Part shown: piece after piece, positions 1 through 64,000 of the stretch
Layout of the letters: the number at the start of each line of letters is the position of its first letter
Numbering within the stretch: position 1 is the first letter of the stretch
Assembly: GCA_964035545.1 (NCBI GenBank)
Contig: OZ037769.1
Span: 12,700,633-12,764,632 of the forward strand
Origin: Bugula neritina
Lineage: Eukaryota > Bryozoa > Gymnolaemata > Cheilostomatida > Bugulidae
Direction of reading: 5' to 3'
Length of the DNA stretch: 64,000 nucleotides
The notes under the pieces: model-generated
The model's database searches: none
Told to the model about the DNA's origin: nothing
Seen by the model: only the letters and a program-made list of their open reading frames with translations
Made by a program: the position numbers and the translations under genes

Positions 1-1082
1 GGTAGTCTACTAAACTTGAGGGTAAAAATGCCTGCGTAAGTTTTTAGGGATTGATTTTAATTTAATGGATGAAAAGAATAATAATCCATGCAGCATGTTT
101 GTAACCAATTATAAAATGATAGGTTGTGCTTCTATTAATGGAAAATTTGCTTTTAAATTAGCTACAACTAATTCGCTATGCTAAAGTATGTATAATTTAT
201 GATAATTTTAGAGAGTAGAGTGCAAGCAGCCTATATATAGAGGCCAAACACTCGTAACATGAATGTAATCAGGGCTGCTATTGAAACTAAGAATTGTTTA
301 GCCACTCTACTCCGCCAAACCCAGGGCCAGCAGCGTGATAAGTTAAAGTCAGATTCATTTTAAGCCCTAAGAATGACACTAATGCAAAAGTTCCATTAAT
401 TTAAATTTCGGCAGACTACTGCATTTTATCAAATAGCTGTTTGGACTCTAGTTGTTACATAATCCGATACGTCTGCAGAATAAACTACAGAGACAAAGTA
501 CATGCTACTACTGCTATTCGTGCAGTATCATAGTCTATTAACTGCTTTACTAGACAAGCCAGCAGACTTTGTTTATGCTAACTTGAACAACATACACCCC
601 ACATGTTGATACTATATCGTGAACCTTGACTTTTTCAACCCTTGTTTATGTACCTTAACATGATTTGGCTGGCATTGGCTTAGAAAGAATGTAGAATTGG
701 CAATACATATATTCCAAAATCTTCACAAGTATGTGATGTCAAAGCTGCAGCTTCGGCAGCAGTGCCACTGCCATTTAGTAATAAAGTTGTAGTATAGTTG
801 ATATAGCAATGGCTGTCGCTGAGATCAAAAGATTGATTGATACAGAATTGTCTTCATTGAAGGACATCTTCAGTAAATTAAAGAAGGTCAACAACCAAGT
901 CACATTATGATGAGTGGTTTAATGATTTTAGTAAAATTCTAAACTCATTTGCCTAAGTTCTTTAGATCAAGCACTTTTCAAGGGGAGGAGTTTTGATGAT
1001 CTATTTCTGTACCTATTATAATGGAATAACACTAAGTTTATAAACATCTGTGCTGCCGTTAGACTTTAGACAACCAACAAAC

Positions 1083-1420
1083 CTGTAAGCAATGTTTGGT
1101 ATCTGCTTCCCTGTGTCTCCAGCAGCCTCTATGTATGATTTCACATTATTTGCGTGCAGACAAAGAAAGCTGCCATCTTGAAGATTGTCAAGCAGATTGT
1201 CAGCGGTGAGATTTGTGCTGTAGAGGTCATTGAACCAGACAGCGAGGTCTTCTCTCATGGCGTACAGATACGCATCTCGGCTGTGATACGGCCTCACAGA
1301 GCTTTTCTTATCCAGGCGGTGCAGACTGTGCGTGGGAGATATTGGACTATGTGGAGAAGGGGGAGAACTGACTGTAGAGCTCAGCGACTCACAATCAATG
1401 CTATCTAATGGTGTAGTCAT
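1083..1420 (-). CDS. GAS2-like protein, first coding exon (partial gene)
   Basis: The exon starts at the ATG at 1420-1418 and encodes about 112 residues. The first ~45 are a Ser/Pro-rich low-complexity leader. Then comes the start of a calponin-homology domain of the GAS2/GAS2L type: YLYAMREDLAVWFNDLY followed by LLDNLQDGSFLCLHANN. In the family, such proteins use a CH domain plus a GAR domain to link actin and microtubules. The exon probably ends at 1083, where the coding strand reads CAG then gtttgt; reading through adds 22 unrelated residues before a stop. The rest of the CH domain and the GAR domain would lie left of the window; no further exon is visible in 1-1082. The family assignment is good from the YAMREDL and LCxHANN signatures; the exact donor is less certain. 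Confidence 0.68.
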
Positions 1421-4400
1421 TGATCTCTTCAGTGCTTCTCTGATTACATCACATCTTAGTCAGCTGCATGCAAGCCTTGCAGTTACTATTAATACATCAA
1501 AGGAAGGGGATGATTACTGTAGATCTCATAGCTAAGACATGATTCATAGTATCCTACTACGTCATCACGCAGTTATAAACTAATTACATATAATATAAAC
1601 TATGAACTAACATTGCCCATGCTTTAAGTAGAGGTGTGCTGATTACAAAATTAGCATTAGTTTAAGTATGAACCAGTGAATTGATGATAGTAAAACTGAC
1701 AAATATAAGTTGATTACTATCTTTGGTGGTGAAAAACAAATACGTTAAAATATCTATAGAGCGGTTAGTGGAAAGCAGTTGAACACTAGTTAGCTGTTAC
1801 TAATAAAGCAAGCTTAAGATATCAAAAACTAACGGGATAGTCAAGAGGGATAGAATCACATGCGTGGTTATTTCTCTACTTCTTATTGATCTGGAGTTAA
1901 GCAGTAACCGATTTGCCCAAGTTACTGCAGCATATTCATGGAGAGTGCCAGTAAATGATGTCAAAATAATGTTAATCAATCTTCATAAAATGCATTTGAT
2001 ATCCCAGTTGACTTGAGGGATGAAAGGCTATGCATGGCAGTAAGTGTTGATAAACCCGGACTAAACTTAGTATAGCAGTGTACACAGCTACTGTAAGACT
2101 AGGACTATATATAAGATATATCAGCCCGATATTGAATATGGTTATATAACTATAACTATAAGGACTATGAATGTAAAGGCACATTGATTAGTATACCAGA
2201 TAGATATTTTGATGTCTTTTTACACATTTCTGAGCACTTAACCACAATTTAATGAGACATCCTGCTTTTTGGGTGCGTAAATGCTGTAAACTTGCTCTCC
2301 ATTAGTGTGGGTTTATTTGAAACCATAGATTAAAAGCCAGATAAATCTATCATTATGTGGTTGCTGGTGTGGTTTACACCATTCTAATTTTTTATCTTTG
2401 TAACTGAAACTTCACTAATAATCCTAATAACTTGACCTGAAACTCATATCAACAAGAAGATAGATCGTAATAGGAACTTCAAACAAGAGTGTGATGATAG
2501 CGTATATAATGCTAAAAAACCTTAATTTAACATCATGCAATTTTTGCCAACTTGAAAACCTGTCATTTGATAATAATATAATCATCGCTCTTCTAAAGCT
2601 TACCTTAGACCGAGTTTCTGCCAGCCTATTGATACTTCTCTAGTTAATGTATCCTGCTGATTTTACCTGCAGATTCAAAAACTGAATAACTGACTCACAG
2701 AGGCTTCCCTTAACAATTAAAGCTGGGTTTGTGTTGGTATAGCGTAAGGCTGCGCGGCTAACGGTCTCCTATAAGCCATGTCTGTTGGCGTAATGCACTT
2801 ATCAGTATTATACATCGCCGTAAAATAATATTATATCTAATCAATGACGAATCCACGCTCGAGCAGCCTTGCAACTGTAACCGCGGCTCGATACGGCTAT
2901 GCTACTGTAAAGTCCCTATTTTAGCCACTTTCCAAAGAATCGCGGTAGGATTGTAGGTTACCATGCAAACCATGCTTGAAACTTGCAGTAATATTGAGAA
3001 AATGCAAGAAGTGCCCCAAAATCAATAGAAATTAATTTCTCAGCACATTTTTCTAAATGTTAAGTTTTTGCTATATTATCTAAAATATGACAAAAAACTG
3101 TTTTTGCTGAAAGCAGAATAAATTGAATAAAATAAACTATCCCAGCAAGCTATTTTTAGATCAAAAGTTAGAACAGCACTAGCAGCGTAGCATCAGCATG
3201 TGTAGCAATGGTGCTGTTTAAGAATTATTATTTTAACAAGAAAAAAAAGCATTTTGTTTCTGGTGGGCACTTGTAATGGTATGCGTGATGGTGTGTGACA
3301 GGGTGGTGCTGACTTGTAATGTATTACATGCTGATTTATTTGGTACAACTACTATGAATATAAAATGATAATAACACTTTGGAATCTAGCAACTAACTGA
3401 CTGTTTAGCAATAACTACACAAGCATGATATATAGATGCTGACTATGACAATAATAAGAAAATGCATGATTCACGTAGAAGTCATATATCTACTAATTAT
3501 ATAGCTAATAAGACATGAACTCTATTTGACATAACATCACTTTAAGTTGGAATTGTTATGCACATTATTCTAAAGCTTTTTTTAGATACTAGTAATAAAA
3601 ATAGCTAATACAAAGTTCTGGTTGTTGTGTATTCACTCATCTAGACTGTTTTTACCAAATTAAAATTTCTAGTTTTTAAATTGTAAATAGAAAACCAGCA
3701 GCTTGTTATTTAACAAGCCAAGCTGCATGGCTTTGTTGAAGCTGTTTCGTTGTATTGATACCTTTTACCATTATTATCGCTATTTGATAGGCAACCAACA
3801 GTTCAGTTTTGCTCAGTTATACAATACAGATGTACGTGCAGTTTAAGAATGCAAGCTAGTCAACAGAATTTATATTCATTATACTCTTATATAATCATAT
3901 AATCATACAGGCCACTTTCCACAAATAGTGCATTAGCTTTCTATTGTATGGTATATTATCAAGGACTTACAGTAGACTATTGAAGTTTCATCAACACATG
4001 AAGAGAAGACAATTTACAGATACTTCTTTGAAATGATCCTCTTGTATAATCTAAAATCTACTCTCTAAAAAATGGCTGCACCGAAAATGAAATAAAACCA
4101 ACTATATTGCATTATATTAAACCAGTACTCTTTAAAATTAAACCTGAACACATAATTATGCATTCAGATGCTAGCTATCACTTTACTAGTTTGTTAGAAG
4201 CATGCAGGTGTGACTAGTGAGTGATGCCAACCAAAACAAAAATAATATAGTCATATATATTGTGTCTATATATTGTCTATTAGTTATTTATTTAAGAAAT
4301 TCATATATAACATCAAATAAAACAAGTTGACATAAAAACCTTGAATTATTATGAACAGAACTTTGACAGAATAATAATTTGCACTGGAATTAGGCTTTTC

Positions 4401-7400
4401 TGTAACTTGAGGTCAAATCAATACAATAATATGCTGCCTTTAATATGTATTACACATAAAATATGCATAATATGATGAAGCGTCAATAGCAAAGTATGCA
4501 GTAACTCAAATTTTGTGGAAAGAATTCAAACTTATAAATATTGAGACTTGTGACTTTGCAAGTTCTAGCAATTATAGTTTCTATACATCCTACATGCATG
4601 TTATTTTATTGATATTTGCTACACTCTTACTGACAAGCCATTGTCTATTGTTATGTAATCAATGATTAAAGGATCAAAGAGCTGTTTATAGCTAATTTGT
4701 CTACGTGCTACTTAATATTATAAGGGACTAATAGCTAATGAGTACCCATGCGCATGACTTTCTGTTGTTTCTAGTTGTTCTACTGGAAAATATGAAATCA
4801 GATAATGAAGTCTGATAATCTGTCTGCCCATCACTATAATATATTATGCTCTTTGAGATTGTCATTTGAAAACCCAACACCTTCTACCCAGAGCTAGCAT
4901 GTGACCTAAGCTTGATGGAAATAAACAAAATACTTGTGCAAAATGAGAAGGAATTATATTTCACTGTAGTATTAAAAAGCAATTAAGAAGTTTAATTTAG
5001 TTTTCCAGTGATAAAAAAGACAACTCCCCTTTAAAGAGAGCTTTTTTATGATAATGGTTCAATATTGATGATCAACATAACGTATAGCAGCACCAAAATC
5101 TTAAGCTTCTTCTGCATTTGTCAAGATAATCTTACACCTACGAGTTGTATCACGTATAACCTATATAGACTGTGCTAGAAGCCGTACATTATACACCATA
5201 ATAATATATGCTGCATATGTCTATTTATTAATAACATCTTAATGGAATGTTTTGGTACAAGCAATCATTAGCTGTTTTGATAAGGCACATTTAAAATTTT
5301 TATAACATTACTTGACGCATGAAAAAGATTTTGGCAGACTATTTTATTATTTTGTTTGTCAATTTATTTTTCAAACAGCTGCACCAAACAAAGTAGAGTA
5401 CTTTGGCCGCTAGTGGTTTATTCAATTCAAGATTTATTGTCACATTTTCTACGACTATAGTGTAAGTGTCCACACAGCCAATGAGGTGAATAAAGGTTTA
5501 TAAGCCTATAAATAGCTAGTAGCAAGTACACTACAGCATACAGAGCAATATGTAAGTTAATTTCTGAGAGTTGATGGAGGGAAAGGAAGTGAATGTAACA
5601 ATCTAACAATTGTTGCAGCATAATAAATGCAGTTTTGAAGCTATTGCCAAACGCTATACTGCTTCCGATATTTTTTGCACTGCACATTTCAAGTATGAAT
5701 TATCACATAAATTTAATTTATATTCATATGCATTGTTCAAGTAATTTTCCAAAAAAACTTTTGGTTTACAGAAAATATCACTATTGTGTTGTAAACATGA
5801 GATTGTCTATTAATAATATAAGATACACCTATTCATATGAAATGAGAAGACAACTTTAGTTTGTGACACTAGTTCAAACTAGATTTGCATAATTCTTTTC
5901 ACATAACTATATATCTATCAAATATATATTATATGGAAACATGCATTCATGCAAAATTCAAATTATTTCTATAAAAAACTTTGCTAGTTTCACTACAAAA
6001 ATTGAAAACTTCGCTTTGATTTACAAGTTAGTAAATGTGTATATACAGTATGTTATTTATTTATTTAGAGGTGCAGTGCTAGCTTAGACCTATTAGGAAA
6101 TACCGGGCTGTTTTTTGGGGCTTAAGTTAATAATGAGGAAAATGTCCTTGTTGATTCACTAAATTTAAACTAATAGGTTATAGCTGAAACTAGTGATTAT
6201 TTAATAAATAAATATCAACATGCAATTATAGTCTTAGAAGATAAAAATAAAATAAAACTGTGAATATTTGGCAAAACTTAACAAGTTTTAAAATTAACAA
6301 CTTATAACTGTGAAGTAACAGTATAATGTAACAGATATAACATTACATTACATTATATAATAGCAGTATATAGCAACTAATTATTGCAGTATAATAAAAA
6401 ATTATGACAGCGTTAGCTATATTTCATTTATAAACACAAGCTGTATTTATATGTAATTACTACAAATTTAATGTAGTGCATATAATATATTATAATCAGT
6501 GATAATAATATTGCAAAATTGTTTCAACTCTCCAACAGTTTATAAAGGGCAAATCAAAAAAGAGCAAGAATATGCCATATGTATATTATATTTTTGATTA
6601 TATATCACACCAGTATAGTATGTACAATATTAAAATAAGATTGTTATGTAAAATATAATATGTAAAATAATATCAAAATATGCCTGTACACAGTAAACAT
6701 ATTATTCGCAATGTAAATTTTATAAAAAAACACAAAATTATTTCATAATTATACTATACTATTACTTTAGCTAAAAAGTCCTTCAAATATTATATTAAAA
6801 AGTATAGTACTATATATTAGAATATAATACACAATAATGGTGATCATAATAATTGAAAATGATTTAAAAAATACCAAATAAGCAAATATGTGCCCAGATA
6901 TTCTTGCACAACGCAGTAAAGAACATAAATGTAAAAGACATGTAATTAACAAGTTATCTTTCATAGAACTTCATTAGTATCGCTTTTTAAAAATATTAAT
7001 TGACAAACAATTCAAAATAAATAAATTTATGTTATTTATTTAACAATGCTGTAAAACTGCTTTTTGTGACTTTATAATATAGAACAGAACAGATAAATGC
7101 TAAACCAGATTTTTGAAGTGATATAATCACGAGTGCTCTTTCAAACTTGCCAATTAATTACTTATTTTTTTGCAGTATAATTACAGTTTTACCAGCAAAT
7201 ATATTTAAATACAATGCTATAACATGTATACCTTATTTGCAGCTGAATGCACACTGTTCTCAAAAACAGAACATTATAATGAAAGTGTCTCACTGTAGTA
7301 AAAAAACAATGTAGGTTTGAAAACTTCCAATTTTACATATTAAGACCCTATTTACATCCTTATCTGTAACTGGACAAAATTTAATGCTATCCGTTTGATT

Positions 7401-7453
7401 TTTAAGCATTTCAGCATATGATACAACTATGAGCTGCTTCGATTGGTAACTTC
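1421..7453. other. AT-rich intergenic stretch
   Basis: I find no coding exon here. It separates the 5' end of the GAS2-like gene from the 3' end of the CUB/sushi gene, so it should hold the promoter of the former and the 3' UTR of the latter. A short CpG-richer patch at about 2725-2930 stands out from the AT-rich background; it could be a promoter or an old repeat, and I cannot tell which. Open frames in the stretch are short, low in complexity and resemble nothing. Confidence 0.5.
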
Positions 7454-9457
7454 TCAGTAATAAACACTTTGGTCGCCATATTTGTTGGTATAGGTTGACA
7501 TAAACTCATTTGGGCTGGGTTTCAGTGAGCTGGAAGAATTTCCTGGTTTTAATTCCTTGCCAGTAAGGACTTTCAGTCCGGAGGGGTTGGTGCTGTACTT
7601 CACTTGTGGTACGGGCTCGGCGTGACTGATGTTTCGGTTCAACATGGGAGACATGGTGTTGTAACGAGAACTATTGCTGCCGTCAGCATTCTAAAGTAGA
7701 GAGCAAAGATTGTTTGACATTACTACTTAGCATTGTGGGAAAAGAGAGGCCATATATGGTAAAGTCTTGATCATGCACCTTCTTTCAATAATTCAATTTG
7801 ATTTGGGGACACAAATTTACTTAAAACAATATTTTATGTTAAATATGCAGAAAAAATAGAAAGCTTTTGATAGCTTGTAATATTAATCATTAAAACTACC
7901 TATAAAACAGCTAGATTAAAATTGTATGGTTTTCACCACGCTAGAGTGCTATGCTATAAGTACGGATAATTATGACTATTCTGCGCAATTTCAGAAACCG
8001 AAACGATTCAAATTATGGATACAAAGCTTAGTGCAAATGTTAGTTTACCTGTTTTTATAAATCTAAATAGAACTTTGGTATTGCTGAATTTTTCAACCAA
8101 TTAAAAAATGAATAAAGTGGAAACATACCAGGTGATTGAAATCGTTAGTTGGCAAGCTGTTAGGTGAACTGTTATTTCTACTCCGAGATCTATTAGATTT
8201 GACTTCTGCGTAAAGTGGATTGCTCACTTCTTCATTTACACCCAGAGTGTTTAGAGAAATGTGGTTACCAATAGGTTCTCTAAAATATATCCTTAAAATC
8301 TTTAAACATACATCAACCATTGCTATGTCCACAAAACTTACATCTTCTTGTTTGTAGTATTTCTGCTTAAATTACAATAGTAACTCGCAAGCCTGTAAGC
8401 ACCTGAAAGTTATTAGTTCATGAAAACATTACCAGTTATTGCTAGCTGTTGACACAGCAATAGTAGTCAACTAAATTAGTTTCTATGCTACATTATATAT
8501 CGACACACCGTACAGTTTATATTGGAATTATCCTCTCTTGCTTAACAAGCCAAAACAAAATTAATCAAACTCACCTTGACCTAGGCTTGCTCAACAAGTC
8601 AGTCTGATCGTGTGGCAGTGTAGGGGATGACTCATATCTTAGCCGAGCGGGCTTCATTGACAAATTTCCTGTCCTATAAAATCAAGTCCCATGAGATCTG
8701 AATAAGCTTACAGATGAATATTATTACTTTTAGTAAACTATTTAATTTTTTGATTAACAGTCAAACTCATGTTAGTTTAAAGTTTCCATCCCTGAGAGAA
8801 CCTATATATAGGAAGTGTCCGTGGTCTAGGGGTTAGAGCGTTCGCTTAGCAAACACGAAGTCATGGGTTCGAACCTCGACAAAAGCTATTGGTGGTGTTA
8901 GGTTAAGAGCATCCAGTCATGACTGTTCCTGTGGTCCATCTGAATAAGTCCCTAATTCGATTTAACAAAAACCCTTTCTATCAGAGGTTTCTCATAGGGA
9001 TAGTGACTATAAACTTGCGCAAGTTTTTTTATCTCTGAGAAAACCTTTGAGGATATTGGTTTTTAGGCGGATCTATAATGCCTTTTACAATGCTGGAAAA
9101 TGGTGAAAGGGCTTGTACTGTGACACAGGAGCAACTATATTCAGATGCTCTTTCTGAATAAACAAGTGACCTGGACTCAAATCCTGGTCACACTATAAGG
9201 TCTGAGGTCTAACCACTAGGCCACCACCATTGATTATCGCTATAGAGTATTTTCACTTGTGTTGGAGATTGCACAACTGCAAAGTAGAAAGACGTGTCAC
9301 TTACTTGACATCATAAAGGCCGTTCTGGGGGCTACTTTCAAAATCTCCCAATTCTCCGCCATCAACAAACAAGCCGCTGTCATTGCTACAGTGTGATGAC
9401 CCTTCGTTCTTCTTTGCTGACTTTTCTGGCAAAAGGTTAATCTTAGTCCGACTTAGC
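7454..9457 (-). CDS. Cytoplasmic tail exons with tyrosine docking motifs
   Basis: Exons 9457-9305, 8673-8575, 8279-8129 and 7690-7454 encode a polar, Ser/Asn-rich tail of about 215 residues without a catalytic domain. Visible short motifs are NPLY at residues 692-695 (the NPxY form bound by PTB domains), YNTM at 732-735 (the YxxM form bound by the PI3-kinase p85 SH2 domain) and YTNK at 789-792 (the YxN form bound by Grb2-type SH2 domains). The protein ends in VYY. Such motifs are short and can occur by chance; their clustering on a receptor tail makes signalling or endocytic function plausible. Confidence 0.75.
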
Positions 9458-12400
9458 CTTTAAATAAAAGATCAAAATAATCATATTGATTTGATTAAAG
9501 CGACATAATTATGTTTAAATATGATTTTCAATAATATAATTCTATTAATTTGGTCACATGTGAGGTGCTTAAATTTGCTTAATTGAATTAGTTACTAATT
9601 ATTAAACCAAAGAAAAATTATGTCTTTAAAAAAATATTTCTCAAAAACAAATAGCATCTTTAAAATAAAGGCATATGCAAATTAAAATGATCATCTCAGA
9701 AGAAAGAGAAAACCAGGGAAAGAACATAAACAGAAGAAAATATACAAATGTCTTAGGTTAGTTTAGGTAAAAGACACTAAGAATGTAACATTTAAATTTT
9801 ATAATACAGAATGTTTACCTCCGTTTGCTATTTCTGTGAAAACATAAACCAACTGTCAGAACTATAAGAACTACTAGAGATATGGCAACTCCAAGGGCAA
9901 TGTACACGTACGTCATGTAACCTGGTAGAACACAAAACAACACTAATCTTAGGTTAGTGACATTTTCACTTCAAAATTTAACAAGCTTTTGTTGATTTAT
10001 TGTATATAGTTAAAATACAAATTTCAAATATTTCAAAATTTCAACTTTGAAAGGTCAATACTTAAACTAGTTACCGATACTTTGTTGTGTAGAGCCTAAC
10101 TCCTTTTCACATAGTGGAATACTCCACAGCCCTGATTTAGTGCATATAGACTGCACTGTATTCATTTTGTTTCCGGAAAGACATTCATAAGTAGAGATGT
10201 CATACAGACTCGTTCCGTTATGCAATAGGAGTATCGCATTGCTATAGTTTCCTGGTATACCACAGTCTATGATTTCTACAAACAGAAAGATACCAGATTT
10301 TGCATGAGATCTCATACTATAGACCATAGATAGGCTGCAGAATATTTACTGTCTAAAATGTTTGCTATAAATATGTGTTTTCCCCGAAATGGAAACTTGT
10401 TTTTATAGCATCACTGTTTTGTGTTGTAGTTATATTCAGAAGCTGTAAAGTTGAAACTAAAATTTCATGTAAAAACAAAGAGCTTATACATTAAAAAGCA
10501 GAACATGTATAAACAAGATATGCAAAAAGCAAACAGTCCTTGACTGTATTTTAGCAGTACATTGTTAGTGTTCTGATATTTTACTATATATAGCTGTTGT
10601 AATATGCTAAGCTTTACCTGAAGTTTGGTTTGTGCTTGATTTTTCTACAAAAACAAAATAGATCACAATATAATATTTGATGTCAAATTAAATATATTAA
10701 TTTATAGCAAGCTAAATTTTATTTTTAAAAAACTGCTTATGTAATCTATTTGATGACTTAACTTGCTATTTATTCTATTGCAGCACAAAACAAAGGCTAG
10801 TTACTTTATACCAATATACAATGTGTAGCAAAAAATTGTTCAATTTCTGGCATTCCTTTAGATTTCAAACAGGATGTTTGTTTTAGACTTTAGAGTTTAG
10901 AGTATAGAGCTATTCTCAGTTTGAATGCTTCAACAAGCTTAACTATAAAGACCTGCAGGAATAAATTACTAGTACTGATCTTCAATAACAGAAGTATAAC
11001 TTAAATTTAATTTAAAAGTTAGCAAGAATTTTACAAGTAAAAAGTATATATTATATTTTACATAAAACTTAATTAGCTATTTAATGCAAGACCTGCAATA
11101 CAGAGTGTTTATGATAATATATAGAGTATAATGCAGTGTTTCCTAATGGCTATCAAAATTGGCAATAAAAATGAAAGATCCTTTGCAAATAATGGCTTAT
11201 TAATCATAGGTTTTCAACAAGACAATAGAATATGACTTATGGCCAGCTGTGAAAACAAAAATAGGTAATCCTAAGAATGATGACCAAATTATGGTATCAA
11301 TTGTATAGCAATTCTACTCAAAAACAATTACATTGGTTAGATCTAAATAGAAAATTTACACAAATATACTTTAGTAGAAAGAAAACTAGAGTCAAGACAA
11401 TAGCTGTTGACCTATAAATTACTTTAGTGCATGTCTTTAATGTTGAGGTATGCATGAACAGCTTGAACAAAGCTGCTGCCTTCTAACTAGCGAAAATAAA
11501 ACACTTTTCTTCCCAAAAAGAGATCACAATCATACACAATCTAATATAGTTTTCTTTTGCTCCGACCAACTGCAGCGTGTTGAAAAATTTTTAATTTTAG
11601 ACTAGAATCATTTAATATTAATTCAGGTTATGCTTTTATGTTTTCATAACTGAAAATTTCTTTGCTTTATACAATACATAATTTTGGTTACACAACTAGA
11701 AACAAACTTGCAAAAAACGTGCAGGTGCAACGGGACTTTACATTTTGGTTCCTGCTATAATGATGTCATTTTGTGTTCATTCTATTTTTACAAAGCAGAT
11801 GCCAACACCTTCCAATGATAAAACAATGATGTACTAGCATAAATTCTGGATACCTATTGTAGGGAGTCATCAAACAACATATTATGGGGTTTACTAAAAG
11901 GGCAAATAGCAAATGGCAATCTCTAGCCAACAAAGATTGTATAACTCTTTGATGATCTACTGTTATACACCAAACTTAAGCTGTTGTTGGGCAAATTTAT
12001 GCATATGTTAGTTCAAGAGAGGTGTATGGTATTTTACTTTTCGAACTGGTATTAGACCAAAGATATAACTATCAAGGTCAATGATGTATGTGTTCTAGCT
12101 AAGCTGGTGTGTAGTAGGCCTAGTATAAAGTAAAGGTAGGCATTGTTATTATGCTGGTTATAAAGGGTTGTAACTCATTCATGCAAACAGAAATTTACAC
12201 CATTGAATATGGCACTCTACAGTAACTTTAACAACATAAATTTTCACCTCGCTTGCCCATATAATTAGAACCTTTTCATTTGAATTCTAGAATTTAGACT
12301 TATGAAAACCTGCTTAAAACAGCAATTACAATAACCCTTGGAGTAATTTTAAAAGTGTTGTCAAAAAGAAAGTATTTGAAGGACAAAAAAGAGCTAAAAT

Positions 12401-15400
12401 TCAAATTTCCTCTAATTATCTACAAATATTTTATAAGAAATAAGTTTATATTAATTCTATTAAGCATTAAAAGTAGAACAATTGAATTATTTTCAGATCA
12501 TTTGCTACACCTTTTTTTTCTAAAAGGATCTTATTGCTCGCTAGCTTGTAACAACCAATGAAACAGTTCACTAAACATTCAATTTTGTGGACTATTCTAT
12601 TTTTAGGATTATTTCATTTTTCAGTTAACTTACTGAAACACTGTGGCAGGCTAGACCAGGTGCCATTGATCTGACAGGTAATGCTGCTTTGTCCCTTTTC
12701 ATAGCCTTCCAAGCATACGTATGTGCGAGTAGTGTTTATAGCATCGTCATGGTTACCATCACAGTCAGTGCATGCAGATCCCGGAGAAGAGGGGAGGAGA
12801 TTCAGATGACACCTGTCAGCTGAAAACATACAGTCAAGTGGCTGTTGAGCTTTTCAAGTGTTTTAGGTATATATTAATTTTCTTTTGGTAACCATATTAT
12901 TATATACTTGAGATAGGATTCCATTAAAGTGTTAGTAGCTTAGATGTCTTCTGTTGATAAAATAAGTTTTAGCAAACGTTTTTAATCAAAATTGAACCAA
13001 TATAATGTGTCTTTAAACATAGAGAAAAAGTGTTGGTTGGAGTTGTCTGCTTAGTAAGCAATTCTAAATACTAGAATATAATATCGAGGAGCACCCGCTG
13101 GCAAAATTCACAGGAAATAAATCTTTAGAAACATGCTTTCACTTTAATCTTTTTAGTTTGAATGACAGGGCGTTTTACTTAATGTACCAACATGGTTTCA
13201 TAGCTATATTAAAGCTACCAGCTAAATTGCAATCCCTAGCAGAACAACCAAACATAAACAATTTTTGGCATGGCAAGCCTTAACCAAGCAGTTTTACTAA
13301 ATCGATGGCAGAGTTGTTGCGTAATGACAGGTTGGCAGAATGCTAGTGGTGCTGTATCATGCAGTCATGTGCATTGTTAAGGATGTGTTACCACTTATAT
13401 AGTGCAGTAAATTGAGTATTATCAGTTTAAAGTTAGCAGCATATATTATATAGATGCTGTTTAAATATACTAAAATTCTATAAATAATTTAATAATATAT
13501 GCATGATGTTTAAAATTTGAAATTGAGCAGTTATTATATAAATATCTGCTCACAACCTTATGCTTTAAGTAATGCTTTTAAATTTCAACTTATATATAAG
13601 GTTGTCACATTACATAAGATTTTTAAAGCATAACCCTAGGAACAGACTTACAGCTAATATTAATCTCGGCAATCGTTGATGCGTGGATTCTATTGTTACC
13701 TTACATAAACTTTCATATATGCAGCACGGGCGTATATGCGTGTACTCAACGAAAAACGTAACTTTTTCTCCAAGTAATATGCTACGAAAAATATTTGCCT
13801 AAGCTTTTCATGATGGCTTTGAACTCAACATTTCAATGAGTTGATGTCTTTCTTTTAGGAATGCTGGTATTTCTTGGGTACAATTTCTTGCAGCCATGCG
13901 TCTGTAAGAGTTGTGTAATCTATCAAACTGCCGAGTCAGCTGAAGACATGGGGACTAGGGTGGCTTATTGGCTGCCCTCATAACATAGCTTTTATAGGCA
14001 GCAGCAGCTATGCTTTGCTGTATGCTACGCTGAGCAACATCATACTATTGAAGATATTATAGTTATGCTACAGACTATTATTTATATACTAATTATCACA
14101 TGCATGGAACGGTAAATCATGTTCAATTAGGCTTGTTTGCAAAGTCCAAATACCATTACTATACCACTCATTTTATTCAGAGACTAGTTTTACTGTATTT
14201 TGCAAGAGTGTTGATATCTACTGTATGCACTCTTATAACTTTATATATAGTGGGTTGTTTATTTATGATCACAACCACAGCATGGAAAATAACAGCACAA
14301 GGAAAACAGTTCTGCTAGTTCATACACAAAGAGTGTTGCAATATATACTCAAAAGCATCTGATACTGAACTATATTATTGTAAAAAGTTTATGAACAGCC
14401 TAGAACATTCCAAGTGTCTAGAATCTAGAGTTTAGAAGATACTAAAAAGTTTGCAATAAACTGCGATTTTCTTTCTTACTACTCAGTTAACTGTGTTGGT
14501 GTGGGAGACTGTTCAAATTGTGTAGGCAGATGATTTAAGGTCATAACTGTCAGTTCAAAGATCTAAGTGCAGTCAGACAAAGTGATGGTCGCACGTGGGA
14601 TTCAGGATGTTTTGCAACTCTCAATTTATTTGTTTGGGGATTTCATTGGAGCCAGCATAAAACCTCGTCACAGGAAAGCAGTAGTGAGTAATCATTTCTA
14701 ATTTATATGCCTATGGTTTTTATAGTAACTGCTGTGTATTTTTACAGTTAGGTTCTACCTTTATAATGTGTTTGTTTAGAGCAGTTATTGGAATTAGAAA
14801 GTCTAGGATGAGTCATTAAATGACGGCTGCAGCTGCTGAGCAGAGATTTTTCATTGTGAAATCAAAGAAACTGATTTCATAACAGTGACAGCTTTCACAG
14901 CTCTTATACTTAGTTTCTAGTGCTTTAGAAATTTATTAGGAAACCCCATTGCAAGGGTTCAGACTAACATCATTATTTGCAATAAGTAAAACACAGTCTA
15001 CTTTCTGTGAGTAAAATAAGTTAGCAAAACTGAAACATTTTGTAACCTACTCCTAATAAGATGAAGTGACTAAATTTACTATGTTTACTAAAACTTTAGA
15101 ATAAACTTTGATATCAATTCAAGCTACTTAGCTTGCATTTTAAAAGAACTCACCTTGACATACCGGCATTGGTGACCAAGTCCCATCTTCTCTACATGTT
15201 ACTAATGGATCCCCGATTAACTTGAAACCGTAGTTACAGGTGAAGTTCCATTTGGAGCCATAGACTTGGTTCTCTCCAGGTGTTGGGCTGTAGGGAGAGC
15301 TCGTGATGTCATACTTAGCATTGGCCACATTCGGCTGGTTCATACATCGAGTAACTAAAAATAAGTTTATCAATGTATTGTCATAAGTATTATTCAACGA

Positions 15401-17426
15401 TTTAGTTTACAGTAAGCTTACTGCCTATAAAAAGTGGTTGAGTGTTGGGCAAGCATAATGTGATAATCGTAAAAAACTTTTAGTGGAAAGAATTTTGGTA
15501 AGACATTAGGCTAACAGTCTCTGTGCTTGAATACTACTGACAAGAGAGGCAATAGCTGTCACATTTTATTTCTAGCTTATTATTATCGATTAAACTGCAT
15601 AACTAGAGAGCATAGAAGTTATAAGGCTTGTGTGAAAGATTTGCCTCCAACAGGAATTGAACAGCAGACCTCAAACTTGCAAACTGGTATGCTAATCATT
15701 ACACTGTGGGGGCTACAAACTAGTTAGGGACATTCTGTTACACACCCCATCTGCCTTCTATGGCTACCAGAGGGCCATCTTAACATGATTATATAAACTT
15801 GAAAAGAAATTTAAGGAACTAACTTTCACAGGCTGGTGCACTAGACCAAGATCCACTAGCAAGGCATGTAAGGACACTGGGACCATTTATCTGAAAGCCT
15901 CTGGCACATTTGACAGTACGAGTAGATTCAAATAAGATCCCATCTCCATCAAGAGTAGCCTCTCCTTGAATAGCTGGAGGTTCTCCACAACTCTTCTCTG
16001 TCAAAACATTTTTGACATCAGAATAATGTATTGATGGTAAATCTATTTATTAAAAGTTTACTCTCTTTAGAAACAGAAGGAAGCAATGAGTGTTGGTCAA
16101 TCACAGCAAACTGAAAAATGGCTGACATGCATTAATGGGCAAAAAAGGTTATCTGGAAAAATTGTCAAGTTCATTTCAAAAAAGTTATTGCAGAAAGTTC
16201 CTCATTGTTACAGAAGCTGTTATACTCCATCTTTACTCACTGGTACAGTTTGGAGAAAAACCTTCAAATACTGAGCCTTGGCCATGAATCCCAAGACAGG
16301 TACGGTTTCTGTAGCCAAGAGAAGTGAACTCATATCCCGGGTCACATCTGTAAGAGATTTGGTCTCCTTCTTTGTACGGATCATCTATGTTATATGGACT
16401 GAAATCACCATTCTCTATATCCGGTGGTCTGGAGCACTTTATTTCTGGAAAAAGCAACAAATTATGCATAGAATATATATTACTATATAAATACATAAAT
16501 TTAGCTTAAAAATATTTCAGAGTTTGACTTCAACATACTTTGCTTGGACTTCCTAAGCATGTAAGTGGTTTCATAATGTAAAGAACAGGTATAAAACGCT
16601 GCCTGACTAATTATCTTCAAATATCTTTGTATCTGGAGGCAGTTCGGCACTTTGTGGTTTGACATTACCATTTGATGGGTTGTGCAGAAAAGAAGCATAA
16701 AGTGGCCAACTATGCCAAACTTTGTATTCTAACTTGTGCAACTTGTTACTAGTGTCAGTAGGTCAGTAGTGTTATTAGTGACAATGCTAATAGCACAGTG
16801 CTAGTATATAGTGACAGTAGTATTAGTATGTAATATTAGTAGTGTTATAGTATGTAGTGTTGGTACTTGGTAGTGTATTAAATTTTATGTTATTATGATA
16901 TTAGGTGTTCAGCACCCAACTTCTAGAACAATACTTACTAAAAATATACTACATAGAGTGATACAAATGCCTGCTTGTCCACTTGCCCACGTGTGTGAGT
17001 TACGTGCATATGCAAATTAGAAAAAACAACAAAAATATAAATATATTTGTGCAAACTTTTTTGTAACTGTGTGCATATTTACTAATTTATAATCATCAGA
17101 AAAGTCATGAATAATCATAGTAACTCACTTGAACAGCCAACCCCTTCTTCTCGCCAACTTCCTATCCAATTCTCACTATCTGCAGTTATCAAACATTCAT
17201 TTTCTATGAAGGTGTAGTTTTGTTTTATCATGTAGCCCTCACGACACTGGACTCTAACAACATAAGAAGGGTCGGTGGTAGGGTCACCTCTCACTAGTGT
17301 GGTCGACAGTTTGTTCTTCTTATTGGGGTTCGAAGACAGAGTTCTGGTTGAGCAACCTTTTGCTGAAAAATATTAAGGATACAATGAAGAGCCAGCTCTA
17401 TAATTATTGATTATATATATTATATA

Positions 17427-17481
<55 letters not shown>

Positions 17482-20400
17482 ATATTATATATATATATAT
17501 ATATATAAAATAGCATTTTTAAAATAATAAAAAATAAATATATTGTAGAAAAGGAAACTACTTCATCTATATCTGGATATCTAAAGTTTATATCGCCTTC
17601 CATTATTGCCGCCTTAGCATATTAGCATTTTAGTGCCATCACGTTATTTTCGAAATACGCCTTTCGCTGAAAATCCAGCACCCAATGCTGGTACTGGTAA
17701 GCATGGTTAGGAGTTGACAGTTGACACATTGGAGGAAGCAACATTTGAAAATAAAACTCGTTCAGCAGAGTAATTTTACTCTAACCTTGAGCCTACGGCT
17801 ACTGCATGGAGTTTCAAGTTGTGAAAAAGTTACTATTTTGTATGAACAGTGGTACAAGTATAACAACAGAGATATGTTGTTCATGTCACAGAGGAAGTGG
17901 CTAACTGCTGACTCAGCAACAGAAAACATATTGCTGCCACTCATACTGCATAATCAAAATCAGCAATCTATTAGTTTATGAGATGTTAAGTGACTGTTAA
18001 TTGCAAATGAATTTGCCGTAATTTCCAAATAATTAGTTTGAGGTCAACTGTCTCCAAATGTTGTCAGTATGCCACTGGTCTGTTATCTAAAGATCTTAGA
18101 TGTTTTTTATGACACTGACATAACATGTGAATGCTGCTCTGTCAGCATGTGTATCTAATATTTATTATTATAGAACATCATGGGGCCAGTAGAAGGATTC
18201 TTTCATATTACTGTGTGGGCCATTTATGCAGCCTGCCAACGTTTTCAGTGACTCATGGCAGGTTCATTGCAAATAATTTAGAAATAGAATTATGGTGAGA
18301 TGTAACAGAAGTAAAGGAATGTTTCTGCTTTTTTCTCAAAATCACAGGCATAAAGACATAAAACATTTGAAAACATGTCTTCCAACAATTAATTCTTTGT
18401 TCTAAATGCTAATTAGTTACATTCACTGCACACATTATCTTACAATGCTAACTGTAGTATGGTTATATTCAACTAGCATAGAATCCAATTCAATATTGTT
18501 GCAAGTTTTTCCATCACATATAATCTTAAAGGTAGGGAAAGCTTGTGCTCATCAAAAACAAAGCATAAAATTGAAGTTGAGTCTAGTATAAATGATTGAC
18601 TTTGAAGCCATCAAAATAAAGCTATTACTAATCAACAGCATGTAAGGATAAAAAATTTCAATTCTCGGAACACTGCCCACTGCAACTCAACATTTTTGAG
18701 TGCTAATAAGTTTCTGCAAACAGTTTGTAGTAACTATAGTAAAATTTAAAATCTAACGAAAAACCTAACATTATAGTTGTAATCATGTTTCTTTGCACAG
18801 ACTTCTACATTTGAAATTGTTTAGCTTTTTGCATCGAAGAAGAAGTTAGTTTTGTTCTCTAGCATCAAAGTTTTGAACCTAAGGACTGTGATTGAAGGAT
18901 AAAGGAAGACATGGCATGTGGAATCAGCCAATTAGATTAGGCTTCAGTAAAACCAAAACCAAAAGTCCCTAACTACAAAGCTTTATAACTGAAGTGTATT
19001 TGCATTATTATTGTTGTACATCATCAATATTATTATTATCTATTTTGTAACAAGTACATCCATGTTAAACAATACTTTTTCATAAATATTTGTAACCATT
19101 TTTTCCGATAAAAAAATTGCTGGTGAAAACAAGAGCACAAACAAGAATGACATGTTATATTTTATGTGCATTTTTGCCAGATAAACAATGCTGCATTAGG
19201 TTATGTTCAATATTTTGAAAAATAAATGAACGGTTAAATATTTTGAATAAAACTATGGATTTAACAGTCTAAAGCAATGCAAAGATTGCAGGCAACATCT
19301 AAAGCTGTATGAACCTGGATCAAAGAGTTCTTTGTCTATCAAATATCCATCTTTAGCTAGTCTCATGTAAAAAATTTTGACGAGAATCACCATCATGTTT
19401 TTAAAATCATATTTTCTCAAGGAAATATATGTTAACTGTAATGATCAATGAAATGTCTCTTGCAGAGCCACGTACAGTAGTCAAACTCCTCTCTTTACAG
19501 AACAATGTGCACTCAAAAAAGTAAAAGGATTTCCTGCCAAACTATTACAATTACTAGTCATAATATAAACTGTCAATCTTTCATTATGTACCCATTTTAG
19601 CAACCTTTGTTACTCACAGTGTTTATTTATACAAGCAAGTAGAACATTATTGCACAAAAGTTTCAAGTCTGTAATGTCTGTATTTGACCTTAGAAGACTG
19701 TTGAAAATTTTGTTTTTGAGATATTGCTATTTATTTATCCATTCACCACAATGTTTTAGACCCAACCAGATAAGGTTCTGGCTATTACAGTACGTAATTA
19801 CATCACTTTTAGTTATCTACTGCCACAGATCTTTGGTCATGTATTCAATAATTCCAACAGACTTATTTACAAATATACTTATGTACACCATCAGGTCACG
19901 AAGACCTTTCTATCGGCCACAGACTGATCATCTAGAAGAGCTAATGCAGCCTGTACCTCAGTGACCCAAACAGTGATTAAATCAAAACTGACAAGCTTAG
20001 TGCAATGATGATATGAAATACAGGAAACTTGGTATTGTTGAACATCATTGTATGGGCAATCCAGCAACCAATGGAAAAGAACTCACTCAAAGGGAATGGT
20101 AAAACAATTGGCCATGTTTGTTTGAACTTTTGCTTTTCAAAGAACATTTTCTCTTTCATGATTCTAAAACTATTTCGCCCCTTCAATATTTAAAAAAGTA
20201 ACTAACCTTCTGCATACTAATCATGTATCAGAATATAGTATAATTTTTGAACTAGTTGAAAAAAGCATTTCCGATGTTGTATAATGTATAGTAAACTTGG
20301 TCATCGAAATATGAAGTTGTTTCAAAAAGAAAGGATGTAGGTAAATAAGTATATTTACTCATTACAGTTGACTTTCTATGTGTGTGGTTGTGTGTGTTTA

Positions 20401-23400
20401 AAACTGCATACAATCAGAACTAGCTATAATTAGTAACTCAAGAGTTGTATATAGACACAAACACTCACTGTGGACGTTGAGAGAAAACTCAATGTTCCCC
20501 TTGTATTCTATTTGCACTGAGCTATTCGCTGATGCAAACAGCTGCTGGCCAGCAACATCATTGCATATGCATTCAGTTCTTGTGTCATCTAAAACAGAAA
20601 TTTACACTTATAAATAACAAATATTGAAATTGTGCAGCATAAATAAACTGTTGAGGAAATGTTTCTACAAGGTAAAGCAGATTCAGCTTCAAGTTGTGTT
20701 CTTAGCGCAGTTATTTCTCATTTAGCTATGTTTTTATTGGTCCTGGAATATATCTATTCTTATGAATGCCTGTATAAAAATAATGAGTGTTTTAAAAAGA
20801 TACAACTAAAATAACATTTCTCTGAGCTACCTATAGACACATGATATCACTCACTGCCACACATTGCTTGAAAACATCACATATTTGTCAGCGCTAAAGC
20901 ATCTTACACCAAAAACAAAATCGAATAAGGAAAACACAATTTATCTTTTAATATAATATGAAGCAAGTGTTGACAATTCTCATAACGATACGAGTGTGTG
21001 AGTAAAAAAATTGTTTATTTATACTTTAAATAGCATAATATATAGAATGATAACTACACAACCTCAAAATTTATTGAATGCTTTCGCTTACTCTGTTTAT
21101 CAACTTTCTTGTTGAGTACTAAAAGTTGAGGTCTTTGCGTCAGCATGAATATAAACAAACAAATTATTTGTATCAATGTGTGTCCTCAAAGATAAGATTT
21201 TGTTGTAACTAAATTAGACAGTATAGATTTGATTTCCCAACCTTTGATTGATAAATAAATTCCTACTGGGTCTAGCTGCCATAAACAAACAATGTTGGGG
21301 ATTTGTTTTGTTTATATTGCTTCTGCTAATTTTAGAGTTCTACTAATAGCTATATGATAAATTAACTAAATTAAGAATTTATTATTTACATGCCTACCAG
21401 ACTATGACAGCCAGGTTATTATTATACAATAGTAAGAGAGTGGGTAGTTAGTATAATGTATAGTACCTAATGAGGATGGGAGAACTTATACTATTATTCT
21501 ACAGTAGTGAGGGAGAGAGTATAATAGGGCTATTATTCTACAGTAGTGAGGGAGGGAGAAATAAGGCTATGATTCTACAGTAGTGAGGGAGAAATAAGGC
21601 TATTATTCTACAGTAGTGAGGGAGAGAGAAATTAGGCTATTGCAGAGACTAGTCTATATAATACAGCAGTTGAAAAGGGAAATTAGTCAGTCTATTATAC
21701 AGCAGTAAGAGAGGGAGCCATTAGGCTACATAATTATTCAGCAATGAGGGAGGGGTAGGTGCATAAACTGTATTTTTAAGGCTAACTTTAACTCTAGCCC
21801 AATAACTCCAAACCAATAAAAACATGCTAAATAAGCAACATATATACTCTTTGTTCTGAAGGAAGTATAGGAAGAAGAGAGAGAAAGAAGGAAAGTGTTT
21901 TATTCAAGCCAATTCTAATCTTGGAACTGCTATCTTATTACTCTTGTATGTTTTGGTTGCCAACTATTTTGGAGCTTCCTGCGTTACAGTTGCCATTGAA
22001 ACTATAGTTGGAGAAATGATTTTTCCTACTAAAGTGTGAAGTTACACGGCATATAAAATAGTTTAGTACACAAGTCATCATGCGGTTTCTAACACCTTAT
22101 GTAAACCTCAGTTTGATGAAATAAGTCCACTTTTTAAATCCATAGAGCCAACACACTACGTTTTTGAGGTACAAATCGTAACACTAATTAAGAAATTTTT
22201 ACAATATGCTGGGCAAATATAACTAGGACTTATATATCTAGGTGTTTGCTATTTACACAAAGCTGGCTATGGAAGGCAACTTTTAAACACGCCCAACCCA
22301 TAAAATGCTATACCACACTTTTATGAAGCCATCACCAGAGTAATAAGATTTGAAAATAATACCCAATACTTTGTATTTCATACTATTACCAACCTGTGAA
22401 ACTGATAAAATCTCCGGCATTGCATGGATTCCCACATACACCTGGATCAAACAGAATGCCTTTGTTTATGATAATAGCTAGTCCAGGTTCCGCTTCCAAA
22501 GTCATATTGCACTTTCTCAGGCTACCAGACCCGTCTTTAAATGAGAGAACTTGGCTATTATTCTCCTGTATTACATACTTGTTGCAGCCATCTTTGCACA
22601 TGTCAATGTAGGTGGACACAGGGTCAACTGTGCACAGAACATCACCTGTAAATATGAATATACATAAATGGGACTCTTGTCTTTCTAAAAATCTTTGTTA
22701 TCATATTGCTAATATAAAAAAACTATAATTCAACTAATAATGAGTAAATAAAGCTCTCACTTCCGAGCTTGTCACTGCTTTTGAAGCCTAAAAATAATCT
22801 GCTTTAATAAATTGAATTTTCAAGCATACTTGATGATATTATATTAAGCATGAATTCAAAATTAACTCAAAAAGCCTATAAATACTTAGTGTTCTAACAC
22901 ATATTGTATATATACTTGATCTGCAAAGGGGCATATGATGCAACAACTGGAGATGGTAATCTCAACTTTCCTAAAGATTCTTTCTCAATATTCAGACAGA
23001 CATTTGTCTCAGCAGCATGGCAATTAATGTGAATCACAGTTCCCCACCATAAACTGATCTGGGAACATTGCCGACACTATTTCTTATATTTAGTCAGCCA
23101 GGCCCTGTTAATGTCATCTTTGACAGTTTATTACAAAAAACCAATTTGGCAATTTCGTAAAACTAAAAAGCTGTTCAGCAGACTTTTTAAAAGCAGCCAC
23201 CAACCAGTTAACTTATATACCAGTCCTACTACTGGGCTAAACATGTTGACAAAATAATTCATAGCGTAATGAAATCTCATTATATTGATATTCTGCTTCT
23301 AATAAAGTTGGGCAGACATTCAGTGCAGTGAATCTAAACAACAGCTCCTTGTACAATATGTCTGCCAACAGTACAGACAGTATACAACTAACTAAAAGTT

Positions 23401-23750
23401 AAAGCATTCTACCAAAAGTCTAGTGACATTGAATTTCAAAAAGAGATCTATGCACAAACTCAACGCTGGTCTTACTATAAGCAAGTTTGCAACTTTTGCA
23501 AAGTTTGCAACAATATTATAATTATTATAATTAATATATTTGTTCAGAAAATTAAAGCAAACATTTTCACTTTCTGAATAAGTAATATTTTCAAGTTTCA
23601 TTTTGATTATATTTTCCTCCAATGCGCAAAAGGAAAATCAGTAGTTAAATAAAATCTTTTTTCAAAAGGAAAGTTCATTATTGACTTACCCAAGGCTGAT
23701 GTAGATTTTAATGCCAGCAAAATGACAAATACTAAAGAGTAATAAGCCAT
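7454..23750 (-). CDS. CUB and six-sushi type I membrane receptor (15 coding exons, 800 aa)
   Basis: Exons chained by matching phase: 23750-23690, 22645-22394, 20588-20469, 17362-17129, 16444-16241, 15997-15824, 15354-15154, 12819-12634, 10644-10618, 10275-10075, 9921-9819, 9457-9305, 8673-8575, 8279-8129, 7690-7454. They sum to 2403 nt with one open frame and a TGA at 7456-7454. Residues 1-20 are a signal peptide; I prefer the Met at 23750 over the upstream in-frame one at 23804 because it leads directly into the hydrophobic core. Then come a CUB-like domain (21-144), sushi domains at 145-222, 223-290, 291-348, 349-415, 416-477 and 487-546, a transmembrane helix (about 557-581), a basic stop-transfer (HRNSKRR), and a tail of about 215 residues. 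All ectodomain introns are phase 1, as expected for shuffled modules. Family members act as adhesion, complement-regulating or scavenger-type surface receptors; the ligand here is unknown. One donor (exon 2, gttggt) is weak but the alternative makes a stop. Additional sushi exons may have been missed in the long introns. Confidence 0.85.
8813..9012 (+). repeat. tRNA-derived SINE, family A (copy 1)
   Basis: It starts with a tRNA-like head: an A-box-like stretch (GTGGTCTAGGGGTTAGAGC) and a B-box-like GGGTTCGAACC about 40 bases later. The body then reads GAGCATCCAGTCATGACTG and ends near the TTTCTATCAGAGG sequence. The same head and body occur at 41.65, 53.62 and 56.98 kb. It lies in an intron of the CUB/sushi gene. 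Confidence 0.8.
9160..9235 (-). repeat. tRNA-like SINE head, different family
   Basis: On the minus strand it reads TGGCCTAGTGGTTAGACC (A-box-like) and then GGATTTGAGTCCAGG (B-box-like). The acceptor-stem pairing of a true tRNA is not evident, so I call it a SINE fragment rather than a tRNA gene. It sits about 150 bases from family A copy 1. Confidence 0.5.
9819..9921 (-). CDS. Transmembrane exon of the CUB/sushi receptor
   Basis: This exon encodes YMTYVYIALGVAISLVV continuing through a further hydrophobic LIVLTVGLCF and then HRNSKRR. That is one helix of about 24 residues followed by a basic stop-transfer, giving type I topology with the sushi domains outside. It enters in phase 1 and leaves in phase 2, the point where intron phases change from the ectodomain pattern to the tail. 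Confidence 0.85.
10075..17362 (-). CDS. Six sushi (CCP) exons, one domain per exon
   Basis: Six phase 1-1 exons each encode one sushi/CCP module, recognised by four framework cysteines and usually a Trp before the last one. Clear signatures are VQCREGYM (17362-17129), YRCDPGYEF (16444-16241), VKCARGF with GSWSSAPAC (15997-15824), FTCNYGFKL with GTWSPMPVC (15354-15154), YVCLEGY with GTWSSLPQC (12819-12634) and YECLSGN with GLWSIPLC (10275-10075). The second domain lacks the Trp and has a longer last loop. The fifth has two additional cysteines close together. Sushi modules bind protein ligands such as complement fragments, but ligands are not predictable from sequence. Confidence 0.88.
10618..10644 (-). 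CDS. 27-nt microexon: Ser/Thr linker between sushi 5 and 6
   Basis: A pyrimidine-rich acceptor ending ttttgtag precedes 27 exonic bases and a gtaaagc donor. Phase is 1 on both sides, so inclusion or skipping keeps the reading frame. Including it adds KKSSTNQTS, a hydrophilic linker containing an N-glycosylation sequon (NQT), between the last two sushi domains. Transcript data would be needed to know if it is constitutive. Confidence 0.55.
15640..15725 (-). repeat. tRNA-derived SINE, family B (fragment)
   Basis: The minus strand carries an A-box-like GTGTAATGATTAGC, then TTTGCAAGTTTGAGGTCTG and a B-box-like TTCAATTCC. The same order of elements is seen at 25.93 kb and 42.87 kb. It lies between sushi exons. 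Confidence 0.6.
16740..16880. repeat. Low-complexity TAGTR-rich stretch
   Basis: The stretch is an irregular run of TAGT, TAGTGT and TAGTAT words in an intron of the CUB/sushi gene. No coding potential is seen. Confidence 0.6.
17408..17510. repeat. Imperfect (TA)n microsatellite
   Basis: The run consists of TA repeats interrupted by TATTATA words, immediately upstream of the first sushi exon within the gene. Confidence 0.9.
17511..20468. other. Intron of the CUB/sushi gene
   Basis: No exon with a sushi or CUB signature and good splice sites was seen on the minus strand in this intron. The longest open frame, on the plus strand at 19650-19964, has no recognisable domain and is not flanked by other evidence. 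Confidence 0.5.
20469..22645 (-). CDS. CUB-like domain, two exons (22645-22394 and 20588-20469)
   Basis: The first exon begins DVLCTVDPVSTYIDMCKDGC and contains a CUB-like run, RKCNMTLEAEPGLAIII, then CGNPCNAGDFISF. The second exon gives TECICNDVAGQQLFASANSS and ends VQIEYKGNIEFSLNVH, the expected closing strands of a CUB beta-sandwich. The exons join in phase 1. The domain is cysteine-richer than a classical four-cysteine CUB, so its disulfide pattern may be non-standard. The intron between them (20589-22393) holds a minisatellite. Confidence 0.65.
21420..21760. repeat. Minisatellite, unit about 38 nt
   Basis: Repeated units share TTCTACAGTAGTGAGGGAG followed by AGAAATAAGGCTATTA. At least four are near-identical (21495-21650), with more degenerate units on both sides. 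It lies in the intron that splits the CUB domain. Confidence 0.8.
23690..23750 (-). CDS. Signal-peptide exon of the CUB/sushi receptor
   Basis: The exon encodes MAYYSLVFVILLALKSTSAL, a short polar start followed by a hydrophobic core and a small-residue cleavage region (STSA). It ends with one base of a Gly codon at a gtaagt donor, phase 1, which joins in frame to the CUB exon at 22645. The 5' UTR and promoter should lie just to the right (23.75-24 kb); I see no convincing TATA box there. Confidence 0.8.
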
Positions 23751-24731
23751 GTTTCTTAGAGATTTTCCTGCTTCTCCTAATCTGTTTGTAAGTAAACCCT
23801 CCAAGTCAGCAACTAGTTGGTGAAATGAGTCAGAGAAGAGGCAGCATTAGAGTACAGTCAGACAGTCCGGCCCCACTAATGTGAGGAATAAGTGCTGTTA
23901 CAGTCAGCTTTATTCACAAATAATTAAATGTTACTAATTATTAATAGGCTAACTGAAATATAATTGCAATTAGCTAAAGAGCAGTACACACTAAAACACT
24001 ATTAGCCCAAAACCTCCTTCTAGCAATTATTACAAATGACAGTGCAGCCTGTGTGAACGTTTCAGCTACAGACGAAGTACTATGAATGATATTCTGCTGT
24101 TAGAAACCATCAGATGTTGAAATCATTTGTTACGCATTGTATCCTCGAATAATTTCTCTCTAGAGGGTTAAAGGTCACCGTGCAGTGCTCTGTGATAATA
24201 GGTTTTAGGAAATTATACTGGTTGGTGATGGATATAATTATTGCATTAGAGAGCATTGCTACTGTTTATACCCACAGTTTTATATCTCGCGGTGAATATT
24301 GTTCTAACTTCTAAACATCAAACGTTTAGCCTCTACTTTATGGTTTGCCAATAAAAATACATTGTAAGAGAAAACTAATATTTTACACCTGCTATCATAA
24401 ATATTAGCTTTAGCCAGAATTCTAAGCAGTTACAAGAAGCAAAGGTTGAGGCTGGTTAGCAGATGCCCATGTGCTTAAAATTCAAGCCTTAAATAATGAG
24501 AATATAAATATGTAATGCTTCATTATAGCTGACTTTGAAGAAGACAAAGAATCTAACTATTTGATATTATTGGTTAGCTGCAAATTTCACGCCCATGCCA
24601 CACATGTAGAGCACCTACATGTCACCTGCACCTGCAGTTCTATAGTTACATTTATTCAGCCAGCTGTGTGACAGCTCATATCTGTCCTCAGATGGTATAT
24701 GATTTGCTATATGAACTGTTATTAACTTTCA

Positions 24732-25034
24732 CCCCTCATTCACACTTACCGGTGCCGTAGGCGGTAACATAAAATATTAGCCGTTTTTAATGTGTCCGAG
24801 CTGAAGTTTTTAATGTCCGCTATTAGGTACGATCTATGACACTTCATTGAACAATTATATCCAATGAGTTGACGCAAAAATTTTTTCGTCCAATAGGAGC
24901 CCGCAGCAACTTATTTGAATCAAGCAGTGTTTGATTCTACCGTACCGCAACGCAGTACAGGAAGCTCAGACATTTGTAAAAATGGCTGATATCTGCTGTT
25001 ACGGTGTATGATACGGTAAGTGTGAATAGGGGGC
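24732..25034. mobile_element. MITE-like element with terminal inverted repeats (about 300 bp)
   Basis: The left end reads CCCTCATTCACACTTACCG. The right end is its near inverse complement (CGGTAAGTGTGAATAGGGGG). The homology runs inwards imperfectly for about 55 bases, to GCCGTTTTT on one side and AAAAATGGC on the other. There is no open frame, so this is a non-autonomous element. I could not define a clear target-site duplication, so the superfamily is open. Confidence 0.65.
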
Positions 25035-25929
25035 AAATATTAAACAAAGTTCACCGAGCCAGTATTTTATAATTTGTGATACAGGGACAGGCAACTACTA
25101 TGAATTTGATGCTGGTACAAATGCTTGCAATCACTTAGGTCTTATAGCACAACCATCACAAATAAATAACAAATGTTGTCTTCTCTTTGCCCAGAACCTA
25201 CAAATAAAATAAAAAAGTTGTCTCTTCTTTTACTGCTCATAATTCTAAGCTTTGATGTTTATAAAGCAGATATGGAAGTAGTTGTTTCTACTGCTTGCAG
25301 TTATTAACAACAGTTATCACAGCCATCCAGTTTCACTGTTAGTATTTAATATTAGGTTAAAAGATATTTATTGGCACTGACACCATCATAAATGATTTCA
25401 ACATGTTTATTATTAAATATATTAATATAAACCAATAGTCCAATTTTCTATTAATGATAATCGAACTTTATTATGCCACATGATAAAATCAGTTAATCTA
25501 TTGTATTTTTGACACTATCAACTGGCCTGGAAATGGCCATATTATTTTAATTGATAACAATTCATCTGAACACCATAATTTGTTATCTTTTGATTTGAAA
25601 TTTCTGAGCTTCAAATTTTAATATTGTTTTGATACATTATGCCAATGTAGTTGCAGTTTGCATTGTTGTTGCCATGTTTGAAAATTAGCAAGACAAAAGA
25701 CTTGTCTAGCAAATCGCAAACTTTGTATTATAGGTATACATCGTATACACCGTAAATTCTTAAGCATTAATAGCGTAATATTATTCTATTTATAAAGTTG
25801 AAGTCAATTCACATACTATAAGCTACATCTGCATATATACCGGTGAGCTATAAATGTCATCTGTACCATGATGCAGTCACCAAGCAATGAATTGTATACA
25901 TGCAGTATGTAGCTATGAGTTTGCTCAGT

Positions 25930-26065
25930 AGTCCATCTGGTGTAATGGTTTGCAGGCTATTATAGCTTGCAAGCCAGAGGTCTGTGTTTTGAATCCCAGT
26001 GGTGGTAGGGGGATTAGTTTACACAGCATGTAGCTCAAGACTTTGGAAAATAAATATCATGTTGC
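25930..26065 (+). repeat. tRNA-derived SINE, family B
   Basis: It contains an A-box-like TGGTGTAATGGTTTGC, then GCTTGCAAGCCAGAGGTCTG and a B-box-like TTTTGAATCCCAG. It matches the elements at 15.64 and 42.87 kb. Confidence 0.6.
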
Positions 26066-26164
26066 TGACCTACATGCATTTATAATTTTTGGTCCCTGTA
26101 GGCAGAAAATATAGCAGTTTGATGTATGCAATAAAATACAAATAATTGAACACCATTGATTATT

Positions 26165-26432
26165 GCAAAGAGACACGAAAGGTGTAGTATATAGGTGGGA
26201 GGCGTCCTTTCAGCGTTTGCAATGAAATATCACTGCTTCCGTAGTTTCTTTATACTTAGTCAGTTAGACTGAAAGTGAGTATGGGTCGAGGCAGTGATGA
26301 ACCGCTCTGAAGACAGTGTCAGGCGCAGAGTTTGACTGGGGTGGTACATCTGTTAAAAGGTAATGCATTAAGTGTCCCAAGGTGAACTCAGCAAGGACAG
26401 AAGCCTCCTGTAGAGCAAAAGTGCGAAAGCTG
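26165..26432 (+). pseudogene. 28S rRNA fragment (large-subunit domain V region)
   Basis: The stretch reads like eukaryotic 28S rRNA around the peptidyl-transferase domain. It has GGTGTAG, GTGGGAGGC, then AATATCACTGCTTCCG in place of a variable expansion, then GAAGACAGTGTCAGG, GAGTTTGACTGGGG, GGTACATCTGTTAAA, and the stretch up to AGAGCAAAAGTGCGAAAGC. Several conserved positions are changed (for example TTAAGTGTCCCAAGGTGAACT where rRNA has GGTGTCCTAAGGCGAGCT). It breaks off abruptly at both ends, with no 18S, 5.8S or spacer nearby, so it is a dispersed rRNA-derived pseudogene fragment, not an rDNA repeat. Both borders are approximate. Confidence 0.85.
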
Positions 26433-26569
26433 ATGCAGTATTTTTTGTTAATCTATTTTCAAGACAATCATAAAAGCACAGTTTTTGGCTATACATATTA
26501 AATTGGATTTAATTATAGCTGATTATTAACTTTCTAGCTATCTTATTTTTTATCTTTTAGCTGGCTCCC

Positions 26570-27115
26570 TCCCAGTATAGCTACAGTGAACTGTCTCTTT
26601 ATAAGCTATTCTAATTCTTTGTTTTAACGTTCAGCCTTATTTCCTTCATATCATCCCCACCTTTAGATATTAGCCTTATAGCTCCTGTATATCTTTCACT
26701 GCTTTCATGGACCTTTTGGTGAGTTGTCCTCTCTCAACTTAATCTACATAAACATTTTTCCCCATAATTCTCACAACATTTTCTCAGCACATGACGATAC
26801 CACTGATCAGTTTAGCCTTCATTTCAATCCTTTCTGCATCTGCGGTTCATAACTGGTGCACTCACTTCTAATCTTGTCCATTCCTATTAGTCTGAGAACT
26901 CATAGCTCCGCCTCCAAAAATTTGCTTCCTGTCTCCCAGATAGCCTCACTGTCTCTAAACTCTACATTGCAGACAGCTTTCTAGCTGCTGTACTGCATAG
27001 CCCAGCCAGCACACTCTTGTCAATGCTTGAGACTTTTTGCTGTCAACTTCAGCTGGCCCAGACCTTTCTTTACCTCCCAACCACAATAGCATCTTTCAAC
27101 CAGATCAGCATATAA
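26570..27115 (-). mobile_element. Degenerate LINE (non-LTR retrotransposon) 3' coding end
   Basis: On the minus strand, a frame gives QWYRHVLRKCCENYGEKCL followed by a stop. This corresponds to the conserved post-reverse-transcriptase W-x-GHVLR signature of many LINE polyproteins, and fragments upstream in other frames fit the preceding region. It is broken by several stops and shifts. Together with the adjacent SINE and 28S fragment it forms a 1.2 kb cluster of retrotransposition-derived debris. Confidence 0.4.
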
Positions 27116-28139
27116 ACATCAACATTTAATTCAATAAATATTTACTATTGTTGTGGCTATAATGAAAGGTTGCAAGTCTTTGTACAACTTGTAAGTCTAT
27201 GGCATTGCTCCTAGCAGCTGCATGGAGTATCATTTAGTAATGCAATGTTATGTTGTCCTGCAGTAGGATCAATCTTCTTTTCCACATGTACTACACGATA
27301 TTTTATTTAGCACTAGTACATCATGCATATTGTGTCCAATAGTGATGAATTTTGTATAATAAACGGTAACAGCCAGTGGATGATTTGCCTAGGCATGCAC
27401 AGGTAACTCCACCTATTTATATAGCCGGTAATACAAAGAGTTGATGGGCAAAGTGACGTCAATGTAACTTTTGACCTTCACACTGGAGACATCATTATAG
27501 TCAGTAATCTCATGTCTATAAGACTGATAATATGCCATTGTACTGTAGGAGGTGGAGTAGGAGACAACAATTAATCATCTCCTACTGAACATGTTTGATA
27601 AAGCTCAATACTAGTTATAGAAAATCCATTTAAGCCGATGAACAAGATTATCTCATGGAAGATATTTACATTCTATAATCTGAAGTGAAGGATTGTAGCT
27701 TATAGAAAATATTCAAAGTAAGTTAGTAACATGGTCATATATATAAAAATTTCTACTTGCATGTGTGCAAAAATTCATTCACTAGTGCTGAAGTGGTACC
27801 TGCTTTCTACCTTTGTCTCAGTGTCCAGTGTCTCAGGATTTTCGTGCTGTTTAATTCTTCAAATTATAATTTTTTAAATTTACAATTGTTTGAACACCTT
27901 TATTGTTATGCTCAAGCTTGCATAACAAACTGTTTTTTCCAATAAAGTATAGATATAATATATAATGTATGCACTGAAAGTGGTGTGCTAAAACAGCAGC
28001 TTGCTATATATTCACTACCAATGCAGCCATCCTTATAGGCACTGCCTTCCTTCAATAGCAGATGCAATGATATTAAAAAGCTTATAACAAATAATTATAT
28101 ATAAAGCTGATCAACCCCTAAGAATGTCAGCAATCCCTC

Positions 28140-28835
28140 GTGTGACGAGTATGATGTCTGCTTGCAAGCCCTTATGTTCATTTGTATTTTCTGACCGCAA
28201 AGAGGTGAACCCGCTGGACGCGGTAATAAAGCCAGGTTGAGTTGGGAGCAGACTATGTTTGGGGCACCTTTTTTAGCCCTCTCCTCTGATTGAGGTGAAC
28301 AGAGTGGGTCCTAAAAAGGACTGCTCAGTCATAGAGATCAATACCGAACAACCATACTGCTCCCTGTCCTAAGTTGAGTGACTGATAAATCTCTACCTAC
28401 GTGCTGGTTTGTAACTGGAAACTTCCAGGCTTCACTTCCCTGTTTCCGTCGCTACGCCCCAATCGCCGCAGGGCTTGAGGAGGGTTGCAAGCAAAAGCTG
28501 TGCGTGGTATAGAGCATTGTCGCACGAAACGATACTCTGTAAGCTTGGCTAGGCATGTATGAATCCAGTGGCAAGAGAGCCTCGACGACTGGAAAACATG
28601 CCTAGTTGCAGTGAATGGCCGTTGATTCATGGAATTCATTCGCCCTTTCAGTTTCCTGACGAGTGTTCACAGACCCGTTGCATTTGTATAGGGACCACCT
28701 CCCATAGCCTTTGTGTTTATTTGGAACACATCCCGCAAGGCAGCGGGTGTACACTGGTTTAGTCGCCAGCGGCTCGACCATGAACAGGTGGTACTGGATT
28801 ACATGGTAGTCAGTGTTTGAAAGGAGGACAACTTC
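28140..28835. other. GC-rich island, probably an unclassified repeat
   Basis: The base composition is clearly richer in G+C than the surrounding DNA, with many CpGs (for example CGTCGCTACGCCCCAATCGC). It has no terminal inverted repeats that I can see and no long open frame; the two frames of 67-80 codons have no recognisable domain. A 5' untranslated piece of a LINE on the minus strand is one possibility, offered as a guess. It could also be a promoter-type CpG island, but no gene starts next to it. Confidence 0.4.
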
Positions 28836-29805
28836 TCAATTCTATCTAAACTATTGGGCACCTGCATAACAAAGACTGTATTGCAAATTATAATAGCTAT
28901 TAAAGTTTACTAAGCCTGAAATTACACATTAATAACAGCTATTTCTTTAATTTTGCATAGTAGCAAAATTTGCTATTTTATGCTGGTAGTGAAGTATTAG
29001 TACCGCGAAGGTATTGAAAATTCAACTACCTACATTTTAGCAGCTTTAAGCACAGTTAAGAAAAAACTGTAAAAATAAAATATATATTATATATATTATT
29101 TTAAATTTCAACTAGTTTTAAACGAAATTTTGACTATAGGCAAAAAATAACAAAAATGCACTGCTTGTAAGCCAGTTACATTGCTCACACAAACACATGG
29201 GACACCCTGCATGTAAACTTGACAAGTTTTCACATATTATAAACCAAAAAAGCTCCAAATTTGCACTAGTTCAATTTTTGTAGTTATTGGTATTCTATAG
29301 CTACTCATTCATGTCATCATTTCTAGGCTGATTAATGAAGAATTATGGGTCTGCTGTGTTTGGAGTTATGGCATCATAGATTTTATAGTGCTGATGAAAG
29401 CTATGTGATAGAATGCACAAAAGAATACTTAAGGAGTGAACCTGGTAAAGTGGTTTAATATTACAGTAACAGTATAGTAATGTTCTGAAGCATGTATGCA
29501 TAGAACCTGCATAATATATTATATTATATAATACGCACTGTATATATACAATAAGTTGCCTTTAGTCTTGTATATGCAACTTGTATATATAATGCTTATG
29601 ACTCATCACTGACAATAACTTAAATTTTATAGCAGCTGAGCTTACTTTGCAAAGACATTTATTACTTCCATCTTGTTTTTTTATATATGAAGGATTTTCC
29701 GTTTCCTACTTGACTCGTTTCCTTGGCTTAACCAGCTATAAACTTACTAATGTGATGGGACTTTGTTTATTAGAATCTCCCGTTGAGCAGCAAATCATGC
29801 TTACT
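28836..29805. other. Intergenic AT-rich stretch
   Basis: Nothing with coding or RNA signatures is seen. An AT-rich run (29515-29600) precedes the TA microsatellite. Confidence 0.4.
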
Positions 29806-29905
<100 letters not shown>

Positions 29906-30737
29906 TACATAAGTCATCATATGCATGCATGATGTAGAGGAAAACAAAATTAAATCACTTGCATATAATCAGTTGAAGTACGATTTAGAAAAAAATATTT
30001 GCCACTAAAACATTGTATACATATTTGTTGCTACTACTAGTTATATTCAATTATTTTTGCAATAGAAACAATTTTGATACAATATATATTTTTAAAACTT
30101 TACAATTTAGCATTCTAGGTTGGCAAATTGTAATTTAAAGAGATGAGAATTATGTTTAGAAACCGTGCAATGTCTTTATTAATTTTTTTTTCTATAAATA
30201 CATACATTTTTATAGCGATATAATGACATAATACTGCATGGAGTGTTAAATCAAACAGCTCACAATAATAAAAATTGTAGGTATTTGCCTAATGAAATAA
30301 AATTTCTATATCTTATATATTTGTTTATACTAGGGGTGATAAAGAAAAAGTATTATAAGTGAGACATAATATAATGCAGACATTAATAATTTGGCGGAAG
30401 ATTATGCAATACCTATTTTACATAGCTATTTAGGATAATCTCGTCCACTGTAGGAGTCACATTTCCACAAGCCGTCCTCTTATAATCAGATGTGAGTTTT
30501 AATGCTCTGTACATCGCCTGATTGGCTGAATTTCTATTTTGTTCAAACTAAGATTACAAGAATCCTGCTTATTGTGAAGGTTTGGATAATTATTTGTCAC
30601 TTTACCAAAATTCTACAGACTTATGCTCATTATTCAACTCTCTGTAGTACAGATTAAGGAACAATGCTACTAGGGATAAAGAAACCACAAGTTGCCACCA
30701 ATAAAGATTATACTTGATATCATCTCCTGCAGTCTAC

Positions 30738-30837
30738 GTATATAAGGAGTTTGACTGTAAACAACAACCCATTCCACCACTTGATGAATTCTGGTTAGCT
30801 ACAATTCTGCTGCTTTATATACACCAACTATAATACA
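30738..30837 (+). promoter_or_regulatory. TATA box and 5' non-coding exon of the MMP-like gene
   Basis: A TATATAAGG element lies at about 30739-30747. About 30 bases downstream a short AT-poor stretch begins and runs to 30837, where a strong donor (gtaagtatatt) follows. The next acceptor (ctacag, ending at 31392) sits directly before the ATG at 31393. This is a typical small 5' untranslated exon. The transcription start is inferred from the TATA spacing only. Confidence 0.5.
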
Positions 30838-31065
30838 GTAAGTATATTAGACATAGCATATAATGTTTTTGTTTTATAATTGATATAAAAATATTTATAA
30901 AAATACTACATGTTAAAAAAATTAATAAACATTTTTCATTATATAATTTGATTATAATCTATATATATACAACTATAGTCTTGCAGTCATTGTGCATAAG
31001 AAGCTATTAAATGGCTTTTCAAAAATGCTGTTATAAGATAAGCTAGTTCTAATATGTAACAAGTT

Positions 31066-31111
31066 ACTAAAATTACGACAGTTAGCTGCAGCTAACTGTC
31101 GTAATTTTAGT
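31066..31111. repeat. Perfect 46-bp palindrome
   Basis: ACTAAAATTACGACAGTTAG followed by CTG, then the exact inverse complement with no spacer (centre CTG|CAG at 31088/31089). It lies in the 5' intron of the MMP-like gene, about 280 bases upstream of its ATG. It could form a hairpin or cruciform and may be a relic of a tiny inverted-repeat element. Confidence 0.9.
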
Positions 31112-31392
31112 CAAATTATGACTGATTCAGTTTGTTAAATACGCACATGTCATTTTTTAACTGCATGAGATAAACATTGAGGTAAATTCATGCAAATTGT
31201 TACAATGAAATTATAGACTGATATTGGATAATATTATATAATAAACACTCTAGCTTATTTTTGTACTATAACTACTACAAGAAGTATTGCTTTATAATGC
31301 TAGTTATAGTATGCTTCAAGATTAGCATCAACATATTGTCAGTACAATGAAATTACTATTTACTAATTAGTAAATTTAAACATTACCTACAG

Positions 31393-34153
31393 ATGGCCAA
31401 GCTGTGTAGAGCATCAGTTTTCCTGCTAATTGGAGTCACAGTGGGGCTATCTGGAGTTTTCTCCTCGCCACTGGAAATTTCTGCTGCTGGGGTAAGCACA
31501 GTCATTTAATTCACAGTAAGCGCAATAGTCTAGAGTTCAGTGGTTACATTAATAATAATTGGCTGAATAGAGTTTTTGGAGTTGTCTTCTTTTATTGTAG
31601 CTTTGTAACAGAAGATAATATTTTACAAGAATTATTACAAGGCCTTCTAAAGACTGCTCAAATATGCTGATCTAGCTATTAAAATAGTATTTTTAGTGTA
31701 TTGAAATAACATGAAAACAACTTTAGTATAGATTTATAACTTATATTGTTATTATAGTTCTCATTACATATTATTATTTCTAATTTGAAAAAAAATGCAA
31801 ATATTCTTTTAAACAGCCTAAATAAAACATAATCTATTTTAGGAAACTTCGATGTTGGCTGGGCATCGGATGGAAAAAAGATGGGTCAGATTTGGAAGTC
31901 AAATATGGAAGCACATGCCCGTCACAATAAACTTTAAAGAATATTTAGCAGTTTTCTCCCCCTGGCAGCAGCTTAAAGTACTCCATGAATGCACTAAGGT
32001 ATTGTAGACTTATAAGTCTTATATATTTTCAACAAACCTTTGTTATAAGCAGCTAAGTGGGTCACCCTGACATATAACTGCAGCAAAAATGGGTCTTGGC
32101 CAACATAAAGGACAAAAACACAGCAAGCATCCCCTATACAGTGTCAGAGTTATGCTGCTATAATAGTATTTATATGTTTGTTGTATTATAGCGCATTGTC
32201 AAGACACACAGTCTATTATTTTGATGTTTTTTGCTATCTTTCACTTTTACAGGATTAAAACAATTGAGATTTTCTTATTAATTTTGCTTTAAAAGTATTG
32301 AAAACATTGAAAAATACTTTCTTTTAAATGGAAAGCCGAAGCGTGTTATGCCTGTTTTATAAAATTTGATGAACCAGGGGTGCAATCTCAAAAAAAAGTA
32401 TTTTTTTTAAATAGATATTTAAAGAATATATAAAATGTATGTAAAAATATTTCATTTGGAATCAGAATGAGGTGTTGAGTGATACAAATATAAATACAAA
32501 GTTACAGATTGCTTTTTATTATATCAACAATCATTAGCTAAAAATTTGTTAAATGTATAAATGCATTTGGTATAATGTCCATGTACAATGAAAAGTTTTG
32601 ACGTTTTAGTTTTGCAATTACTTGCTTGGCTGTTTGTCAAAACGCTACTAATTGTTTAGTATGTTTGATTGTTTACTGTCAATAATTATGCTGCATGGAC
32701 TGTTGTAGAGTTTCACCATTGAAGGCAAGCTGTGGTTTAAAATCTTGCAAAGTGATGTTAAAGCAGATATCTCCATATACTTTGAACACTTTGATGGACG
32801 CAGGAGATACGGCATGTATGGCAGTGGTATGGAGCCTCAACCTGGAAAAACCTCCTGGGTTCGCCTTGAAAAAGAAGAAAACTGGAAGTTAAGAAAGTCA
32901 TCAAAACCAACAGGACAGCAAGGTAGAGACATGTTTTATCTACTGTGCCCATTAATGTATTTATATATTTTCTCCATATGTTAAAAGCCCTCATACACAT
33001 TAATTAAAAATTAACCAGAAAAGTTGACATGTTTTTCTACTACACTGAGAAGTGAATATACATACCTGAGTGTCATATAAGAATTAATATAATAGAATAT
33101 AATATGCTGAGTAGGCCTATAATTATTGTATATTATAGTTGAGAAAATATGCTCCAAATAGCTCCACATGTAGAAAATTATTTTAATTGTGATTTTGAAA
33201 CAATAACAATCTTATACTTATAAATAACTGAGTTTTTCAATAAAATAGGTTTTAGGAAAAGTGAAAATATGTATTTGTGCATTTGAAATAACATTAGAAA
33301 TTCTAACAAGCGCATTGTTTATATTTTTTGCGTATACTGACAGTTTTTGACGGACTATACAAAGTTAAATCAAGAATTATACACCAAGCTAAATGCATTA
33401 TAGTTACCCTATAGAGTTGTCTTCTTTTATTACATGTTACTTTACTAAATACTGCACTATATATATACTCATGCAGGTAAACCAGTGTCATTCAAATTTA
33501 CCCTGTGCCACGAAATAGGCCATGCACTGGGACTAGACCATGTTAAAGACAGAAACAGCATTATGTATGCTTTCAATGAAGATCAAAATGACGATAAAAT
33601 TGATGAAGACACTCGTACTGGTTTGCAAAAACTGTATGGAGCTCAAAATCCTATTGTAAGTTTAAACTTTATGACTGAAAATGTATTATACTGTTTAGTT
33701 AAGCTTGATTACAAAACCATATAAAATAAGTTACGGTAAATGTGTCACAAAAACAATCTAACACGGTCGCATAATGTTGGCTCGCTGTTGATGCCTATTA
33801 ATGAGTGTGTATAGATGTATAAGTGTGTGAGTGTGTGAGTGTGTGAGTGTGTGAGTGTGTGAGTGTGTGAGTGTGTGTATGAGTGTATGAGTGTGTGAGT
33901 GTGTGTGTGAGTGTGTGTGTGAGTGTGTGAGTGTGTAAGTGTGTGAGTGTGTGAGTGTGTGAGTGTGTGAGTGTGTGTGTGAGTGTGTGAGTGTGTGTGT
34001 GTGAGTGTGTGTGGGTGTGCGTTTGCTTCCGTATTTGTGTTTGTATTGTACTCAAAAGCAGTTGAATAAGACATTATCACTCAGTTTTCTTGTAAAATCT
34101 AATTATTATGAGGTTGATTGTAAATTATCTGCGTTTTTTAGATTCGTGGATAG
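31393..34153 (+). CDS. Secreted MMP-like metzincin, 219 aa, no prodomain
   Basis: Coding exons 31393-31491, 31843-31998, 32709-32922, 33477-33655 and 34142-34153 join in frame to 660 nt. Residues 1-24 are a signal peptide (MAKLCRASVFLLIGVTVGLS). Residues 52-80 (RMEKRWVRFGSQIWKHMPVT) match the start of a matrix-metalloproteinase catalytic domain, and exon 3 aligns with its central sheet (DVKADISIYF, EENWKL). Residues 168-178 are HEIGHALGLDH, the HExxHxxGxxH zinc site with Glu169 as general base, followed by the Met-turn SIMY (184-187). The enzyme should cleave extracellular proteins. Odd points: no propeptide or cysteine switch between signal and catalytic domain, no hemopexin domain (the protein stops four residues after LYGAQN), and loss of most His/Asp ligands of the structural zinc. 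It could be an atypical active protease or a decayed one. Confidence 0.82.
33808..34016. repeat. (GTGTGA)n microsatellite in the last MMP-like intron
   Basis: About 200 bases of GTGTGA hexamers with GTGT variants. The Thr-His and Ser-His rich open frames across it on the minus strand are repeat artefacts. Confidence 0.97.
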
Positions 34154-34173
34154 ATCCATTCAACTGAAGGAAA

Positions 34174-34179
34174 AATAAA
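34174..34179 (+). terminator. AATAAA polyadenylation signal of the MMP-like gene
   Basis: A canonical AATAAA lies 21 bases after the stop codon at 34151-34153. Confidence 0.6.
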
Positions 34180-34585
34180 TCTACCAGGAAAATAATTTGA
34201 AACACTTGCATTCTAACATACTTCATATTTTCCTATATAAATTGGCAAAAGTATACAATCAATCAAATATTTTTTTATATTTTACAATATAAACTTGTAA
34301 ATGCATGTCTATAAAGCAGTTCAAGTAGATACATGTTTGTTAGTTTTCTGTTTACACAAAACTGTATAAAACTTATTGTGATGTTATATATACTAATTAA
34401 TTATGTCAATTATATTAATTAATAAAGTATTATTTGGTTCATAATATAAATTTAGTATATGATACTATAATAATACTGTCATACTGTCAATACAAATTGA
34501 TGATGAATATGTCTCATTCATTTAATAAACTGCATTTATGCTGCATAATATTATTTTGATATCAAGTTAGTATCCTATATATTGT

Positions 34586-36775
<2,190 letters not shown>

Positions 36776-37440
36776 CTTACATAAGCTGAAAATAAAGCTT
36801 TTCCCAACTGCACTATAGCTTTTTCACATATATATCACCTTAGCTATGCCAGCTATATTATGCTTTTCCACATTCATTATTGCTAATACACAACAGCTAA
36901 CCTTTTTTACTACTATAAAAACCCAGCATTTTTCACTTATCCACACTTGCTCTCACACTTGTAACTTGCAGCTTATACTTATGATATAACCTTTTTTTTC
37001 ACAATGCTATTTTCTTTCAGTCTGCGACGATAAATATTTATTCCCATGCACATAAAACACAAAACTTTTGTTCTCCCTATGTTAATCTTGCACATTATTT
37101 TGGGAGTGTAAGAACAGCTCAGTTTTGAAGTATTTTTATTGAAGATTGTTTAGGGGATGCTTTGGGTGAAACACTTTGGCTATTATGTTGAGGAATTGTC
37201 TTCCTATGTTGGTTGCCACCTGTTTGCTGTTATAGGGTGGATTGAACCATATAATGTTCCTCTTTTAGGTTTTTTACAGTTTGTTATAGTTGCTTCCCAT
37301 ATTGTAATGTAAAATTATACCCACTGTTTTCAGGGCATTCTGATAAATGTGCTTCACTATTCAAGCTTTCTTTGTTAGATATGGGAGTATGGAATGTCTT
37401 TTGTTGATGGATTTTAGAATGTTTTTAATGATGGATGGAG

Positions 37441-37620
<180 letters not shown>

Positions 37621-37699
37621 TATGAAGAACACACTCAAAAATGCACCCATGCATTATACACGAATGTACACAAGGAACCTAAAATAGTAATGACTTAAA

Positions 37700-38682
37700 A
37701 CATTATATTTTAAAGTTTAAAGTGATCTAAACAAAAATGGTTGACTTTAATCATTAAGTGCTGCCACTGCTAAAAGGCCAGGCTACATTCGTTACATTTG
37801 CTGCCAGTAATAGCCCTATATTCATTATTGTAGTCTTTGTATTTGATTATGTTTGTCTCACAAATTAATTATATGTTTCAAGTGGTCTTCTGTAACTTAT
37901 GGTAACTCATCAGCAATATAGAGCAGGCACCTATTTTAGTAGACAACCTCAAGTTTTTGAAATGAAACGCACAAACTGCAGTTTAAGAATTTGCATGCAC
38001 CTGTGTGAGGAATTACTATTTATAGGTACATATCTAATATAAAAAATATTGTATTTAATGTTATCCATTTGTATGCAGTTGTTTTTGTTAAACATTGCAT
38101 GATAAAATAGTGGATTATTTAGGCAAACAGTGCATATATTATTGTAACTTGTGTGGTAAATTAGTTTGTATGCTTAATCTATTCATTTATAATTATCATA
38201 ACTATTAGTGATTTTAATTTTAAACTATACTTAAACTAAATGTTGTTGTAAGAAACAGAAAAGATTTTTAAAATTTTGCTTTGATTATGGTGTACAAAGT
38301 AGCAATTAATTTTCAACTAAACACGTAAATTGTTTTTATGGAAGTTACAAGCATGTATTTTAGGACTATAAGGTAACAAAGGTTTTTTGCAAGGTCACAA
38401 TTTTTAAAAATTCTGATGATGATGATTATTATTTTAAAGCAATGATATGAAATACCAAGTGCATGCAAGCAAAACGGGGAAAAAATAATAAAACCATACA
38501 TGTCATGACTATTAAACTAACAAAATAGTTTTTAAATAAATTTTATGACTTTATGGCTTTGCTAAATATCTGGTAAAAAGATTACATCACTCTTGTAACT
38601 ATTTCGGTAGTGTTTATCATTTATATGGGTTTGATATAAACTTGTTTGTTTGTGGTTTCCTTGGCTGAGGCTACCTCCATAA
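37700..38682. other. Intergenic AT-rich stretch, 3' flank of deaminase-like gene A
   Basis: No coding exon seen. It should include the 3' UTR of the minus-strand gene ending at 38683; no canonical AATAAA is obvious within the first 150 bases after that stop codon. Confidence 0.4.
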
Positions 38683-41162
38683 CTATATTTTCTTGCTTGA
38701 GGGTGGTAGAGTTTGCTTAACTTTTTTTTGCCACTTTACACTCCGCCCGCCATTCTGACTGCTAGGCTGCCATCGAGGCTTTACTTGAGGAGCAGTTCTC
38801 TTTGGCCCTCCACTGTTTCTGTAACCATTTTTGTGACTGGCATAAGGAATTACCTTTCTTGGTGGACCTCCTCGACGAGATTTGTAAACTCTGTTTCCAC
38901 TATTGGATACTCGAGGAGTTGGTTGACAATTCTGGTTTTTCAATACAGGACTGTTGTCTCCAAATACCTGAATTACTTTATCAACACTTTTTCTGCAAAT
39001 AGTTTGATTATTAAGCGAGCTATATTGAGGCGTTTCCAATCTTGCTTCACCTTTGTCACCATTAAAAAGAATGTAATAATTGTTTGGGAATTTCTGGCAT
39101 GTTTCCTTTTTTATTCCATCTAGCCTGATAGCATCAGCAAACTCCTTACAAGCTTTGGCAATGACTTTCCTACGTGTATTGCCTTCAACTTTTGGCTTAA
39201 CTTTGTTGTACAGCACATCAGGCGACTCTCCTCTTTCTAATTCTCTATTATAAAATGTCTTGTAAAGATAATACTTGACAACATCAAACTCCACCGCTGC
39301 TTTTTTTCTATCGTTGGCATGTTCTGGAAATAGTAAACTGTTTCGAGCAAGGCAGTCGATGAATAATTGTGCTGCAGAGTATTTATCATTGTCTTTTTTA
39401 GTGACACGAGGTCTTGAAAATTGTATGGCAATGGGGTTTTTAAAGAAATGATGTTTAGAAAAGTGCAAACGCGAGCCAGCTAAGTTTAGCCTGTCAGAGC
39501 TCTCATCATATCTGTAACATGGAATTCCAGCCATTTCCAGATACAACTCAGATACAGGAACTACCGTCTTCTTACCTTTATGCTCCTCTTCATACATTAC
39601 AATGAATCTGTTGTTATTTTTATTGTTTCTGGCCACAAAGTTAGCCATTTCACCAGCACACTCTACATATATTGAGTCTCCATATTTAGGCTTTTGGTTC
39701 TGGGAACACGGAATATAAGTAGAATAAATCAGAATAACTTTCCCTTTGTTAGCCGGGTTTTTCATCAGATTATTTGGAACTTTTTTGTTGGTTTTAGTGT
39801 CTATAATGGTTTCATCATCTCTGTACAGCATCTGTATCTCTGTGTGCACTTCTAACTGAGGTTTTAGCAAAGCATCAATTCTTGTTCTTGTTGGCAGCTC
39901 ACATATTTTATTTAAACATCTCGGTGAACAGTTTGTTGCGTCACCTTTTACGTAATTTTTATAAAGATTGGTTTTAGGGTCAACATTATATTTCAATTTA
40001 AGTCTTCCGTGTGAATCTCTTTCAACATCTAAGGGAGTTGCCAGTACCCATTGATTAATTTTTCCAGTAGCGACCTGGTCTTTAAATGTTTTGAAGTGTT
40101 TAAAAGCTGTTTTGAGTTGGTTCTTAACCAAAGGCGTGTCCAGCTGGGCAAAAAGCTGATTAACTCGATCGGCATGTGTTTCCAGCCTAGCTGGAGCAGA
40201 ATTTGGTTTGGGTGGTTTTGGCTTTGGAAGACCAGGATTTTTCAGTGGTTTTATGATTGGTTTGACATCTTGATGATTTACTACTGAGACATGGGGAGAC
40301 TTCTGTGGATCTGAAAGATGGGGAGAGTGATGTGGATTATTATGGGATTCAGGATGAGGAACTCCCTTCTGCTTTATGTTGGAGTGAACTGGCATAGAAT
40401 TTGGTTTTTCTTTGCCTGCCTGGCTTGAATAAACTTCCAAGACTATGAGTAAACATATTACCTGAAACAGAAAAAAAGAACCTACACTTTATAGTAAGCT
40501 AATATTTTGACTAATTTGGCAGAACCCAGATATAGATGTATATACGTAGATAAAAGTTACAATTGCTTTTGAGGAATAGGGTCACTACCTTAGTATGCAT
40601 CAGCAAATTATGACCTCAGAACTTCTAAACATTTACTACACGGGTAAATTTATGTATTGATTCTATTTATGCGTAGCAAAAAAAACTGAGAGGGCGGTCT
40701 GCAACATTTAAGTGAACTGTCATTGTCATATAAGCTAGATAAATACATACTGATCGTAATGGAAAAGTCAACGGTTTTCATATCTCAATTTATGAAAAAA
40801 TTAAAAGAAAACTTAAGAGAATAAAGCAAAAGTCGAAAAAACCTTAATTATTCAGTTGTATTTGTTAAAATTTCATTAATTTAGGATTGTTGAAATGATT
40901 TCCCTTAAAGAACATAATAAAATGAAATAGCTGGAAACTTTAAAAATGCTGTTATGAAAATATCTGCTGTTTCAATAAAAAATACAGTCGACAAAGATTT
41001 TAGATATTTCAACAGCTGCCTAATATATTATAGAGGTATAAACACTTCACCTAAGAAGAATTTATATTGAAGTGCTAATACTTACGCCCATTAACATGTT
41101 GAAATATAAACTTATACTGCAAAACAAAATAATATACTTACAGAAAATTTCTTGGCTGCCAT
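38683..41162 (-). CDS. Secreted deaminase-like protein, copy A (599 aa, 2 exons)
   Basis: Exon 1 (41162-41142) encodes only MAAKKFS and ends at gtaagta. Exon 2 (40461-38683) opens at tttcag with VICLLIVLEVYSSQAGKEKP, so the join creates a signal peptide (about residues 1-22). Residues 35-100 are Pro/His/Lys-rich and probably unstructured. The core has HTE at 213-215 (a zinc-binding His and proton-shuttling Glu pattern), then VILIYSTYIPCSQNQ with Pro258-Cys259, then Cys275 in YVECAGEMANF, and the strand RFIVMYEEE. This is the HxE...PC...C layout and order of the cytidine-deaminase fold, with an unusually long 16-residue gap between PC and the last Cys. The last ~100 residues are strongly basic (SRRGGPPRK, KWQKKVKQ). 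Family members deaminate cytosine or adenine in nucleic acids or nucleosides; secretion and motif pattern recall metazoan SNADs. Deaminase identity and substrate are inference. A divergent, frameshifted partner lies at 57.7-60.1 kb. Confidence 0.75.
41142..41162 (-). CDS. 21-nt first coding exon of deaminase-like gene A
   Basis: ATGGCAGCCAAGAAATTTTC then T before the gtaagta donor. The matching exon in copy B is 57671-57691, which supports it as real. Without this exon the hydrophobic signal would lack a start Met. Confidence 0.75.
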
Positions 41163-41649
41163 TTTGAGCTTCAGAAAGCAAGCACCACAAATTGAAAGTG
41201 TAGTGCATGTTGGTACAATAATTCCATTTCTTTAAATAGTAAATTTTTGGATGTGGAATTATTATGCGTAGCATTTTGCATCTCAAAACTGAAGCACTGC
41301 AAGCGTTTGTTTTGTTTTGTTAAATTGTTATGCTCACAGCAATGCTATAATAATTTCTCATAAACTTACATAAGTTTGAACAAGCTGAATATACCCTTAT
41401 TTTTATGAAAAATGCTTATTTCAAGCTGTTTTAAAATGCATGCAGTTATTGGTTTATAGATTACAACGTTTAATATAATTATGCCTAGCTTTTTCATGAA
41501 TTTATAAATTTAAAAAAAAACACATTAACAAAGCTCTAAAATGTTAGATTAGTCATTTTTGATATATTTTATACTCTTAAAGCAGTCATAAGATAGGGGC
41601 TGATGCCATTTTAATAAAGACTCAACCAATTGCTTATAATCACCATCCT

Positions 41650-41862
41650 TGTGAGAAAACCTCTGGTAGAAAGGGTTTTCGTTAAATCGGGCTAAGGACT
41701 TATTCATATGTGACACGTACAGGAGCAATTAAATGACTGGATGCTCTTCCTAACATCACTAATGGCTTTTGTTGGGCTTAAACCCATGCATGACTTTGTG
41801 CTTATATACGTACTTGGCTAATGCTTCAAATCCTAGACCATGACTGCTCCCTCTAATGCTAT
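41650..41862 (-). repeat. tRNA-derived SINE, family A (copy 2)
   Basis: On the minus strand the head carries a degraded A box and CATGGGTTTAAGCCC as B-box region, followed by GAGCATCCAGTCATTTAATT. A matching copy sits at the equivalent place in the right arm (56982-57180), so it was inserted before the duplication. Confidence 0.75.
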
Positions 41863-42869
41863 CTTGATTTCTCACCTTTCTCCACCATTTCCTGATCCGG
41901 TGGCAAACCTGATGCCATTTTAATGCATATATGTTATTATTGTGATCAAATACACAGAACAAATTCACTGAACTAGTATTATATTGTATGTATAAGAAAA
42001 ATGAGGAAAAGGAAATGAGAATTTTCACAATTCAAATTACCAGTATTACAGCTAAAGCTAGATGATAAAATAAGACAAATATTTATATCGAGTTAGTAAA
42101 ATATCTGAGTTTTATTTAAACAGGAATTGGCCTTTAATATCTATAAAAAATAATTTGAACTTGTAGCCTATATTCTAAGAAAATGATATTCTGCTGTGTT
42201 ATAGATACTGCAGTAGGTCAAAATTAAGTTTTAGAAAATTAAAAACTGCAGAATACGTTGAATATCGCATTTCAGAACTGAAGCTGCCACGCATAAGTTT
42301 TGGTTTTATTATAACTTATCATAAACCCAATAATTGAGTTTGAACATGCCCTCATTCAAATGAAACTGAAGCAAAGCTGTTGACAAGCTTCATTAGTTTA
42401 TTGCTGTGCATAAACAGAAAATGATTTCTACTGATATTTTATTGTTATGTAGAATAATTTATATAACTTATATATAATAAAAGTCCGGAAATCTCATATT
42501 TTGCTTGCATGGTTAACTTTCAATACTCACACCAGCTACGACTTTGCAAGATTTTCATCACAATGCATCACCATCACCTACTGCTTCTGTTTGTAAAACT
42601 AAAATGTCAACTACTTCTTTTGAATAAAAGTAACTTCTATTTTTATATAACTTATAACAGCTAATCTTTCTAATTTACAAAAGTGTAAAGACAGACATAA
42701 AATACAAAAACAATCCTGAATGAAATTATAAAAAATAAAAGTTGTATAGGAACAGAGTGATTGGGTATACACTATAGCTAGTGACAGTACGTTAAGTATT
42801 TGATCAGAATTTTAGTAAATACTTATAAACCAATTTAAACAGTAGAGCTTGTAGAATAATTTAGCTAAT

Positions 42870-43025
42870 TTTTGCTTGCTTATTTCTCCTCCCCCCTCGC
42901 ATCTCTTCACCACCAATTTATTGCTTAAGCCTTGGCAAATGTTTACAAATTGTAAAATAATTCGAATCACAGACCTCCCGCTTGCAAGCAAACAACCTTA
43001 CCAATTACACCACAGGGGCTGCTGG
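42870..43025 (-). repeat. tRNA-derived SINE, family B, only in the left arm
   Basis: The minus strand reads TGGTGTAATTGGTAAGG, TTGCTTGCAAGCGGGAGGTC and GATTCGAAT. The right arm at about 55.9-56.0 kb carries the flanking sequence on both sides but not this insert. Confidence 0.65.
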
Positions 43026-44034
43026 GTTAACTCAACAGTACACAAACTTTAAAAAGTATTAAGAAGTTACCCTCCATTTTATTGCAATGTGTAATAACAA
43101 TATTAATATATTAGTGTATACACATAAATTTACCATACTATAGTAAAATTTATTATTCTAAAATCAGCTTTGATTTTTATTATCATTATTAGTTGAGCGA
43201 AAGTAGCCTAACTTTTCTTAGTTGTGTTTTTAGGTTTTTATATATAATAATATAATAAAAAAACACATTTAGATTTATATATATAGCCATCATTGTAATT
43301 CTGGTAAGAAATGTGGTAACATTTGCACCAAGACTGAAAATGTTAAACTATAGCATATAAATGCTGTATGCCACCTTTGAAATAGGTATTTGCAACATTG
43401 TTGTTTGTCTTATTGATTGTGAGATTGAGCAATAAAGAGGCTTTCCAATGTAGATATCAAAGAGTGTTTCTAATTGTGAGAATTAAGAAAATTCTGTGAA
43501 AATGGAAACATTTGCATCTAACTAATTTGAAGCAATTTAAAGAAATATAAATGATTATTTGTATACAAAAGATAGTTTTATAAGTTTGCTGTGTCATAAT
43601 GTTTTACTGAGCATATAGTAAAAATATCATTATTATATATTATATATTATTATATAATATAACTGATATATAATAAAATGCTTCAGTTTAGCATGCAACA
43701 GTATATCAACATGTATAGTGTAAATACATTAACATGAATAACTTTACCTTGCCATACTACTTTGCTAAATATTTTTACTTGTAAAAGCTGCCACTCAAAA
43801 AATTGAGTCATCATTGCATTAATGCACACCTAATGATTGTGCATCATAAAAAATTTCTTTTAGAATTATGAAAATAAAATAATACTTATATGCAGGTTTT
43901 ATCTAATCCTACGCACATTTGGTTGACTATGAAAATATAGTAACATCAAATGTTTAAACAATGAATTAGGTCATTGATTGTTCATGCCAGAATTTTTCTG
44001 TTAGCTATGCTTAGTATTTAAAGAATAAAAGAAA

Positions 44035-44040
44035 TTTATT
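44035..44040 (-). terminator. AATAAA polyadenylation signal of the SLC22 gene
   Basis: TTTATT on the plus strand, i.e. AATAAA on the coding strand, about 46 bases after the stop codon. It is embedded in an inverted repeat of TTTAAAGAATAAA. Confidence 0.55.
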
Positions 44041-44086
44041 CTTTAAAGAAGGTCTGGCATTTCTGACTTGCTTTTAACCAGCAGCA

Positions 44087-47000
44087 TTATATCTTAGTTT
44101 GGGCATCGTCTAGGGGACCGACAGCTTTTTTGAAATCGTCTTCTTTTGCTTCTAGTTGTCTGTATAAAAATATTTTGTGATTATCAACTCTATTGTTATA
44201 GTTAATATTACACAAGGTATATAAATATGAGAGAATAACATGCAGGTGTGTAATGAACAGGCATACACTTTCAAAAAATTGCAAGAAATAAAATGAAAGA
44301 CAGACATTCAGACACCTGGAGAGACAGACAGACAAACAGACAGACACACAGACAGACACACAAACAGACAGACACACAGACAGACACCTGGAGAGACAGA
44401 CAGACAAACAGACAGACACACAGACAGACACACAAACAGACAGACAGACAGACAGATAGGCAGGCACATATACACACAGACAAGCACACAAACAGACAGA
44501 CAGACAGACAGACAGGCACACACACAGACAAGCACACATACACACAGACAAGCACACAAACAGACAGACAGACAGACAGACAGGCACACACATGGGGCTG
44601 CCACACTACAGTCGACACGTGACTGTGAACGCGTTTTCTGTGACGTCACAACTGTCTGATTTCTGAACGCAACTGTCAGTTTTTCGCGATGAGTTCAGAG
44701 TTTGACAAGGCGAATGCTCAATTTCAGCGATCAGCCAATTACTGATTGGCAGGTAAGCCCTGATTGGTTAAATGTTTTTACTTATTTTACGTGCTACTAG
44801 CGAGCATTATTATTTGAGTTGGTTCTTCAAAAACTATATTATTTTACTTTTAAAATAATTATGATGGAGATATGTATGAAAATCTTAATAAATTATGAAA
44901 ATAAGTATTTATTAGATAAATTGGGCTAAATTTTATCTGCATATTTAGTTTTTCTAATTTGGTGGAATTTTATTAGCATATTCAATTCTTTATGCTATTG
45001 AATGCGATTGAATATAGATATTAAATCTTACTAAATGAAGCTAGTAATTTTGAATAAGTGAAGCTAGTAAATTAGGATAAAAATAAATAGTAAATCTTAT
45101 TGAATTATGCTAGTAAATCTCAATAAATTGCGATAAATTTAATTTCTGGTTGCTGTGAATACAGCAGAAACTAAGCTACAAGATTCCTAATGGTTAAAAG
45201 TTTACTGCAGTGCTAGAGACAGTTAGCTTTCAGCGTTAGTAGTGAACTGTAGTGTGACCAGCAAAAAGTAGGAAGTGGCGTTGAAGGTATGCGAGAGCAG
45301 CTCCAAAATGGCGTCCACAGTCGAGTTTCGACTGTAGTCTGTCATCCCCAATACACACAGACACACACACAGACAGACATACACGTATATAAACAAATAG
45401 GTTAACAGCAAGGAAAAATATATAAGTAAACCATTGAGTATTTGAAAGAAAAGAGAGAGCTCAAAAATCAACATATAAAATACAATAATAAGTTGATGAG
45501 CAGAAATTTAAAAGGTGTGTGAAATTCTTCACAACTGAAGTTTACAAATGATTAGCAAAGAAGCATTTTTTAATCTTACCATGTGTGTAAGCACGCCTGG
45601 CCTACCTGGGAAACACATTTGCTTCTTCTATAGTCTCAGGTAACTTTCTACCAGCCGTCTCTGGCAATAAGAAGGTCAGAAGTCCACTAAGTATGACTGA
45701 AGTACCAATGATGGCAGGAGAGAGCAGTTTGGAGTATTTCTCTGGCACGAAGTTACCCTGTGAATCACCAACAGCAAACATTAAACTAGTTGTAGCAAAT
45801 TCTCAGCACAGAGTAGAATTGTGGAAGGAAGAAACTATAGAGACTTGCATGAGATGTCTATTTGAGAACATACTACTTCCTCCGTATCTCACTAAACTGT
45901 GGGTCCTAACACTTCGATCTGTGACATATATAGTAGAATACCAGACTTCACTCACAGTTTCATTAAATTCAGCCATTTTGTCCCTATACACACATACATA
46001 AGCTAAGCAAAATAAAGGTTTTTTTGTGACCTATATAATTTTTTAAGGAAACTGTAAAATATGGAGGGTGTACCTATTGCATGTAAGTACATTATATTTC
46101 TTGATTATAAAATATAGATGAATGCAGCTGCATACCTTTCAAATGATGGTGTTTTATAAACTATCAGTTGGAAGGTATCTGAAAATTTGGAATATAGTGA
46201 AAGGAGTTATGTTCTCACTAAATCACACACCCTGATGCTCTAAATTATGAATTAGAATATTAAATGATCTGATTAATTTTCAAGCAACTGCTTTGCATGA
46301 AAAAAGTTAATAATAAACATGATGTATAGGTTACTAGAACTATGATACATACAATGTCATTAACGAGAGGTGCTAGTATCTGCCCAATTCGCCCCATAGT
46401 AGCATTTAGGCCCAGCAGGCTATTTCTAAGAGTGGTCGGGTAAAGCTCTGCAGCCCACACATAGATGGTGCAGTGAGAGATGGACAGACCAAACTTTCCC
46501 ACAACATTCAGAGCTATGTGGTACCCATTCAGCTGGGCATCATCTATAGAGTGAGGAATAATAAGCTATAGCAAGTGTATGATATAAGGTATAATATGTT
46601 ATAGCAAGTGTATGATATAAGGTATGATATGCTATGGCAAGTGTATGATATAAGGTATAATATGCTATAGCAATTGTATGGTAGAAGTTTATATGATATG
46701 CTATAGCAAGGGTATGATAGAAGTCATAATATGCTATAGCAAGTGTATGAAGTAAGTTATTTAATGTGCTATAACATGAACATAGAATGAGTTATAATGT
46801 GCTACAACATGTACATAAAATATAGCTATGTTATGCTATATAACCAGTACATAATGCGAGTTATAATATATGGTTATAGCAAGTACATAAAGAAAGTTTT
46901 TATAGAATATGTTACTAGCTATAGCAAGTATATAAAGTAATGTATAATGTGCTATAGCATATATTTATTATTTACATAGAACTAGTTATATGATGCTATA

Positions 47001-50000
47001 GCATGTACATAAGTTAGGTAACACACTGCTATAGCAAGCATATAAAGTAATCATTATATTGCTATAGCAAATATGTACATAATGTAAGTAATACAGTGCT
47101 ATATTAGTAAGTATAATATATAAAAGCCAGATTTAAAAGTTTTCAACATTGATTCATCCCAATAAGGTTTACTTTTTGCTTAGCCTAGGGCCACATGGTG
47201 CGTATTTTTGCATGTGAAAATTGAAATCAAAAGTAGCAAAGGAGTCCACTGTAGCGTCAGTGATGCATGATAAATAAAGCTTCCATTTTTAAATCGCACT
47301 CGCTTTCAATAAAACGCAATTTACTGGAACGTAGCACTAAAATAAAGAAATTGGGCTGGCTGAATAACTACCAGCCAATTAGGTGACGACGACAGAGATG
47401 ATTCGAACTTGCGTTGAAAATGCTGAGCGACAAGTGCGAATGTTTTCTCAACGCGCACAGTGGACACCTTTGCTACTCGTGATTTCAATTTTCGCATGCG
47501 ACAATACGCATAGTGTAGCCCTAGGCTTACTCTGATTACACACGCAGGTAATATTATTAGTAGCACATGATTACTCTAACTTACCAATTTATTTGATATA
47601 AATGTATTTATATGACCAACTTCCATGCCAACAATTACACTCTAAGAAAAAAACTCAGGTAAACTACATACAGATACATTACTTAATACTTACATATAAA
47701 TATAACAAACATACCTTCAACAAAGTGATCTACCAACACAGTTGCTATGCAGGCAGAGCCTGCAACCAGAAGCCCAAAAATACACAGCTTTTTCCTACCC
47801 AGTCTGTTGATACTGAGACAGACTGTGTAAGACATGAATTCAACAACCACAGAGAGAAGAAAGTTGGTGTAGATATTTCCTCCTATGTTGCCGCTGTTCA
47901 AGGACAAGCCGTAATAGCCTGCACAACTCGAGGCCCTAAAACACAGCCAGCAATATCATACTTACTCAGTTAATTTTAAATCTTTTATATCCTACAGCTC
48001 AAGATTATTTTTTAGGAAGAGAAGATGTTAATGAAAGCATGTATTTTCTAATTTTCATATTTTGTGAGAATTGAACATGAGTTCTACTAACCAAGTAACG
48101 CAAAGTATTATTGCACGTGCAAACAGTGTTCTCCCTTTCTTTAGTACTTCTGACAATGGAGCTCTGGAAACCGAGGTGTCTTGCTCAAGAGAAAAGCCAT
48201 CAGGGAGCACAACTCCATTTGTTCTAGCAGCTCTGCTAACCACTTGGCTTGCTTCAGCAGTTCTTCCCTTGCTGAGTAACCATCTGGCTGACTTTGGGAC
48301 AAGCCTACGACGACAACTTGGACATTTCAAACATAAATTTGTAAACTTTATATAATACGCATGCTAATTATAGTTAAAATTATGTAACATTAAAATTTAA
48401 AATGACTTAAAACAAATTAAAACCATTGTTTAATAAACATAAATTTGTAAGTCCTCAAGCTTGCAGTAAATTTTATGCTATAGTCACAATTCAAACTCTG
48501 GTGTGTATGCATCTTTTATTTTGCAACCAACTAAATATTATATACACAAAAATTATTATTTAAACTGCAAAAACTAAAAAAAATGCTGTTACATAGTTGA
48601 GGGGTCATGATAAAAAAGTAGCATCTATTTATTACAATTGCGAAATCTTTTACGAGTTTCCCAAATCGGCTGCACAATGTGTGACATATTTACGACACTC
48701 ATTAATTATTTTATCGGGACAATTCTAAACATTTTCATAAAATTGCCTTTACCTTAGTATCTTAGTCCATGTGTAACCTAAATGCCTACATCCTCTATGA
48801 ATATATAACCACATTCTAAATTTATTTGAAACATGCAACTTAGAAACGTTTAAATGATTTTGTATTATATATACGCAGTGTTAATAGTTTATAATTTAAT
48901 TCTAGTTTAAAGTCGTTGGCCATATGATATTATTCTACTCTGTACTTTAAAAAACAGTAAAATCTATTTTTATTGGAAAGACACTAAAACTGGTCTTAAA
49001 ACAAATATCAACCACTAAATGAACAGCAATACAATCGTCAAAACTTATTATTGGACAGAGTGGCAGCTAAACATGAATAGACAATTCTCAGTAACAAACT
49101 TTTGTGAAAACTATTTGACATAAATGCTACTCTTTTTTGCTGTAGTTTTTTGGCTGTTTATATTGAATGTTTTTGAAAGTGAACAATTATGCCCTCTTCT
49201 ATGCAAGATCTCTAAGAAAAGAATTCATCTGCCAACTCTACTCACCAGATGTAAGAGAGGAATAGCAATGCTGGAGCAGTGGTGGCAATTTGTGTGTAGA
49301 ACCAGTCTTTGGAGAGATAGGCTATTCCAGTCAATATGACAAAGCCGGTGGTGTAGAAATAGCGTACGGCAACACCTATGTAGACTCGGTACTGTTTACC
49401 AACCAGTTCCATTGCTGAAACAATGTGTGAAAGATCGGTTTATTACAATGCTTAGCAGCTTGCAAGATTTTACTTTTATATAATTGATTTCTAATTGGAG
49501 TAATGGAAAACCTTCCTTAACTAGGAAACATATAATTGACTTTTGGTCAAAATTTCATTAATTATTTTGATTTACAAACTGAAAGAAACTTTATATAACA
49601 AAAATATATTGCTTTTCTAGCTTATCAGCCTTAATCAATCAACTGTAAACTATTTTGTATAGCAATATAGAATTTACAGGAGTCAATAAATTTATATACC
49701 AACAAAAAATTATTTGTAACAAAGCTATAACAATTATATAATGTAACTGCATGGTAAGAGTTTTGTGAGATAGACGTTAATTGGTAAGAAGTAGAGGTGT
49801 AGGAGTTAAGAGTAGGAGATATAGAAGGATATATGGCAAAAGGCAGAAGAATTATATGGGTTATACGGGTGGTAGCGAGTAGAGGGGTAAGGGTTGGATA
49901 GTAAGAGTTACGTGGAGTAAGGGTGAGATGGTAATTAAGTAGAAGGAGCCATTTGCATGAAATGCTCTTTGCAAAACTTATAAATAAAACCATAGTACCA

Positions 50001-53000
50001 TTGTGCATCTTTACATTGAATAAATTGCATTCTTTTTTTTAAATAATATTATAATACTGATTATATTCAGTTATTTTCAATCAATATAAAAGTATTTATA
50101 GTAGTAGAAGTTTGATTATCAGTTATAAAGTGTTTACATGACTGCGGATTCAATAGTGAACAATAAGCTGTTTAAGTTTATATTGCTTACTATTAGATTC
50201 TCAGTAACACGTAAAAATCGAAAAATATTCTTTGCTATTTACATAGGAACATAATAAAAAATTCGGTATACTGAGTAAGTAAGAAGTAATATAATGACAA
50301 GTTTTGCATACCGATAACAAAGAGGCACATGTATAGCCCTGTAGCACATCCTCCTACGCCCATCCTGAGCACCGCAAACAAGTAATAATATGGGGAGAAG
50401 GCAGCACCAAAACCAAACAGAATTAGCAGCCCTATAGCCAACACTATTGCTTTCTTTCTGCCAATTCTAGAAATAACAACATTACTGGCTTTTTAAGGTG
50501 TAATTTGAATAAACTTGACACAATTTGTAGGAATACCATTTAACTGTGGGGATCAGGCAATTGCTGCAATTTGTGGTTAAGCGTTATAAGAATGCAATTA
50601 GTTTATATTTCTACGCAATCATTATATGACATATTGTATGCATATTTCTGAATTTATATAATAAATACTGCATGGTTTACTTTATATACATGCATTATAA
50701 ATGAAGCAACATATTTTTGTAATATATTCTCTTATTTTATTAGCTCCAGTAATATAGAATTAACTTAGCAATTTAATTTAGTAAAGTCACCCGCTTATAT
50801 AATACTATATGTATGCATCAAATGCAAAAAGAGATTATATAATGCTATACAATGATAAAAAAAACTTCATTCTTAATCGAAAGAAAGCAATTTTAAGAAA
50901 TATATATTTCTATTTATAACTCACACATCAGACAGAATTCCGAAGACTAAATTTCCAATCAGGGATCCAGCCATGTACAACATTGTACTTAGTGTAGACT
51001 TGAAGTTTTCCTCGCACACCAAGTCCCACTTGAAAATCAATCGATTCATTCACATTTTATCCCTAATTTTTTTAAATACAAAAAAATCTGACAAATTATT
51101 ATATGGAATTTAATGAAGTTGCACACATCTTACAAAGAATGAACATGGTTGCATAACAGTTGGCTTTACTCTACTAAATTATATTATGCAGCTACAGAGA
51201 AATTCTAAACCAATTTCATTTTAAACAAATTAAATGAATTATTAAAGACAAAGTTTTTCAAACATAAACTTAGCAACTATAAAAACATAAGTTTCAAAGT
51301 AAAGCCGAGATTAGAGGCTATTTTTAAACAACTATAGTGCAGATTATACGTGGGAAAAAGTAGTATTAACATGGTACATGTGACAAACGCCCTTACTTCT
51401 GTCACAATAGTCTTGGAGAAGTATTCTTTAGAGTAGACGAATTTCTGGCATGGCTCTGACACAATCTGGTTACCGAAGGAATTGCTGTAGTCGGTGCAGG
51501 GGTCATACGATTCAATCGCTGAGAAGTTGTAAGAAAGGCTGGTCATATTAAACTCGAAAGATTCATCCGTGGAGTTGTGTGCACATCTGTAAGTATAAAA
51601 TATATTTATATTGTATATATATTTTCACAATTGAATTGCAGGATTGAAACATCATTTTCTCATATAAATTTGAGTTTATAAGCTATAGTGCAGTATATAT
51701 ACTGCAAATTTGAAACGTTGAAAATACTTGACTGTAAAGTTTGTTTGAACAAGACTAGTTCAATTATTACTAATTCAATTGCAAGACTATACTCAGCTAT
51801 ATAGCTGGCTACTGTTAGCTATTAAGCTGTTGCATTCATCCTACTTAAGAAACTTATTATTATTCTGCTTCCATGCACTAATTTTTCTGACAGCAATACA
51901 ACATTCTATAGATTAGTTTAAACATGATAGACAGTTTTTCTAATATTATATTATTAACCATGAAAAGTTCAAAAAGTTGTTTAAATACTGCAGAGATTTG
52001 TGAGAGACTCTGCAGTTCTAATGCATACAAGGAGCCAGCACCATATATGTTATGTGCTGCCGCATTGTATACAATCATATGTCATCAAAAATTACATGTT
52101 TGATATATGTATTGCGAAGCCCTAAAAATTTGACAAAACTTACTCTATAGAAATAACATTTCTACCTTTAGAATGAGAACTATATAATGCAAAAATATAT
52201 TTCAACTTATTAATAAATATTTATATAATTTACAAGTTTGTTTAAAGACAATATGCTAATCATGTTTTGTAATTTTATAACTTCAAAATTATTGAAATTT
52301 TGCAATATACTTAAAATTTTTATTTGAGTGCCTGCTTAGAAAGCATAAAGCAACAAAATGTTAAACAGGCATGCAAATAGAATGTTGCGTGTCCATTATA
52401 CCTAACTAAAAAACTAACATTGAAACTAAGTTTTAAAGGTAAATTTTGAGTTCATTTAAATAATTGAACTTTATTATAGTAAATTTGACATTGCATATAA
52501 ATACTTTGTAAAATATTGTGTTAAACTGAAGTTACAAAAGTTGAAAATTTTGTCAGTTGGTTCACTATATACCACCCCACAATGCAATGCAGCAAGGCCA
52601 GCTTAAGGTAAGATTATAGGAGGTCTGTTATTATAACACATATATCAAGACATTAGACTTTAGCACAAAAGTAGAACACTGTTTTCTAGCTGATCTTCAC
52701 ATAGACTTTTTTTGACTTTCTCACCAAAAGGTCAAGATTTTATGCAAGCAGCAAGCAGCATATAAACAAAGCCGTTGAACTTTAATGGAAAAGTAAATTG
52801 TACTATATATTTCCGAGCTAACTGCAATTTTCACACAGAGCACACTTTAGACATTCTCATGGAAATGTCGAGATTTTATGCTCTGTTAAATAAATCTTTC
52901 TCATGTTACACTTTTTGTTATGATTATATAATCCGTTTTTTAACTTGAAACTATAACTGGTCCAAGGTTACATAACTCCAGCTGTCAGAGGCTTGGCACT

Positions 53001-54622
53001 GAAGTATCTGGACACACCTCCAGCTCTGTCCAATAAAACACTTTGTATATGTAATATGACGTCTATATAACCAGCTTCATCATGTCACGGTGACGTTATA
53101 TAATATAAACCATACATTATACTTTGTTTATAAATATGCAGCTTTTATGTTTACATTACAAAGTAGTCATGCATAAAACACTACTAACGAATCTTTAAAA
53201 CTGTTTGAACATTCCAAAAGCATAAAAAGCCTTTGTCGCATTATGCTAATATACAAACAACAAGCACACATTATTACAGCTTTAATTTGAGTTTAAAAGC
53301 TGTTAGCTACTATATTATTTTCTGTACTTTGTATGTATACACAGCTATTTTGGCTACCACAAAAAGCTAACTTTTAGAGTATTGTAATATAAACCCAGCA
53401 TACTTTATGTCATAATTTTCTTTTTCGTTCATGCAGTATTTGCATGGTGGTCAATACATCTTTATTGAAATGCAACAAATATTGGAAATGGGGAATATAT
53501 AAAAAGAATTTTGTTTTAAATTTAACTTCTGACGCATCACATATAAAATGTATTGTTAAGTTATTCACCTATATATCTTGGGTATCAGCTTAATACAACT
53601 TTGCAGGGTTGTATAAAAAGCTCACCTGTGAGAATCCCTGATGGAAAGAGTTTGCTTAAAGCGCCTAAGAACTTACTCATGTGACACAAGAGCAACTATG
53701 GCTGGATGCTCTTCCTACCATCACCAATGGCTGTTACTGGGGTTCGAACCCATGACTTCGTGTTTACTAGGCAAATGCTCTAACCTCTAGACCACGGTTA
53801 CTCCCTTCAGGATAGTATATGCTCAAGCATATTGCTTTTAAAATACATTTTGTGCATACATGTTTTAATAAACTCAGGATGATGGCTCCACTTGCTGATG
53901 ACTTGCTGCTAGGCTTAGTGACAGAGGTTAAATAAAGCTGGAATGATTGATAATTTCTATTTTTTGACTACTGCAGCACTCTGATTAATTATTAAGCTGG
54001 CTTTAATGTTTAAAACACAGGCTATACAAAACAAATGAATCTACTCTGCTGTAGAAATTGATAGTCAAACCTAGCGATAATTAGTGTCAGTTCTACTGCA
54101 GTGCCTCAACCACTGACAAACACATCAACTCAAAGAGCCTCATCTTGAGCTAATGCATGACATGTATATATATGCACAAAATCTATTATATAAAAACAAT
54201 ATGTTTGGACACACTACCCTGAAGTTGTTTTAGCTGATGTAAATAATATAATGCTCAAAAATGTAATGTGTCTGGGATTCCTGAAGCCCTTTCATTTATA
54301 AAATAAAAATACAGCTATAATAACTTGAGTTGACTTACATAATATTATATCTTATAGGTTGTTTTATTCCATAAGATTATGTCAATAAGTATCAAACAGA
54401 TGCTATATTATAATCACAGGTTTAAGAACTAAGCAAGTTATGCCAAAAAAGTTTTAAGGAACTTAAAACAGAGGCTTACCTAAATTCCGGAGTAGCATTA
54501 AGAAAAACCGCCACAAGTTGATGGAATCCCACGACTATGGTCGGCAGTCCAGCCAGAAAAAACTGAAACTTTTGGTATTTACCAAAACCTCCGATTGTTT
54601 CTAAGACTTTGTCTAGCTTCAT
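44087..54622 (-). CDS. SLC22-family organic ion transporter (10 exons, 536 aa)
   Basis: Exons 54622-54480, 51586-51397, 51028-50925, 50466-50312, 49414-49246, 48304-48092, 47935-47715, 46543-46353, 45757-45606 and 44159-44087 join in frame to 1611 nt ending in TAA. The start is the typical SLC22 opening, [20 protein letters not shown], before TM1. A large glycosylated loop with several Cys follows (exon 2, NST and NFS sequons), then WDLVCEE before TM2 and the major-facilitator signature SDVIGRKKA between TM2 and TM3. Later come [22 protein letters not shown] after TM6, [13 protein letters not shown] (TM7), [19 protein letters not shown] (TM10-11 loop), and [16 protein letters not shown] after TM12. 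Length is normal for the family. Such carriers move organic cations, anions or zwitterions across the plasma membrane; the sequence does not settle the substrate. The introns carry three transposon-derived inserts and two tandem repeats. The gene lies wholly in the loop of the inverted duplication. Confidence 0.93.
44285..44592. repeat. (CAGA/CACA)n microsatellite in the last SLC22 intron
   Basis: About 300 bases of CAGACAGACA and CACACAGA words. The Cys/Val/Ser and Arg/Gln/Thr rich open frames over it are artefacts. The same words resume at 45350-45390, after a transposon-like insert. Confidence 0.95.
44594..45349. mobile_element. DNA-transposon-like element with 44-bp imperfect TIRs (756 bp)
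   Basis: The left end reads GGGGCTGCCACACTACAGTC followed by GACACGTGACTGTGAACGC. The inverse complement of the right end reads GGGGATGACAGACTACAGTC followed by GAAACTCGACTGTGGACGC. No transposase frame is present, so it is non-autonomous. It lies inside the CAGA microsatellite, splitting it in two. Confidence 0.7.
46556..47110. repeat. Minisatellite, unit about 33 nt, in SLC22 intron 7
   Basis: Units of the form TATAGCAAGTGTATGATATA then AGGTATAATATGC. The first five copies (from about 46566) are close to identical and the rest degenerate, keeping the GCTATAGCA word. Confidence 0.85.
47183..47526. mobile_element. MITE, 344 bp, with ~75-bp TIRs and TTA target duplication
   Basis: The left end begins GCCTAGGGCCACATGGTGCG and continues through AAAATTGAAATCAAAAGTAG and CAAAGGAGTCCACTG. 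The right end is the inverse complement of this with few changes. TTA flanks both sides (47180-47182 and 47527-47529), the 3-bp duplication typical of PIF/Harbinger elements. No open frame of note. It sits in intron 7 of the SLC22 gene. Confidence 0.8.
49740..49945. repeat. Purine-rich low-complexity stretch
   Basis: An irregular run of GGTAAGAG, GTAGAGG and AGTAAGGG words in an SLC22 intron. The 125-codon minus-strand frame over it is compositionally biased and not a gene. Confidence 0.5.
51600..54470. other. First intron of the SLC22 gene
   Basis: The long intron between the start exon and the extracellular-loop exon. Apart from the SINE at 53.62 kb I see no exon or structured element. The minus-strand frame at 51878-52078 has no domain. 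Confidence 0.5.
53621..53807 (-). repeat. tRNA-derived SINE, family A (copy 3, best preserved)
   Basis: The minus strand reads CCGTGGTCTAGAGGTTAGAG (A box region), CATGGGTTCGAACCCCAG (B box), then GGAAGAGCATCCAGCCATAG and TTTCCATCAGGGATTCTCAC at the 3' end. It is the cleanest copy for defining the family, in the first SLC22 intron. Confidence 0.85.
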
Positions 54623-55119
54623 TATTACTAACTATTGATTTGGTCAGTAAAGCATGCAGGTGAGTAGTAGTCACTGCAGAAAATGAAGCCAGTAAATACT
54701 GGGTTATGCCTGCACAGGTTGATCAAGATATCACATGGGGGCATTAACCATTCAGTTTAAAAACTGTGAAAGGTTAAATGCACTTAGTTTGACCTTTGAG
54801 CATTTTGCAACCTGTCATATATCATGTTGATTTGAGGTGGCATGTATTTTAAGCTAGAGTTCAAAAAGTTAAAGTATGTAATGTTTATAAACATAATGCA
54901 TAATTTAGCAATAAAACATAAACAGTGAACCCTTGAGCTTTGGATTTTTCCACAGCCCACGTCATAAGAAAGAATGCAAGCTGGCTGCAACAGGATAATA
55001 CTTGATTTGCAAGAAATACATTCTACAGCTCTATAACTACTATACTAGGGCTTCTGCAGCGTTCTGTATCTATCACACAGTAGGAGAACTGTAGGCAAGC
55101 AGCTAGCAACAGCTAGATA

Positions 55120-55152
55120 TAGCAGCAGCGGCAGCAGCAGCAGCAGCAGCAG
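55120..55152. repeat. (CAG)n microsatellite upstream of SLC22
   Basis: About ten CAG units, one of them CGG, about 500 bases upstream of the SLC22 ATG. It could be in the 5' UTR or promoter; it is not in an open frame. Confidence 0.9.
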
Positions 55153-56981
55153 GAATAGAGTTACTTTCACTTCTTGTTTACACATGATTGACAATGAAAC
55201 TTTTCTTGTAGCCAAAGTCCCTTATAGATATTTGACTATCAAAGGTCAGCTAAACTAGATTTCACTTATAAAAGCCTGTAAAGCTCTATAATCATAATGT
55301 GGTATTTTTCAATTTCCAAATTATCAGCATTTTGCATATAAAATACAAATTATGCAAATATTCTTTTTTATGAGGGCAAAAAGATGAAAGTTTGAGATAT
55401 GTGATAGATATTGTTGAAAAGATTTTTACTGCCAATTAATATATTCATGCAGCAGCAAACCTATGAAACTATATTACTTGCATACAAATGATCATATTTC
55501 ATCTCTTTATTAAATTGCTGCAAATTAGTTAGATGCAAATATTCTATTTTCACATAATTTTCCTAATTAGAAACACTCTTTGACATCCACATTGGAAGAC
55601 CTAGCTTTATTACATGTTTAATCTAACAATCACTATAAAACAAAAAAAAATGTTGTAAATACATATATGTTACTTTAGTACATAGTTCCAATTTTAGTGC
55701 AAATGGTGGCATATTTAACCTATCAGAATTGCATAGAAACAATGGCAATGGTGACTATATAAATCTTTAAATGCGTTTTCCTTACTATGCAAACCTAAAA
55801 ACACAACTGCATGAGAAAAGTTAGGGTACAGTTACGCTCAACTAATCAAGATAATAAAGCTTAAAGCTGCTTGTAGAATATAATAGCTAGAGTACAATTT
55901 ATGCGTGCATTGATATATAAATATTCTTATTTACATATTGCAATAAATTCATCTAAAAAGATACATGGATGATATAAGCAAGCAAAAAATTAGAGGAATT
56001 ATTCAGCTATGAGCTCTAAACCATTCAAATTGGTTAAAAATGTATTTATTAAGATTCTGATCAAGTACAATATGCTCAATGTACTGTCACCAGCTAATGT
56101 ATATCCATTTACTCTGTTTCTATAGAACTGTTATTTGTTAATTTATTTCAGGATTGTTTTTGTATTTCATGTCTATTTTCACACTTTTTGTCAATCAGAG
56201 ATATTAGCTGTTAAGTTAGGTAAAAATAGAAGTTACTTTTATTCAAGGAGAGCAGTTGAAATATGAGTTTTACAAACAGAGCCAGTAGGTAATGGTAATA
56301 TATTGAGATGAACATCTTGTAAAGTAACAGCTGGTATGAATATTGAAAGTTGACCATGCAAGTAAAATATGAGATTTCTTGGCTTTTATTGTATATAAGT
56401 TATATATAATTTATTCTACATAACAATAAAATATCAGTAGAAATAATTTTCTGTTTATGCGCAGCAATAAGCTAATGTAGCTTGTCAACAGCTTTGCTTT
56501 AGTTTCATCTAAATGAGGGCATATTCAAACTCAATTACTGGGTTTATAATAAGTTATAATAAAACCAAAATGTATGCGTGGCAGCTTTTGTTTTGAGACG
56601 CTAAACTCAAAGCATTCTGCAGTTTTACATCTTCTAAAACTTAATTTTGACCTACTGCATTATATACAGCAGAATTTATCATTTTCTTGGAATATATAGG
56701 CTACATGCCCAAATTATTTTTTTATAGATATCAAAGACCAATTCCGTTTAAAAAAAACTCCTATATTTTACTTACAATTGATATAAAGATTTGTTTTATT
56801 TTATCATCCTTTAGCTATACTGCAGTATTTAAATTACCATGGTAATTTGAATAGTGGAAATTATCGTTTACTTTTCCTTGTTTTTATTATACATATATAC
56901 ATGCAATATAATACTGATTCAGTAAATTACAACTCAGTGTATTTGATCACAATAATTAACACTTATATTAAGATAACATCA

Positions 56982-57180
56982 GAGGGAGCAGCCTTAGTCT
57001 AGGGGTTAGAGCGTTTGCCTAATAAGCACAAATTCGTGGGTTCAAGCCCGAACAAAGGCCATTGGTGATGTTAGGAAGAGCATCCAGTCATAATTGCTCT
57101 TGCATGTGCCATTTCTGAATAAGTTCTTTGCCTGCAGGGACTTTCTTACTAGGATGGTGATTATAAGCTTACGTGAATCT
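56982..57180 (+). repeat. tRNA-derived SINE, family A (copy 4)
   Basis: It reads CAGCCTTAGTCTAGGGGTTA (A-box region), GTGGGTTCAAGCCC (B box), then GGAAGAGCATCCAGTCATAA. It occupies the same position in the right arm as copy 2 in the left arm. Confidence 0.8.
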
Positions 57181-57670
57181 TTATTAAAATTGTATGCTTA
57201 GCCCCATCTTAAAAAACTTATAACTGCTTCTATATAGAGTATAATAAAATACATTAAAAATGAATAATCTAACATAAAGCTTTGTAAATGTGTCTTTTCA
57301 AATTTATAAATTTATGAAAAAATGCTATATTATATACGGGTATAATATTGTATGAAATACAAAGTTTTGTATTTAACAAACCATAAACTGCATATGTGTT
57401 AAAACAGCTTGAAATAAGCGGTTTTTTTATGAAAATAAGGGTGTATTCAGCTTGTTCAAACTTATTTACGTTTGTGAGAAGTTATTATAGCACTGCTGTG
57501 AGCATAACAATTTAACAAAACAAAACAAACGCTTGCATGGTGCTTCGGTTTTGAGATGCAAAGCGCTATGCATAATAATTTTACATTCAGAAACTTACTA
57601 TTTAAAGAAACTGAATCATTGTACCAACACCACACTCCCAATTTGTGGTGCTTGCTTTCTGAAGCTCAAA

Positions 57671-60076
57671 ATGGCAACCAAGAAGTTTTTAGTAAGTACA
57701 TTACTTTGTGTTGCAGTATATAAGTATATAAGTATATAAGTTTATATTTCTGCGGTTAGGCGTTTATATTTTTATTAAGCAGCTGTTGAAGTGGTTAAAG
57801 TCTTTGTTGACTGTATCTTTTTATTGAAACAGCAAATATTTTCATAACAGCGTTCTTAAAGTTCCTAACCTAATGAGCAAGCTATTATTTCATTTGGGTA
57901 AACCATTTTAACGATTTTCAATAGCCTATAAAACAGTTAGCTATATATTAGGTCATGATGCATTTTACGATATCTCTAGTTGTTAGCTTCTTTTATAGTC
58001 TATAGCTGCTAATTTATATGGTTTTTTCCCTAAAATAATGAAATATTAACAAATACAACTACATTATAAAAGTTTTTCTACTTTTGCTTCATTTTTATAA
58101 GTTTTCTTTCAACTTTTTCATAAATTGAGATATGAAGACTGTTATGACTTTTCTACTACGGTCTGTATGTATTTATTTAGGTTATATGGCAATGACAGTT
58201 CACTTAAATGTTGCAGATCGTCCTACCCGTCTCTTTTTGCTATACACATAGTTAGAATCAATACATAATGTCTTAGAGCTTTAAGGTTATAATTTGCTGA
58301 TGTATACTAAGGTAGTGACCCTATTCCTCAAAAGCAATTGTAACTTTTATCTACGTATATACATCTATCTGGGTTCTGCCAAATTAGTCAAAATATTAGC
58401 ATACTAAGTGTAGGTTCTTTTTCTGTTTTAGGTAATATGTTTGGTCATAGTTTTGGAAGTTTATTCAAGCCAGGCAGGCAAAGAAAAACCAAATTCTATG
58501 CCAGTTCACTCCAACATAAAGCAGAAGGGAGTTCCTCATCCTGAACCCCACAGTAATCCACATAACCCTCCCCATGTTCCAGTAGTAAATCATAAAGAGG
58601 CCAAACCAATCATAAAGCCAGTGCAAATCCTGCTCCTTCAAAACCGAAAGCATCTAAACCAAATTCTGCTCCAGAAAGAATAGCGATACCTTCAGAAACA
58701 CATGCTGATCGAATTCGTCAACTCTTTGCCCAGCTGGACACACCTTCGATTAAAGACCAACTCAAAACAGCTTTTAAACACTTCAAAACATTTAAAAACC
58801 AGGTCGCTACTGGACAAATTAATCAATGGGTATTGGCGACTCCATTAGATGTTGAAAAAAATTCGAATGGAAGACTTGAATTGAAATATAATGTTGACCC
58901 GGCAACCAATCTTTATAAAAATTACATAAAATCACAGTCCACAACTTGCTCAGCAACTTGTTTAGATAAATTGTCCGACCTGTTGACAAAAACGAAAGCT
59001 GATGCTCTGCTGAAAGATAATCTAGACATACACACAGAGATACAGATGCTGTACAGAGATGATGAAACCATTATAGACTCTAAGACCAACAAAAAAGTTT
59101 CAAATAATCTAATGAAAAACCCGGCTAACAAAGGAAAAGTTATTCTGATTTATTCTACTTACATTCCGTGTTCCCAGAACCAAAAGCCTATATATGGAGA
59201 CTCAATATATGTAGAATGTGCTGGTGAAATGGCTAACTTTATGGTCAGAAACAATGAAAATAACAACAGATTCATTGTAATGTATGAAGAGGAGCACAAA
59301 GCTAAGAAGACTGTAGTTCCTGTATCTCAATTGTATTTAGAGCTGGGAGGAATTCCTTGCTACAGATATGATAAAACATCCGATGCGCTGAATTTGGAAA
59401 CTCCTCTTCTAGGCTTTCCAAGAAATCAGTTTTTTCAAAAGCCAATTGCTATGCAATTTTCAAGGCCTCCTGTTAGTAAGAACCAAAATGATAAATATTC
59501 GGCTACTCAACTTCTTGTTGACTGCATAGCCCGAAACAATTTTTTGATGCCAAATACTATTAATCGAAAAGAAACAGAAATAGAATTTCAGATTGTCAAG
59601 TATTTTATGTACTTGAGCTATAACGATGAAATGGGCAAGGGTAATCTGCAAGCAATGTACAAAAGTATTAAACAGAAAATACAGAATAATGAAAAGCAAG
59701 AAGTTATCCTAAAAGCATGCTTTGAATTCTCAAAAGCTATCGCAGCAGATGATATTAAAAAGAAAAACTGCCAACTCGCACCTTTTCGATATTATATTTA
59801 TTCAATGGTAACAAAGATGTTAATAATGAAATGCCAAGGTTCAGTACTCCCACAGAACAGACCTACTGCAAAGATTGTCTAAAAGCAACAAATTCTTTTT
59901 TTAAAAAAGAAAACCAAGAGTTTAACAACAAGGCATGTAAAGCAGTATTCGTAGTTCAACAAAAGCCACCAAGAGGACAAGATAGACAGAGAGGAGGAAA
60001 AAGAAAACCGTTCAACCAAGGAGGGCGGCATCAAAGTTATAATAATAATTACCGTAATGGTCGCCGCAGATACTGA
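57671..60076 (+). pseudogene. Secreted deaminase-like protein, copy B (two frameshifts)
   Basis: Exon 1 (57671-57691, MATKKFL) and exon 2 (58432-60076) mirror copy A. The intron position is identical, and the join again gives a signal peptide. Against copy A there is a one-base loss near 58625, after KPIIKPV, and another near 59800, after RYYI. Conceptually the frames continue: the middle frame is open to 59882 and carries HTE, STYIPCSQNQ and YVECAGEMANF intact, and the last frame ends in a basic tail rich in RGG, QGG, YNNN and RRR, closing at the TGA 60074-60076. As written, translation would stop at 58683, after about 90 residues, so it is a pseudogene unless the two losses are assembly errors in A/T-rich runs. 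Over the 114 residues from HTE to CYRYD, 104 are identical to copy A, while the C-terminal third is much more diverged and the tails are unalike. Confidence 0.75.
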
Positions 60077-60108
60077 AGTACCACATTATTTTTTAACTCT
60101 GCAATTAT

Positions 60109-60114
60109 AATAAA
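60109..60114 (+). terminator. AATAAA polyadenylation signal of copy B
   Basis: A canonical AATAAA 33 bases after the final TGA of copy B, so its 3' end structure is still intact. Confidence 0.55.
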
Positions 60115-60119
60115 TTTGT

Positions 60120-61600
60120 TAAATTGATAACAAAATCTAAAATATCTTGTAAGCTAAACACACACTTGGTAATAATTATTTATAATGATTCATTATTTGC
60201 ATGTGTTTCTTTGACTATAAAATTTGATAAATTGATTTAAATCTCATTATTCATGTAATAAACTTATAAAAATGCTTCAATAACTCATTTATTTGAAAAT
60301 TCATTCAAATGCATGATGAGGTACCAAATATTACAAAGTAGAAGAAATAGATATCATGCATACCAAATTATTGCTAAACTATATATAGGTAATAGAAAGA
60401 TTGGCGCTTCTTCTATATGAAAAGCTATAACAGCAACTAAAAATAATTACTTTACTAATCACAGATATTTTACAGGTAAAATATATTACATCAAACAGCC
60501 TGCTTATGAAAATTTTAATAAAATGACCAAAAAAAAAGCTTTTTTTATTAATAAGTTCTAATTATAAGAACCGGTAAATAGTTTAAATATGTATATAACA
60601 GGACTGTTTCTAGGACAAACCTCTTAACGAGGAGGGAGGGAGGGGGTGGCACAACAGTCATAGGGGTACAAAAAGCCGGGCAAATTGTGAGAAAATATAT
60701 TGACTTACAGTTGTGATTTCCTAATAAAAAGGTAATGACATAATTATTCAGCCATTGTAGTTTCAACGCTTGTGAAGCATACATGTTGAGGAGGAGGGTC
60801 AAAAACTGTTTTTATCTACTTTTTGCAAAAGTTTTAAGATGTCGTTAAAGCTTTATAACTTTTTACACTCAAAGGTAACAAGCCTAGATTTTATTGATAT
60901 TGTTGCCATTACTTGTCTTTACATCGCTTAACTAGTACAATTGCAAACTCTAATTAATAAATTTTCCTTGAGCCACATTTATTTTCAACTTGGCTACAGG
61001 AGGCACAATGGGCCACCTGATCATTGCACCCTGATTACTGTTATTAGTCTGTTTGCCCAAAACATTAGTTGAAATGTTAGTAAAATTTATAGATAAAGCC
61101 ATGTGTGACCTTTTTGTAAAATATCAAAGACATCATGGTAAGACTACCAAACTACAAAGTTAAGCAGATCCAATATATACATCTGGTGAGGTTATAGCTT
61201 TTCCATTTCATACATCACACAAAACACTCTGCTGTTGTTACTAGTGAATAGTCATGATATTCATTATACATTATATCATTGAGGGAATATATATATGTAT
61301 TCGACTAAAATACATTGTGATTTGCTCATTTCCTCCCCCCTTCCCTTTCCGTACTCTAGTCGCTAACCTCAGCCATGCACCTTAGCTACAGTTAATAGGA
61401 AAAAATCCGTACTCAAAATTTTGTAGTACATGTTACTAAAGTTTTTTTTCTGATGAGAGTTCCTGTAAAGTGGAAATAGAAAAAACTATTATTAGTTCCA
61501 AACAGTAATGATAATGACACCATAGAAATAAGTGATGTGCAGTTGATTTTGCCTCCCCCTGCTATGTCTGTGGAAGCACAAACTGTACAGCTAAAACATG
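60120..61600. other. Intergenic stretch between copy B and the gypsy element
   Basis: No coding exon is visible. It contains a G-rich run (GAGGAGGGAGGGAGGGGG near 60630) and a C-rich run (CCTCCCCCCTTCCC near 61333). Confidence 0.4.
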
Positions 61601-61619
61601 ATGTTTGCTGTAGATCTGA

Positions 61620-64000
61620 CAGATGCTGACAGTTTGCTGGCTATTCCAGATGCTTCCAGCCTCTACAGATGCTTCCAGCCCCACTGTAGGGGCTGGAAGC
61701 ATCTGGAATAGCCAGGACATCAGCCCATCGAGTAAAGTGGTCTGTGAGCACCAATATCTAGTTGTTCCTTTTATGAGATGAAGGCATGGGGCCTACTCGG
61801 TCAACAGCTACCACCTGCCATGGCCTTCTGGCGTATAGCCGTTTCTGCCACACACTTTCCAACGGGAGGGGAGGTCATGCTTGCTGGCCAGGCAGAGTTT
61901 GCATTGTCTCTTCATGAGCTGCAAAACACACCTCATCCCTGGCTAGTACCACCAGAGTTATCACTTTTTGATCACTCGTGGGACTTTCATGTGAGCCTGC
62001 CTATGAGTGTCCCATATCAATTCGCGGTGGATGGGAAATGGGTAGACCAACCGCTCATGCTCGGGGTGGCCGGCCGTAGTAGCCAATGTGATAGTGAGCA
62101 GACCATTCTCATTGAACCACAGCATGTCTCATCAGCGACAGAATAGCTGAATCTCAGTATACCTCTGCCGCTGCTCTTCCTCGCTGGGTAGTCTTCCCTC
62201 CTTCTTGGCATTTATAAATGTTGGCCATTACCCTAGCTAGTGTTTTTTAGAGTTTGCGCAACTCATTGACATTTTTAGTCAGTACTGGGTTGGCACAGAA
62301 AGAGTTTGCAGTGTCCATACAAAAGCCAGTCGTAGATGTAACTGCCCACTGATTCAAGCTGTGCCTCGATGTTGGAGCGTGGGAGCCCCTTCTCTCCACT
62401 CCATGTTTGGCTGGCACTGTTTGCACTCTCCTTTAGGATGTCGGCTCAGCTCGTTTGTATTACCATGTTTCTTCCAGGGTCAGTGTTCAATCCGGCAGGA
62501 AAACTCCGCCAGGATTTCCAGCCACCACCCTACCTGAATGGAGGGTTCAGCTCTCTTGCACAGCCATTTCAACAAGGCATGATCTGTTTGAAAATGAAAA
62601 ATTCTCCTATACTGATATGACAAGAAGTGCTTGACTGCCTGGGGCTCCTAGCTTCCTGGTGGTACAATAATTCTTCTTGGCAGTGGAGAGAGCTTTGCTG
62701 TAGTGAGCGATAACTACCTATCGGCCATCCTGAACCTGTGACAGCGCTGCACCCACATTGTGCAGTATACAGAATGTATTTTTTAGTAGGATCACAGTAC
62801 ACCAAGATAGGTTCTTCTACCAGGCAACCCTTGAGGGGATCGGATGCCTGCTGTTCAGCATGGGTCCAACGCCAGTGGGCCCTCTTTACAGTTAGTCGGC
62901 TTAGCGGCTGTGTTTTCTGTGCAAAGTCTGGTATGTAATGCCGATAGTATTCTACCAGTCCCAGGAGAGCCAGTAATTTAGATAGATCCCAAGAAGTGAC
63001 CCCGTCTTTAACTGCTTGTACTTTTTTGGGGACGGTAGCTACCCTGTCACGGTCAACAACATGGCCCAGGTATTTTAGCTCCGGCTGTGACAAAGCGCAC
63101 TTGAAGGGTTTCAGTTTCAAACCGGCACCTCAAAGCCAATCGAAAATCACCTGCAGACCAGTGACATGCGTCATGAAGTCTGGGAAGAGTAAAATTATGT
63201 CATTGATGTAGATGAACAAGTTTTTCCAGTGTTGCCCACTAAGAACCTGCTTCATTAGTCTCTTAAAAGTGGCCAAGGCTGAAATCAATCTAAATGGTAA
63301 AACTTTCCAATTTCAGAGCCCATCACGCGAGATAAACATGGCTTTGCCCTGCGCATTAGGACTGAGAGGCACCTGACAGTACCCACTCACCAGGTCTGAA
63401 GTGCTAAAGTACTTGCTTCTGATCAGGTCACCCACTGATTCATCAAAATGGGGAAAAGAGTAAGTCTCCTGAATGGTCACACTGTTTAGTTTCCACTAAA
63501 CCACGCAAAATCTCCAGCTGCTATCTTTCTTCTGTACCAGCAAAACAGCTGAGCTCTATGCACTATGTGCTGCCTCTATTATGTAGCGGTCCAGAAGATC
63601 ACAGGCTTCCCGGCTTGCTTCCTTGCCTTTTTTTAGATCCAACTAGTGAGTGGGTTGCCGGATCAGGACCGTCCTAACAGCCAGGGCAATCTCATGACAG
63701 AAAGCCTTAGTCAGGCCCACATCCTGGTTTCATGTTGCTTGTACCGGCATCACAGGCACCCTTTTACAAGTCTGCGACGTGGTCTGAGACAGGTATCTTA
63801 CTTTTCAAGTTCGGTTCAAGCTGGGGGCCTCCGCCATCATACCCAGCAACAGCCCCACATGTCCTTTTTGCACAGAGTGGAACTTCTCCACCAAGGAACT
63901 AGCCGGCAGCTATACCGGCTTTTTGAAAGGGTTTACGCAATGCACAAGGATCTCTCCCTTTGCAGGTCCAGCTGATTAAGGCTATTTTCAAGTTAGATCT
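61620..64000 (-). mobile_element. Decayed Ty3/gypsy LTR retrotransposon pol region (partial)
   Basis: On the minus strand, from right to left, fragments of a pol polyprotein appear in the usual order. The reverse transcriptase has VQKKDSSWRFCV, STSDLVSGY with the first catalytic Asp, and YINDIIL where the family has Y-x-D-D, so one catalytic Asp is lost. The connection and RNase H region follows (LKYLGHVVD, GLVEYYRHYIPDF, WRWTHAEQQ, and YILYTAQ with the catalytic Asp lost). Then comes the integrase with its zinc-binding remnant (KRQCKLCLA) and core (WQVVAVDRVG, ILVLTDHFTRWADVLAIPD). Stops and frame changes interrupt all parts, so it is inactive. It is much richer in G+C than the host DNA. The integrase breaks off at about 61640 inside an inverted repeat; the 5' part of the element lies beyond the right edge. 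No LTR is seen. Confidence 0.9.
61637..61715. repeat. Inverted repeat at the broken end of the gypsy integrase
   Basis: A 25-base arm (61637-61661, CTGGCTATTCCAGATGCTTC then CAGCC) is repeated exactly in inverted orientation at 61691-61715. A second short copy of AGATGCTTCCAGCC lies between them. The arm is integrase sequence, so the break produced a local inverted duplication. Confidence 0.9.

Follow-up and report, generated by a model that had tools for sequence, protein, structure and literature searches.

The stretch of Bugula neritina DNA analysed here (64,000 nucleotides, hereafter the window) carries two related genes, A and B, arranged head to head about 16.5 kb apart. Gene A lies on the minus strand. 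Its first exon (41142..41162) holds the start codon and encodes MAAKKFS, the first part of a signal peptide, with a GTAAGT donor next to it. The intron (40462..41141) runs from GTAAGT to TTTCAG, and the second exon (38683..40461) encodes the rest of the signal peptide, a linker rich in proline and histidine, a deaminase domain, a helical C-terminal domain, and a basic tail, in that order, up to the stop codon. In the predicted gene model, with splice sites placed by eye, MAAKKFS joins VICLLIVLEVYSSQAG across the intron, which agrees with the split signal peptide proposed in an earlier reading of the letters alone (the sequence-only reading). The reading frame of gene A is intact and its product has 599 residues; the linker contains 17 Pro and 9 His in 78 amino acids, and the final 80 amino acids carry a net charge of +20. 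When the 7 residues of exon 1 are counted, the zinc residues are His213, Glu215, Cys259, and Cys275, exactly as first numbered. The HTE motif spanning His213 to Glu215 (39838..39846) supplies a predicted zinc ligand and proton shuttle, the PC motif (39706..39711) the predicted first zinc cysteine, and Cys275, within ECAGEMANF at the start of helix 3 (39658..39660), the predicted second. A hydrophobic N-terminal segment was found by hydropathy in all three sequences tested (A, B, and P0003, one of the relatives described below), and because of this hydrophobic start we infer that the protein is secreted.

Gene B spans 57671 to 60076 on the plus strand and has the same exon layout. Exon 1 (57671..57691) encodes MATKKFL and is followed by a GTAAGT donor, and the intron (57692..58431) ends in TTTTAG; both were placed by eye. 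Compared with A, one base is missing near 58623 and another near 59799, and therefore the open pieces of gene B lie in three frames: a first piece of exon 2 with signal peptide and linker (58432..58623), a second with the deaminase domain and part of the C-terminal domain (58624..59798), and a third with the end of the protein and its basic tail (59799..60076). The named motifs sit where they had been reported in both copies, those of B being HTE at 59031-59039, PC at 59166-59171, and the second cysteine at 59217-59219. Both genes had also been said to encode the whole protein, which is true of A but not of B; the latter is probably a pseudogene or an assembly error, the window being compatible with either. 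Three open reading frames (ORFs) lie between A and B, with weak matches to MFS transporters that stay below the Pfam cut-offs.

The two copies have diverged unevenly. Over the 373 aligned codons between the two breaks in B, dN is 0.21 and dS 0.70, which suggests that at least one lineage has been under constraint for the greater part of the period following the duplication. Towards the C-terminus, the blocks show dN of 0.32-0.53 with dS high or saturated. Protein identity between A and B is 84/92 in the core (residues 109-200) and 48/105 in residues 261-370, a region where A and P0001 agree at 99 of 110 positions. At the nucleotide level, the pair forms a patchwork (window 40596-40348 and 39803-39604), at 94-95 percent in the core and about 60-72 percent in the C-terminal region. 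Once gap columns are skipped, A and B share identical runs of 97 bases in the intron and 93 bases at the start of exon 2, both longer than in any of 2000 shuffles (maximum 72 bases; the shuffle ignores regional rate differences), and synonymous divergence falls to 0.15 over the 60 codons that run from Glu215 up to, but not including, Cys275. Gene conversion between A and B is the simplest reading of this pattern. In the catalytic part, B is no closer to A than to P0001 (84/91), so conversion in that region, if it took place, would be older than that split.

A search with the product of gene A returned 10 proteins, a profile search 16 including those 10, and a catalytic-core search supplied P0017 together with the distant P0018, giving 17 relatives (P0001-P0017) plus P0018. 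The resemblance goes beyond chance: the single-sequence search reached P0002 at an E-value of 2.0e-52, and the profile recovered proteins outside its own alignment (P0011 at 7.0e-170 and P0012 at 1.3e-125). Two of the relatives, P0009 and P0015, are themselves Bugula neritina proteins with consecutive locus tags and contigs of equal length, which suggests that local duplication occurred there too; the gene family would be one that duplicates locally, with B as a damaged or mis-assembled copy.

Conservation was assessed in an 18-row alignment of A, B, and P0001-P0016 (P0017 and P0018 were left out). All 17 covering rows share the His and Glu of HTE, and both zinc-motif cysteines are present in 18 of 18; the PC dipeptide occurs in 17 rows, P0010 having LC in its place. 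The 15-residue gap between the cysteines, singled out in the sequence-only reading, belongs to A, B, and P0001, whereas the other 15 of the 18 have 13 residues (a script counted 14 of these, and P0015 was read from its output). From Glu to the first Cys there are 43 residues in A and B, 42 in P0001, and 30-31 in the other measured members. The loop between the cysteines is itself conserved (C-[SA]-Q-[ND]-Q...G...E-C-[AS]-G-E), and an upstream C-x3-C pair and four downstream cysteines are invariant in the 14 to 17 rows that cover them. The four conserved C-terminal cysteines (exon-2 residues 370, 438, 489, and 512) are spread over ~140 residues, and such extra cysteines would suit the disulfides of a secreted protein. 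Other traits of the pair travel less widely: among aligned rows, several of which are N-terminally incomplete, the Pro/His linker occurs only in A, B, and P0001, and the strongly basic tail, real enough in gene A, is not general, the last 60 residues having a net charge of -1 to +1 in 6 of the 18 proteins P0001-P0018 (truncated proteins included). P0011 has long Asn/His/Gly/Arg-rich repeats C-terminal to the conserved domains, and P0009 terminates in an RGG-like tail.

The AlphaFold2 model of the deaminase-like protein has a pTM of 0.86. Its topology is that of an alpha/beta deaminase core in which helix 2 begins with HxE, one cysteine follows strand 3, and the other opens helix 3. Among the Foldseek matches listed, 49 of 50 are AID/APOBEC structures, and identity to AID/APOBEC3 structures is 8-21 percent in the structural alignments listed. 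A deaminase superfamily fold, as first proposed from the order of the motifs and the predicted strands, is therefore well supported by the predicted structure. The best viral structural match is BFVD H9NBR4 (E 1.1e-3, probability 1.00, 313 aa, 17 percent identity), far ahead of the next viral match at an E-value of 0.15. It may be a deaminase-fold protein carried by a virus.

Sequence comparison reaches the same superfamily from further away. In a Pfam scan of A, B, and the relatives, no deaminase family attains its curated cut-off (25 bits for SNAD1, 27 for NAD1, 27 for APOBEC3). SNAD1 scores are 13.8 bits for A (14.8 for its core), 15.4 for the B piece, and 16.4 for P0001, all under 25; the longer B piece matches APOBEC_N at E 0.11 without a SNAD1 match, P0005 weakly matches NAD1 and SNAD4, and P0009 weakly matches APOBEC4. 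The best APOBEC-group score in the family proper is NAD1 at 18.4 bits versus 27. At E 0.5, 14 of the 17 relatives P0001-P0017 lack any deaminase match, and among the 18 aligned members the 11 families found at that level comprise 4 of AID/APOBEC type and 7 unrelated ones with similar E-values. The weak deaminase matches fall on SNAD1, NAD1, SNAD4, APOBEC4, and APOBEC_N, in line with the deaminase link that had been suggested. When the family profile was aligned by hhalign with AID and two APOBEC3G domains, HTE fell on HVE, PC on PC, and the far cysteine on the second zinc cysteine of AID/APOBEC3G with the loop as an insertion, so that the His, Glu, and both Cys occupy the canonical zinc-site positions foreseen for them. 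The core score was 25.1, against 300 column shuffles with a mean of 13.1, standard deviation 2.5, and maximum 22.5 (0/300 as good), and the reversed profile scored 10.8; hhalign's own probabilities are low (2.7 to 14.4 percent), and both profiles are shallow.

The distant relative P0018, a predicted protein of 147 aa, bridges the family to the Pfam APOBEC families. It matches the core profile at E 2.0e-6 (database of 5.8 billion) and, by hhalign, with a probability of 97.5 (0/120 shuffles as good). Against Pfam, it scores best with APOBEC3 (E 1.3e-4, 22.5 bits vs a cut-off of 27), and weaker still, all below cut-off, with APOBEC4, Inv-AAD, APOBEC2, and a bacterial deaminase family (E 0.11); in a comparison restricted to AID/APOBEC3G it does not stand out clearly from the shuffles, 7 of 120 being as good. 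Its motif reads HTEIQ...YIPCAGNRCSFVSCAEEL, and HTEIQ, YIPC, and the later cysteine are aligned with the family by both MAFFT and hhalign. Unlike the family, P0018 has 9 residues separating the PC cysteine from the helix-3 cysteine, has an extra cysteine at x4, and, judged by eye, has neither signal peptide nor C-terminal domain. The cysteine at x4 means that the second ligand in P0018 is not certain; taken with the helix-3 cysteine, the spacings 2, 9, 13, and 15 make a series.

How, then, should this family be placed? SNAD1 shares with the present family a signal peptide, the HxE...C...C order, and extra C-terminal cysteines, and A, B, and P0001 match its profile weakly over the catalytic region; it differs in being CVxxC in the available text of PMC11004436, whereas the 18 aligned members have C-x13/15-C in the context C-[SA]-Q-[ND]-Q...C. 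As far as the available portions of PMC8201067 and PMC11004436 go, SNAD1 is described as vertebrate and SNAD4 as from sponges, and the secreted SNAD clades of sponges and vertebrates have an activity stated as unknown. The likeness to SNAD4 (PF18750) and NAD1 (PF18778) is confined to P0005, a single member that matches both weakly over its catalytic region, below cut-off. AID and APOBEC3 provide the best structural matches, and the helix-3 segment ECAGEMANF resembles their DCARHVADF; the present family carries a helical C-terminal domain in addition. Classical AID/APOBEC proteins are intracellular in the account excerpted from PMC11004436, whereas this family has a signal peptide, and their zinc motif is PCx2-4C rather than x13 or x15. 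Sea urchin and Lingula AID-like proteins are likewise invertebrate and AID/APOBEC-like, with a proposed role in immunity; they carry HxE-x24-36-PCxxC, two of those from sea urchin increased rpoB mutation in E. coli, and the words secreted and signal peptide are absent from the available text (PMC5956068). We considered SNAD1-4 membership and set it aside, both the SNAD1 cut-off and the CVxxC context having been missed. Classical AID/APOBEC membership was likewise rejected: HxE and PC are present, but the x2-4 cysteine spacing is not, and no Pfam cut-off is reached. With no Pfam cut-off reached and no PCx2-4C, the family is filed with neither group. We treat it as a new, secreted branch within the deaminase superfamily, predicted to work like AID/APOBEC, which retains the secreted-branch part of the original SNAD-like proposal but not SNAD1-4 membership as defined.

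On the sequence and model evidence together, we think it fairly probable that the product of gene A is a secreted, zinc-dependent deaminase, one that acts in the manner of AID/APOBEC on bases in single-stranded nucleic acid and serves in defence. Zinc would be held by His213, Cys259, and Cys275, as the topology of the model and the profile alignment suggest, and Glu215 would activate the zinc-bound water for base deamination, with cytosine the most likely base; this follows the superfamily chemistry, in which one His and two Cys bind zinc, Glu is the proton shuttle, and zinc-bound water attacks the base (PMC11004436, in the text available). The substrate would be extracellular single-stranded nucleic acid. 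Between the cysteines, the segment of 13-15 residues adjoins the predicted active site at what we take to be the position of APOBEC loop 5, and from that position it would shape the substrate pocket. A defence role, likely for the family by analogy with the SNADs and the sea urchin and Lingula AID-like proteins, would be directed against microbes or viruses. What the computation itself shows is the layout of the genes, the conservation of the family, the predicted fold, and the alignment of the motif, whereas zinc binding, catalysis, substrate, in vivo secretion, and role are inferred.

The same fold in a secreted protein could instead serve another substrate, making it a deaminase of adenosine or RNA type or one whose targets are free nucleosides or nucleotides; we regard this as unlikely, since the best structural matches, and the Pfam deaminase matches of the family proper, are of AID/APOBEC type. 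A shade less likely is loss of catalysis, the deaminase fold now acting as a secreted binder of nucleic acid or another ligand. Such a protein would fit the broken gene B and a cysteine spacing that departs from the AID/APOBEC and SNAD1 motifs in the descriptions available, but invariance of the His, Glu, and both Cys in covering rows is unexpected without catalysis or zinc, and favours an active enzyme over a dead one. We consider it improbable that the deaminase is an offensive toxin or a weapon in between-colony competition rather than a part of immunity. SNADs may stem from bacterial toxins (PMC8201067, in the portion available), the family looks secreted and is represented by two copies in the window and by the Bugula pair P0009 and P0015, and P0018 weakly matches a bacterial deaminase model; however, pattern-limited scans of bacterial and archaeal genomes returned no relative, and no toxin-system family was found in the 8 nearby ORFs scanned. 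That the protein is no deaminase at all, its His, Glu, and Cys placed by coincidence on another fold, is very improbable, as each comparison, taken singly, has a weak E-value or probability, but the fold, profile-with-shuffles, and bridging-sequence tests concur.

If the secreted AID/APOBEC-like deaminase is indeed what gene A encodes, secreted deaminases would reach another animal branch, in a family with a bryozoan member, and the zinc motif would tolerate a long loop in an AID/APOBEC-like context. The altered cysteine spacing would also explain why searches with a PCxxC pattern miss this family, and gene A offers an intact gene with which to ask whether secreted deaminases are active.

The remainder of the window has features of its own. 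Beside gene A lies a long reverse-transcriptase ORF (35101-36759, minus strand; RVT_1, E 7.2e-32) that probably belongs to a non-LTR element. Related tRNA-like, SINE-looking sequences, recognised by eye, occur upstream of A and B (41730-41960 and 56970-57130), near or within their duplicated flank. Also by eye, a HEIGHALGLDH motif marks a matrixin-type metalloprotease exon (33449-33724, plus strand), and two ORFs with Sushi/CCP-like cysteine patterns and a calponin-homology-like exon lie on the minus strand (10067-10345, 16233-16505, and 1016-1459).
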